From: Carnegiea gigantea | Taxonomy: Eukaryota > Streptophyta > Magnoliopsida > Caryophyllales > Cactaceae | Direction: 5' to 3' | NCBI GenBank assembly: GCA_029747015.1 | Contig: JAKOGI010000825.1 | Location: forward strand, 312,001-376,000 | Length of the DNA: 64,000 nt | Shown here: positions 1 to 64,000 of the stretch, piece after piece | Layout of the letters: every line of letters starts with the position of its first letter | Numbering within the stretch: position 1 is the stretch's first letter | Program-made: the position numbers and the translations under genes | Notes under the pieces: model-generated | What the model was told of the DNA's origin: nothing | The model's database searches: none | What the model saw: the letters and a program-made list of their open reading frames with translations, nothing else

Positions 1-686
1 TGTCTCCTTCTTGCCCTTAATTTACAGTTCTTGCTAATAATGTTAAGTAATTTGCAATATCTGTTTCTTCCCAACACCATGTTTATAAAATTTCTTGCTT
101 TTTTGTCAAAAATTAATAGTAATTTCTCCACGGTCCCCACTGTCTAATGCCTTTGGTTGAAAATTTATAGTAATTTCCCAACACTAGGTAATTCCTCAAC
201 CTCTGTCTCTGTCTCTCTCTTGTCTTCACCGTGTGAATTGTTCAAATTCAAGAGCCTGAAGTAGCGAATGGGAAATATTGATCAGAAACTAGGTTATGAG
301 ATGAATTTAAGTGATACTATTAAAAGCTAGTTCAAGAGGTGTTAGGATTGCACTTGCATTTAATTAAAGAGTATTTCATGTTCAATGGGTGCCCAACTTG
401 ATTGCTTGAATTCTAATGTTGCATAGTTTTATTCCTTTCAAATTCATTGGTATACATGGCAGACGTATTGTTGTGATTTTGTGGCATTAAAAATCACTCA
501 ATCTCTTTTTTCATATAACTAACGCATTGCGAGTTATCATCATGTTCCTAGCCTAGCATCTAATTCTATGATTGGTGACCCAGAAGTAGTTGTCTCCTTT
601 GAATTCTCTATTAATCTATGTTTGTTCCGCTTGTGAAATTCAAGAGTATTTCCTATTAATCTATGTTCCCCTGTTCCTAATAGCCC
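1..686. other. Intergenic flank left of the copia element
   Basis: A+T-rich sequence with no convincing coding frame and no recognised RNA gene. A short imperfect direct repeat around the phrase TATTAATCTATGTT occurs at about 608-625 and 654-667, just before the copia insertion. Nothing else stands out. Confidence 0.6.
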
Positions 687-691
687 ATGAA
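687..691. repeat. Left target-site duplication of the copia element (ATGAA)
   Basis: ATGAA directly precedes the TGTTAGG start of the 5' LTR and matches the 5 bp directly after the 3' LTR. Confidence 0.93.
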
Positions 692-924
692 TGTTAGGAA
701 ATAAATAATTGTATAGATTTTATTATTTGTTATTATTTGTGTTTCCTATTTCTATGTAACTAGAATTGTCATGTTTCCTTATTATTGTATGGCTAGGAGT
801 CTTAGGCGGCAAGCTGATCAAACCCTTGGTGTATATAATATTGCATGTACACAGCAGAATGGAAGAGGAAGAGGAATTGTCTATATACAAATTTATTCAA
901 TCATATCTCTCCTCTTTTATTTCA
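692..924 (+). repeat. Copia 5' LTR
   Basis: 233 bp, beginning TGTTAGGAAA and ending TTTATTTCA. It has the TG...CA termini expected of LTRs. It matches 5415-5647 base for base as far as I can see. It contains a TATA-like box at 832-839. Confidence 0.95.
832..839 (+). promoter_or_regulatory. TATA-like box in the copia 5' LTR
   Basis: TATATAAT lies about 85 bp before the end of the 5' LTR and about 140 bp before the gag-pol ATG. This is the position expected for the LTR promoter. The call rests on motif and position only. Confidence 0.55.
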
Positions 925-936
925 TGGTATCAGAGC
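925..936 (+). other. Primer-binding site (initiator Met tRNA)
   Basis: TGGTATCAGAGC starts at the first base after the 5' LTR. It is the standard plant LTR-retrotransposon sequence complementary to the 3' end of initiator methionine tRNA, which primes minus-strand synthesis. Confidence 0.9.
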
Positions 937-973
937 AAGGTTATCAAAATTATCAAGTTCATATTTTTCAATC

Positions 974-3900
974 ATGAGTGGAGGAGGAAAGAAGAGGTTT
1001 GTGATTGAATCTCATTCACCATATTATTTACACCCGTCGGAAGGACCCGGGGTGTTGATAACAGCTGTAATTTTTGATGGCAAGAACTTTGATTTATGGG
1101 AAAGAGCTGTAAGAACAGCTCTAATAGCGAAGAACAAGCTGGGGTTCATCGATGGAACCCTGACACGTCCAGCAGAGACAAGCGACGTGGATTTTTCAGA
1201 AGTTAATGCATGGGATATGGCGAATTCCATGCTATGTTCATGGCTTCTCAATATTATTGATCCGAAGCTACGTATGAGTGTGGCATATTCAGAAACAGCG
1301 TATGCTATGTGGAATGATTTGAAAAGGAGATATTCGGTGACAAACGCACCAAAAATACACCAACTGAAGGCCGCAATAGCAGATTGTAAGCAAGGGAATC
1401 TTGACGTTGGAGAGTTCTATTCAAAGCTAACAAATTTATGGAATGAACTAAACAATCATGTGAAGGTTCCATTCTGTACATGTAAGAACTGTGAGTGTGG
1501 AGTGTCAAAGAAAATTGTTGCTATGTATGAGGAAGAGAAATCTCATCAATTTCTGATGGGATTAAACGATGATCTATATTCTCAAGTGAGGGGTCAAATT
1601 CTCACTCAAGATCCGCTCCCCCCTCTTGGTAAGATTTTCAATATAATATTGCAGGAAGAAAATCATAAAAAGATGATGGTTCAACGTGAGAGTAGACCCG
1701 AGACTGCCGCCGCTTTCGCTGTCAACAACGTGCCCAGAACAACACAATTTCAAGTTGGAAGACCAATATGTAAACATTGTGGGAAGATAGGCCATGAAGA
1801 AGGTAGCTGTTTTGAGTTGATTGGCTACCCGGATGGATGGGTGGCTCGAAGAAGCAGTCGAGGACGCGGCAGAGGGGGACGCGGAGGTCGCAGCACAGGA
1901 GGGCGCGGCAGAGGTACCGGAGCAGCGTACACTGTCCAGACAGCACTAGAAGAGCCCAGGCAGACAAACGCTGATGGAGGCCGTGCGACTATACCAGGAA
2001 TTTCAGCTGAACAATTGCAAAAGCTACTAACTCTCATTGAGACCCCGAAAGCTGGTAATGAGAAGTTATCAGGTAAAAGTGAATGGCTATTAGACAGTGG
2101 AGCTTCGTATCATATGACTGGAGAGTTGAGCAAGTTAACACAAACGTATGATGGTCATCCGATTATAGTCAACATGCCCAACGGTCAATATAGCGTAGCC
2201 ACTAAACGTGGCCTGGTTCAACTCAACTCCACTGTTATCCTTCATGACGTTTTATACGTACCTGATTTAAATTGCAATTTAATTTCTATTGCGCAGCTTA
2301 TAAATGAGTTATTTTGCACAGTAACTTTCACTCACAAATTATGCGTTATACAGGACCATTCTACGAGGAGGCCGATTGGACTGGGTGAACAAAGAAGAGG
2401 GGTCTTTTTCTTCAAGGACATCCAACCAGAAAGTATTCAAGTCAACAAGGTTACTACTTCTGAGCTATGGCATCGTAGGCTTGGACATCCGAGTCACCAA
2501 GTTATGTCCTTTTTGTCAAGTAGCATTGGAGGTCTTAATAATAAGCGTATAGATGTATGTGATGTGTGTTTTAGAGCTAAACAGACTCGTATGCCGTTCC
2601 CTATTAGCAATAATAACGCTTCAGAGTGTTTTGATTTAATACACTGTGATATTTGGGGTGCCTATCAAATTGAGTCCTTATGTGGAGCCCACTATTTCTT
2701 AGCTATTGTTGACGATGCCAGTCGTGGTACTTGGGTATTTTTGATGAAAGAAAAAAGTGAAGCCTCTAAATTGCTTAAAAATTTCTGTCTAATGATCAAG
2801 ACTCAATTTGCTCAGAGTGTTAAAGTAATAAGGAGTGATAATGGAGCCGAGTTCTCTTCTGGGCTCATGAAGCAATTCTATGGAGAACAAGGTATAATAC
2901 ATCAAACGAGTTGTACAGACACCCCGCAACAGAATGGTAGGGTTGAACGAAAGAATCGGCATATTCTGAATGTTGCTCGGGCTCTTCATTTCCAAGCTAA
3001 TCTTCCATTAGAATTTTGGGGAGAATGTGTTTTAACAGCAGCATACCTAATTAATCGAACTCCCGCATCAACCTTGCATGGGAAGACCCCTTATGAGATA
3101 CTTTTCCGAGCCAGGCCTACATATGCGCATATTAAAATTTTTAGTTCCTTGTGCTATGCTCACCGATATCAGCGACAGAAGGATAAATTTGCTGCGCATA
3201 GTAGAAGATGTATATTTGTAGGCTATCCCTTTGCTAAAAAGGGATGGAAGGTTTATGACCTCGAAACGAACGAACTATTTGTAAGCCGAGACGTTATTTT
3301 TCATGAGGACATATTTCCCTATTCTACTCAAGGAGAAAAGGAAGCCGTACGAAGGCAAAATTTGGGAAGTTCCTTTGACTTTGAAGAAAGCCGTGAGCTA
3401 CTGCACATAACTCAGTACCATGATGATTCTCAGCCATCACAGTTCCGCACTAGAAGAGAACCAATGGCCCAGCCTTCTGACTCCACGAAAGACCAAAGCA
3501 GCGAAGAAAACAATATGGGTCCTGAGCTTGCTGAGGAGATTGGGGTGCCTGAGCATACTGGGCCTGCTGAGAGCAATGATAGTCACGCGGCTGGTATTGA
3601 AACACCGGTTGGTGGGCCCAGCGTGTTGGTAAACAGGGGGAGTAATATGCTCCAGGCAGAAGAAAATCTAGGTAGAAATCAACGCAACAGGAAAGCACCG
3701 AGACATTTAGAAGATTATTTGTGCTATGCTGCTCGCTCAAAGGACCCCCCTTCTTCGAACCCATTACAAAAGGCCTCTTCAGGTAAACCATATCCTGTAG
3801 CTAATTATATTACTTGTGCTAAATTCTCAACTGCGCATAGAAATTATCTTGCTGCTATCACCAAAATTGTTGAGCCTAGGTATTTTCATGAGGCTGTAAA

Positions 3901-5407
3901 GGACATAAAGTGGAGAGAAGCTATGGCCAAGGAGATCGAAGCTCTAGAGCTGAACAAGACTTGGACAATTGAGGATCTGCCTCCTAACAAGAAACCCATA
4001 AACTGTAAATGGGTATATAAAGTTAAGTACAACTCTAATGGGACGATTGAGCGCTACAAGGCACGACTTGTGATTCGAGGAGATGAACAGATTGAGGGAT
4101 TTGACTATCATGAAACCTTTGCACCAGTAGCTAAAATGGTGAGTGTTCGATGTTTCCTAGCAGTGGCTATTGCAAAAGGTTGGGAGCTTCATCAAATGGA
4201 CGTGCATAATGCATTTCTGCATGGCGATTTGGACGAGGAAGTTTATATGCGACTTCCTCCAGGTTTTCGTCCATCAGGTGCTAACAAGGTTTGTAAACTC
4301 AGGAAATCACTTTATGGACTTAAACAGGCACCGCGTCAATGGTTCGCTAAACTTTCTTCAAAATTGCTTGAATATGGTTTTGTCAAATCATATGCAGATT
4401 ATTCCCTATTTACTTATCGAAAAGGTGATATATTTATGGCATTGCTAGTTTATGTGGACGATTTGGTGCTTACAGGAAACGATCCTGTAGCTTGTGCTGA
4501 GTTTAAATCTTATTTGAACAGTTGCTTTCATATTAAAGATTTGGGCCCTCTAAAATACTTCCTAGGAATTGAAGTAGCAAGAAGTCCGCATGGTTTGTTT
4601 TTGTGCCAAAGAAAGTATGCCTTGGAAATTATTGAGGAGTGCGGACTTCTTGGATCAAAGCCGGTGGCTTTTCCAATGGAAGCTAACCATAGACTCGCAG
4701 TTGATGAGAGTCCATTGATCAAGGATCCTACTCGATATAGACGTTTGGTTGGGAGGCTCATCTACCTCACCATCACGCGACCTGAGTTGTGCTATGCGGT
4801 ACATATATTGTCCCAGTTCATGCAAGGACCTACCGAAGCTCATATGGAAGCTGCTCGACGTGTTCTGAGATATCTAAAAGGAAATCCAGGTCAAGGTTTG
4901 TTACTCAAGGCAGATGCAGATCTGAATGTTTTTGCTTTTTGTGATTCAGACTGGGGAGCATGTCCCCTCACTAGAAGATCCTTAACTGGCTATTTTGTTA
5001 CCATTGGTGGGTCTCCTGTATCTTGGAAGACGAAGAAACAAAGTACAGTATCTAGATCATCAGCAGAAGCTGAATATCGTGCTATGGCCACTGTGACTAG
5101 TGAATTGATATGGATTAAATCTTTCCTGGGTTCTTTAGGTATCTTTCTTGCCAAGCCTATGAAGCTATACTGCGACAATCAGGCTGCATTACATATTGCT
5201 AAAAATCCTGTTTTCCATGAACGCACAAAGCATATAGAGATTGATTGTCACTTTGTTCGAGAACGTCTCCTTCTCAAAGACCTTGAAACTAGATATGTCG
5301 CATCCCGGAATCAGGTTGCAGATATTTTCACTAAACCTCTAGGCACGCAACAGTTTCAGTTTTTAAGGTCCAAGTTGGGCATTCTTAATCCTCATGCTCC
5401 AACTTGA
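974..5407 (+). CDS. Ty1/copia gag-pol polyprotein
   Basis: Single frame of 1477 codons for a copia polyprotein. I chose the ATG at 974 (MSGGGKKR), 38 bp past the primer site; the upstream in-frame ATG at 845 lies inside the LTR. Domains in order: gag of the UBN2/DUF4219 type; zinc knuckle CKHCGKIGHEEGSC near residue 266; aspartic protease LLDSGAS near 374; integrase His/Cys region from LWHRRLGHP near 500; integrase catalytic Asp (HCDIWG, about 559), Asp (RSDNGAEF, 622) and Glu (VERKNRH, 658), with D-E spacing of 35 as usual for copia; reverse transcriptase with YVDD near 1160; RNase H with DSDWG near 1322 and the conserved SSAEAEYRA and RTKHIEID blocks. All catalytic residues I can check are present, with no internal stop or frameshift, and the length is normal for the family. 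Expression presumably starts from the 5' LTR. Confidence 0.95.
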   Translation: MSGGGKKRFVIESHSPYYLHPSEGPGVLITAVIFDGKNFDLWERAVRTALIAKNKLGFIDGTLTRPAETSDVDFSEVNAWDMANSMLCSWLLNIIDPKLRMSVAYSETAYAMWNDLKRRYSVTNAPKIHQLKAAIADCKQGNLDVGEFYSKLTNLWNELNNHVKVPFCTCKNCECGVSKKIVAMYEEEKSHQFLMGLNDDLYSQVRGQILTQDPLPPLGKIFNIILQEENHKKMMVQRESRPETAAAFAVNNVPRTTQFQVGRPICKHCGKIGHEEGSCFELIGYPDGWVARRSSRGRGRGGRGGRSTGGRGRGTGAAYTVQTALEEPRQTNADGGRATIPGISAEQLQKLLTLIETPKAGNEKLSGKSEWLLDSGASYHMTGELSKLTQTYDGHPIIVNMPNGQYSVATKRGLVQLNSTVILHDVLYVPDLNCNLISIAQLINELFCTVTFTHKLCVIQDHSTRRPIGLGEQRRGVFFFKDIQPESIQVNKVTTSELWHRRLGHPSHQVMSFLSSSIGGLNNKRIDVCDVCFRAKQTRMPFPISNNNASECFDLIHCDIWGAYQIESLCGAHYFLAIVDDASRGTWVFLMKEKSEASKLLKNFCLMIKTQFAQSVKVIRSDNGAEFSSGLMKQFYGEQGIIHQTSCTDTPQQNGRVERKNRHILNVARALHFQANLPLEFWGECVLTAAYLINRTPASTLHGKTPYEILFRARPTYAHIKIFSSLCYAHRYQRQKDKFAAHSRRCIFVGYPFAKKGWKVYDLETNELFVSRDVIFHEDIFPYSTQGEKEAVRRQNLGSSFDFEESRELLHITQYHDDSQPSQFRTRREPMAQPSDSTKDQSSEENNMGPELAEEIGVPEHTGPAESNDSHAAGIETPVGGPSVLVNRGSNMLQAEENLGRNQRNRKAPRHLEDYLCYAARSKDPPSSNPLQKASSGKPYPVANYITCAKFSTAHRNYLAAITKIVEPRYFHEAVKDIKWREAMAKEIEALELNKTWTIEDLPPNKKPINCKWVYKVKYNSNGTIERYKARLVIRGDEQIEGFDYHETFAPVAKMVSVRCFLAVAIAKGWELHQMDVHNAFLHGDLDEEVYMRLPPGFRPSGANKVCKLRKSLYGLKQAPRQWFAKLSSKLLEYGFVKSYADYSLFTYRKGDIFMALLVYVDDLVLTGNDPVACAEFKSYLNSCFHIKDLGPLKYFLGIEVARSPHGLFLCQRKYALEIIEECGLLGSKPVAFPMEANHRLAVDESPLIKDPTRYRRLVGRLIYLTITRPELCYAVHILSQFMQGPTEAHMEAARRVLRYLKGNPGQGLLLKADADLNVFAFCDSDWGACPLTRRSLTGYFVTIGGSPVSWKTKKQSTVSRSSAEAEYRAMATVTSELIWIKSFLGSLGIFLAKPMKLYCDNQAALHIAKNPVFHERTKHIEIDCHFVRERLLLKDLETRYVASRNQVADIFTKPLGTQQFQFLRSKLGILNPHAPT

Positions 5408-5414
5408 GGGGGAG
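5406..5414 (+). other. Polypurine tract of the copia element
   Basis: GAGGGGGAG lies directly against the 3' LTR. It overlaps the gag-pol stop codon. This is the expected plus-strand primer. Confidence 0.85.
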
Positions 5415-5647
5415 TGTTAGGAAATAAATAATTGTATAGATTTTATTATTTGTTATTATTTGTGTTTCCTATTTCTATGTAACTAGAATTGTCATGTTTC
5501 CTTATTATTGTATGGCTAGGAGTCTTAGGCGGCAAGCTGATCAAACCCTTGGTGTATATAATATTGCATGTACACAGCAGAATGGAAGAGGAAGAGGAAT
5601 TGTCTATATACAAATTTATTCAATCATATCTCTCCTCTTTTATTTCA
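5415..5647 (+). repeat. Copia 3' LTR
   Basis: 233 bp, starting immediately after the purine tract GAGGGGGAG. It appears identical to the 5' LTR; the equivalent TATA-like box is at 5555-5562. Confidence 0.95.
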
Positions 5648-5652
5648 ATGAA
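5648..5652. repeat. Right target-site duplication of the copia element (ATGAA)
   Basis: ATGAA follows the TTTCA end of the 3' LTR. It is an exact match to 687-691. Confidence 0.93.
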
Positions 5653-6211
5653 TCTATATTCCACTCATTCGCTTTTAGAAGTTGACTCCATTTTCCTTTG
5701 TCGTATGTAGTCTACATATCAATATTATAAGAGAAAAATTGTAACATTTCTCTAAGCATATGTACAAGTTCTTTGTTATTTTTGTACGAGCATTCGTGGC
5801 AACCCAGCATACACCAACATGTATATAAGCTAGAACCCTTTCCCCCTTTCTCATTTGCCTAAGTCATGCCCTTGGTTTTTGAATACAGGAAAGCTTTTCC
5901 ATTGTTGTGGTTGAATTGATTGTAGAGAGGGGTAATTCTAGAGGAAGGTTGAAGACGGAGAATTTGACATTTTGGTGGACCTAGTGGTTGATTAGTTTTC
6001 GAGTTTGGGTTTTAGGAGTTAAGTAGCTATGATGGAAAAGGAATATGATTTTGGGTTAAAATCTCCTTATGTTCCACTGACTATTTTTTCCAAAAAAATA
6101 TTAGCATCTATTATACTGTTGAAAACAAAAGGATAAAAAAATTTAAATCAATCTTTACTGGCTACTGCCATTAAACTGAGGTACGTAATGTCATTTTTGA
6201 TAGAAAATTAT

Positions 6212-6372
6212 TTTAGAGTGGCATAAATCAACAAACCAAAAGTTTGATAAAGATGAAAAGTTGAACAACATGTTAGTCGAAGGACTCAATATAAAGTTTT
6301 GGCGTTAGGACAGTGCAACACAATGGGGAGAAGAAAAAAGAACATCTAATAAATTAGGAGGCGAAGAAACCC
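6212..6372 (+). repeat. Dispersed repeat copy A
   Basis: About 160 bp starting TTTAGAGTGGCATAAAT. It matches 8691-8850 with many substitutions and small indels. Both copies end at a GAAGAAA-C-rich phrase. The repeat family is unknown to me. Confidence 0.75.
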
Positions 6373-6819
6373 AATGATTTAACTAATATCTTAAAAATAA
6401 AAATGTGTAACCAAAGTCATAAATTTTGACTTTTCTAGTACCTCCATTTTCTTTTTTTGGAGCATAAAGTAATGGATATATAATGGTTGATATTTCAAAA
6501 ATGAACTATCTAACCATCAATACCATGGATAAAGATATGATTGGTCAAGCAAATCGATTGGCTTGTAGTTGCAAAAGAATCACTGAATTTGCGTGTATTT
6601 TATCCTGTTGTACATGTCTTTTATTTTAATAGAGGATTGGCCTAGTTAGGGGTGCTTTCATAATTGGTGGTTGATGTACCCTATTTTCATATATTTGAAG
6701 TTTTATAGGTGGGTATTGACAGCATAGGCCTAGATTTAGTTGCTGAATAGTCTGATTTACGTTGAATTGTTTGTTTTGTAGTTCTGCATGATCTTTAATA
6801 ATTTGGCATAATAATAATT

Positions 6820-6845
6820 GGGGGGGGGGGGGGAGAGAGAGAGTG
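6820..6845 (+). repeat. G14 homopolymer followed by (GA)n
   Basis: Fourteen consecutive G (6820-6833) run into AGAGAGAGAG and then GTGA repeats. This is a simple-sequence repeat, and its length may be unreliable in an assembly. Confidence 0.9.
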
Positions 6846-7990
6846 AGTGAGTTCGAATTTTTCAATCTTGATCTTGTTTTGAACACATCAAGATATTTTA
6901 GGATAATTATATGCTAAATAAGCTCATGTTTTCAGTTGAAGAACAACGAGACAAGCATTTTATAGAACTAATTCCACCTATATAAATTAATTACGCACAC
7001 TCAATATATCATACCATGGTACTTTCACAATCATTTATACTTTTAAGAACAAGTGACTGAAATATAAAAACCATGATTAAATTGGCCATACCAATAACAT
7101 ACCTTAGTGTTTAAGCTATACATTTATCCCTGCTAGTCTAGACCCATGTTTTACACGGTAAATGCCGAGATAGACATTTTGAAGATATATACTATTGAAA
7201 TAATGAAAGAATGACCATTGTATACATAATTGATAATTACCTCGAAGATGAGATTGTGTGAGTTTTGGCTTAGAATTTGTTTTAAATACTAATACACAAT
7301 AAGCACTTGTATCAACAATTTAGGTTAAGTTAATGGGTGATTTGAACTGTATATATTAAACAAAACCCTACGAATTAAAGGGAGCATAGTCTTTGACACT
7401 TCTAGGATTGTTGTGATGTGTCTATCAATAGTAGTACATGAGAGTTATAATTTGGTCATGCATTCCTAATTCCATCATACATAAAACTAAAGAGATTTTT
7501 TAATTTTATTTCCCATTTTTTAATTTTTTATCAACTCACAGTAACGATATTTTTTAGAAAAATGATATCTTATGCATAAATGGTAAAAAATAAAATAAAA
7601 TTGGAAGACAAGTTAGTCATTTTCATATGCATAAAATTCATAAGCGTAAATTGGCATTTAGTAACAAATTAAAGGTGATTGCTACAGAGAAAATGACTTG
7701 TATGTTATTAACAAACAAAAGCTTATACAATGATTGTCCTAAGATAGAATCATCCAAAATGATTTGGTAATAAATCACCCAGTAAAATAATAAACCTAGT
7801 AAATATTAAAGAGCAGGTATTTGGTATATTAACTATTGAATTCTTGTCTAATTTTATCCAACTCCATGCAAGGGTCAATCACTTGTACAAAGTTTCTTCC
7901 TCTTCCTGTTTCCACCTTGAATCATGTATCATATAAAACTACAAACAAAAAAACCAAAAATGCAATTAAGTTAAAATCTATTTTAAGCAC

Positions 7991-8040
7991 CACCTAATAC
8001 TCCCATTCGATCACCCAATACTCCCATTCGATCACCCAAA
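7991..8040 (+). repeat. 21-bp tandem repeat
   Basis: Two copies of the 21-bp unit CACCYAATACTCCCATTCGAT (7991-8011 and 8012-8032), then the first bases of a third. The copies differ at one position (T/C). Confidence 0.9.
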
Positions 8041-8483
8041 TAGACAGCAAAAATAAATGTTAGAATGAAGATAGGTGGACATTAACTTGCATTTGCCTTT
8101 GTATGGAGTACGTTTTGCACAAATGAGATCTGCCCATGTATTGCAACCATGAAAAACCTAAAATAACAAAACTCCATGGAAGAGAAATGCCATATGTAAA
8201 ACCCATAAGCCAGAAGCAAGGAAGAAACAAACTTTTTTGACAAAATACAGTAAAAAGCAGAAAGAAGAGAAAATCGAATGCAAAATCTAGGCAGCCAATG
8301 TGCCATGATCAACAACCATGTTTTCCTCCAAACTTTCTCATAAATTGTTAAACTAATGAGTACTACATCAACATGACATCTCTCACAAAGTGGTCAACAA
8401 ATATGTAACACCATGAATGAAAGACTTTGAACCTTTTTGTTTTTTGATAAAATGACTATATCCCAAGTTCAAATGGAGAAAAA

Positions 8484-8564
8484 ACTACCATGATAGGAGG
8501 AAAGATAGGTGATGAGAAATCACCACTACCATGAAAGGAGGAAAGATAATGATGAGAAATCACC
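8484..8564 (+). repeat. 41-bp tandem duplication
   Basis: ACTACCATGATAGGAGG... (8484-8524) is repeated with small changes at 8525-8564. Each copy ends GATGAGAAATCACC. Confidence 0.88.
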
Positions 8565-8690
8565 ACATCATATCAAACGCTAATCTAAAAACTTCATATA
8601 CCATATCTATTTTTCCTTGCTTTCTAACAACATCACTTAACACTTTTAGGGAAAAATAAATAGAATGTTGTCAGGACAAACCAAAAGTAC

Positions 8691-8850
8691 TTTAGAGTGG
8701 CATAAATGAACAAACCAAAAGTTTGATAAAAATGAAAAGTTTAATGACATGTTAGTCTAAGGACTTGATATGAAGTTTTAACATTAAGACAATACAACAC
8801 AATACAAAAATGGAGAAAGAACGTCTATTAAATTAGGAGGGAAGAAAACC
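8691..8850 (+). repeat. Dispersed repeat copy B
   Basis: Diverged direct copy of 6212-6372. Similarity stops at 8849/8850, which is exactly where a CACTACAAG motif begins, so this copy may be cut by the CACTA element. Confidence 0.75.
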
Positions 8851-8858
8851 ACTACAAG
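8850..8858 (+). repeat. Candidate CACTA left terminus
   Basis: CACTACAAG is the usual opening of En/Spm terminal inverted repeats. It lies about 480 bp before the transposase N-terminal domain and begins where the dispersed repeat loses similarity. I could not pair it with a right terminus sharing a 3-bp target duplication, so this is tentative. Confidence 0.35.
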
Positions 8859-9332
8859 TTTCATCGGTTTATCCTCATAGTCAAATTTGTTACATATCTT
8901 GTTCCATTACCGGGTCCTTAATTAAACCCCACCCTTAAAAAGATACATTTCCTTCCCATCAAAGAATAGACCATCCATTTAGAGGTTATATAATCTGAAC
9001 TCGATGAAACATTAAAACAAGTAAAAATTTTTAAAAATGCAAAAGAATAGAAAATGCATCAAAGAAAAGAAAGAGAACAATCCTTGAGTTTGGGGGTCTG
9101 TGGAAATATAGATGTTTGGTGTTAAAGTGATATGAGCAATAAGTAGTGATTTACAAAAGAAATACCAAGATAAGAAAATTAGTTATGTTTGTTACAAAAA
9201 TGGCACCTAACAATGAGTATTGCTTATGAAATCACTTTACTTCTTATGTGGATGTGAGACTTGAGTTAGGTTAACATGGATTTCCCTCATTTTTCCAAAT
9301 AATAGGTACTTTTTTGTCAAGTCAGACATAAC

Positions 9333-9621
9333 AAGGATTGGATGAACCATGAAGACTACCTTAGAGAAGACTATGAAAAAGGACTGGAAAGTTTCTTGGA
9401 TTATGCATTTACTATACTAGGGACAGAGTCCATCTACTGTTATTGCAAGAAATGTGTAAACACAGAATTTGGGAGTCATAGCTAGTTCATGGGCATCTCT
9501 TAGCATATGGAATCGTCAAAAGGTATACATTTTCGTGTCATCATGGGGAGACATTCAGCGAGCATAGTGCTGAGATGAATGATGATGATGATAATGCAAA
9601 TGAAGATGATGACATGCAAGG
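9333..9621 (+). pseudogene. CACTA (En/Spm) transposase, N-terminal Transpos_assoc domain, degraded
   Basis: Reading from KDWMNHEDY through YEKGLESFLDYAF, then YCYCKKCVNTEFG and, after a frame change, YTFSCHHGETF, this matches the N-terminal transposase-associated domain of plant En/Spm TNP2 proteins. Those have a W-M near the start, a Y/F-x-x-G-x-x-x-F block, a C-x-C-x-x-C cluster and a closing W/C-x-x-HGE. It is followed by the acidic linker DDDDNANEDDD that normally precedes the main transposase region. Stops at 9483 and 9501 and a frameshift near 9520 show it is dead. The rest of the gene does not follow: organelle-derived sequence begins within about 200 bp, and the gene resumes near 38.5 kb on the same strand. 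A GT...AG intron could begin at about 9621, but I cannot confirm it. Confidence 0.75.
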
Positions 9622-9795
9622 TACGATCCCTTTATACGCCTTGCTTGTACTGCTATGAGTTACTCTTTTTATAATAACTTTTTGAGTTTTCAGGGATCCA
9701 ATTGAAATGTTGAATTTCAATTAAGAATTAATGAAACGCAAGAAAGAACTATTTATGAATAGTTTCTTTTTAAAGAAATCAAAAATAGGAAAGGG

Positions 9796-9870
9796 GTTGG
9801 ATGTAGCCAAGTGGATTAAGGCAGGGATTGTGCATCCACCATGCACGGATTCAATTCTCATCATTCACCC
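9796..9870 (+). tRNA. trnH-GUG: Degenerate plastid-type tRNA-His (GUG)
   Basis: The run GGATGTAGCCAAGTGGAT, the AAGGCAG block, the anticodon arm with GTG at about 9830-9832, and the T-arm phrase TTCAATTCTC up to CACCC match plastid trnH in order. Against the functional gene the acceptor 5' strand is altered (GTTGGAT in place of GGCGGAT), one base is missing before the anticodon stem, and several T-arm bases are changed. The cloverleaf is therefore compromised. This is a transferred relic, not a working nuclear tRNA. Confidence 0.8.
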
Positions 9871-10150
9871 ACCAACCATTCTACTATGGGTATAATAGTT
9901 GATCCTACAGGTTATAATTGTTTCTTTTTCCTCCTAAAGAAGAAAAAATGAAGAATAATAAAGTTAATTATCGTATATTATATGTGGAAAGCTGTTTTTT
10001 TTAGTTCTACAATCCTTGCACTTATTATATGTACTCTACTGACTTCTAATTCCATATCTATAGAACTAGAATTCGAGTTAATTTAATAACATAAAATAAC
10101 AAAAAAATATAATAGACAGGTACAGTATAGCAAATCGAGGTACCCATTCT
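9871..10150. other. Spacer between plastid-derived trnH and psaI
   Basis: A+T-rich, no gene. The last part resembles the spacer before psaI in plastid genomes. trnH and psaI are not neighbours in plastids, so a join between two plastid fragments must lie here. Confidence 0.4.
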
Positions 10151-10321
10151 ATGACAACTATCAACTTTCCCTCTATTTTTGTGCCTTTAGTAGGCCTAGT
10201 ATTTGCAATTGCAATGGCTTCTTCATCTCTTCATGCTCAAAAAAACAAGATTGTGTTAGATGTTGTGGTGTGGGCCAAATCTAATTTTTCATACGTAGTT
10301 GAACTCAAACTTAGATACTAG
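10151..10321 (+). pseudogene. psaI: Plastid photosystem I subunit VIII relic
   Basis: Starting at ATG 10151 the frame reads [18 protein letters not shown], then AIAMAS and HAQKNKIV. This is the 36-residue photosystem I subunit VIII, a single membrane-spanning peptide of the thylakoid. One codon is missing relative to the usual VFPAIAMAS, and several residues differ. An extra T at about 10256 shifts the normal TAG stop out of frame, so the frame runs on to 10321 with 21 unrelated residues. No plastid neighbour (accD, ycf4) is recognisable. In the nucleus without a targeting peptide it would not function. This is a transferred fragment. Confidence 0.88.
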
Positions 10322-11310
10322 ATATCGACTATACGTATCGTCGTTTGACTGAAACTCCTAACAATTTCAAATTCTTTTTTTCTTCTTATTATCGAAATGC
10401 TTGAATTCGTTAGAATAAGAATAGCTCAAGTAGAATCTCTTTCTTTTTGAAGGGTTCCGAAATTGATAGAGTCAATCTAAATAGAATCCAAATCATTATC
10501 TATTTGTGTGAGTTCAACTACGGCAGAGGATCTATAATCATTAGCTCTGGTTCATAGGCAACTAGCAAATTTCACTCTTAAGAGATAGCCAGATAGTTAA
10601 GCTACCCTTAGCAGTCGTAAGGTAAGGCCTCTTTAGTAGCACAAGACAAGGCATTCAAGCAAAGACATGAATGAAGCCTATCCTTTAGTTCACTTCCAAA
10701 AGACAAGGCCCAGATAGAGTGCCTTTTTTTATTTATACAACATCAAAACCTGAAAAATTCATTGATCCTTGATCTCACCTTACTCGTTAAAGTAAGTAAG
10801 TAAACCCTCAAAGTGCACAAGAGGTAAGCCTACTTTTGACGCTACTTTCCTTACTGATTCTTACTGCTGTGCTTCGTTGCAAAAGAAAGGTTTACTTAGG
10901 AACAGGGGAAGCGATTGAAGAATAAGCCAAATACTCATTGCAGGGTGGCACTGGACTAGGGCTTACTCGACCTTGTAGATCATGATGGCCAAGCCCTTTT
11001 TGTTGAAGAAGAAAGAGATTGAAAGATGAGACAATCGGTTTGAATCAATTTTGATTTAGGCAGTGAAAGAGAAAGGAGATGGTCGAATGATCCCTATTTA
11101 GGTGAATCAAGATGGTATGAATCCCCAAGTGAAAAGAACTACGTGGTGGACTTTATCCTGAAAGGCTTTTAGGTATGTAGAAAGCCAGCTAAGTTCACGC
11201 GTTGGGTGCTACTTCTAGAAGTAGAGGAACGAAATAAGTGTAATGAAAAGCTTATAGACTCACGCACAACAGCTTCTTAAATAACTATATAAATAGCATC
11301 TGGAGCGCTA

Positions 11311-11350
11311 GTCTAAACTAACCAAGAAAATGGATACGCAGCTAATGCGC
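11311..11350 (+). repeat. Diverged short repeat, copy 1
   Basis: The phrase running from GTCTAAACTAACCAAG to GCTAATGCGC recurs with changes at 12223-12259. This may be a mitochondrial-type dispersed repeat. Confidence 0.5.
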
Positions 11351-12222
11351 GACGTTATCTAAATGGTAGCCCTTACTTGTGGAGTTGCTTGTTGGCTTTC
11401 ATGGTTTAAGGTGTAGCATTAGAATTACTATGTAGGCTTTTGTTTACAAAGGGTTAGAATCCCTCTCTTTCTGCATCTTTACCTAATTAACTATTGTTAC
11501 TAACCGAAATGTATCAAATAACAATGGATATCATTATAGAAACTGTTATTTATAGATTCTCTATTCCTAATTGTAGTTTTTCGAAGAAGAGTGGACAAGG
11601 AATGAAAATCTCCTTGCTGATATATGATACATGAATAAGACAAAAATTAAGATCAGACCACTCTTTTAGGGTATTTCATATGGCTTCGAGTATTCAATCT
11701 ATAGTTAGCACATAGTGGGAAAAGAAAGAGAGAACACACACTATCGCACAAGCCTCAAGGCTTTGAAGTCCATAGCACCCGATTCGATCACTCTATCGAG
11801 TAGAAGTCCAGGGATGCTTCAATCGATTCTTAACACCTTAACCGTTCCCTATTTTGGATGAGAAGGTAAATTGTTAGCTTTCTCGGCTTAACGACTCTTT
11901 CTTTGGCCGCCCAGGACTGCTCTTTTAAACCTCATCTAGTTAATTGATATCTGTCAGTCTTTTCAGACTTTCCCTTCTTCCACTAAGAAAGGGAGTGTAG
12001 TCGAAGCTAGTGAATTGAATACCAGATGGGCCAAAAGGTTCTGTTGCTATTGAATCTGATCTGGCCTTTGCTTACCCCTGTTCATATGCCCCAAGGGAAG
12101 AAGCTGCTGTCTCTTTCGCATTTGGCCTAAGATTGGGAGTTTGACTCTCTCGATTAAAATAGACGACTAGGAAGGAAACAAGCATGGAAGCCCCTTATAG
12201 ATTAGTAATAACAAATAAACTA

Positions 12223-12259
12223 TGTCTAAATAACCAAGGAAATGTATGTGCTAATGCGC
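12223..12259 (+). repeat. Diverged short repeat, copy 2
   Basis: Similar to 11311-11350 (shared TCTAAA-TAACCAAG-AAATG and GCTAATGCGC), with gaps. Confidence 0.5.
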
Positions 12260-12283
12260 AAGGGCTTCCACGTCAGCCCTTGC
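12258..12283. repeat. Hairpin: 9-bp perfect inverted repeat
   Basis: GCAAGGGCT (12258-12266) and AGCCCTTGC (12275-12283) are exact inverted copies around an 8-base loop. It resembles the small GC-rich hairpins common in plant mitochondrial spacers. It lies at the end of repeat copy 2. Confidence 0.65.
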
Positions 12284-15200
12284 TTGTTTTGTTGTTGTTA
12301 ACTTAAAAGGGAGGAAACTCAACTCAAAAGGAAGAGTCCCCATCTCTATAAGAGGAGCAATATAAGAAGAACCACAGCTATTGAAAATAAGCGATTTTAG
12401 CTGGCATGTTGTTGGAAGCTTGATCGAAAGATTAGAAGATAAGTGGGCAAGCGGTGACCACCATCCAGATAGATGCTTTGAGAGTTCCCAACTAAAGAGA
12501 GAATACAAGGCAAAAAGTATAGTGGATTTACTATTCCTGCTATCTTACTTCCTGAGGGAGAAGCTGTTCTGGCTCTTTGCAACTTGGAATGAATGGTAAC
12601 ATGGTTCGAGGTAGGGATAATGAGTAGGGAAAAACCTGACTTAGCCATAAGAAAGGGATGTTGCTTCTCCCACTATTAATGTCGCATCTGCTGTTGCATG
12701 GCTCTCATCTTAATGGCATCAGTCAAATAGAGGCAAAGGGACTAGAAGTGAATACCCAGTTCAGATCGTCGGGGAAGTTAACTCAGCAATTCTTGCTTCT
12801 TTTCCAGAAACAGTGATAGAGGAAGAGCTCTTTAAATTGTTGAAGGGAAAAAAAAGGGCTGTCATTGAATCTATTGAGTTTGCTGCTATCATAGACAACG
12901 GAAAGGCAGCTAACCAGCATTATAAAAGATTTGATTACCGCCGTTGGAGGAAAGGCATTGGGAAAAGGGTGACCCTTACTTGAAAGGAAATGAAGTTACT
13001 CGGTGAGGGAGAAGAAGATGATTAATGGAACACTAAAGCATTTTGCTTGTAATAGATATGCCAGATGGGAATGAGGAAATCATACAATCAATTAAGCAAC
13101 TACCCCTTTAAATCATGAATGGGGATATCACACTGTTTATTAAGGAAGAAATCCTTCATATCATGAAAGATAGATAGACTACTATGACTATCCCTTTATG
13201 GACTTTTGCGATTAACCATTTTTGATATGAAAGAGAAAATTGAATAAGATAATACTGGTAGCATAGAGTTAGGCTATGCCATGTTTGTAATAACTGCTTG
13301 GGTATCTTTCCCGTTAATGATGATTAGCTTGCCCAGTTAATATACAGAGAATCTGAATCCTACTATGTATATTTGATATAACAAAACAACCAGAAAACGA
13401 ATCGATTTAGATGCAAGTTTTTTTTGCCACTCTAAGCAAACTATAGTGTGGCATTCTTTCTTTAGTAACAAGGCTTTTCAAAGAACAGATCAGAGGTGGT
13501 CAATGAATTATTGATTTGAAAGCGCAATCGAGGCTAATCTAATATAAGATGTCAAAGTGTTCCTCTGTAGTAAAGGCTTCTGTAACAGTGGAAAAGGATG
13601 TGCCTCACTTCTTTTAACTGCTTATTTTGTAAATAGAGCTACTTTCCCTCCTTCATCCCTTTGTTCTAATCCATATATTAAACCCGTACAAATTTCCTTT
13701 GCCATGAGACCACTACTTGCTTTGGTCTTTTGGTTTCCACCTACCCTTATACTGACAGCACCCTAGCTTTTCAAATGGATGTGACCCCCTGATGGGGTGT
13801 TTTGTTTGATGTGCAGAAAAATCCTTGTTCCTCTTCTTCGAACTCTTCACTTGGTAGGACTAAACGAACTATCCGAGGCGTCGATGCACAGGTGAAAGAT
13901 GCGTATGCAGGTCTCCACAGTTGACGTGAGTGTAAAAGCACTTTAACGAGCGAGATTTGTGGAGGCCTCTTTTTTCGTGCGAAGACTAAATTGAGTGCGC
14001 TACTTTTTAGTTTATACACAAAAGCATATAAAATGATGTATCTGTTATGTGGCTTTATGAGTCCCCCGCCCCATTTCTTTATAACAGCAACAAACTTACT
14101 AATAAGAATTTTAATTTACATATATTAAATATGAACATGTAAGACGGGCTATGGGCTGAGCAGTGAATAGTAAATGGATAAAGAACCTTTCACAAAGCAT
14201 TTCGTTTTGCCGAGTTCACTTGCCTTTTGCAATTCCTCAAATTCCATGTGGTAATTCGGGTTGTTGATCTACCGAACTCAAAATGGCTTTCTTATATCGG
14301 GGTGTTCCGATGACGTTCGATCGCAGTACCCTGCTACATAAAGCATAAACCACTATAATTAGTCTTTCAATGGCAAGTGGGTGAACTAACCCCTACGGCA
14401 GATCCACTTACTGATGAATGCCAGCCATCCTTTATCGAGTAGCCTTGATTATTCTCAAACCCTTGCTAATTCGATAGCCTAAAAAAGAACGACCATGATT
14501 TTGATTTCGGACTACCTATGCCTCTAACGATGCTTTTGGGCAAACTGTAACTAGGCGCCCTACTCCTACCCCCGATTCTCACCTTCGTCTCTGCTACCTC
14601 CGCTCTGACTTGCTCTATTACCTGTGCATTCACAACTCAGTAATGGACTGGTGAACAAAAGCTACTGGGATAATTACGAGTGATGAATCACAATTAGCCA
14701 CATATTCCCTTGTCGTTGGATTCGTGCCTCTTCACTCTGCCACTGGGACTTAGTCGGAAGAATCTACTACGGCCTTCTCTGTCCACCTTTATGAATTATA
14801 CCACAACTAGCCATGACAAGTTAGAATCTATTGTTGTTTAGAAAGACCTATCAGACTGATGAAAGTAAAGCTTTTTACTAAGTTTTTTCTGTGTATTGTA
14901 GATGGGCTTTGCTGCGACGAGGATGCCTTTTTTAATCAGGCCAACTTCAAGGCCTGCAACAGAGTCATACGACATCAAGGTAGAGCACCTAACTTTCTTA
15001 TTGACATGTGAGGGAAAATAGGAGTATGAGGTGGCCGTATTTACCACTGTAACCCTATGGTTGGTCCCACTACTCCTTCGAGCGCCTTTTGCGCTTAGCA
15101 TCAAAAAGAGGAGTTGTTTGCCTTACCACACCAACCACCTTAGTACTAGAAGTTCTAGTAATGGGACCCTAGGCAAAGGATAGCTAATTCACTAATTAAT

Positions 15201-15600
15201 ATTTATTAGATAATAGATTATGGATCTATTCTTAGCTTGTGCAATCTATAAAAAAGCCCTTCGCCTTAGTAAGCTAGCTTTCTAAGCCGAGTAGGACGTG
15301 GGTCGATCTTGATAAAAATAGGACTAATCCTCTATAATAGAAGAGTTAGAGTCCTTTCTCGACCAGACGAAGGAGATAGGAATGGAATTCTACCTTGACC
15401 GTCTTAGAGGTGCAAAGTTCATAATTCAGTGTGGTGGGGCCTGCTTTAGTAGGAGTCTTATAAGGATGTTTGTCTCATATATAAGATCACTACTGCTTTT
15501 AGGAGTGCTCTTTTCATCCCACTAGTTTGATCATAATAGAAGAAAAAGAATCAGAATGCCCAAAAACTCCGATGTCATTTTTGGTTGGAACTAGCGATTT

Positions 15601-18600
15601 CAAAAAGTATTCCTCCATTTATAGAGCAGGAAGCGGATAGTTCTTTATACTACTAGACTCACTCCAAGTCTTCCATTCGTTCACTTCAATTGAGATATGT
15701 ATTAAAAGGCTACATGTTACGTATCTAACTCGAGTTACACTCATTCTATTTATCAACTCCGTAAACTGCATATCGATTAAAGGAGTAAAACGATTGGATT
15801 GATTTAGCCTCTGGGACCTCAAGACTAGCTACGCTTGAACTAAGACAAGGGAGAGTATATCTGAATTGGAGATGGATGAAGGCCCTATATAAAACTCGGG
15901 TTTAGCACCTGTGTAATATATACGAATGAAGACTTAATGTATCATGCTATCCTTATACTTCTCTGCATATTCCATCAATGTTCTCAATACCATATCATAG
16001 ACTAGCCTTGGGAAGAGGTTGACCATTCGAATCAAACAAGGCAATAACCTTTCCAGCGGTGAATCTATATATATCGGAGGATATGGTGAACTTAATGTAG
16101 TCTGAATCCATATTGTACGCATAACGGTATAATAAACGCAGGACCTCTAACAATATAATCATAGGATTGAGCGTATGGCTCCACAAATTTGTTTTTCGCT
16201 AAGAGCGAATCCATATATAGATTATAAAATAGCTCAGAACCCTGCATATCTGCTAAATGACTCCAATTTCTAAGAAGAAATGTATTCTTAAGTACTTATT
16301 TATTCAGTCTAGTAAGGCTAGTGTAACGTCAGAAAAATGGCTTGATTAGGGACCATTTGATATGCATTTATTAACCCTTTTTTCTTGAAGGTTGCTAGTG
16401 TTTCACACAGGTTTACTATATTATTCCCAAAAGGTGTTCTTAGTAGCAATAGGCAGGCCTATTACTAAAAGGGTTTGATTATGTTTTTTTGTTGCGCTAA
16501 GCTATAGACACATATAGAATATGTCATTATATTCAGTGGATAGGTAATTTGGGTAGGAACACCTATACATTTTAGTGTAGTGCCCGCTTCCTTGGTACGG
16601 GTTTGGAACCGAAAAGGGGTGCCCTCACACGCCGAGGGCTTCCTTTTAATTGATTGGCCATTAGTTCCTTTGCAGCCAATTCCCATATAATTGAATAGAA
16701 AAAGAACAAGTAACAGAAGTAGTGACCCACCGGTTGCCTTAGTGCGGTGTTCAGTGACTGGCCTTTTTCTCGTCAAATGTCCCATGCTTTCCGTTGGTCA
16801 ATAATCAACCACAACTCTCTCTATATACTTAATATAGTTATTTACTACCCATACAGGCGTGACAGAGTGAAGCTGTCTAGAGGGAATTGAATATTCTCAA
16901 TCAATCCATATGTTTAGCAACTTTTCACGCATCTTTAGCTTAGTCTGAACTCAAGTTCCAGTGATAATACAACTTCCAGCAGAACTTCTAGTCAATCCAC
17001 AATGACTATTGATGATTATTGCATTGAATCATCTAGTACTCAGGCATCTTCTTCATGTTCTAATGGATCGCTGGGTTTAACACGAAATATGTGTAAATCC
17101 GTAAAATGTAATACTCCTCCTAGCCCATCCCATGGGGAGATCATACTGCATGTCAACTTGAACAACATAGCATACCGGGTTCACCCCTAGCTGCTGACGA
17201 GGTTCCTGTACTTTGATCGGGTATTTACACCCTATGAGCTAGATAAATTGACTAAAAAGGGTTGTTCCGCCTAAAGCCTAATTTATCAAGTAGCTCAGTG
17301 TGTGAATCATCTATTTTAGGTCGAGGACTCCATTCAATACTATAAAAAATAGAAAAATTTTTCGAAGATATTATGGTAAAGGTACTCACGGAAGGTCCCT
17401 GGCATTTTGGGTGGTACTCAGTACTAGTCATTCTAGGTGTTGGTTGTACCGTTTAGTACGTGGTTTAGCCAGCATCTGCCATTCAAGAAACATTAGTTAA
17501 TGTACCCAATATGGACATGCTCCGGTCTATGTTAATGTGGGATAAGATCAAAGACTAGGATTACCGAAGGAGTTTCATGTATATTTGAGATTTGAGAAGC
17601 TTACAGACTATTAGACTCACTCTGTTTGTTCACTCTAAGAGAAAAACTAGTCTTTCATTGGCTCTTCTAAGTTTAAGCTGAATCTCCTATCATTTCAATC
17701 GATGCTTATCGTTACCATAAATAAAGCAAAGAAAAACACAAAACATACCGGCTTTGTCAGGTTCCCAGTATGTCCAAGTCTGTCATACCAGATAGACCTA
17801 GATGCCCTACCTGGGGTGGGGCCGAGAATAGGGGAGTGTTGGAGTGCTATACTAGAAGAACCCGCTATTGCTATAGAATTGGAAGAAACAAAGCCCTTAC
17901 AAGAGGAATTTACCGAAGCGGATCTCATAAGGACAGGGGACCTGTTGCAATATTCTAATGGACGACAATGAAACTCCTGATCGGGACTCTTGTCCGCTAG
18001 CAGTAGAAAGAACTGCTTCCCAGAACTGACACTACTGACTCACTGCAAAGTTTGTGTACTCCATTTTACTTACACTTTTTTTCAGTGACATCGCTTTCTT
18101 AGCGTCAGTATTTTCTTTACTTTGAGGTGCTTTTCCTTTTCCTCGCTCATGTAAGCTAGAGCTAGAGTTCTTCACTTTTCCTTGCTTACTGGCTTGACTA
18201 ACTTGGGTCTAGTTATGCTTACTAGCCGCACATTCTAAAAACTGGGTAGAATTAGAATCTAGTATTTCCTCACCTCAATTGCTTAGCTTCTTTTCCTTAC
18301 ATCTTCTTGATCTTTATCACTCTGATCATGTCCGTGAGCTATCTTCTTCGTTTGAAGCTTCGTGCTAGTCAAGTTTAGTCTTGATTGATTTATTGCAAAC
18401 TTTAGTGATACTGCCTTTTGCTTAGCTATGGAAATCCGTAGCGGCTATCCTGCATTCACAGCATCTTAGTTTCTTCATCCGGGACAAGTCTTGGACTAAA
18501 GAGGAGAAAGGCAGCTTTTAGCTTTTCATACTTTCCTGCTATGCTATCCGCTATTCTTAGCTCTTAGTGTGCTTCGCTTGAGCTCAACCGTCCGGAGTGC

Positions 18601-21099
18601 TTGTTTTCTGAGTATGATTCTTTCGCGCAAGGGAAGTGTTGAGCCAGAGTAGAGATTACCTTTTCAGCATCGCTGTCAGAGCATTTCAGTTAATAATTTA
18701 TTTCGCTTACATAGTTTCTTTTTCTTCTTACAAGAGATCAAGACTGGTAGGCAGGCTAAGGCCAGAGATTCAACGTGCGAGGTGTTTCCTTTCGAACTTA
18801 GATACGTTTCTTTTAGTTCAATGAAGAGCTATTCGTTTCATTTCTCTTGCATGATTGCTTTCAAGGGGGTTTTTTTTCCTTCCATTAATGGATTGTCTAT
18901 ATAAGATCTCTTGCTGTTGTCGCTTATAGAATATGTATTCCCTATACAAATTGTTACTTACACTTTTATTTTAAGCTAAGACGCCACCACCCTATTTAAG
19001 GTATTATCAAAATAAGGTCGCTTTTTTCCAATATAGAGTAGATTACCCTTTTTCTCCTTTGATGAGTGAGTTTACCGATAGGAAGGAAGAGTCATAGGAT
19101 GTGTAAGAGTAGCATAAGAAAGCATGCCCAATCGCTATGGGGAGCTCAAATGATCGATGGTGAACACTACCAACTCAAACGACGATACGTATTAAAAGAA
19201 TGGAGGGAAATGAAATGAGTTTCATATAGTGAAATCTCAAACCTACATATCTTTTCCTTCCATTCATTCCAATATAGTTCGCATCCTGGAATCAAAGTTT
19301 CAAGTGAGTCTTCTAGTCTAATAGTCTAACCAGTCTATAAGCTTTTCTTTTCACTCATTCACTATGTAATGTTCAACTCACTCCATTTCATTTCACTCCT
19401 TCCCTCTTATGCGCCTAGCACTTGATCTAGATGCCCTTAGATAGAGGGATTCCCCTCAAACTTAGTCATTTCCCAATAGCGAAAGATGAGAGATATTCAT
19501 ACTTCTTCTTCCAAAGGTGAAGGTGGAGGCTAGTATCGACTCATTTCGGCCGATTAGTATGTCTTATGTGGCATATAAAGTGAGAAGAAAGTGACCAGTG
19601 AAGGAACGCTCAATTCCTCGGGTCTTGCTGCGTCAGCTACCGTAGATAGGATGCTTGACCCTACAAAGAAGCTTAGTAGTCAGAAGGAAGCAACGAAAGT
19701 ATGCCTGAGGTGAAGTGCAAAGCATCAAAGATGAGCATATGAAAAATGCATACAAGATTTTATTCCTAACACCCCTAGAAGAATCAAATTGATAAGCAGT
19801 TTAGGTAATGTGTATATGTATATTTATTCTCTCTACAGTAAGACGAACTGGATTAGAACAATAAGAAATTCTAGCTTAAAGAGTTTGTAGGGGGACTAGT
19901 GGATGGCTATCTTATCCTATTGCCTCCCGCTCGTCAATTAACGTTTTCACTTAATTTTGAAGGCAGAAATAAATAAGCAGGCATCAAGATCCTAAAAACT
20001 TTCGTTTTATAGGCATACTTTTGTATCAAAATAGGACTTATCTTGTGAGTGAGGACACATCCAAGTCAATAGCTAGAGTTTTGCTAGTTGAAGAATTCTT
20101 TTGTTCGTATTTCGACCCAGTATGTGCGACTAAGCCAAAGATCAAGGGTAGGTGGGTAATTAATCTTTCCCTCACTACCACCTCCCACGGTAGCTAGAAA
20201 GCACTGAAAGGCCTACTCCAAGAAATGCTGTGAGAAAAGGAAGATCTTGGTTCAGGAAGAAGCAGGTTACGGCCACTCCGCATCTTCATAGTCAATCGAG
20301 AGAAGTAAGTTGGTTCGGTGAAAGAACTCTGTCCTTAACACGTAGGCTTCTCAGCTGCTATTGAGCTATTGCAACTAGGAAGCTATGAGTTAAGGCTGGA
20401 TGGGTTTGTTGGAAAGAGACCACCCTCCTAATCTGCCGGACATTGATATGATGTGCGTCCGAAGGCTTAGGCTCTGCCTACCAGGTCCCCCACAGGGGGG
20501 ATATTCTTAAAAGGGGGATACTTTCTTTCTCTTTGCTTTTCACTGCTATCCTTTCGTACTCAAATGATGAAGGAATGAATGCAAGACTTAGCTCTGAAAG
20601 AATAGATACTTGACAGCTAAGGGAATATGGGCTCCTTTTGGTGAGGTCAAAGGTAAGTGAACGAGAACCAGTAGATAATTCTACAACATCCACAGGTGGA
20701 ATGGAAAGACCAGGGATGCGTCTCAGTACAATGGGGAAAGTTTTCTCTATTCACGATAGGTACGATTACCCTAGTAGATCCTCCCTGAATTTTAATACTA
20801 AGATGATCTCCTTCAAGCTGCTTCGTCACATGATGACTTCTTAACTAGGTAAAGAGTGAAGACGACTTATGTTTATTTTCGTTTCACCCTTGTATGAAAT
20901 GAGATTCCAATTTTTTACTGCTTCGAAGCTGTTTTCTTTCACTCATCTAACTATAACATTTAGTTTCTCAATCTAGGCTAGCGAATGAAAAAAGGAACGA
21001 AAGAGAAAGATATATCTGTTTAATAAATTTCATTTTTTATCTTCAACTTGAAAAGAAATGGAGGAAGACTTCTGTCTCAACAAATCAAACGCAGAAATG
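15601..21099. other. Unassigned organelle-like spacer, part 2
   Basis: Same style as 10322-15600. Several open frames of 60-106 codons occur on both strands, but none matches a protein I know. The most protein-like is on the minus strand at 15934-16186 and is listed. No tRNA or rRNA was recognised by eye. Confidence 0.4.
15934..16186 (-). pseudogene. Unidentified minus-strand coding remnant with a frame change
   Basis: Two minus-strand frames look protein-like in succession. The first (from 16186) includes LLEVLRLLYRYAYNMDSDY and FTAGKVIALFDSNGQPLPK and ends near 15995. The neighbouring frame continues with VYDMVLRTLMEYAEKYKD down to 15934. The even residue mix and the way one frame becomes plausible where the other stops suggest a single gene with one frameshift. 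I do not recognise the family. A gene of a mitochondrial linear plasmid (polymerase-like) is one idea, but no catalytic motif is visible to support it. Confidence 0.3.
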
Positions 21100-21645
21100 T
21101 TGATAACACACATAGAGTTAATGGTATTTAATAACTAATTGATTGGACAGCAATACGTAGACCACCCAAGAAGGAATATTTCTTATTTGATCCATGTCCT
21201 GACATAAGAAGTGCAATTAGAGCAATAAAAGAAATAGCAATCCATAAAAAAACACAAATACTGAGATCGGCTAGAATAGGGCGATCGCTAAAAGGAATTA
21301 CTGAATAACTTAGTGGAATTGATATGAGTGCTATAGAGGGTCCGATACTAAATAAACGTGTATCCCCTCATCATGGAAGAAGGGTCTCTTTTAAAAGTAG
21401 TTTGATCCCGTCTACATCAGCTGAAGAATTCCCAAAGGGTCGGCGACGTATTCAGGTCTAATACGTTGTTGTATACCCACGAATATTTCTCTTTCTGACC
21501 ACACAATTAAATGTACACCTATTGTGATTCCCAATATAAAATTAAAAAAAGGGACAACCATCCATATAGTTTCATAAACCTATTTTTTTAATTCTAATCT
21601 GGAAAAAGAGATGATAGCTTGTACTTCTGTTATATCAATCATCAT
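21100..21645 (-). pseudogene. ndhA: Plastid NADH dehydrogenase-like subunit A, exon 1 relic
   Basis: Reading the minus strand from the ATG at 21645: IDITEVQAI, SFSRLE, then [45 protein letters not shown] and [15 protein letters not shown]. These match exon 1 of plastid ndhA, a membrane subunit of the thylakoid NDH complex, in order. Frameshifts occur near residue 25 and around 21380-21430, where an in-frame stop (TAG) also appears. A stop (TAA) replaces the Glu codon after QSISY, and several residues are substituted. Similarity fades near 21100, about where the group II intron would start; exon 2 is absent. The start lies 2 bp past the ndhH stop, as in plastids, so ndhH-ndhA were transferred as one piece. 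It is not functional. Confidence 0.9.
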
Positions 21646-21646
21646 T

Positions 21647-22254
21647 TCAATGATCAACTTCTCCTATAATAATATCTATGGCACCTTGTATCATCATAAT
21701 ATCAGCCAATTTCATTGTTTTCCCTAACTGAGGAAGAAGTGGCAAATTGATAAAGAGACGAACCAAGGAAACACATTCAGATCTCCTATCAAAAATCTTC
21801 CCAATTCCCCCTTTGTGGCTTCGACTGTCACTTAAAGTTCTTGTCTTGACGATTCAAAGGAGATGGCTTTTGACTAATGAATCGATATTCAAAATCATTT
21901 CATTCCAGACGCGTCGGATTTATAAATTCTCATAGGGACCCCTGGAATTCTATTCAGGATGAGCTAATGAATCTCATTCTTTTTACCATTGGACTTCCCA
22001 ATCAAACTCATCGTAACACTTATAGTGATGAACTTTATGGGGATTCCATTGTATTTCGAAAGCTTGTAGCATTGGTCTTGATAAACCCAATTTATTGCCT
22101 TTTCTCCACCAATAATGCCCACTCCTACAAAAAGTTAGAAAAAAATTGGATTTCGCGTAATAAGTTTTTGGTATTCAGCAATCCCTATTAAAAATAAGAA
22201 CAAAAATCTAACATTTATCTATCCATCCATAAGGTAAATCGGCAGCTACTCTGC
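21647..22254 (-). pseudogene. ndhH: Plastid NADH dehydrogenase-like subunit H, C-terminal part (cut by Athila element)
   Basis: On the minus strand, starting at the Athila edge (22254), the sequence reads VAADLPYGWIDKC, then [61 protein letters not shown] and a terminal IIIGEVD. This is the C-terminal two-thirds of ndhH, a peripheral subunit of the plastid NDH complex. Several frameshifts and stops are visible, for example after DKC, after AIN and around 21850-21900. The stop codon is at 21647-21649. The missing N-terminal part lies on the other side of the Athila element at 36478-36828, in the orientation expected if the element inserted into the gene. Confidence 0.92.
22250..22254. repeat. 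Left target-site duplication of the Athila element (TCTGC)
   Basis: TCTGC here and TCCAC at 36478-36482 differ by two transitions. Joining GGCAGCTAC, one TCCAC and TGATATG restores uninterrupted ndhH sequence, which independently supports the duplication. Confidence 0.8.
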
Positions 22255-23503
22255 TGATAAGTGCTTAATGTGTACACCATTTTAGGGCCATTTTGCCATA
22301 TTTTTTAGAAAAATTATGTGCTTTAAGTTACTATTCATACTCCTATTCTCGATTTATGCTTGGGAATGGTTGTTTGATGTATTTTATAGGATTTTAGGCC
22401 CCTTTACCCAGTATTTGACTCTCATAGGATGTATTTTCACCTCCATCACGGACATTCATGTGATGCTATGCCCATGGAGCAAGACAAAAGTAGAAAATTA
22501 GTTCCAGCCAAGACCACGGTTGGACTGTGGTGCCTGCCACGGACCGTGGTAAGCTATGAAACTGTTGCCTCTTCGTCTTCCTTCGGCCATGTGGCTGAAA
22601 ACATCCAAGCTTCACTATTAAAGTCTCATAGTTCAGCAGCAAAGAAGAGAGGAAGCATAGCATAGTTCACTTTTTTTCTCAAAAGTTTGCTCTTTTTAGT
22701 TAGGAGTTTTAGTTTGATTATTGTTTTAGTGAGAAATCTTAAGTGTGTTTGGTTTTGATGCAGTTTAAAGCCCTTGGTCGAAGGCTGTCGCTGTCAAGCC
22801 CTTTCTCTCAGATTTTGCCGAATTGTTGGTTAGTTGTTTAATCTTCAATCATGTGTAAGCAATTCATTTTTGTCTAGGGATTTATTAGTTTATGAAAGTG
22901 TAGTTGGATCATGTTTTAATCAATAGAATTATGCTTGTTTCATGATTGGTTTGATTTCATTCTATCAAGTTATTATCATGCTGTGAGTGGATTTTTGGCT
23001 AAAGTTTGCTTGCATACTTGATAATTGAGTGAAAAACTGAAAGGTCACATTTGATTGTTAGACTGCTTGATAAAACCTAACATAGCGTCGAACCGAAAAA
23101 GAGATGTCCATGTTGTGATGACTAGAGTGTAATCGAAAATATTCAACTTGGATTAAGACAAATTAGTTTAAAAGAATGACTGTTGCTTAGTTGAGACAAA
23201 TTTGGTTGATTCCGAAAGAATATATTATATTTTTGGATAGATTACAATTTTGCAAAATTAACCAATTAGAGAAAAGCACATGTTTATCATTTTGATCCAA
23301 TCACCTTTCATAACTACCTGAATTCCTATGCATTTTTCCTTAATTGATTTAGAATTAGTAAATTTGAAGTTGTTGAATCAAAACCCCTTGATTTAGTATT
23401 TGCTTAGCATATTCTAATAGATAAAGCTTAATGATTACTTTGGTCCCTGGGGACGATCTTTTTATCTATGCTACGACTACCCATGCACTTGCAGTAGTGG
23501 TCA
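22255..23503 (+). repeat. Athila 5' LTR
   Basis: 1,249 bp from TGATAAGTGCTTAATG to GCAGTAGTGGTCA. It aligns along its full length with 35232-36477, with numerous substitutions and small indels. It contains the palindrome CCACGGACCGTGG at 22537-22549. Confidence 0.92.
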
Positions 23504-23509
23504 GGTTTT

Positions 23510-23526
23510 TAGCGCTGATGTTGGGA
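23510..23526 (+). other. Degenerate primer-binding site (tRNA-Asp type)
   Basis: TAGCGCTGATGTTGGGA, six bases after the 5' LTR, resembles the TGGCGCCGTTGCCGGGGA primer site of Athila and many gypsy elements, with several mismatches. Confidence 0.6.
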
Positions 23527-23777
23527 CCAATTTGTTATCTATCAAGTTAGTCTTACAAAATTAACTAAGCATTTTATTGTCTTTTATTCTGTTTTTTATT
23601 ATTTTCTTGTTTGATTGCTGGTAGTGTTGTTGATAGTGCTTGCAGGTTTCTTACCCGTTTATGTGAAGTCCATTCCTATACGAGCCCGATCTCGAGATCG
23701 AGAGGACATTTCGCTTAAGGATGAAGATGTAAAAGATTAAAGAACAAAGACATGAGGCAAGAAGGAATCCAACAAAC

Positions 23778-24940
23778 ATGGCAGGAGGAGGAGGTAACCA
23801 AAGAAGAATGCTTTGGGATTTTGTTACCCTTGAAGTCCAAGGGATCACCTCAAGCACCGCTCGCCCTAATGTTAATGCTAATAATTTCGAGCTCAAACCA
23901 GCAGTCATTTCCATGGTGCAACAATCCTAGTTTGGAAGAACTCCTTTGGAAGACCCGAATCTACACCTCTCGGTCTTTTTAGAGGTGTGTGACACGTTGA
24001 AACTTAATGGAGCCTCCAACAATGCCATTCGACTACAATTATTTCCCTTCTCATTGAGGGGAGTAAGAGATTGGCTACATTCTTTGCCATCGCGATTTAT
24101 TACCACTTGGGATGAGTTAACAAGAGCCTTCCTCGCCAAGTTCTTCCCACCGAGCAAAATGGCAAGTTTAAGGAATCAAATCATTGACTTTATGAAAAAA
24201 GATGAAGAGACGCTCTATAAAGCTTGGGAGCACTTTAAAGATTTGCTTATTTATGCCCCCATCATGGTCTTCAATGTCGGATGATTATCTGACCTTTTTA
24301 TAATGGTGTGACCCAACCTGTTTGGTCCACTATTGATGCGGCGGTGGGAGGAACCTTGATAAACAAAACTAAAGATGAGGCCTATAACCTACTTAAGGAG
24401 ATGGCACTTAACAACTTCTAATGTTCCACTATACGAGGCCAAACCAAAATGGTTGGAGATAAGCTTCATGTTGATGCGCTTACTTTGCTTTTTGCTAAAG
24501 TAGATGCTATGACTCAAAGATTGGTTCAAATGAATGCTAATGTTGTGAATTCTAGCGCCTCTTTCACTTGTGAAATTTGTGGTTCTATTGAGCATGTGAC
24601 TTTAAATTGTTAATTTGGGAGTCCTTTTTCCCCAGACCTTAGTGAAGTTAGGTATGTTCAAAACTTCAACCCGAGATCGACCAATGACCCTTACTCTAGT
24701 ACCTACAATCTGGGTTGGAAGAATCATCTGAATTTCTCATATAGGTCTAATCCAAACCCTTCGAATATGTCCCCAATGAATGCTAGACCACCTCCCAGTT
24801 TTCAAAGACCTCCTTTCCCTTCTCAAGTACCCTTAAAGTGCAATTTAGAAGCAATGCCGGAAAGTATGCTTATAGCGCAACAAAAGCAGGATAAGCATAT
24901 TAAGCAATTAGAGCCTCAAAGGTTGATGTGCTTACAACTC
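23778..24940 (+). pseudogene. Athila gag (nucleocapsid/capsid) pseudogene
   Basis: From ATG 23778 (MAGGGGNQRRM) the readable blocks are WDFVTLEVQGI, LEDPNLHLSVFLEVCDTLKL, IRLQLFPFSL, TTWDELTRAFLAKFFPP and ETLYKAWEHFKDLL. These are typical of the retrotransposon gag capsid domain in Athila elements. A CCHC zinc knuckle (CEICGSIEHVTLNC) lies at about 24570-24612 and is followed at once by a stop. The frame is also broken before LEDPNLH, after PIMVFNVG (stop near 24282), and at several later points. In a live element gag would form the virus-like particle. Here it cannot be made as one protein. Confidence 0.88.
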
Positions 24941-27900
24941 ATAACAAGATGTTGAAAGCCCATATTGTCCAAAAAGCTAGGCCTTCATCTACACCTCCAG
25001 ATAGAATTCTTAGCAAACCCGAATCTAATCCAAGGCAGCAATGCAATGCTATGATTCTGAGAGGAGGGAAACAACTAGAGGGACCTAAGGGGATTACCAA
25101 CAATGAGCCATTACATGACCAGAATGAGCATATTGAGAATGTTGTCCACACCTTCTAATGAGGTGATTGGTGATGTTGTACATAAATTTGATGAGGTTCC
25201 TAAGGACCCTAAGATCATTTCCCCAAAACCCTACACCCTACCTTTACCATTTCCTCAAAGGATGGCTAAAGCAAAACTCGATTGGCAATTTCGGAAGTTT
25301 TCAGAAATCTTTAAGAAATTCTACATAAACATTCCGTTTACTGAAGCCCTAACTCAAATGTCTTCATATGCTAAATTTTTGAAAGAAATTCTGTCTAACG
25401 AAAGAGAGCTAGAAGAACATAAAATTGTAGCTTTGACTGAAAGATGCAGTGCAGCGATCCAAAACAAGCTTCCAGCTAAGCTGAAGAATCTTGGTAGTTT
25501 TTCAATTCCTTGCCTGATAGAAAATGTGCCTATAGACCATGCATTATGCGATTTAGGGTCAAGCGTGAGCTTAATGCCCCTTTCTCTGTGTGAAATTGGA
25601 ACCAGGAAAGATGAGACTGACTATTATCTCCTTACAATTAGGGGATTGTTCTGTGAAATACCCTATGGGTGTTTTAGAGGATGTTCCAATAAAAGTAGGA
25701 GATTTATATGTGCCAGTCGACTTTGTGATTTTAGAAATGGAGGAGGACACGAGCACCCCCATCATTCTTGGGAGGCCATTCTTGGCCACCGCGAGATGCC
25801 GTATTGATGTGAAAATGCTATCTTTTGATGTGGGAGATGATCATGTGGAGTTTAATTTACTAAAAGCCGCTAATTTCTCTTTCATTTCTGATGAGTGCAA
25901 TAAGATTGATGTTATTGATGGATTGATACGGGAAACTATATCTAACCTTGATTCTAATGATCCTCTCGAGCACTTGATGTTGAACAATAGCACTTCTAAG
26001 GATGAAAATCCCGGCATAGCCAAATGTGCCTAATTTCTGGAAGCCTCTGTACCAATTTCGTCTTCCATTGATAGGGTGGAACCATTATAAGATGAAAATA
26101 AGCCCTCGTTTGATGAGACAAAAGCTTCCAAGGTAGAACTGAAACCTCTCCCTTTATCCCAGAGGTATGAATTTCTTAGACTAAAATCTACATATCCTGT
26201 GATTGTGAATGTAAGTTTGAATGCATCCCAAATCAACTCTTTGCTTAGAGTGCTTATGAAGCATCGTAAAGTCATAGGATACACCCTTGATGACTTAAAA
26301 GGAATTCATCATTCTTTGTGTATGCATCGAATTGTAATAGAAGACAGCCATAAGCTTTCCATTGAACACCAAAGAAGATTGAACCCTAGCGTGCAAGAGG
26401 TGGTAAAAAAGGAAATTTTGAAGTTGCTTAAAGCCAACATTATCTACCCTATCTCTGATAGTGCATGGTAAGCCCGGTCCATACTGTACTTAAGAAAAGA
26501 GGGATGACTGTTATAAAAAATGAGAATAATGAGCTATTCCCTACTAAGATTGTCTCGGGCTGGCATATGTGCACTGACTATCAGAAATTGAATAAAGCCA
26601 CTCGTAAAGATCACTTTCCCCTTCCCTTTATTGACCAAATGCTTGAACGGTTGGCTAAGAACTTACATTTTTACTACTTAGATTGATATTCGGGATTCTT
26701 TCAAATCCCTATCCATCCTAATGACCAATAAAAGACTACTTTTACATGTCCTTATGGCACATATGCTTATAGAAGGATGCCATTTGGGTTATGCAATGGC
26801 CCTACCACATTTCAATGTTGTATGATGGCTATTTTTTTTCTGATTTTATTAAGGACATAATGGAAGTCTTTATGAATGATTTTTCTGTGTATGGTGTAAC
26901 CTATAACCATTGCTTGAATAACTTATCGAAGGTTTTGCAAAGATGTGAAGATGTAAATTTGGTCTTGAATTGGGAGAAATGTTATTTTATGTTGCAAGAG
27001 GGGGTTATCCTTGGTCATGTTGTCTCTAACAAAGGTATTGAAGTTGACAAAGCAAAGGTGGAGGTGATTGAGAAATTGCCACCTCTAACATCTGTAAAGG
27101 ATGTGAGGAGTTTTCTCGGACACGTCGGTTTTTACCGATGATTTATAAAGGATTTTTCAATAATTGCAAAACCTCTCACCTAATTGCTTATCAAGGTTAT
27201 GCCTTTTGATTTTAATGAAGAATGCTTGAGAGCTTTTCACAGGTTAAAAGAAGCATTAATCACCGCCCCAGTAGTGCAAGCTCCAGATTGGGAACTTCCT
27301 TTTGAAGTAAGGTACGATTCCAGTGACTATGCGGTCGGTGCTGTTCTAGGCCAACAAAAGGACAATAAGCCATATGTCATGTACTATGCGAGTCGCACTC
27401 TTGATGGGGCTCAAGTGAATTATGGCACGATAGAGAAGGAATTCTTAGCGGTTGTCTTTACCTCAGAAAAATTTCGATCCTACTTGATCAATTCTAAGGT
27501 CATTGTTTTTACAGATCATGCCCTTTGAAACATTTAATGAAAAATCCGACTCCAAACCCAAACTCATCCGATGGGTCCTCTTTCTTCAAGAGTTTGATTT
27601 GGAGATCAAAGATAAGGTCGGGTTGGCAAATGTGGTTAACGATCATCTATCTCGCCTAGACCCCGAGGCCACACCTAGTGAAGAGCTCCCCATTGATGAC
27701 TCCTTCCCCGATGTCACTAAATCCCAACAAGCTACCCCATGGTATACTGATTTGGTCAACCTCAAGGTGTGCAGAGTGTTACCTCCAGGATTGTCCTACC
27801 AACAAAGAAATAAGTTCTTTATCGATCCCAAATACTATGAGTGGGAAAAACCTTTCCTTTACAAGCTATGTAGAGATGGGATTTATAGAACATGCTTACC

Positions 27901-29020
27901 TGAGGATGAGGTCCGTGGTGTCTTACACCATTGTCATGCTTCAACCTATGGTGGCCACTTTGGACCAGATAAAATGATTGCGAAAGTACTCCAAGCAGGC
28001 TTCTGGCCTACGCTATTTAAGGACGCAAGGAAATTTGTCATAATTTGTAATAGATGTCAGCGAACAGGGAACATTTTCAAGAGGGATGAGATGCCTCAAA
28101 GTGACATACTTGAGGTAGCGTTGTTTGATGTATGAGGGATTGACTTCATGGGACCTTTTCCTCCCTCCCATAACAACCTTTACGTCCTTGTGGAAGTTAA
28201 CTATGTTTTTAAGTAGGTGGAGGCCGTTGCCTCCCTAACAAATGATTCCAAGGTTGTCCTTAAGTTTCTCAAGAAAAATAGTTTCACAAGGTTTGGCACG
28301 TCAAGAGCTCTTCTAAGTGACAATGGCACACACTTTTGCAACAAGCCTCTCGAGTCACTATTAAAAAAATATGGGATATTTCATAAAATCGCTACGCCTT
28401 ACCATCCCCAAATAAGTTGGCAGGTGGAACTCGCGAATAGAGAATTGAAGAGCATATTAGAGAAAATGGTGGATCGGTCCTGCAAAGATTGGTCCATCAA
28501 GGTTGATGATGCTCTTTGGGCATACCGCACCGCTTACAAAGACTCCACTAAGCACCACTCCATACCGGTTGGTGTTTGGGAAGTCTTACCAATAGAGATG
28601 GAACATAACGCATATTGGGCTATAAAGACACTTGATTTTGATCTTAAGGCAGTCGGAGTATGAAGATTCTTGCAACTAAACGAGTTAGATGAATTAAGGT
28701 TGAAGGTCCATGAGAGTTCGCGTATTTACAAAGAGCGAACTAAGAAGCGGCACGATAAACATATCATGAAGAAGAGATTCGAAAAAGGTGACATGGTCAT
28801 TTTATTTAACTCAAGGCTAAGATTGTTTCTAGGCAAACTGAAATCCTGATGGTTGGAACCATTTAAGATCACCAAAGTTCAACCTAATGGAGCAGTTGAA
28901 ATATGGAGTGAGTCTACCGGTGCATTCACAGTCAATGGACAACGATTAAAACCATATCTTATGGGACAAGCTATTGATAAGGCCAACATCCATGCGCTTA
29001 CTGATCCGGACCAAGCATAG
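24941..29020 (+). pseudogene. Athila pol pseudogene (protease, reverse transcriptase, RNase H, integrase)
   Basis: Blocks in order: MILRGGKQLEGPKG (25050); FPQRMAKAKLD and NIPFTEAL; protease active site CDLGSSVSLMPL (Asp codon at 25550); a frame change at about 25590, then VLEDVPIKVG and IILGRPFLATA; reverse transcriptase YQKLNKATRKDHFPLPFID (26580) and PYGTYAYRRMPFG; the catalytic box reads FMND (about 26869-26880) where FMDD is expected, so a catalytic Asp is lost; RNase H with RYDSSDYAVGAVLGQ and TDHAL (27300-27528); integrase zinc region [13 protein letters not shown] with CNRCQ (27930-28060), then DFMGPF, LLSDNGTHF and QVELANRE carrying the Asp-Asp-Glu residues; and an integrase C-terminal region to about 29020. 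Stops at 26469, 26684, 27139, 27526, 28133 and elsewhere break it repeatedly. No chromodomain is seen. Confidence 0.9.
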
Positions 29021-29117
29021 AAGAACGGTCAAGCTCTTGATCTTAAAAGAGCGCTTCTTGGGAGGTAACCCAAGCTCTTTTCGTTTTTCTTTTCTTAACT
29101 TTGATTTTTATTCTTAT

Positions 29118-29153
29118 GGCTAAAAAAAAAAAAAAAAACAGAGAGAGAGAGAG
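29118..29153 (+). repeat. Poly-A run followed by (GA)n
   Basis: About 17 A (29122-29138), then CA and seven GA repeats, in the spacer between pol and the 3' ORF. A simple-sequence repeat. Confidence 0.88.
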
Positions 29154-29326
29154 ATAAAATAAAGGGAAGAAAACAAGAAAAAAATGGGAGAAAGAAAGAA
29201 AAAACAAATATGTAAAATGTTTGGCACCACGACCAAGACACTTAGCACCGCGGTCGTGGGATGCCAAACCAGGAAAACCTAAAAAAAATGGTGTCAACAA
29301 ACACCATGGTTGGACGGTGGTGAACC

Positions 29327-29339
29327 CCACGGTCCGTGG
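29327..29339. repeat. GC-rich palindrome in the Athila internal spacer
   Basis: CCACGGTCCGTGG, near-identical to the palindrome in both Athila LTRs (22537-22549, 35533-35545) and embedded in similar flanking words (ATGGTTGGAC-GTGGTG). Copying between LTR and internal spacer, or a shared structural signal, would explain it. Confidence 0.7.
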
Positions 29340-29728
29340 TGACCTGCTATGACCCATGGTCAAGGGTTTTGATTGTGGTGACCCTTCAATTTTTCCCAAC
29401 TCATCTTCTTCTTCGAAGATCCTTCTCTCTCGGCCTCCATTTTCTCCCTCGAAACCTCCATAACTAACACCTTGAATCCTACCTTATTTCTTCTCATTGT
29501 TCACCCATTTTCACTCAAAATTCATCCTTTTCACTTAAACTTCCTTTTTCTTCCACAGATTTCATCTCTTTCTTCTTCTTTTTCTTCAAATCATCTCACC
29601 TTCACTCATCCACCATAACCATCTTTTTCTCTCTCTAATTCTTCTTCTTTTTGCTTAAAATCTTCATTTTTCTTCCTCAAATTTTCTTATTTAGGTTTTA
29701 GTTTTAGTTTTTGTTTCAATTTGCAATA

Positions 29729-31015
29729 ATGGCACCAACCATAAGACAAAGGAGTATTAACAAAGTTGGATCCTCAAGTCAAGCACCAACCCGATCTTGA
29801 AAGACATCCCAAACCTCCACCAATATGAGTGCTCAAGGTACCATTCCTCGCCCCTTGGTTTAATGAATCTTGATCATGTTGCTAGATATAACTATTTGAA
29901 TGAACACATGGTTGTAGCAAGTGGATTTGTTAGCTCGATTGGGCATGTTAGATGACATTAGGTGGTTGTTTGCACGAGGTGGTATGGGACACTTTATAGA
30001 AATAAAAAAGCATACCAACCGAGACCTGACCTTAGAGTTCTTGAGTACACTCTATGTTACAGTCACTAGAGGGCCTCAATGTTAAGCCGAGTACATATCG
30101 TTTTATTTTCAAGGACAATTATACGAATTGAACTTAGGTACCTTCAACGGCATAATCGGTTTTGCACCTAGTATGGATTTACCAAACCAATAAGTCCCCC
30201 ACGAATTCAACCCAAATGTATTTTGGGGTGAGCTTTTGGGGAGTGTCAGGTATAGCACTAGTTCATCAAAGTGCACACATATTAGGAACCCCAACATTAG
30301 AGTAGCTCAGCCTATCTTGGCTTGCTGTTTCTTTTCTCGGGTCGATAGTCTGAATGTCCTGAGATTGTCTGAGTTGTACTTCTTGTCCTATATGCTTGAC
30401 GTGTCCAGCTTGACCCCGGTTCATTTTTGGCTAGGCAATTATATAGTGTTGCTATTAGCACTAAGGGGAGGATAGTCATAGGTGGTATTGTAACTACTAT
30501 TGCAAGATTTTTGGGTGTTGAGCCCAATCTTGAGGATAGAGTTTCTGGGTCCGAGCAGCTTGATCAAGCTGCCTTTGAAATTATGAACTTTTGTAAAGTT
30601 AAGGTTGGGCATTTGTGCTGGATTTAACCTAGGAATCGGCCTTTGCCGCTTCCTAATGTTGATCGAACCACCTTACTTCACCAAACTAACCTTTATTAGG
30701 TACCTGGTGATACTGAGGTTGATCAACCTGTACCTCATCATCCAGCCCCTCATTCTAGTCCAGCCCCTCCTCACTACACCGACCTCTAAGACACCCATAG
30801 ATCCATCCAAGAAGAGCAACTTTCCCTCCGAGCTTTTGTTGCTTCTAAGAACTCCGCTCTTAGGGAATTTGTTCAAGAGCGCCACAATGAGCTTTGTAGG
30901 ATGCTTGCCACCCAGACTCAAAATTTCCAGGACTATAGGGCATGGTTAGAGACCTGGCGAGTTTGGCATATCTCTTATGGCCAACCAACCCCTCCTCCTT
31001 CTCCACCTCCTTTCT
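29729..31015 (+). pseudogene. Athila 3' ORF (env-position / ORF-1-like protein), degraded
   Basis: It starts at ATG 29729 (MAPTIRQRS) after a long CT-rich leader (about 29391-29700). Readable blocks are LDDIRWLFARGG, LEFLSTLYVT, FYFQGQLYELNLGTFN, VFWGELLG, SKCTHIRNPNIRVAQPILA, LNVLRLSELYFLSYM and GGIVTTIARFLGV. The pattern RNPxxRxAxxxLA with a following SELxFL block is seen in the Athila/plant retrotransposon 3' ORF often called ORF-1 or env-like. No membrane segment or signal peptide is evident, so the name reflects position only. Stops and frame changes (e.g. 29798, 30075, 30192, 30473) inactivate it. Confidence 0.65.
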
Positions 31016-31085
31016 GATTGTTTTGTGCTACTCCCCTTCCATTTTTCTCTTATGTGCCCACATTGAGGGCAATGTGTGATTCAAG

Positions 31086-31097
31086 CATGGGGGAGTT
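31086..31097 (+). other. Internal polypurine-tract-like sequence
   Basis: CATGGGGGAGTT follows the phrase ATTGAGGGCAATGTG. It is a better purine tract than the one next to the 3' LTR. Athila-type elements often carry such a tract after the 3' ORF. Confidence 0.5.
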
Positions 31098-31912
31098 AGT
31101 CGTTATATTTGGCGTTTGATGCCTGATTTGGTTTGGTGTGCTTGTGTTTTGTATATGTTATTTGTGATAGTTTTTGTAGTTTTTGTTTTAGGTTTTAGTT
31201 TTATTTAGCAGTATTTTAGGAGTACATTTAACTTTTCTTTTCATTCTAGGTTGCATTTTAGTTTTTCTTTTATTGATTTATTTTGTATTTTAGTTTGCAT
31301 TGTTATTAGGAGCATCCATGAAAAAACAAACATACAAAAAAAAAAGTTGAAAAAATTGAAAAAACAAAGAAGCAAAAATCCTCCGATGATGATCTTTCTA
31401 GACTAGGTAGACTTATTTGGTTTAGTTTGATCCTTCAATTCGCCCAATTGTGTATAAAATATTTGAGAATGAGTTTGCGAAAATGAGCTCCATGTTTTGA
31501 CCCATGTTAAGTGAGAGTTTATTACCCCAAGAGTCTTTACATGAATTTTAGCATGTGTTTACGAATGAGCTAGTTATGACCTTGGTAGATGTCCCGTGAG
31601 GCTTTGAGCTTTTAAAGACTATTTATCAATTCAGTCTCATGTTTCTTTCATGTGTGACTCTTCCTTGACATCATTTCTCTAGAACTTGCTTTGATTTTCA
31701 TTCATGATCACATTTCACAAAAGCATTTAGGCAATACGATTGAGATATTTTTCTTTGATTTGTTAAACCCAATGGCCCAATAGCCACCTTTGTTATATAT
31801 TATATCCCTTGCTAGCCCCTTTGAACCTATATTCATTTTTCTTGATTTGAACTTCCTATTGTAGCTTATGGCCAAATGATTATCTTACCCTTGAAGCCAA
31901 GACTACATGAGC

Positions 31913-31917
31913 GTTTC
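31913..31917. repeat. Left target-site duplication of the nested solo LTR (GTTTC)
   Basis: GTTTC directly before TGTTAAG. It matches 34288-34292 exactly. Confidence 0.82.
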
Positions 31918-34287
31918 TGTTAAGTCATAATTCATGGATGTTTTTAACAATTAATTTGATTATATTATATATATTATTTTATCTAATTTACTTTATTTTA
32001 TATATTTTTTAGGTAAAGCATTAATAAAGAAAGAGGAAAAAAGAAAACATCAAAGTTTAGGTTTTATTTACTGAAGGATTTTACAAGCGAATTTATCAAG
32101 TCGGTCCAAAAAATAATGAATTATGAAAAATATTAGTTTCATAATGATTTATTTAGGCTATAGTTACAAGATTACTACTCCTAATTAAAGAAGAATTAGG
32201 AGACTTGGAGAAGAAGACATCCTGCAAGAAAAGAAAACCCTAGAAATATTATGCTATTAAAACCCTCCTTCACGTCAAAACCTCACGCCATCACTGCAGA
32301 ATAATCACGTTCAGCCTCCTCCTTTTCTCCACCTCCTCCTATTATCCTCATAATCTCCATCATCATCATAATCAGCCTCACCACCAACACCTTCGTCACC
32401 TCATTTTGTGCCTAATTATCAACTTCATCACCCAATCACCACCAGTTACGCTAATCTTCACCATCACATGCCCAATTATCTTCATGCCTAACTGTCCATC
32501 ATCACCACACACCCCCCACCACTTCTTCATCATCATCATTAATCATCATCCCATATCATCACCATCATCATCAGCTATCATAATATTGTCAAAGTAATAT
32601 TGTTTCTTTTTTTTTCTCTTTTATTTTATTAGTTTAGTGTTAAACATGATTTATTTAGGTAATTTAGGTACTTTAATTTATAATATATGTGTGTAATTTC
32701 CTTGTATTTAGTATAAGCTATTTGAAACCATGCTAAATTAATTATTTTGAAACAAGTTTTATGCTTTATTGTCTAGTTGATTTTTATTCTATAATTCTAT
32801 AATGATTAGTATTTATTGTTTATGATATTCGCATTAGATTAATCGGAAAGCATGCTAATTAGTTTAATACGAATTCATATGATAGTTTAAAAGGCTTTAA
32901 TATGTAAAAGTTATAGTCTTTTAGGCATTAGTGTCACCATAATTGATCATGGATGGCTCAAACCCATCTCTTTTAATTAGATAATCATTATAGATCTTTG
33001 TTAAATCAATTTTCCGATAAATTGGTTACAAGGCATTAGATAATGTTTTTCTAATAGTTAATGCTCTGGTTTGATTAAATTCTTGCGCTGGTGTTAGGAT
33101 TATCAAAACTAGTAGGTTTATATTAGGGCTTGACCTAAATAAACTATAATATGAGGTAAAATAGGGAAGATCCACTAGTGGGTATCTTCTATAGTCTAAC
33201 TCATGGATAGGTCAATTGGTGTGTTTATGATAAATATTAATTTGCATGATGGATATAGATTATGCTAAGTAATTTTCATAAATTTGGTATCTTTGATAAT
33301 TATCTGTTACTTTTTAGTTAATTTCTTTAGTTTGTCAATTTTAATTCTTAAATTTATAGGTTTTAATATAAATTTCATTTACTCCCCCCAAAATAGTAGT
33401 CTTTTAGGGTGTCTTAGTGATTTTAGATTAGTTATATTTTGGTTTTTACTGTGATTAAAATTTTCAGATTTATTTTCTATTCTACTTTGTCATTTATTTA
33501 CCGGTTTGTTAGAAAGTAGGCTAAAAATAGCTCCTTTTGTGTTTTTTCGTGTTTTATTCCATTTTAGGGTTTATATAGTATCCTAAGCTGCCTTCATTTA
33601 ATTTTGGAATATTCAAAAATTATTTGATAATTATTCAGAATTATTTCATGAATTGGATATGTACAGGTTTTTATTTTAATAAATCTGAAAATTATGTTTT
33701 TAATTTTTAGTGTTAGTTTTTAGGGTTTTATTTAGTATATAAAATTATATTTTAAAATCTGGGTATTTTGTTATTTATTATTGTATTTATATTAGTGCAT
33801 TTTAATTTTCTGTGGTTGAATTTTTGTTTCATTTTTTTTTTTTGAATTTAATTACATATAATATTGAAGATATAAAGTTATAAACTTGCAAAATATTAAT
33901 TTAGATTACTTTATGTGATTTTTAATATTAATTTTCTGCTTGTTATTTTCTATTTTAATTTTCAGTCTAATATTATGTGATTATTTCTGTTTTTATTTTT
34001 CCAGAATATTTAAGATAACTATTTACTATTTTCATTTCCAGAATTAAATTTAGAATATTTAGCGGCAATATTAAGTAATTTTTCTAGATTTTTACTCATT
34101 TAATTTGATTTGTTTTAGTAATATAAGGAGAAAGTAAAATAAATTAGAGTAGTAAAGTTAATTAGAATTAAACTAGCTTATTATCATAATCTTTACTTGT
34201 GGAATCGATCCATACTTTCCTATACTATAAATCTAAATTATAAATCAAAGTAGTGGTTTAATTTGTAACTGTGTGACAAGCTTTACA
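31918..34287. mobile_element. Nested solo LTR of an unidentified LTR retrotransposon
   Basis: 2,370-bp A+T-rich insert beginning TGTTAAG and ending CTTTACA. The ends are inverted copies at six of seven bases with TG...CA termini, and the insert is flanked by exact GTTTC duplications. It has no coding frame. A CAT/CAC-rich stretch (about 32290-32590) and a phrase GTGGAATCGATCCATAC near the right end resemble LTR interior sequence. Removing it with one GTTTC leaves continuous Athila spacer (ATGAGC-GTTTC-ATTCTTTTGC). Lack of any internal domain or second LTR indicates a solo LTR produced by LTR-LTR recombination. The family is unknown, and the orientation is not firmly established. Confidence 0.75.
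32290..32595 (+). repeat. CAT/CAC-rich low-complexity stretch
   Basis: Dense CATCATCAT, CACCAC and CCTCCT words within the solo LTR, just after a TATTAAAACCC promoter-like phrase. Probably LTR leader sequence rather than coding. Confidence 0.6.
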
Positions 34288-34292
34288 GTTTC
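34288..34292. repeat. Right target-site duplication of the nested solo LTR (GTTTC)
   Basis: GTTTC directly after CTTTACA. It matches 31913-31917. Confidence 0.82.
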
Positions 34293-35216
34293 ATTCTTTT
34301 GCATCAAGTTTGATTTGGGAGCTAGAAAGGAGAGTTGAGATCTTTTAGGGGATTTTGGTTGTTTGGTAAAGGGATGTCTAATCTTGATTGATAAAAAGGA
34401 AATCTCTTGTCTTATTATACAAAGTTTAGAGAAGAGTTGGAATTTAAAGATCATTATGGATTTCCCTTGGCTAACTCTTTTGAAAAAAAACACAAAAAAA
34501 AAACAAAAATAAGAGAAAAAGAACACAAAAAAAGGGGGAAAAAAAGAGAGAAAAGAAAAGTGACTAAGAAAGAGAGTACTAGCCTTGTTGGAACTGTAAA
34601 TTTTTACGATTTTTCAACTCTTTGTCTCATTATTGGGGATTTATTTTGTTGCTAAATTGTATTGGTTTAAGGAGGATGTTATAATGGTCCATTGGAAACA
34701 TGTAGCTCTTAGTCTATGGCTTCTAGCTCTTTATTTCCAAAACATTTGTTCCCCGACCTCTCACCTTTACTAATGGCCCGATTTCCACCCTATGAAAATC
34801 CTCATGATTGTCTAGTGTGTTTGCATGTTAGTGACGGCAAATTTTAGAGTCTTATCAAGCTTAAGGTAGATTTCAGTATGGGAATTAGAATTGAGGGAAC
34901 CTTTATATTTTTTTCAAACACATGAATGATGAGTGCTACATAACTATAGTGAGGTTCTACCGACCTTACTAGCATCATTTGTTTCATATGTTGAAAAACT
35001 GTATTTGATGATTTTGGGATATTGATTCAAATTTGGCATTGTGGTCTATCAAGTGGTTTTCAAAAAATTTCATTCCCTAGTCTGGTTGCTAATAGTTTTT
35101 ACATCTTTTTGGGCTACCTTTGGATCAATTTTTCCATTAGAATATTACCTATATCTATCCTGTGGAGGTTGTATATATTTTTGGTTTTGGCATTGCTTGA
35201 GGACAAGCAATAATTT

Positions 35217-35231
35217 AAGCATAGTGGAGTT
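35217..35231 (+). other. Polypurine tract of the Athila element (degraded)
   Basis: AAGCATAGTGGAGTT sits against the 3' LTR and follows the phrase TTGAGGACAAGCAA common to this group. Two G of the usual GGGGGAGTT are lost. Confidence 0.65.
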
Positions 35232-36477
35232 TGATAAGTACTTAATACATACACTATTTTTGGGCCATTTTACCACATTTTTTAGGAGAATTATGTGCTT
35301 TAAGCTACTATTGACACTCCTTTTCTCGATTTATGCTTGGGTATGGTTGTTTGATGTATTTTGCAGAATTTTAGGCCTCTTTACCTAGCATTTGACCCTC
35401 ATTGACGTATTTTGACCCTCATTGATGTATTTTGACCTACCCCACGGACACCCATGTGATGCTACGCCCATGGAGCAGGACAAGAGCAGAAAATCGGTTC
35501 GAGCCAAGACCACGGTTGAATCGAGGTACCTACCACGGACCGTGGTGAGCGATGAAACTATTGCATCTTTGTCTTCCTTCGACTGTGTGGTTGAAAACAT
35601 CCAAGCTTCACTATAAAAGCCTCATCATTCAGCAGTAAAGAAGAGAGGAAGCATAGCATAGTTCACTTTCTTTAACAAAATTTTGCTCTTTTTAGTTAAG
35701 ATTTTTAGTTATTGTTTTAGTATGGAATCTTGAGTGTGTTTGGTTTTGAGGCAGTTTAAAATCCTTGGTTGAAGGTTGTCTCTGTCAAGCCCTTTCTCTC
35801 AGATTTCATCGAATTGTTGGTTAGTTGTTTAATCTTTAACCATGTGTGAGTAGTTTATTTTTGTCTAGGGATTTGTTAGTTTATGAAAGTGTAGTTGCAT
35901 CATGTTTTAATCAACATGTTTCATGATTAGTTTGATTTCGTTCTATCAAGTGATTACCATGCTGTGAGTGTATTTTTGACCAAATTTTGCTTGCACACTT
36001 GAAACAATTTAGTGAAAAACTAAAAGGTGACATTTGATTGTTAGACTGCTTAATAAAACTTGCCGAATCGAAAGAGAGATTTGCACATTGGGAGGATTAG
36101 AGTGTAATTGAAAATATTCAACTTGGATTAAGAAAAAATAGTTTGAAAGAACGACTTTTGCCTCGTTTAGGCAAGTTTGGCTGATTTTGAAAGAATAGAC
36201 TAGATTTTTTGATAGACTGTAACTCCTTGAAATTAAACGATTAGAGAAAAGCACATGTTTATCATTTTGATCCAATCAACTTTCATAACTACATAAATTC
36301 CTAGGCATTTTTCCTTAATTTATTTAGATTAGTAAATTTGACGTCGTTGAATCAAAACCCCTTGATTTAGTATTTGCTTAGCATATTCTGATAGACAAAG
36401 CCCGATATATTACTTTAATCCCTGAGGACAATCTTTTATCTATACTATGACTACCAGTGTGCTTGCAGCAGTGGTCA
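35232..36477 (+). repeat. Athila 3' LTR
   Basis: 1,246 bp from TGATAAGTACTTAATAC to GCAGCAGTGGTCA, the partner of 22255-23503. The palindrome is conserved at 35533-35545. Confidence 0.92.
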
Positions 36478-36482
36478 TCCAC
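36478..36482. repeat. Right target-site duplication of the Athila element (TCCAC)
   Basis: Follows the 3' LTR end GGTCA. Partner of TCTGC at 22250-22254. TCCAC is probably the ancestral form because it fits the ndhH reading. Confidence 0.8.
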
Positions 36483-36828
36483 TGATATGAAAATAATTAT
36501 GCATCATTCTTATACCAGTGGTAGCTTTGAATAAATCATATACCAATTCCCTTTCTCTGAAAATATAGAAGCCAATATCTGTCATAAAAGGGCTGAGCCA
36601 TAACAAATGACAAGCGTCATGACTTAACTCCAGCATAATCACTCTGATATAGCTAGCCCTCTTAGGTAGAAGAATATTCCCCAGTTGTTCTAGTCCATTT
36701 ACCATTATTACTTCGATAAACATAGTGGCTAAATAATCTTAATGTGTTACATAAGGCTGATATTGTCTAATTGTTCGGTTTTTCGCAATTTTTTCCATCC
36801 CTCTATGAAAATAACCCAATGTGATTGG
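36478..36828 (-). pseudogene. ndhH: Plastid NADH dehydrogenase-like subunit H, N-terminal-side part (cut by Athila element)
   Basis: Minus strand from about 36828: [23 protein letters not shown], then after a stop [64 protein letters not shown] and [10 protein letters not shown] at the Athila edge. This is the N-terminal-side third of plastid ndhH and continues directly into the part at 21647-22254. One TGA replaces Trp before DYLATM, and a short deletion lies between DIG and FYIF. The first 40-50 residues of the protein are not recognisable upstream of 36828, so the organelle fragment or its similarity ends there. Confidence 0.92.
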
Positions 36829-37600
36829 TTGCTTTTTTGTGCTTTAGTTGCTTCAATCTTGACCTCTCAAAAGAATCTTCTACTCGAAAGAGAGGGAGAT
36901 TCTTTCAATCGGAGATGGATGATTGGAACCACATTAACGCACCTCACTCTTTCTTTAGGTTTATCAGCTCGACAGATAGACAATAAGGATCGAGATCAAG
37001 ATCCTCATCCAAATAATGATGTGATGCGGGAGAGGCGAGATGCTTTACTAATATAATAGGGTTTGTAGTGAACCCATTCTCTTAAGGGGAAGAAAGCTAG
37101 CAGCTATCGAAAAGGTAATATTAGCTCTGATGGAGTTGAATTAATGCTTTTTCTTTGGCGATGGGATAAGCCAAAGGGATTTGGAGTTGAGGATTTGTTC
37201 CCGCCACTTTTCTTTAAAGGGGAGTAACTTTCTTTCAAGTTGAAAGCCAGTCAAGAGAAAGTCCTCTGCACCAGAAGGTGCATCGGATGAGTGAACAATC
37301 GTCTATGCTTGACTAAAGCTAAACTAAAGTCCAGACTACCTCGCTACTCTATCTACTTTTTCTTTACTTTAGGAACGAGATCGAAGGAAGAGGACTTTCA
37401 CGCTAATTGACTAACGATAGAATAAAGAGAAGTAAACCAATAAGGAGTGGGGAGAAAGGGGGCATCCCAAAGCCAAAGATAAGAGTAAGGGACTAACTCG
37501 GAAAAGGTGTACTGAAATCGGGAGACTAAACAGATGACAAAACTCACTTGGCTAAGTTTCAAAGAAGTTCACTGACGGCTGTAAGCTTGGAAAGGTTTGG
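36829..37600. other. Unassigned organelle-like segment between ndhH and ndhB fragments
   Basis: No gene recognised. Style resembles 10.3-21.1 kb. A plus-strand open frame covering 36742-37056 includes FNRRWMIGTTLTHLTLSLGL but is partly antisense to ndhH, and I cannot match it to a protein. ndhH and ndhB are not adjacent in plastids, so at least one join lies here. Confidence 0.4.
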
Positions 37601-38133
37601 AGATTGAGGTTCCCTTTTCATAACATAATAGGATCTACACAAATAAAAGAACTTGTCCTTTGTTGGTTATTACGGGCATCCCAAAAACATCTGGGTTGAA
37701 ATATTTCAAATGTTGTTCTGAATTAATGGATGCTGCCAAAGGGAGCGGCAATGCCATATGCAAAAAGGAAAAGACTCATAGAATGGCAGAGGTAAATATA
37801 GCTTTCGCACATTTTTGTTAATCCATGAACAGGATCTATATAGACACATAGATCTATATATCTTGATCGGAAAAAATCAATAGAAAAAGAAAGAGAAAGA
37901 ATTGATCAATATATTTCCCGAAACTTTTGGAAAGGAAAGAAAAGATGAAAGATAAATCATGGATCAACTAAGCCCTCTCGGGGAGTTGCTTAAGAATAAA
38001 AAGAGGAATCTCGTGTCAATACCATGGAATAAGGTTTGATACTATGAATGAGGATACCATAACTATTCCATTCAAAAAAGAGAAAGTTTGAAACAATTGG
38101 GTGTTTTTGGAGATTGGATGTAGTTACTAATTC
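37601..38133 (+). other. Plastid-like spacer upstream of ndhB
   Basis: The stretch from about 37850 (TATATATCTTGATCGG, GATAAATCATGGATCAAC, GGGGAGTTGCTTAAGAATAA, CCATGGAATAAGG) resembles the inverted-repeat spacer that precedes ndhB in plastid genomes and runs without a break into the ndhB start. 37601-37850 is less certain. No gene. Confidence 0.55.
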
Positions 38134-38490
38134 ATGATCTGGTATGTAGAGAATGAAAACCTCAATCTCGATTCTACAATCATTTTGATGAAAGCCTTTC
38201 ATTTGCTTTTCTTCGGTGGAAGTTTGATTTTCTCAATTGTAATTTTTGACCTAATTCTTCTTCTGATGATCGATTCAACCTCTGATAAAAAAGATAGACC
38301 TTGGTTCTATTTCATCTCTTCAACAAGTTTAGTAATGAGTATAACAGCCCTATTGCTTCAATGGGAAGAAGAATGAGACGCTTTTTTCGAAATTTCCAAA
38401 CGAACAATTAAAATGAAATCTTTCTCTTTCTTATTTTACTATGTCAAATTCTATGTCTTCCATCTCCATAGAACACATTTTTAGTAGAGC
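38134..38490 (+). pseudogene. ndhB: Plastid NADH dehydrogenase-like subunit B, 5' part of exon 1
   Basis: From ATG 38134 the frame reads [65 protein letters not shown]. This is the N-terminus of ndhB, a proton-pumping-type membrane subunit of the plastid NDH complex. A few residues are missing after SLIF, and a stop (TGA at 38374-38376) follows EEE. Beyond it ndhB similarity continues out of frame (TTTCCAAACGAACAATT, TTATTTTACTATGT) to about 38490. There it gives way to CACTA transposase sequence within some 40 bp. The rest of exon 1 and exon 2 are absent. This is a transferred, truncated fragment. Confidence 0.93.
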
Positions 38491-38504
38491 CACTTATATC
38501 ATGA

Positions 38505-41385
38505 TTTTAATGATATAAGATCCTTCAGCCATGATAAATAAGAAGAGGAGCCAAATAATGAGGCTAAGAGGTTTTTTGGGCCATTATAGGATTCACAGGA
38601 TTCTATTTATGATGGTTGTATAGTCTTCAAAAAGTGTGCTTTAGTATACCTCCTTCACATTAAAACTCTGGAACGATGAAGCAATGAGTCGTGTACCATG
38701 CTGTTAAAATTCATGAAAGAAGAGTTCTTGTCAAATAGATTAAACTTTATGGACCCCTATTATGAGGCAAAAAAAATGATCAAACATCTTGGACTTTCTT
38801 ATGAGAAAATCGATTCATGTGTTAATGATTGTATGTATAATATAAGGAGGATAAGAAGTTAGATACATGTAAGGTGTGTGGTATATCTGGATGGAAGATT
38901 GATAAACGTAATGGTGAGGACAAATATAGGTTAGGTGGTAAAAGAATGCTGCTAAAGAGCTTGCACTACTTTTCATTAAAGCCAAGGTTACAAAGGCTAT
39001 ATATGTCCTCCAAGACAGCTTCCTTGACGAGATCACATCATGATAAAAGAAAGAACGACGGAATAATGAGCCATCTAGTTAAATTTATTTGCATGGAAAT
39101 CATTTTATGAGTTGCATAAAGGGTTCATTTCTGGCCCTCGTAATGTTAAGCTTGGCCTTACTGGTGATGGTTTCCAACATTTCACAAAGTCTAAAACTTC
39201 ATATAGCATTTGGTACGTCATTTTGATTCCATATAATTTACCTCCTGAGTGTGCATTAGACAATCTCGTATGATTCTTTCAATGCTTATTCTCAGTGTTG
39301 ATAGTCCAGGTGATGCAATTGATACATATTTGCAACCCTTAATTAAGGAGTGGAATGAGTTATGGGAAGTTGATGTTGAGACATGCCATGTATCTTATAG
39401 CTCTCATTCTAAACTCGATGCAAGGTTACTCCAGACAGTTAACGATTTTCCTGGATATGACATGTTGTCTGGTTGGAGTACTAAGAGGAAGTTAGCATGC
39501 CCTATTTACATGTAGGAGACTCACTCAATGAGGTTGTCTCATGGTGATACGAAATGCTATATGGGCCATCGATACTATTTACCTATGAACCATAAATTTC
39601 GAAAATAGAAAGATCTATTTGATGGAACCATTGAAGGTGCTGTACTTCTAAAGGCTAGTTCAGTCGATGAAATTCTTCATCAAGTGAGAGATCTTAAGAA
39701 CCTTGTATTGACTAACACTTTACATATGATGGCCAAGATATCTCATGACAAAAGGGGGGATAATTAGAATAAGAAAAGTATATTCTTTCAACTTCCGTAT
39801 TGGAGGGACCTTTTACTACGCCATAATCTGGACATGATGCATACTTAGAAGAATATGTGCGACAATATTCTTGGAACAATCATGAACACTAAGGGAAGAA
39901 CCAAGGACACTATTAGGATGCATCTCGATTTGGACGAAATGAGTTTAAGATCTGATTTGCAGTTATCAAAAGATAAGGACAAGTTAAAGATGCCTCCTGC
40001 ATCAAACACTTCATCTCTTCCTAAAAAGCTCATGTATTGCGAATTCTTGAAAGAGTTAAAAGTTCCTAATGGATTTGCTTCCAACATATCTTATTGTGTG
40101 AACATAAAGGAGACCTAAATATCTAGTCTTAAGAGTCACGATGTCTAAGCTAGAAAAGGCTTTTGCTCCAGCATTTTGATGTCATGTTGCATTTGCCTAT
40201 CCACTCGTTTCATGAAGCTAAATTGGGGTCTAGTCCAATTTAGAAGCACATGTATCCTATTGAACAAGATATGTATAAATTGAAGTTCGACATCAGCAAT
40301 AGAACTGGGCCAAAGGCATCAATTACAGAGGGCTATTTAGCTGATGATTCTATGATCCTTTATTTAAGGTATCTACATAGCATGGAGAATAAGTTTAACC
40401 ATCCTCATCGAAATTATGAAAATCAAGTTGATAATGATAGAGTATTACATATCTTTAATCATCCTGACTGTGGATTAGGGTCCTCAAGAGTTTGTACTAT
40501 GTTAAGATGCCTGAGTTCGATGAAGCTCACATTTATATTTTGAAGAATTATGATGAGATCCAACCTTTTCTAGAGTAACCCTTGCCTTAAAAAATATATT
40601 TGTTTCTTTTTTTAACTCTTCATGTTTCAAATTAATTTGTAAACTAAAGTCCCCTTTTTGTTTTATTTAGACAATATTGTATAAGCCAGCCATCTAATGC
40701 TACACTTTTTAAAGAGGAATGGTGTAAAAACTTTAGAGAATGGCTCAAGTGTGAAGTGTGCATACAATACTATATTAATTACCTTATGTATAGAAGTTCA
40801 CACATGCATAACTTAATACATTATGAATAATCTTGCAAGGTAACACGATTATATGAATTTGAGAAGACTAACAAAATGGAAGATTTGCTTTCACTAACAC
40901 GTGGTCCAGCACTATTTGTCACCTCTTTTCGTGGTTATATTCTTAATGCATATATATTTCATACAGAAAAGGCGAATGGAGTTTTATGACTCGAAATAGT
41001 GGTGTGGTTGTAATCAGAAATAAAGGCTAAGGAGATAAAAACATAGATTATTATGGAGTCTTGATTGGCATACTTGAGCTACAATATCTCAGGGAAAAAC
41101 AACTGGTTATTTCATTGTAAGTGATTCGATGTATTTGACAAGATTAGAAGGATTAAAATGGATGAATATGGCTTTGTTAATATTAATTGCCTATGGCAAT
41201 TAAAAACTAATGAGTTGTTTATCCTAGCTAGCCAAGCAAATCAGATTTTATATGCGATCGATAATGTGAACAAAGGATGGCATGTAGTTCTCAAGTCGCA
41301 ACCACATTCCTCTTTTGAAATGACATCATCATATGATCCAAATGGTCTTAGTCATCAAGGTGAAACATATCAAGACATCGAATAG
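38505..41385 (+). pseudogene. CACTA (En/Spm) TNP2-type transposase, main part, degraded
   Basis: Continuation of the gene begun at 9333. Readable blocks in order: EEEPNNEAKRFFG and DSIYDGC (38550-38620); DPYYEAKKMIKHLGLSYEK and CVNDCM; CKVCG..WKIDKRNG; SLKPRLQRLYMSSKTAS; GPRNVKLGLTGDGF (the DGF aspartate, about 39165, is a conserved transposase residue); SPGDAIDTYLQPLI; NDFPGYDMLSGWSTKRKLACP; CYMGHRYYLPMNHKF; FFQLPYWRDLLLRHNLD; NMCDNILGTIMNTKG; HEAKLG, MYPIEQDMYKLK; AYxxDS-type block; YYGVLIGILELQY (DUF4216) and NELFILASQANQILYA. This order is diagnostic of plant CACTA transposases. Many stops and frameshifts, plus A+T-rich intron-like gaps (e.g. 40570-40690), break the frame. It is non-functional. 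Confidence 0.88.
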
Positions 41386-41937
41386 AGATCTAGAAAGAGG
41401 CAAAAGGGAGATATATAGTTGTACTTTCTTTGATGATTATATTATCGATGTTGTCTTGACATTTGCTAAGTAAACATTTCTTTTTTCTCATTTTAGAATG
41501 TCTTTAATTGATTTTTTGTCTCAAATTTTTCGCTTTTTGTGTTGTTAATGTTTGCTTCATTATTAGCATGTCGATGTTTGACCTTTGGGTTATAAATGCA
41601 TATTTTTGAATTTTGAACTTGTGGTCTGAGATAAGGTATTACTTGACATTTGGAGTTACAATTTGTGGTTTGCTATGGATGATGTTACTACTTTTGAAAC
41701 AAAAGAGCTTCTAAAATTATAGGAAGTGGAATGCAGAAGATTATATTACTTCTGAAATTTATCTATTGTTCTTATGTAGTGTTCTGATTAAGCTTACTTA
41801 TCTTTTTTAAGGAAAAAAAAATGCAGCATATTTGGACGATGAATAAATCAGCATATTTGGATGATAAATAAATCCAACATGCTAAATAAGTTCTCTCTAC
41901 TTAATTGATTATGCATAACTGTTTTTCAATTAGTAGG

Positions 41938-42261
41938 TTACTGAAAAGGTTTTCAAGTCAAAATCTCAAAGTCAGGTGCTCGGCCTTGGAGGAGGAGTAA
42001 ATTTGAAAGGTATAAGGGGACCATATTATGCTAAAGCTGAGCTTGAACTTGAACTAAGTGCTACCAGAAGAAAGAAGAACTTGAACTGAATGCTACCAGA
42101 AGAAAGAATGAAGTCCTTACAGATCGTTTGGCTACAGTCAGAGGGGAAAATGAAAAACTTCAAAGTCGTGTGGAGTCACTTGAAACTAAAATGATGCAGA
42201 TTAAGGATCTTATTTTCCAAGCATTTAACACTCGCCCATCGTCCACTCCATGTGATGGATA
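41938..42261 (+). pseudogene. CACTA-associated C-terminal coiled-coil region with a 32-bp duplication
   Basis: EKVFKSKSQSQVLGLGGG, IRGPYYAKAELELELSATRR and, in a second frame, NEVLTDRLATVRGENEKLQS and VESLETKMMQIKDLIFQAF. The pattern of leucines and charged residues is a coiled coil like that at the C-terminus of CACTA transposase-gene products. A 32-bp tandem duplication (42045-42076, repeated at 42077-42108) shifts the frame and creates a stop. A TAG near 42259 ends the second frame. It probably belongs to the same gene as 38505-41385, separated by an intron-like A+T-rich gap. Confidence 0.65.
42045..42108 (+). repeat. 32-bp tandem duplication in the CACTA coiled-coil region
   Basis: GAACTTGAACTAAGTGCTAC... 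(32 bp) is repeated at once with two or three changes. Because 32 is not a multiple of three, the coding frame is shifted. Confidence 0.88.
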
Positions 42262-43017
42262 GGAAACTCCATGTTATAACTTAATTTCAATTTTTATATT
42301 GTTCTTACGGTCACAAGTTGGGTGATATTTGGATGGTGTAAGGTTTGTTATCTTGTGGTGAAATGAGAGATATATCTTTATGAGTAGTATTGTGCTGTGT
42401 TAAATAAGAGATATACCTGGATGAGCAATACTGTATTGTGGTATATGAGAGATAAATTTGGAAGTGCTAGTTGTGTTAATTATATTGTGGTGAATAAAAG
42501 ATATATTTGGGAGTGCTAATTGTGTTAAGGGTTCTGTGATGAATGGGAGATATATTTGGGAATGACTTTCACATTTGCAGCCTATATATGTGTTTGAGCT
42601 ACCTATGCATGCTAGTTGGCTCTCTAGCCATTACAGTGTGTGGTTGAGTTTTAGTCCCATAATGAGTGCTCTAGGACACTTGACATAGATTACTGTATGA
42701 TATGCTCTAGCTAGAATTATTGCTTTTGCTATTAATTATTACTTTAAAGTCCAAGTCTGACATTTTGGTTATATGTGAGCATGAGAACTTGGTTTACGTG
42801 ACTGAAGTATATCACTTGTAGTCTTATTTTGTGGGTTATTGGCTAATATTTTTTGTGTTGTACTTGTAGACTTCAAGTTTTTTTATTTTCTAATTGTCAT
42901 ATGAGAAATTATGCTTTTTAGATGTAGGTTTAGAAGGATCCTTTTTATGTTTGTGTGTGTTTTTTTTCTTCAGGGAATGGATTACATCTTTATTGCTCTA
43001 TTGCCCATTATGTTATA
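42262..43017. other. A+T-rich region after the CACTA coding remnant
   Basis: Contains four to five degenerate copies of a 50-65-bp phrase built on GAGATATATTTGGGAGTGCTA / GAGATAAATTTGGAAG (about 42360-42560), possibly CACTA subterminal repeats. No gene. Confidence 0.45.
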
Positions 43018-43043
43018 CTAGTTTTTTACCCGTGCGTTGCACG
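43018..43043 (-). mobile_element. Candidate Helitron 3' terminus
   Basis: On the minus strand the sequence reads CGTGCAACGCACG, then GGTAAAAAA and CTAG. That is a 5-bp-stem hairpin followed by CTAG, which is the 3'-end structure of Helitrons. The next base outside is T on that strand. The element body would lie at higher coordinates. I could not find its 5' TC end or any helicase coding sequence, so it would be non-autonomous. Confidence 0.5.
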
Positions 43044-45864
43044 ATGGCTATCACTTTTCGATTGATAAGTATCAGTATCTTTTTGTATATGCTGTTGTTG
43101 GTGCTATACTATACTGAGTTCTATGGCCTTGGTGGCAGCACCTTTTTTCTGACTTTATTTCATATGAAGTCACCTTAATTATATGTACTTGAATTTTTTA
43201 TGCGCAATCTATCTTTTTTAGTTCTATTAGTCAAAAAGTTTTTTATTTTTTTAATTTTAAGATATTATGTGGTTTGACGTTGTTTGATATTTTTTTTAAA
43301 GTTTAAAAGGATCATGATTTTATGAAATAACCATATTGACGGTAGGAGCTAAAAAGTAACGGAAAACAATAGTATTTTCAGTAATTTAGTGTTGTCTACC
43401 ACAAACTTGAACTTTATTTTTAAAAATACATCATATGACAATGTGAAATGTAATGTGAGAAAAGTAGTTCTAATATGAAATGTTCAATAACACATCAGAT
43501 TTGTTGTCTTTGTTATTTATTAGTTGTCAACTTCCGTTCTTAGATTAAGTAACCTGCAAAAGTAACATATTTATTATACTAAGTTAGGTTTTGGTTTTTC
43601 ATTTGCTCCTTACTACTTGTCATCAACGATGTGTTGTTAACTACTTGTAATGCTTTTTTTACATGCTTGTACATTTAGTCAAAAACGTAAGATAATATTT
43701 TGTATTGATTTGTACTTACCTACAAAGAGGTATTTCAATTGGGGACTTTTTGTATATTTCCTTTGCCTAGAGTTGCCTGCACAATGTTGAAGGAATTTAT
43801 TAGTTGTTCTCTAATTATATTTAATTCTAAGAATCATAATATATCATGGTCTATGCATAATTAGAACTAACATTTTCTAGGAGTTTACTAACACTAAAAG
43901 ATGTATAGACTAATTTGTTTTTTTTTTTTTGGGTAATTGTAGTAGTGAAGTTAATTTGAATGTAGACATACCATTAGTACAGTTGTCTATGACTGAATAC
44001 CCTGGAAGGTAAACTCCTATATGTTTCAGTGATTGTCCCTGGCTTTTATTTATAGACACAAAAAGAAAATTGCCTTCTTTTTAATATGAATGGCAACTTT
44101 GTCTCAGATGAGTGCAAAATAATTCTAAGGAATGTAACGTTCATTTCGATATTGATTGAGAAAAGAATAAGATTCTTTCTTTTTAGCCAATCAACACTTG
44201 TTAGGACTCATTTTTGTGTCATTCCACAATAAAGGATCATATGGGAACACAATTTTTTTTTTTAAATATCAAATGACGACACAAACTTACATGAGATACT
44301 ACAAAATTAAGTCCCTCTTTATAGGAATTGCAAATTAAGGTAAACTCTAGAGTAAAATGAGTAGTTGTGGGGATAATGAGGTAATTAATTTCAAAAATAA
44401 TATGTAACATAATAATTAAAGGTGAACAATGAAATGGAATAATGAGGTAATTTAGCAAAGGTTATATAATATTGAAGATAAGCATTCACATGGGGTAATA
44501 AGGTAATTTATTAATAAGAACAAATTAGCAAAAGATCAGTTAGCACATGTAAGACCAAAGGTCAAATTCGTAGGGTCATGCATGCCAATTAAAACTAATA
44601 ATCATCACAAAAGGCCCTTTTTTTTGCTAGAGATTCCTATTAGTTTAATTGTATTCATTATGCACTTACTTTATATATCCATTGCTAGTTATTTCAGTAG
44701 TTTAACAGCACATTTAATGTTATTTAATAGTGATGATGGTCATTTCTATCATTTAACCCATGACTTGAATGAAAATAAATTTTGATTAATTATTCTCATG
44801 ATCAGCAAAGCATGGGAAAATATTGGTAGTAGTAAAATAAAGACAAGTCTTTGACCTTAATCGTATCTCCTTGTTGTATAATTATTTAAATAAACCCAAC
44901 AAAAGAAAAATTAAAAAATTAAAAAAGAAGAAAGGGAGATTAGTCGCAAATGAAGAAATTTTAGAACAATTTGAATTTGGAAAAACTTTTAATGTTTAGG
45001 GGGGGCCAGTACTACCAATTTATGAAGTCAGTTATGGTCTATTGTGAAAATGGAGACAAACTACTCTTATATATTAATTTATCTATTAAATTTAAATTTA
45101 AATTTGCTAAAAGAACTAATTATACTATGTGAGCGCGAAATATGATCTCAAGTGAAATATAAATTGAATAAATCATTGAAACATTTTTTTAATATCATGA
45201 ATGTAAGTTACAAATGTGAAACAAAACTAAATATTGTACCAAGTTAAAGTATTCGTAAGCGAAATCCACAATCACATTAAGGTCCTAGTGTATTTCAAAT
45301 TATCTAAATTCAATTACGTGACATGCTTAAGCAATCAAGTTTTATAGTATGTGAAATAAGTAGCCTAATCAGCATTCAAGTATCAACTCATGATATATTC
45401 ACTCAAAAATAAATATATTACATGTCTAATATATATTTGCCTCAAAAATAATGTCCAACACACTTCAATCTTTTTCTTTGGTAACAACTAAATCATTTCT
45501 TTGTTCTATATTTTAGTTTTTTAAAGACATATCAATTACTAATTAGTGATAACATATGAGAAAAGCTAATAGTTAATTAAATTGAATTAAAATTGCATTG
45601 ATAATATGCATCCATCTTAATTACTTGATAAAATGATGAACAATATGGTTGCTACTATTATTTTTTTCGTTGTTAATTACTTAACTAATAACGACAATCT
45701 TTTCTTCATTATTAGAATAACAACAAAAATCATGCCATCATTAAGACTGTTAACAACGGGACCACCAATGACGAATAACAAGCGATGTTTTGGTGGTTAA
45801 AGCCTTTAACAACTGAAAGTTATGCTTTTAATGACCAACTTTTTCGTTGTCAGAAACCTCATTT

Positions 45865-45873
45865 CTAGTCGTG
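45865..45873 (+). repeat. Candidate CACTA-like right terminus
   Basis: TTTCTAGTCGTG ends a stretch with repeated AACAAC / CGTTGT / TTAATGACCAA words typical of CACTA subterminal sequence. It is the inverse of CACGACTAG, related to CACTACAAG. The 3-bp flank (ATA) does not match the flank of the 8850 candidate (AAC), so it may belong to another element. Confidence 0.3.
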
Positions 45874-46276
45874 ATAATTGCGTAAGATGCTATTTCTAGA
45901 TTGAGTTCTCTAGTTTTTATCACAATGCTATGACTTAGCTAATGTATATCATTTCTAGTCTATTAAATATAAAAAATACCACACGTGTGCTCCTAATTTT
46001 GTCGGCTAAATTGGTTCAACATAAAAGAGATTGCATAGAGGCATATTTAAATTTGTTTTTTTTGGGTTTAGTTAGCAAAGTTCTATTGACCACATGGAAG
46101 GTTAGACTTGGTTTTCCAGTACATATTATGTCTCTGATGGTATATCACACAACTTGACAACATTTCCCCCTTTAGATATATGTGCGAATTGATTTATTCC
46201 TCGAACACCCGAATTCTATGCAAAATGATTAACCTTGATTCTTTATGATACTTTTTAAATTTCATTCTTGGCTTCA

Positions 46277-46345
46277 TTCAACCCTTGTCATGTATTCAAG
46301 CAATAGGTTATACACCATCAACTTCAACCCTTGTCATGTATTCAA
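46277..46345 (+). repeat. 23-bp direct repeat left of the LTR array
   Basis: TTCAACCCTTGTCATGTATTCAA style repeat: 46277-46299 and 46323-46345 are the same 23 bases. Confidence 0.85.
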
Positions 46346-46400
46346 TAATCTGATATTGTTGACACTGAGGCAATATAGACAATCGTAACCATGAGAATCA

Positions 46401-46405
46401 CTACA
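46401..46405. repeat. Left target-site duplication of the LTR array (CTACA)
   Basis: CTACA precedes the first LTR. CTATA (61136-61140) follows the last; they differ by one transition. No such duplication separates the inner units. Confidence 0.75.
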
Positions 46406-48106
46406 TGATGGAGGTCTGGTGGTCATCCCTCGCTTCCAGAATGTTTAGGCAAGAACCAAAAATCAAAACAAGCCTAGACATCAAAATACACCATGCTGCC
46501 ACGTCAGATTGAATTTTACCGTGAAATCTAGTTATGGTCACCCAATTTTGGGGTGACTTAAGTCCTTAATTTGGTGTTCTCATAAACCCTAGGATGTTAG
46601 GTTTCTAATAAAACAAGTTTGAGCCTCATTGGAGTTCATTTGCTCATCCAAAACCTATGTCTAAGGCAAACTGCCCTGAAGACAGTTTACGTCTAGATTT
46701 TACCCGGTCTTTGAGATTACATCTCTTAATCTTTCATAAGGTTTAAGTGTCCAATTTTTGCATCCCTGAAAATCTTAAAATCTTAGCTTTCATTTCCAAT
46801 TGGAATTACCAGATTTGGAGTTCAATTGGTTAGTGAATTTAGCTAATTAGTAAACCTGTGCTGTTTTGAAATCCAATCTGCATGGTTTGGGAAATCAGAC
46901 TGATTCAAGGGGCAAATGACGTCCAAATGGTATGATTCAAAAAGAAGGGTAATATAGACATCTTGAGGTTTCCATCCATGGAAGAAACATAGCAATTAGT
47001 CCGCATTTGATGTGTCAAGCATGTGTGACAAATTGAGGCAGAAACTAGCTGATTGACACCCGGTTACTTAGCCTAGTAGTTTTCCTCCTTCAAGGGGTTT
47101 ACTTAAGGTGTAAGCTTGCCTACTTGGTCAACTTGAGGTGCTTGGTAAGCTGCCACTTAGCCACATAGGAGTGAGACACGTGGAAGCATGAAGAAGAAGA
47201 CATTTTGCGAGCATATATTCAGCCACCACCAACACACATGTCAAGCTCGAATTCAACAGCCTTTTGCTAGGTGGCAGCCGTGTATCTTTGCCCTCTAAGG
47301 AAGGAAAATAAGTCATAATTATGCCTTAGATATTAAGCAAGGTCTTAGGATAAGTAAACTTGTGTATTAAGCTTGATTATACCGGTTTTACTTTGTTTTA
47401 GTTTAAACCTTGTATAAGTGTGCTTAGCTAGACTAATACCTTTCCTCCCTTAGAGGGAAAGGTTGTTTCATGACTTTAGTGGCTATATAAGGCCGTGTAC
47501 TTCTCACTTCATCAATCAGATTTTGAGCTTAAAACTTTGAGAAAAGACTTTGTGTCTTGAGTTCCTCTTAAACACTTAACTTGCTTATCCTTAATTAGGC
47601 CGATTAAGGTGGTGTTCAAGGAAGTCTTAATCATTGAATAGGTGGTGTATCGGTATCCTAATCAAAGGTTAAGGGCCCTAAGCTAGGTGATTGGTGGTGT
47701 GTCTTATCTAATCACAAAGCTTAGAACTATCCTAAACACATTGAATTCACTTAAAGTTCATAAAGCTAGCTTTTGGATTCCTTAAACTATGAGCTCTCTT
47801 TTCTGTTCTAATCAGTGAACTTCTCATTCTTTTCATTCCACACATTTCCTACCCTTTCTCATACTCTTTTCAGGTTTAATCAAGGCCAAGACTTCTTGCT
47901 TTGATTCAGTTTTCAGCCTAAACATAAATCCACTTCAAACCAACAGAAGTCACAAATTTCAGGCGTGCAAGGCAGAATTTTGGCACGGCCATATCGTGTC
48001 CTTAAGCACGGCCGTGCGTCCTTGAGTTCATGAGTTTTCCATTTGATTTGATTGTGTTCTTGTTGTAAGTTAGCTTGGGTTGTTCCTACCCTGGAGACTT
48101 ACATCA
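46406..48106 (+). repeat. Array LTR 1
   Basis: 1,701 bp, TGATGGAGG to TTACATCA. TATA-like box at 47484-47490. Palindrome GCACGGCCGTGC at 48006-48017. Its middle third shares the GCCACATAGG and CAGCCGTG variants with LTR 3. Confidence 0.93.
47484..47490 (+). promoter_or_regulatory. TATA-like box of array LTR 1 (also in LTRs 2-5)
   Basis: TATATAAGG at the same place in every LTR (50743, 53986, 57255, 60513). A CT-rich TTCTCACTTCATCA start-like region lies about 20-25 bp downstream. Likely the retrotransposon promoter; not tested. Confidence 0.5.
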
Positions 48107-48110
48107 ATTT

Positions 48111-48122
48111 TGGTATCAGTCC
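48111..48122 (+). other. Primer-binding site, array unit 1 (altered)
   Basis: TGGTATCAGTCC, four bases after LTR 1. Compared with TGGTATCAGAGC of the Met-tRNA site it has two changes. Confidence 0.75.
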
Positions 48123-48216
48123 AAGTTGATCCTTGCTTGGAACCTACCACACGCCTTTCCCAGCTTATCTCTGAATCTAAAACTCAAACACAATCCTGTT
48201 CGTCCAAATTTCCAAC

Positions 48217-49447
48217 ATGAGTTCTAGCATGACCATGGAAGAGAAACTTGAAGCAATGGCCAAACAAATGCACAAAATTTCTATATCCAATCAAGAACTC
48301 AAGGCTCGAAATGAGTACTTGAGAAAACAGCTTGGAAACCACATGAAACAAAAACAAAAGCTTCAAGAAGACAGTGAACGAATTGGAACACATTATGAAG
48401 GAGAAGAGGAAGCTAGCAATGCATTATCTTTCTCTGATGATGAAGTATCATTCGAGAGGACAAGAAGAGGGGTACGGCTTACTTTCAACTCAAATGATTT
48501 CAAAGTTGAAATTCCTGAGTCTGAAGGTAAGCTAGACCCAGATGAATTCCTTGAATGGTTATAAACTGTTGAGCGGATTTTCAAGTACAACGAGATTCCA
48601 GAGAACTAGAGAAAGAAAGAGTAAGATCAATACTTGGGACAAGTTGAAATCTAAGATGAAGACACGGTTCTTGCCGTCCACTTATGTCCAAGACAATTAC
48701 ATGCTCTTTCACCATCTCACTCAAGGCAAAATGAATGTGGAAGAATACACACGTGAGTTTGAGAAACTCATGATTAAATGTGACATTCATGAGCTTGAAG
48801 AACAAACCATGGTTCGTTACCTAGGAGGGCTTGATCCTAAGATAGCTAACGTGGTTGAATTGCAAGCCTTCACCACTTTTGATAAGATTTGTGTCCTAGC
48901 TCACAAAGTGGAACAACAAAGAAGGTCACGATTTCATACCCGTGAAGAAGTTCCCACATTCCTTCCTCAAGAACAACCATTCAACAAGGGGAGCCCAAAC
49001 CTTGTCCCTAAACCCATGGCCCCCCCACTTCCTACTCCACAAAAGAACCAAACACCACTACAAAGCCTACCCCCGCAACTTAAACCCAAGCATGGCACTT
49101 CCCGATGTTTTAAGTGCCAAGGATTTGGACACATAGCCGCCGATTGTGTCAATCGAAGAAGCATTACTCTGGCTGAGTGGGAGGCAATTGGAAAGGAAGA
49201 AAAGGAGGAAGAAACTCAAGAAGAAGACCTTGAAGAAATTGAGATCACTGCTGATGAAGGCGAAATGCTACTCTTGGAGAAGATGTCTCCAAATTTTCAT
49301 AAAGAAGAGCATGAACAACATATGAATATTCATGTTTGTATGTTAGTCATTCAAACAGAGCAAGACCCTACCCTATCATTTCCCATCAAACCCATTCCAT
49401 TCATCTCCATCCAGGATCTCTCATGCTCAGGTCCTAAACTTGCTTAA
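48217..49447 (+). pseudogene. Gag of array unit 1 (two overlapping frames)
   Basis: Frame 1 starts at ATG 48217 (MSSSMTMEEKLEAMAKQ). It encodes a predicted coiled coil (NQELKARNEYLRKQLGNH) and the SEGKLDPDEFLEWL block that opens the retrotransposon gag capsid domain. A TAA at 48562, unique to this copy, ends it; the stop common to all copies is at 48607-48609. Frame 2 (48542-49447) carries the rest of the capsid domain (TWDKLKSKMK, MNVEEYTREFEKLM, VRYLGGLDPKIANVV), a proline-rich linker, zinc knuckle CFKCQGFGHIAADC and an acidic tail. Between the frames about 25 residues normally linking the two capsid halves are missing. Frame 2 stays open to its end. No pol follows; the purine tract AACAAGGGGAGAA reaches LTR 2. 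Confidence 0.85.
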
Positions 49448-49663
49448 TTTACTCCCCCAAAGCAAAATCCAAACCCACCCCCCATCCATTCATTCCAACA
49501 CCCACTTAAGTTTCACATGGCTGATGTAAGGAATACGGAAGCAAAGTTTAAACCAAGCTTATTTGAAGAGTTGATCCTTTTTCAGCCTAGTTCACCTTTG
49601 TTTGCTTTTGGGCAGTACGTCCTTGGTGAATTTGAGGATAAATTCTTCTCAACAAGGGGAGAA

Positions 49664-51350
49664 TGATGGAGGTCTGGTGGTCATCCCTCACTTCCAGAAT
49701 GTTTAGGCAAGAACCAAAAATCAAAACAAGCCCAGACATCAAAATACACCATGCTACCACGTCAGATTGCATTTAATCGTGAAATCTAGTTATGGTCACC
49801 TAATTTTAGGGTGACTTAAGTCCTTAATTTTGGTGTTCTCATAAACCCTAGGATGTTAGGTTTCTAATAAAACAAGTTTTAGCCTCATTGGAGTTCATTT
49901 GCTCATCCAAAATCTATGTTTAAGTCAAACTGCCCTGAAGACAGTTTACATCTAGATTTTACCCAGTTTTGGAGATTACATTTCTTAATCTTCCATGAGG
50001 TTTAAGTGTCCAATTTTTGCATCCCTGAAAAGCTTAAGATCTTAGCTTTCATTTTCAATTGGAATTACTAGATTTGGAGTTCAATGGTTTAGTGAATTTA
50101 GCTAATTATTAAACCTGTGCTGTTTTGGAGTCCAATCTGCACGGTTTGGGAAATCAGACTGATTCAAGGGGCCAATGATGTCCAAATGCTATGATTCAAA
50201 AAGGAGGGTAATATAGACATCTTGAGGTTTCCATCCATGTAATAAACATAGCAATTAGTCCGCATTTGATGTGTCAAGCATGCGTGACAAGTTGAGGCAG
50301 AAATTGGCTGGTTGACACCCGGTTACTTAGCCTAGTAGTTTTCCTCCTTCAAGGGGTTTACTTAAGGTGTAAGCTTGCCTACTTGGTCAAATTGAGGTGC
50401 TTGGTAAGCTGCCACTCATCCACATAGGAGTGAGACACGTGGAAGCATGAAGAAGAAGACATTTTGCAAGCATATCTTCAGCCACCGCCAACACACATGT
50501 CAAGCTCGAATTCAGTAGCCTTTTGCTAGGTGGCAGCTGTGTATCTTTGCCCTCCAAGGAAGGAAAATGAGTCATAATTATGCCTTAGATATTAAGCAAG
50601 GTCTTAGGATAAGTAAACTTGTGTATTAAGCTTGATTGTACCGGTTTTACTTTGTTTTAGTTTAAACCTTGTATAAGTGTGCTTAGCTAGACTAATACCT
50701 TTCCTCCCTTAGAGGGAAAGGTTGTTTCATGACTTTAGTGGCTATATAAGGCCGTGTACTCCTCACTTCATCAATCAGATTTTGAGCTTAAAACTTTGAG
50801 AAAAAACTTTGTGTCTTGAGTTCCTCTTAAACACATAACTTGTTTGTCCTTAATTAGGCCGATTAAGGTGGTGTTCAAGTGAGTCTTAATCATTGAATAG
50901 GTGGTGTAAAGGTTAAGGGCCCTAAGCTAGCTGATTGGTGGTGTGTCTTATCTAATCACAAAGCTTAGAACTATCCCAAACACATTGAATTCACTTAAAG
51001 TTCATAAAGCTAGCTTTTGGATTCCGTAAACTATGAGCTCTCTTTTGTGTTCTAATCAGTGAACTTCTCATTCTTTTCATTCCACACATTTCCTACCCTT
51101 TCTCATACTCTTTTCAAGCTTAATCAAGGCCAAGACTTCTTACATTGATTCAGTTTTTAGCCCAAACACAAATCCACTTCAAACCGTGAGAAGTCATAAA
51201 TTTCAGGCATGCAAGGCAGAATTTTGGCACGGCCATATCGTGTCCTTAAGCACGGCCGTGCGTCCTTGAGTTCGTGAGTTTTCCATTTGATTTGATTGTG
51301 TTCTTGTTGTAAGTTAGCTTGGGTTGTTCCTACCCTGGAGACTTACATCA
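49664..51350 (+). repeat. Array LTR 2
   Basis: 1,687 bp. A deletion of roughly 15 bp near 50908 removes part of the GTATCGGTATCCTAATC phrase present in LTR 1. TATA-like box at 50743-50749, palindrome at 51250-51261. Confidence 0.93.
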
Positions 51351-51354
51351 ATTT

Positions 51355-51366
51355 TGGTATCAGAGC
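51355..51366 (+). other. Primer-binding site, array unit 2
   Basis: TGGTATCAGAGC, four bases after LTR 2; intact Met-tRNA type. Confidence 0.85.
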
Positions 51367-51460
51367 AAGTTGATCCTTGCCTGGAACCTGCCACACGCCT
51401 TTCCCAGCTTCTCTCTGAATCTGAAACTCAAACACAATCCTGTTCGTCCAAATTTCCAAC

Positions 51461-52690
51461 ATGAGTTCTAGCATGACCGTGGAAGAGAAACTTGAAGCAA
51501 TGGCCAAACAAATGCACAAAATTTCTATATCCAATCAAGAACTCGAGACTCGAAATGAGTACTTGAGAAAACAGCTTGGAAACCACATGAAACAAAAACA
51601 AAAGCTTCAAGAAGACAGTGAACAAATTGGAACACGTTATGAAGCAGAAGAGGAAGCTAGCAATGCATTATCTTTCTCTGATGATGAAGTATCATTTGAG
51701 AGGACAAGCAGAGGGGTACAGCCTACTTTCAACTCAAATGATTTCAAAGTTGAAATTCCTGAGTCTGAAGGTAAGCTAGACCCAGATGAATTCCTTGAAT
51801 GGTTACAAACTGTTGAGCGGATTTTCAAGTACAAGGAGATTCCAGAGAACTAGAGAAAGAAAGAGTAAGATCAATACTTGGGACAAGTTGAAATCTAAGA
51901 TGAAGGCACGGTTCTTGCCGTCCACTTATGTCCAAGACAATTACATGCTCTTTCACCATCTCACTCAAGGCAAAATGAATGTGGAAGAATACACACGTGA
52001 GGTTGAGAAACTCATGATTAAATGTGACATTCATGAGCCTGAAGAACAAACCATGGTTCGTTACCTAGGAGGGCTCGATCCTAGGATAGCCAACGTGGTT
52101 GAATTGCAAGCCTTTACCACTTTTGATGAGATTTGTGTCCTAGCTCACAAAGTGGAACAACAAAGAAGGTCACGATTTCATACCCATGAAGAAGTTCCCA
52201 CATTCCTTCCTCAAGAACAACCATTCAACAAGGGGAGCCCAAACCTTGTCCCTAAACCCATGGCCCCCCACTTCCTACTCCACAAAAGAACCAAACACCA
52301 CTACAAAGCCTACCCCCGCAACTTAAACCCAAGCATGGCATTTCCCAGTGTTTTAAGTGCCAAGGATTTGGACACATAGCCGCCGATTGTGTCAATCGAA
52401 GAAGCATTACTCTGGCTGAGTGGGAGGCAATTGGAAAGGAAGAAAAGGACGAAGAAACTCAAGAAGAAGACCTTGAAGAAATTGAGATCACTGCTGATGA
52501 AGGCGAAATGCTACTCTTGGAGAAGATGTCTACAAATTTTCATAAAGAAGAGCATGAACAACATACGAATATTCATGTTTGTATGTTAGTCATTCAAACA
52601 GAGCAAGACCCTACCCCATCATTTCCCATCAAACCCATTCCATTCATCTCCATCCAGGATCTCTCATGCTCAGGTCCTAAACTTGCTTAA
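51461..52690 (+). pseudogene. Gag of array unit 2
   Basis: Frame 1 runs 51461-51853 (130 codons) to the stop shared by all units just after EIPEN. Frame 2 opens at 51786 with the second capsid half. It is lost at a C run near 52265 (one C fewer than in unit 1) and ends at 52379. The original frame with the zinc knuckle continues behind the shift, and its acidic tail can be read to 52690. The capsid gap is the same as in unit 1. Primer site intact; purine tract ATAAGGGGAGAA. Confidence 0.85.
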
Positions 52691-52906
52691 TTTACTCCCC
52701 CAAAGCAAAATCCAAACCCACCCCCCATCCATTCATTCCAACACCCACTTAAGTTTCACATGGCCGACGTAAGGAATACGGAAGCAAAGTTTAAACCAAG
52801 CTTATCTGAAGAGTTGATCCTTTTTCGGCCTAGTTCACCTTTGTTTGCTTTTGGGCAGTACGTCCTTGGTGAATTTGAGGACAAATTCTTCTCAATAAGG
52901 GGAGAA

Positions 52907-54632
52907 TGATGGAGGTCTGGTGGTCATCCCTCACTTCCAGAATGCTTAGGCAAGAACCAAAAATCAAAACAAGCCTAGACATCAAAATACACCATGCTGC
53001 CACGTCAGATTGCATTTAATCATGAAATCTAGTTATGGTCACCTAATTTTGGGGTGACTTAAGTCCTTACTTTTGGTGTTCTCATAAAACCTAGGATGTT
53101 AGGTTTCTAATAAAACAAGTTTGAGCCTCATTGGAGTTCATTTGCTCATCCAAAACCTATGTTTAAGTCAAACTGCCCTGAAGATAGTTTACGTCCAGAT
53201 TTTATCCGGTATTTGAGATTACATTTCTTAATCTTCCATGAGGTTTAAGTGTCCAATTTTTGCATCCCTGAAAAGCTTAAGATCTTAGCTTTCATTCCAA
53301 TTGGAATTACCAGATTTGGAGTTCAATTGGTTAGTGAATTTAGCTAATTAGTAAACCTATGCTGTTTTGGAGTCCAATCTGCACGGTTTGGGAAATCAGA
53401 CTGATTCAAGGGGCAAATGACGTCCAAATGCTATGATTCGAAAAGGAGGGTAATCTAGACATCTTGAGGTTTCCATCCATGTAGGAAACGTAGCAAGTAG
53501 TCAGCGTTTGATGTGTCAAGCATGCGTGACATGTTGAGGTAGAAACTGGCTGGTTGACACCCGGTTACTTAGCCTTGTAGTTTTCCTCCTTCAAGGGGTT
53601 TGCTTAAGGTGTAAGCTTGCCTACTTCGTCAAAATGAGCTGCTTGGTAAGCTGCCACTCAGCCACATAGGAGAGAGACATGTGGGAGCATGAAGAAGAAG
53701 ACATTTTGCAAGCATGTATTCGACCACCACCAACACACATGTCAAGCTCGAACTCAGCAGCTTTTTGCTAGGTGGTAGCCGTGTATCTTTGCCCTCCAAG
53801 GAAGGAAAATGAGTCACAATTATGCCTTAGATATTAAGAAAGGTCTTAGGATGAGTAAACTTGTGTATTAAGCTTGATTGTACCGGTTTTACTTTGCTTT
53901 AGTTTAAACCTTGTATAAGTGTGCTTAGCTAGACTAATACCTTTCCTCCCTTAGAGGGAAAGGTTGTTTCATGACTTTAGTGTGCTATATAAGGCCCGTG
54001 GACCTTCTCACGTCATCAATTCAGGATTTTAGTAGCTTAAAACTTGAGAAAAGACTATTGTGTCTGAGTTTCTCTCTTAAACACTTAACTTGTCTTTCCT
54101 TAATTAGGTGACCGATTAAGTGTGGGTGTTCAAGTATACAGTCTTTAATCTTGATATGTAGGTGGTGTGTGTGTGTATCCTAATCGAAAGGTTAAGGGCC
54201 CTACACGCCTCAGTGATTGGTGGTGTGTCTTATCTAATCACAAAGCTTAGAACTATCCCAAACGCATTGAATTCACTTAAAGTTCATAAAGCTAGCTTTT
54301 GGATTCCTTAAACTATGAGCTCTCTTTTCTGTTCTAATCAGTGAACTTCTCATTCTTTTCATTCCACACATTTCCTACCCATTCTCATACTCTTTTCAAG
54401 TTTAATCAAGGCTAAGACCTCTTGCTTTGATTCAGTTTTTGGCCCAAACACAAATCCACTTCAAACCGTGAGAAGTCACAAATTTCAGGCGTGCAAGGCA
54501 GAATTTTGGCACGGCCATATCGTGTCCTTAAGCACGGCCGTGCATCCTTGAGTTCGTGAGTTTTCCATTTGATTTGATTGTGTTCTTGTTGTAAGTTAGC
54601 TTGGATTGTTCCTACCCTGGAGACTTACATCA
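52907..54632 (+). repeat. Array LTR 3
   Basis: 1,726 bp, the longest copy because of many small insertions between 53983 and 54215. TATA-like box at 53986-53992, palindrome at 54532-54543. Its right 400 bp look identical to the right end of LTR 5. Confidence 0.93.
53983..54215. other. Indel-dense stretch in LTR 3
   Basis: Relative to the other four LTRs this 230-bp interval has a dozen or more one- to four-base insertions and deletions (e.g. TGTGCTATAT for TGGCTATAT, AGGCCCGTGGACC for AGGCCGTGTAC, a GTGTGTGTGT expansion), while sequence on both sides agrees closely. This looks like unpolished long-read error or a mis-assembly. Confidence 0.6.
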
Positions 54633-54636
54633 ATTT

Positions 54637-54648
54637 TGGTATCAGAGC
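54637..54648 (+). other. Primer-binding site, array unit 3
   Basis: TGGTATCAGAGC, four bases after LTR 3; intact. Confidence 0.85.
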
Positions 54649-54742
54649 AAGTTGATCCTTGCTTGGAACCTACCACACGCCTTTCTCAGCTTATCTCTGA
54701 ATCTGAAACTCAAACACAATCCTGTTCGTCCAAATTTCCAAC

Positions 54743-55976
54743 ATGAGTTCTAGCATGACCATGGAAGAGAAACTTGAAGCAATGGCCAAACAAATGCACA
54801 AAATTTCTATATCCAATCAAGAACTCAAGGCTCGAAATGAGTGCTTAAGAAAACAGCTTGGAAACCACATGAAACAAAAACAAAAGCTTCAAGAAGACAG
54901 TGAACGAATTGGAACACGTTATGAAGGAGAAGAGGAAGCTAGCAATGCGTTATCTTTCTCTGAAGATGATGAAGTATCATTCGAGAGGATAAGAAGAGGG
55001 GTACGGCCTACTTTCAACTCAAATGATTTCAAAGTTGAAATTCCTGAGTCTGAAGGTAAGCTAGACCCAGATGAATTCCATGAATGGTTACAAACTGTTG
55101 AGCGGATTTTCAAGTACAAGGAGATTCCAGAGAACTAGAGAAAGAAAGAGTAAGATCAATACTTGGGACAAGTTGAAATCTAAGATGAAGGCACGGTTCT
55201 TGCCGTCCACTTATGTCCAAGACAATTACATGCTCTTTCACCATCTCACTCAAGGCAAAATGAATGTGGAAGAATACACACGTGAGTTTGAGAAACTCAT
55301 AATTAAATGTGACATTCATGAGCCTGAAGAACAAACTAAGGTTTGTTACCTAGGAGGGCTTGATCCTGGATAGCCAACGTGGTTGAATTGACGCCTTCAC
55401 CATTTTTTGATGAGATTTGTGTCTTTAGCTCGCAAAGTGGAACAACAAAGAAGATCCGATTTCATACCCATGAAGAAGTTCCCACATTCCTTCCTCAAGA
55501 ACAACCATTCACACAAGGGGAGCCCAAACCTTGTCCCTAAACCCATGGCCCCCCCACTTCCTACTCCACAAAAGAACCAAACACCACTACAAAGCCTACC
55601 CCCGCAACTTAAACCCAAGCATGGCACTTCCCGATGTTTTAAGTGCCAAGGATTTGGACACATAGCTGCCGATTGTGTCAATCGAAGAAGCATTACTCTG
55701 GCTGAGTGGGAGGCAATTGGAAAGGAAGAAAAGGAGGAAGAAACTCAAGAAGAAGACCTTGAAGAAATTGAGATCACTGCTGATGAAGGCGAAATGCTAC
55801 TCTTGGAGAAGATGTCTCCAAATTTTCATAAAGAAGAGCATGAACAACATACGAATATTCATGTTTGTATGTTAGTCATTCAAACAGAGCAAGACCCTAC
55901 CCCATCATTTCCCATCAAACCCATTCCATTCATCTCCATCCAGGATCTCTCATGCTCAGGTCCTAAACTTGCTTAA
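54743..55976 (+). pseudogene. Gag of array unit 3
   Basis: Frame 1 is 54743-55138 (131 codons, one extra acidic residue after FSE) with the shared stop. Frame 2 begins at 55071 but breaks at 55373 inside a stretch dense in small indels (55336-55513). It resumes at about 55407 and runs to 55976 through the zinc knuckle and acidic tail. The end of the internal domain is shortened to GAGGGGGGAGAG before LTR 4. The breaks here may be sequencing error rather than real mutation. Confidence 0.82.
55336..55513. other. Indel-dense stretch in gag of unit 3
   Basis: Six or more small differences in under 180 bp (AACTAAGGTTTG, CCTGGATAGCC, TTGACGCC, CCATTTTTTG, GTCTTTAGC, AGATCCG), against near-identity outside. 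Same pattern as 53983-54215. Confidence 0.55.
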
Positions 55977-56174
55977 TTTACTCCCCCAAAGCAAAATCCA
56001 AACCCACCCCCCATCCATTCATTCCAACACCCACTTAAGTTTCACATGGCTGATGTAAGGAATACGGAAGCAAAGTTTAAACCAAGCTTATTTGAAGAGT
56101 TGATCCTTTTTCAGCCTAGTTCACCTTTGTTTGCTTTTGGGCAGTACGTCCTTGGTGAATTTGAGGGGGGAGAG

Positions 56175-57877
56175 TGATGGAGGTCTGGTGGTCATCCCTC
56201 ACTTCCAGAATGTTTAGGCAAGAACCAAAAATCAAAAACAAGCCTAGACATCAAAATACACCATGCTGCCACGTCAGATTGCACTTAACCATGAAATCTG
56301 GTTATGGTCACCTAATTTTGGGGTGACTTAAGTCCTTACTTTTGGTGTTCTCATAAACCCTAGGATGTTAGGTTTCTAATAAAACAAGTTTCAGCCTCAT
56401 TGGAGTTCATTTGCTCATCCAAAACCTATGTTTAAGTCAAACTGCCCTGAAGACAGTTTACGTCTAGATTTTACCCGGTTTTTGAGATTACATTTCTTAA
56501 TCTTCCATGAGGTTTAAGTGTCCAATTTTTGCATCCCTGAAAAGCTTAAGATCTTAGCTTTCATTTCCAATTGGAATTACCAGATTTGGAGTTCAATGGG
56601 TTAGTGAATTTAGCTAATTATTAAACCTGTGCTGTTTTAGAGTCCAATCTGCACGGTTTGGGAAATCAGACTGATTCAAGGGGCCAATGATGTCCAAATG
56701 CTATGATTCAAAAAGGAGGGTAATATAGACATCTTGAGGTTTCCATCCATGTAATAAACATAGCAATTAGTCCGCATGTGATGTGTCAAGCATGCGTGAC
56801 AAGTTGAGGCAGAAATTAGCTGGTTGACACCCGGTTACTTAGCCTAGTAGTTTTCCTCCTTCAAGGGGTTTACTTAAGGTGTAAGCTTGCCTACTTGGTC
56901 AACTTGAGGTGCTTGGTAAGCTGCCACTCATCCACATAGGAGTGAGACACGTGGAAGCATGAAGAAGAAGACATTTTGCAAGCATATCTTCAGCCACCGC
57001 CAACACACATGTCAAGCTCGAATTCAGTAGCCTTTTGCTAGGTGGCAGCTGTGTATCTTTGCCCTCCAAGGAAGGAAAATGAGTCATAATTATGCCTTAG
57101 ATATTAAGCAAGGTCTTAGGATAAGTAAACTTGTGTATTAAGCTTGATTGTACCGGTTTTACATTGTTTTAGTTTAAACCTTATATAAGTGTGCTTAGCT
57201 AGACTAATACCTTTCCTCCCTTAGAGGGAAAGGTTGTTTCATGACTTTAGTGGCTATATAAGGCCGTGTACTTCTCACTTCATCAATCAGATTTTGAGCT
57301 TAAAACTTTGAGAAAAAACTTTGTGTCTTGAGTTCCTCTTAAACACATAACTTGTTTGTCCTTAATTAGGCCGATTAAGGTGGTGTTCAAGTGAGTCTTA
57401 ATCATTGAATAGGTGGTGTATCTGTATCCTAATCAAAGGTTAAGGGCCCTAAGCTAGGTGATTGGTGGTGTGTCTTATCTAATCACAAAGCTTAGAACTA
57501 TCCCAAACACATTGAATTCACTTAAAGTTCATAAAGCTAGCTTTTGGATTCCTTAAACTATGAGCTCTCTTTTCTGTTCTAATCAGTGAACTTCTCATTC
57601 TTTTCATTCCACACATTTCCTACCCTTTCTCATACTCTTTTCAAGTTTAATCAAGGCCAAGACTTCTTGCTTTGATTCAGTTTTTAGCCCAAACACAAAT
57701 CCACTTCAAACCGTCAGAAGTCACAAATTTCAGGCGTGCAAGGTAGAATTTTAGCACGGCCATATCGTGTCCTTAAGCATGGCCGTGCGTCCTTGAGTTC
57801 GTGAGTTTTCCACTTGATTTGATTGTGTTCTTGTTGTAAGTTAGCTTGGGTTGTTCCTACCCTGGAGACTTACATGA
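56175..57877 (+). repeat. Array LTR 4
   Basis: 1,703 bp. Its last bases read CATGA where the others have CATCA, so the terminal dinucleotide is mutated. TATA-like box at 57255-57261. The GC-rich palindrome is broken by one change (GCATGGCCGTGC). Confidence 0.92.
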
Positions 57878-57881
57878 ATTT

Positions 57882-57893
57882 TGGTATCAGTGC
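57882..57893 (+). other. Primer-binding site, array unit 4 (altered)
   Basis: TGGTATCAGTGC, one change from the intact site. Confidence 0.75.
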
Positions 57894-57987
57894 AAGTTGA
57901 TGCTTGCTTGGAACCTACCACACGCCTTTCCCAGCTTATCTCTGAATCTAAAACTCAAACACAATCCTATTCGTCCAAATTTCCAAC

Positions 57988-59218
57988 ATGAGTTCTAGCA
58001 TCACCATGGAAGAGAAACTTGAAGCAATAGCCAAACAAATGCACAAAATTTCTATATCCAATCAAGAACTCAAGGCTCGAAATGAGTACTTAAGAAAACA
58101 GCTTGGAAACCACATGAAACAAAAACAAAAGCTTCAAGAAGACAGCGAACAAATTGGAACACGTTATGAAGGAGAAGAGGAAGCTAGCAATGCATTATCT
58201 TTCTCTGATGATGAAGTATCATTCGAGAGGACAAGAAGAGGGGTACGGCCTACTTTCAACTCAAATGATTTCAAAGTTGAAATTCCTGAGTCTGAAGGTA
58301 AGCTAGACCTAGATGAATTCCTTGAATGGTTACAAACTGCTGAGCGAATTTTCAAGTACGAGGAGATTCCAGAGAACTAGAGAAAGAAAGAGTAAGATCA
58401 ATACTTGGGACAAGTTGAAATCTAAGATGAAGGCACGGTTCTTGCCGTCCACTTATGTCCAAGACAATTACATGCTCTTTCACCATCTCACTCAAGGCAA
58501 AATGAATGTGGAAGAATACACACGTGAGTTTGAGAAACTCATGATTAAATGTGACATTCATGAGCCTGAAGAACAAACCATGGTTCGTTACCTAGGAGGG
58601 CTTGATCCTAAGATAGCTAACGTGGTTGAATTGCAAGCCTTCACCACTTTTGATGAGATTTGTGTCCTAGCTCACAAAGTGGAACAACAAAGAAGGTCAC
58701 GATTTCATGCCCGTGAAGAAGTTCCCACATTCCTTCCTCAAGAACAACCATTCAACAAGGGAAGCCCAAACCTTGTCCCTAAACCCATGCCCCCCCCACT
58801 TCCTACTCCACAAAAGAACCAAACACCACTACAAAGCCTACCCCCGCAACTTAAACCTAAGCATGGCATTTCCCAATGTTTTAAGTGCTAAGGATTTGGA
58901 CACATAGCCACCGATTGTGTCAATCGAAGAAGCATCACTCTGGCTGAGTGGGAGGCAATTGGAAAGGAAGAAAAGGAGGAAGAAACTCAAGAAGAAGACC
59001 TTGAAGAAATTGAGATCACTGCTGATGAAGGCGAAATGCTACTCTTGGAGAAGATGTCTCTAAATTTTCATAAAGAAGAGCATGAACAACATACGAATAT
59101 TCATGTTTGTATGTTAGTCATTCAAACAGAGCAAGACCCTACCCCATCATTTCCCATCAAACCCATTCCATTCATCTCCATCCAGGATCTCTCATGCTCA
59201 GGTCCTAAACTTGCTTAA
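57988..59218 (+). pseudogene. Gag of array unit 4
   Basis: Frame 1 is 57988-58380 (130 codons) with the shared stop. Frame 2 starts at 58313 and ends at 58891, where TGC-TAA replaces TGC-CAA inside the zinc knuckle and cuts it after CFKC. The remaining tail is open to 59218. The capsid gap is the same as in the other units. Primer site has one change; purine tract AACAAGGAGAGAA. Confidence 0.84.
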
Positions 59219-59434
59219 TTTACTCCCCCAAAGCAAAATCCAAACCCACCCCCCATCCATTCATTCCAACACCCACTTAAGTTTCACATGGCCGATGTAA
59301 GGAATACGGAAGCAAAGTTTAAACCAAGCTTATTTGAAGAGTTGATCCTTTTTCAGCCTAGTTCACCTTTGTTTGCTTTTGGGCAGTACGTCCTTGGTGA
59401 ATTTGAGGACAAATTCTTCTCAACAAGGAGAGAA

Positions 59435-61135
59435 TGATGGAGGTCTGGTGGTCATCCCTCACTTCCAGAATATTTAGGCAAGAACCAAAAATCAAAACAA
59501 GCCTAGACATCAAAATACACCATGCTGCCACGTCAGATTGCATTTAACCGTGAAATCTAGTTACGGTCACCTAATTTTGGGGTGACTTAAGTCCTTACTT
59601 TTGGTGTTCTCATAAACCCTATGATGTTAGGTTTCTAATAAAACAAGTTTGTGCCTCATTGGAGTTCATTTGCTCATCCAAAACCTATGTTTAAGTCAAA
59701 CTGCCCTGAAGACAGTTTACGTCTAGATTTTATCCGGTTTTTGAGATTACATTTCTTAATCTTCCAAAAGGTTTAAGTGTCCAATTTTTGCATCCCTGAA
59801 CAGCTTAGATCTTAGCTTTCATTTCCAATTGGAATTACCAGATTTGGAGTTCAATGGGTTAGTGAATTTAGCTAATTATTAAACCTGTGCTGTTTTGGAG
59901 TCCAATCTGCACGGTTTGGGAAATCAGACTGATTCAAGGGGCCAATGACGTTCAAATGCTATGATTCAAAAAGGAAGGTAATATAGACATCTTGAGGTTT
60001 CCATCCATGTAATAAACATAGCAATTAGTCCGCATTTGATGTGTCAAGCATGCGTGACAAGTTGAGGCAGAAATTGGCTGGTTGACACCCGGTTACTTAG
60101 CCTAGTAGTTTTCCTCCTTCAAGGGGTTTACTTAAGGTGTAAGCTTGCCTACTTGGTCAAATTGAGGTGCTTGGTAAGCTGCCACTCATCCACATAGGAG
60201 TGAGACACGTGGAAGCATGAAGAAGAAGACATTTTGCAAGCATATCTTCAGCCACCGCCAACACACATGTCAAGCTCGAATTCAGTAGCCTTTTGCTAGG
60301 TGGCAGCTGTGTATCTTTGCCCTCCAAGGAAGGAAAATGAGTCATAATTATGCCTTAGATATTAAGCAAGGTCTTAGGATAAGTAAACTTGTGTATTAAG
60401 CTTGATTGTACCGGTTTTACTTTGTTTTAGTTTAAACCTTGTATAAGTGTGCTTAGCTAGACTAATACCTTTCCTCCCTTAGAGGGAAAGGTTGTTTCAT
60501 GACTTTAGTGGCTATATAAGGCCGTGTACTCCTCACTTCATCAATCAGATTTTGAGCTTAAAACTTTGAGAAAAAACTTTGTGTCTTGAGTTCCTCTTAA
60601 ACACTTAACTTGCTTATCCTTAATTAGGCCGATTAAGGTGGTGTTCAAGTGAGTCTTAATCATTGAATAGGTGGTGTATTTGTATCCTAATCAAAGGTTA
60701 AGGGCCCTAAGCTAGGTGATTGGTGGTGTGTCTTATCTAATCACAAAGCTTAGAACTATCCCAAACGCATTGAATTCACTTAAAGTTCATAAAGCTAGCT
60801 TTTGGATTCCTTAAACTATGAGCTCTCTTTTCTGTTCTAATCAGTGAACTTCTCATTCTTTTCATTCCACACATTTCCTACCCATTCTCATACTCTTTTC
60901 AAGTTTAATCAAGGCTAAGACCTCTTGCTTTGATTCAGTTTTTGGCCCAAACACAAATCCACTTCAAACCGTGAGAAGTCACAAATTTCAGGCGTGCAAG
61001 GCAGAATTTTGGCACGGCCATATCGTGTCCTTAAGCACGGCCGTGCATCCTTGAGTTCGTGAGTTTTCCATTTGATTTGATTGTGTTCTTGTTGTAAGTT
61101 AGCTTGGATTGTTCCTACCCTGGAGACTTACATCA
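59435..61135 (+). repeat. Array LTR 5
   Basis: 1,701 bp. Middle section (about 60000-60580) follows LTR 2; right section (about 60720-61135) follows LTR 3. TATA-like box at 60513-60519, palindrome at 61035-61046. Confidence 0.93.
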
Positions 61136-61140
61136 CTATA
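61136..61140. repeat. Right target-site duplication of the LTR array (CTATA)
   Basis: Follows the CATCA end of LTR 5. Partner of CTACA at 46401-46405 with one transition. Confidence 0.75.
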
Positions 61141-64000
61141 ATAGCTACACGAAGCCCAAACTAATATCACATGTCTCCTTCTTACCTTATTCAAAATCAT
61201 TCAAGTGAATAGTCTTATGAGGCAATAAAACAATCATAAAATGAGCTCTTATCCATGCACAAAAATTATTAATTAATTTACAGTAGCAAACTGAATTTTG
61301 ATCTCTACTTATAGTGAGAATAAAAGAACAATTAGAGGATGAGGTGATAGGTGTGATAGCTATCAAATTAGTATCTCCTCATTGGGCAATTAGGCTTATA
61401 CAAAAGTACATCATTTATCATGGACGAAAAATACATATGTAAAAGCTTATCAAATTCTATACTCGAATTTATACTCAACAACTTGCATAAGTTTCCCCCC
61501 AATGTGAAATTTGACCTTAAACTTACGCTCCTATCCATCAATAATAAATTCGATCATAGTGTAAACCCTCAAAATTCTCTCGCCTCTTCATTATTCATTG
61601 AATACAAGATATGTCAATCTCTTTATCAATCTCAATTTATATTACACCCATGGTAAGGTTTCATGATTTCTTTATAGCGACCCTATACCATAAAAGACTT
61701 AAAGGCCACACTTAAAATCTTTTTGGCTATCATTTTCATGACAGAGAAAGACTTACACTGTTTGCCTCATAATAGTTCATCAGTAATGTTCGAATGGTTT
61801 AGCCAACCTACAAGGAATTTTGGACCAAAACAATACAAAACCAAGTACATATATAGTCCTCTCTTTCAGTCCTTAAGAAGCCACAAGAGTTGTTTCCCCC
61901 AAGAAAAAAAAAAATGTGTCCAAAGGGTGGTATTAGCTAGCGTACTTACACGAATACTTTCTTAAGTGCATAACAACATAGAATTATGGATACTCAAATT
62001 GCAGGTATAACATATATGTGCGAGGCTTCGGCCCTAGGTGGTGAGAAGAATTAGGTTTACGTCGAAGTCAAGTTGTAGGGACAGGAGCGGAAGAATTTAG
62101 CTGTGTGTTTCCCATGCAAAAAGATGGTCAGGTTTTTGACTACGCGTTGAACCTGGTTATTTATATAATGACGAGGGCAATTACCATCCTAAACCAAAGC
62201 ACTGACATTTAAATGTTGTTTTGAGGCAACCCCACTCACTCCCCTCTTCTTCTTCGTCTTTCATTTTCTTTCTTTCTTTCTTTTTTTTGCCCCTAGTAAC
62301 ACCAGATAAAAAGTCAAAACTTGGTAGTATATGTGGGAATGTAGATTAACATCGATATCAATCTCAGTGTGATTGTAACTTCAGGCATGCCATCTGACAA
62401 AAGCTTTAGGCTAACTAGTTATTTTGGAAACTCTTGTAAAGATGCCCCTTAACTTTGACAAAGAGGGATTGCGTATGATTATGTAGTCATAAGAATTAAG
62501 GTTCTTAGTGAGAGAATTAACAAATAAAAATAAGGTTAGTACTCTTTGGGTGACACTTTAAGAAAGAAATCTGGCAATCCTCACAAGGACATTTGTCTTA
62601 CGATTGCACAAAAATAGTTTTGAGAATAACAATGATGGAATTCGTGAAAGAACTAATGTCCTTTGATATTATAGGAAGGAATGCAACCACATGGGTTTAA
62701 CGATAAGCAAATAATAAATTTAATTGTTTAGGAAGTGATAACGAAGGATTGGTAATTAACTGGGCGGATGGTCTGGGTCATGGTTCAATGTGGGGGAAAA
62801 AAAAAAATGGAGTATATTTTTATCATTCCTAATCAAGCCTCCTTGGGCTAGGAGTTTCATCATTACATCTGCATATTTTAAGTGATAATTAGATACAGTC
62901 TGAGTTAATTTAAAATTTTTATAGAGGGAGCTTGTTTCATAAATAAGAAGTAACAAGGATTAAAGCAAATAGTAAGAGACAAGTTATTGTGTGATTCTCA
63001 ATTAGATACCAAAATTACAAGGATAAATATGTCCAGTGGGGCAAACGAGGATAACAACTAAGAGAGAATATTTAGCCATCACCCAAGAGGCATCATGGGT
63101 ATTATGAGAAGGTAACAGAAACTACAAAGTTATCAAAGAGGAAATTTACGAGTAGGGCAGAAAGCAAGTTATTTGTAGGTAAAATTTCACCATGACAACC
63201 TAAGTAACACTAATGACGACATACGATTGGCATCTGCAATGAGGCTTAAGGAGAAAGAGTTGGAAATATTATGGTAGATTAGAATGTCAACTCAAGCTTG
63301 ATCCTTTTAGATTTTTGGAATGAAGAAATTCTTATATTTAACTTAAGAACAACATGAGAACATCAACAAAGGCTTCCAATTAGTTGGTTTGCCAACCAAG
63401 TTAATAGTATGTCTTACTTGATATAATAATTTCCATAGGGAAGGTTTGGAAGAATTGATATTCCTTGAGAAAGAAAAGATACCAAATATACCCTTGTTTA
63501 TAGGCAGTAACTTCAAAGATAATGATAAAGTTGAACAAAAAGGGTCAAAGTTATCTTACAGAGGTATGTTATGTTAAATCATCCATAAGAATGTTAATAG
63601 AAGGCAACATTATAGAGTTATTAACGAAGATGTGAAGGTGACCTTCATACATATTTCACAAGGATTAAAACTCACTAAGTCGTTTAATGGCGAGTAACAT
63701 CTCCAACAAAGTATGGAATACTTTCCTCAACATGTGGAATTAGTATGCTCCAAATGTAATATGAGTTAAGATTCACTAAAATAGAGTGTAAGCTTTGACT
63801 AGCCCTACACTGTCCATAAAGAAACCATCGGTTTTTGATGTGAACAGAACGATTTCGTGCATTCTGTATCCATATGTGATTACAAGACTTCTATTAATCG
63901 GTATAAAAATTATTGTAATTGGCATTGCATAAGTATGATATGATATAAGTAAGCCACACATAACTTCTCTAGCATTGGATGAACTACTCGAATACCTTAC
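61141..64000. other. A+T-rich intergenic region to the window end
   Basis: No gene, RNA or complete transposon recognised. A short TTTC microsatellite lies at about 62266-62289. Open frames of 60-80 codons (e.g. 61420-61656, 61723-61965) lack any family signature. Remnants of old LTR elements are possible but not shown. Confidence 0.5.

Follow-up and report, generated by a model that had tools for sequence, protein, structure and literature searches.

The window analysed here, a stretch of 64,000 nucleotides, contains a tandem retrotransposon array in which all units descend from one element that inserted at this site. The array probably originated from a single insertion of a pol-less element, whose unit was then multiplied in place by unequal crossing-over between LTRs. 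Self-alignment and a repeat finder delineated five LTRs (about 1.69–1.73 kb) alternating with four internal domains (1.54–1.56 kb), as reported in Table 1. The LTR start-to-start spacings were 3258, 3243, 3268 and 3260 bp, in agreement with the layout and the period near 3.26 kb that an earlier note on this DNA had described, and for which it had asked for a self-comparison. The target duplications at the outer edges, CTACA and CTATA, are alike at 4 of 5 bases, and two random flanking 5-mers match at four or more positions in 2.4% of draws. At the inner junctions, the end of the internal domain (the PPT region, altered in unit 3) lies directly 5′ of each LTR and the PBS region, which units 1 and 4 have in altered form, directly 3′ of it; since the inner LTRs directly abut these regions, there is no target duplication at any inner junction. 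The claim that the duplication is confined to the outer edges therefore holds, and the array has the make-up of a tandem LTR-retrotransposon: an LTR at both ends, alternating domains and target duplications outside only.

Table 1. Features of the tandem array, in positions of the window.
Feature	Position	Strand	Remarks
Left target-site duplication	46401..46405		CTACA
LTR1	46406..48106	+	1701 bp, TG..CA
Internal domain 1 (INT1)	48107..49663	+	1557 bp; altered PBS, broken gag, PPT
Open frame (301 aa) covering the 3′ part of broken gag	48542..49447	+	Retrotrans_gag (1.1e-13), Ty3_capsid, zinc knuckle
77-bp gag deletion junction, unit 1 (approximate; frame shift)	48599..48604	+	same junction in units 2–4
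LTR2	49664..51350	+	1687 bp; private deletion ~15 bp
Internal domain 2 (INT2)	51351..52906	+	1556 bp
LTR3, mosaic	52907..54632	+	1726 bp
LTR3 stretch with 12 short insertions	53984..54215	+	absent from 28 other aligned copies
Internal domain 3 (INT3)	54633..56174	+	1542 bp; odd patch near 55368–55458; 18-bp deletion at PPT
LTR4	56175..57877	+	1703 bp; ends CATGA
Internal domain 4 (INT4)	57878..59434	+	1557 bp; altered PBS
LTR5	59435..61135	+	1701 bp
Right target-site duplication	61136..61140		CTATA; one mismatch vs left CTACA

The units carry Ty3/gypsy gag remnants without pol, and the Ty3-type gag/capsid domains found in them (PF03732, PF19259) place the element in Ty3/gypsy. The PBS of units 2 and 3, TGGTATCAGAGC, is presumably of the tRNA-Met type. 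Domains of gag, RNaseH and integrase occur in a relative at C367 (L026). Gag relatives were sought in viral contigs and in plasmids, and none were found. The internal domain measures 1.56 kb in the window and ~1.63 kb at two related loci, C662 and C726. The possibility that pol was lost from the window copy only, with the 6.9 kb between two internal pieces at C662 representing pol, was rejected: this stretch is a nested element with opposite-strand open frames, a target duplication of its own and LTRs that are 98.9% alike. The pol-less form is thus that of the family, with pol-less copies also outside the window, and the earlier description of an element without pol stands. The label gag-only suits the family in this sense, but no window unit has an intact gag, as the frame is shifted in every one of them. 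Elsewhere, one copy at C662 and one at C726 have an open capsid part, and at C662 the zinc knuckle is in a different frame from it.

The same 77-bp gag deletion is common to all four window units. Among the best 40 of 1171 first-look candidates, a probe spanning the deletion junction matched in one piece in these four units only and at none of the 36 other scored loci (0/36); we conclude that one element at this site was the ancestor of all four units. Moreover, 31+7 sites (unpolarised) set them jointly apart from the C662 copy, and in the 5′ part they form a clade against C662 and three other copies, with a support of 0.989. Together with the target duplication at the outer edges only, the shared deletion supports a single insertion.

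How such an array can grow was observed at C726. Here the sequence, which we had considered as one 50-kb array, resolves into an array A (3 LTRs and 2 internal domains), an array B (C726:232699-258791, 6 LTRs and 5 internal domains, with the perfect target duplication CCAAG) and a single element. Two LTRs of array B contain the same foreign element, at an identical insertion site and with an identical target duplication: in LTR 2 it is a solo LTR, in LTR 4 a full copy of 6.8 kb. The blocks 237644-245409 and 251082-258768 match at 95.0%, and the LTR tree joins LTRs 2+4 (0.993) and 3+5 (0.976); the internal-domain tree does not repeat this two-unit pattern. The shared foreign insertion and the LTR pairs demonstrate that a two-unit block was duplicated in place by unequal exchange, and the suggestion of the earlier note that this process can enlarge such arrays is therefore borne out at a related array. 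Furthermore, the array B insertion site has a duplicated copy in which the same flanks enclose just one LTR-INT-LTR, so that, in this one assembly, paralogous copies of one insertion site carry 5 and 1 internal domains. The C726 LTRs are 82–84% alike to LTR5 of the window, and the internal domains are 74–83% alike in the 5′ third and 95–97% in the remainder, which assigns the C726 array, on sequence comparison, to a different subfamily. Its bearing on the window array is thus by analogy, and this distance lowers our confidence in growth in place.

By analogy with C726, we infer that the same unequal exchange built the window array. A pol-less Ty3/gypsy element with an LTR of ~1.7 kb, an internal domain of ~1.63 kb and a gag region only, presumably mobilised by proteins supplied in trans, would have inserted once, generating the 5-bp target duplication. 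The inserted copy would have carried, or soon gained, the 77-bp deletion breaking gag. If its LTRs then mispaired, whether on sister chromatids or on homologues, unequal crossing-over may have raised the number of LTR-internal units in place to four while the insertion was still young. Later the units would have diverged, with patchy gene conversion among the LTRs (or homogenisation by the assembly).

However, the window array lacks the trace that a late crossing-over between LTRs already diverged would have left. Such an event, making LTR2 and LTR4 left-right hybrids, gave a Fisher p = 0.04 on unpolarised sites, but no supporting site when the C662 LTRs were used as outgroup: 0 sites join LTR1+2+4 against LTR5, and ten join LTR2+4+5, all between LTR positions 422 and 1281. 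Outer and inner LTR pairs have diverged to about the same extent in the 3′ LTR region, which leaves room for formation at the insertion itself; a ready-made multimer, from a read-through transcript or a recombined cDNA (one-LTR circles, template switching), would have entered in one integration. The divergence is star-like, with 8, 6, 4 and 6 private changes in this region in LTR1, 2, 4 and 5 and none shared by 1+2+4, and the internal domains are about equidistant (1.9–2.7%, leaving out two odd patches of INT3), as expected for a multimer. Multi-unit transcripts are reported for Cassandra elements (PMC7215508), and a 2025 survey of plant tandems, in the passages cited here, could not tell multimer insertion from growth afterwards (PMC11899658). 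On the other hand, no multimeric source with the 77-bp deletion appeared among the best 40 of 1171 candidates, and at C726, albeit in another subfamily, the duplication of units followed the entry of a foreign element into an LTR, an order of events that is beyond a cDNA multimer. We consider a multimeric insertion unlikely, and the LTR changes suggest that the window array formed early and nearly simultaneously, with patchy homogenisation later. Identical tracts of 628 and 420 sites between window units (each 0/2000 permutations) would reflect either patchy gene conversion or assembly homogenisation.

The 420-site tract brings in LTR3, whose final 420 sites are identical to those of LTR5, and where two shorter tandem stretches may have been stitched together by the assembly, inflating the number of units. 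The stretch at 53984-54215 shows 12 insertion events in ~206 sites, where none of 28 other copies has more than 2, has no relative above 83% identity among 39 other scored matches, and looks like uncorrected long-read sequence; RNA structure does not distinguish it, as folding barely beats shuffles (z of −0.24 for LTR5 and −0.81 for LTR3). At positions ~500–1074, moreover, LTR3 does not group within the clade formed by LTR1, 2, 4 and 5. Since these patches, and those in INT3, resemble assembly error, five LTRs should be taken as the number given by the assembly. Nevertheless, the 77-bp deletion occurs in units on both sides of LTR3, the target duplications at the outer flanks nearly match, and arrays of similar size exist at C726 (5 internal domains) and C285 (3 read). 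The units differ by ~2–7%, with LTR1, 2, 4, 5 and the internal domains mutually distinct at 2–5%, and thus are not one unit multiplied by the assembler; an assembly join appears more doubtful still than a multimer. That family members inserted separately, next to or within one another, is highly improbable: we found no evidence in favour of this beyond the abundance of the family, for which the LTR probe gave 2994 first-look candidates, while neighbouring units share LTRs, inner target duplications are absent and the 77-bp deletion is common to all units and missing from the other scored loci. Growth in place from one insertion remains our preferred reading.

The earlier note had regarded arrays of this length as uncommon and had proposed a genome search, which does not confirm their rarity. 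Among the junctions listed (100 of 1041 LTR/PBS and 100 of 133 PPT/LTR), units one period apart occurred at at least 12 loci, the window included, against 1, 1, 0 and 0 pairs when four other spacing bins served as controls; C3693, C2208, C2164, C87, C264, C662:335-345k and other spaced loci are known from spacing only. The array at C726 is longer, C285, of a further related family, continues beyond the three internal domains read, and tandem arrangements are reported in other plants (PMC11899658, PMC7215508, PMC4528315). As for the early stage of a satellite, the homogenised patches and the two-unit duplication at C726 favour it, whereas the arrays are short: those read hold at most 5 internal domains (4 in the window, 5 at C726, 3 read at C285), and none has the length or the many homogenised monomers of a satellite. 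It is possible, though we hold it only tentatively, that array-prone pol-less gypsy families are now becoming satellites, growing in place by unequal exchange from single insertions, already with a two-unit higher-order repeat at C726, and that the further family at C285 does likewise. If so, a time series of satellite birth would be laid out in the single copies, the short arrays and the expanded paralog of one insertion site, and related loci with 1 (C662, C726), 2 (C726), 4 (window) and 5 (C726) internal domains in one genome would allow the growth to be traced and dated.

Several known systems, here compared through the cited passages, resemble the window array. TR-GAG elements likewise have LTRs and a gag coding region without pol (PMC8704663); the single intact gag frame that characterises them is lacking in the window, with gag frame-shifted in 4/4 units. 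The maize repeats CRM1TR and CRM4TR also derive from Ty3/gypsy (centromeric) retrotransposons, but their monomers come from parts of LTR and UTR, and not from whole LTR-internal units, and gene conversion is named as the main cause of their variation (PMC3648361). Wukong, a TRIM with tandem arrangements in maize, is a miniature element, unlike that of the window (PMC4528315). Cassandra TRIM arrays, also non-autonomous, show the same LTR-int-LTR-int-LTR-int-LTR-int-LTR layout, and long PCR revealed up to 13 LTRs and 12 internal domains; however, Cassandra is described as tiny, with a 5S sequence in short LTRs and without gag (PMC7215508), whereas the window element has 1.7-kb LTRs and retains a remnant of gag. 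Tandem LTR-retrotransposons of plants are thus already published, and the window array adds one more instance. Those of PMC11899658 are the most similar in structure, with alternating LTRs and internal regions, shared inner LTRs and an outer-only target duplication; they are mostly Ty3/gypsy and are interpreted as single insertions, as is the window array. The TLI2 locus has two internal regions against four in the window, and 28/28 selected rice tandems had conserved retrotransposon protein domains, in contrast with the pol-less units and broken gag found here. Compared with these tandems, the related locus C726 shows duplication after a nested insertion: the foreign element was copied with its unit and the site duplicate is single, which settles for one locus whether a multimer was inserted or the array grew afterwards.

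LTRs and internal domains could be placed in turn across the array, as the earlier note had described, and its CTACA/CTATA flanks were found at the outer edges only, being absent inside, so that the target duplication is indeed confined to the ends; among random 5-mer pairs drawn from the flanks, 2.4% matched at least as well. Directly 5′ of the inner LTRs lies the PPT region and directly 3′ the PBS region, the priming sites at the end and start of an internal domain; units 1 and 4 have an altered PBS, and unit 3 an altered PPT. LTR2, LTR4 and LTR5 differ from each other by 2.2–2.5%, LTR1 from these three by 3.9–4.6%, and LTR3 from every other LTR by 5.4–7.1%. The pairwise difference of the internal domains is 2.2–3.6%, or 1.9–2.7% without two odd patches of the third, INT3 (alignment columns 755–775 and from 1534).

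Features of the window and of the related arrays on contig C726
Feature	Position	Strand	Content	Flanking bases
Window array	window 46406-61135		5 LTRs alternating with 4 internal domains	CTACA/CTATA
Ty1/copia element	window 692-5647		repeats 689-924 and 5412-5647	ATGAA at each side
Old LTR pair	window 22255-36477		LTRs 22255-23503 and 35232-36477; integrase zinc-binding piece 27518-28135	no clear duplication
snoR71 (plant snoRNA R71)	window 24165-24270	-	Rfam match within the old LTR-pair span	
Array A	C726:215834-224183		3 LTRs, 2 internal domains	GGTTC both sides
Array B	C726:232699-258791		6 LTRs, 5 internal domains	CCAAG both sides
Element C	C726:264900-269910		single element	CCAAA/CCAAG

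The snoR71 match identifies the window as plant nuclear DNA; its place is 312001–376000 on contig C825, in an assembly of 1.135 Gb and 5575 contigs. The Ty1/copia element looks young and complete, with 236-bp repeats (99.6% alike and a few bases longer than the LTRs) and a single open frame of 1520 aa holding gag, integrase and RT domains. The LTRs of the old pair are 84% alike and about 13 kb apart.

The internal domains of the array contain gag remnants (Retrotrans_gag, Ty3_capsid and zinc knuckle), and no pol was found in the four of them. The description of the element as gag-only was therefore only partly right: pol is missing from the window, C662 and C726 copies, but a functional gag is not retained, since one frame shift is common to all four window units and gag is dead in each. 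Compared with the copies on contigs C662, C484, C367 and C2836, the frame shift corresponds to a deletion of 77 bp. Among the best 40 of 1171 candidates, a 201-bp probe spanning the deletion matched in one piece in the four window units only, in two pieces at 35 of the other 36 loci, and by one half at the last, on C294; in the eight C726 internals, 65–73 bp are present at the site. Moreover, 31 + 7 sites (unpolarised) set the window internals jointly apart from C662, with 13 further sites of the larger internal piece in other sharing patterns, and in the tree of the 5′ part the window internals form a clade (0.989) against C662 and three other copies. The shared deletion, the joint differences and the clade show that all units derive from one element at this site.

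The copy on C662 is complete, with two LTRs 97.6% alike, a CATTG duplication and an internal domain (about 1.63 kb) that lacks the deletion. A different element of 6.9 kb sits inside this domain, flanked by a GGGTG duplication of its own. Since the C662 copy and the C726 units are likewise pol-less, the gag-only architecture belongs to the family and is no peculiarity of the window copy. A longer relative on C367, with LTRs 92–93% alike over positions 365–1701, has gag, RNaseH and integrase domains and is a candidate source of proteins.

To judge how the units arose, changes in LTR1, LTR2, LTR4 and LTR5 were scored against the C662 LTRs. The four have 51 differences in common, and 35, 15, 9 and 15 private ones, respectively (8, 6, 4 and 6 in the 3′ region); ten sites unite LTR2, LTR4 and LTR5, all within positions 422–1281, none unites LTR1, LTR2 and LTR4, and 16 have other sharing patterns. 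LTR5 is equal to LTR2 over 628 sites and to LTR3 over the last 420 (0/2000 permutations in both cases). The divergence is near-star, a pattern suggesting that the units arose upon insertion or shortly afterwards, before the LTRs had diverged, and that parts of LTR2, LTR4 and LTR5 were homogenised later. Left-right hybrid LTRs were also considered; the unpolarised signal (p = 0.04) failed once polarised by the C662 LTRs.

The quality of unit 3 is in doubt. The stretch 53984–54215 of LTR3 has 12 insertion events relative to LTR5, against at most two in 28 other copies, is 81–83% alike to 39 other scored matches, and looks like uncorrected long-read sequence. In midpoint-rooted FastTree trees, the five window LTRs form a clade in regions 1–262 (0.92), 262–500 (0.87) and 1282–1701 (0.95), whereas at positions 500–1074, next to the odd stretch, the other four form a clade without LTR3 (0.974). 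Both this departure and the final 420 sites equal to LTR5 could come from ectopic conversion or equally from a chimeric join. Because the units on either side of LTR3 bear the 77-bp deletion, we take the array to be real, its exact length being unproven. INT3 (54633–56174), which adjoins the suspicious LTR3, has a patch near 55368–55458 with 1-bp indels and clustered differences, and an 18-bp deletion taking out part of the PPT. Elsewhere in the assembly, three LTRs (L017, L020 and L021) have equal or near-equal difference counts against LTR5, 19.5% at positions 500–1074 but 4–5% over the next 206 sites, as if family LTR ends were joined to a foreign upstream half.

Direct evidence on array formation came from C726, read over 214001–274000, where a 3-LTR array, a 6-LTR array and a single element lie within 55 kb. 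Their LTRs are 82–84% alike to LTR5, and their internals 74–83% alike in the 5′ third and 95–97% in the remainder; they represent a different subfamily. In array B, whose first LTR lacks its final ~57 bases, one foreign element occupies the identical site in two LTRs: LTR 2 carries its solo LTR, LTR 4 a copy of 6.8 kb, and the junctions read as a GGTTG duplication in both. The blocks 237644–245409 and 251082–258768 match at 95.0% over 7768 aligned positions, and the LTR tree pairs 2 with 4 (0.993) and 3 with 5 (0.976). A two-unit unequal exchange postdating the foreign insertion predicts this pattern; a cDNA multimer cannot yield it. Thus, unequal crossing-over, which the earlier note had proposed as a source of such arrays, is directly supported at this related array. 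Against a clean picture, the internal-domain tree lacks the two-unit pattern, B4 being drawn towards array A and the grouping of B2 with B3 being weak (0.571), a conflict that we read as conversion. The B4 domain looks mosaic, with array A. The flanks of B and element C are alike on the right (253846–262880 and 264898–274000, 96.0%) and on the left (230890–234335 and 263093–266523, 96.1%); a single insertion site has therefore been duplicated along with the DNA around it, one copy having five internals and the other one, and element C could be either the starting state or a contraction.

That such arrays are uncommon, as the earlier note had stated, found no support in a search of this genome. 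The PPT/LTR junction (≤2 mismatches) gave 133 matches, and the reversed control pattern none; among the 100 matches listed, 13 of 87 clusters had two same-strand units 2.7–3.5 kb apart, at no fewer than 12 loci including the window array and array B, against 1, 1, 0 and 0 pairs in four control spacing bins. For the LTR/PBS junction (1041 matches at ≤2 mismatches, the 100 listed all exact), the figures were 8 of 92 clusters and at least 7 loci, with 0, 0, 1 and 0 in the control bins. An internal-domain probe (best 40 of 306 candidates) added C3693 and C2164 by spacing. These counts are lower bounds, and loci beyond the window, C726 and C285 are known by spacing. The 10 kb read on C285 (322001–332000) holds four LTRs, one cut by the stretch end, and three internals of 1.1 kb, with a period of ~2.87 kb and junctions carrying on beyond both sides; these units are a further relative, with LTRs 76–78% and internals 85% alike to a copy on C1390 (L009). 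Several LTRs of the short-internal family of L009 occur at C536:170001–180000, where a truncated copy adjoins a complete one, with fragments between.

Among open-access titles and abstract openings, searched with few word combinations, no foreign insertion copied inside a tandem LTR array was found. Tandem LTR-retrotransposon structures of plants are reported as common, polymorphic and mostly gypsy, the mechanism being left open (PMC11899658); Cassandra arrays reach 13 LTRs (PMC7215508), Wukong TRIM tandems are on record (PMC4528315), and a TR-GAG element is reported to have transposed in Arabidopsis (PMC8704663). Gene conversion is evident in the CRM-derived tandem repeats of maize (PMC3648361). 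In Lathyrus, satellites are reported to derive from short tandem arrays within LTR retrotransposons, a different route (PMC7004042).
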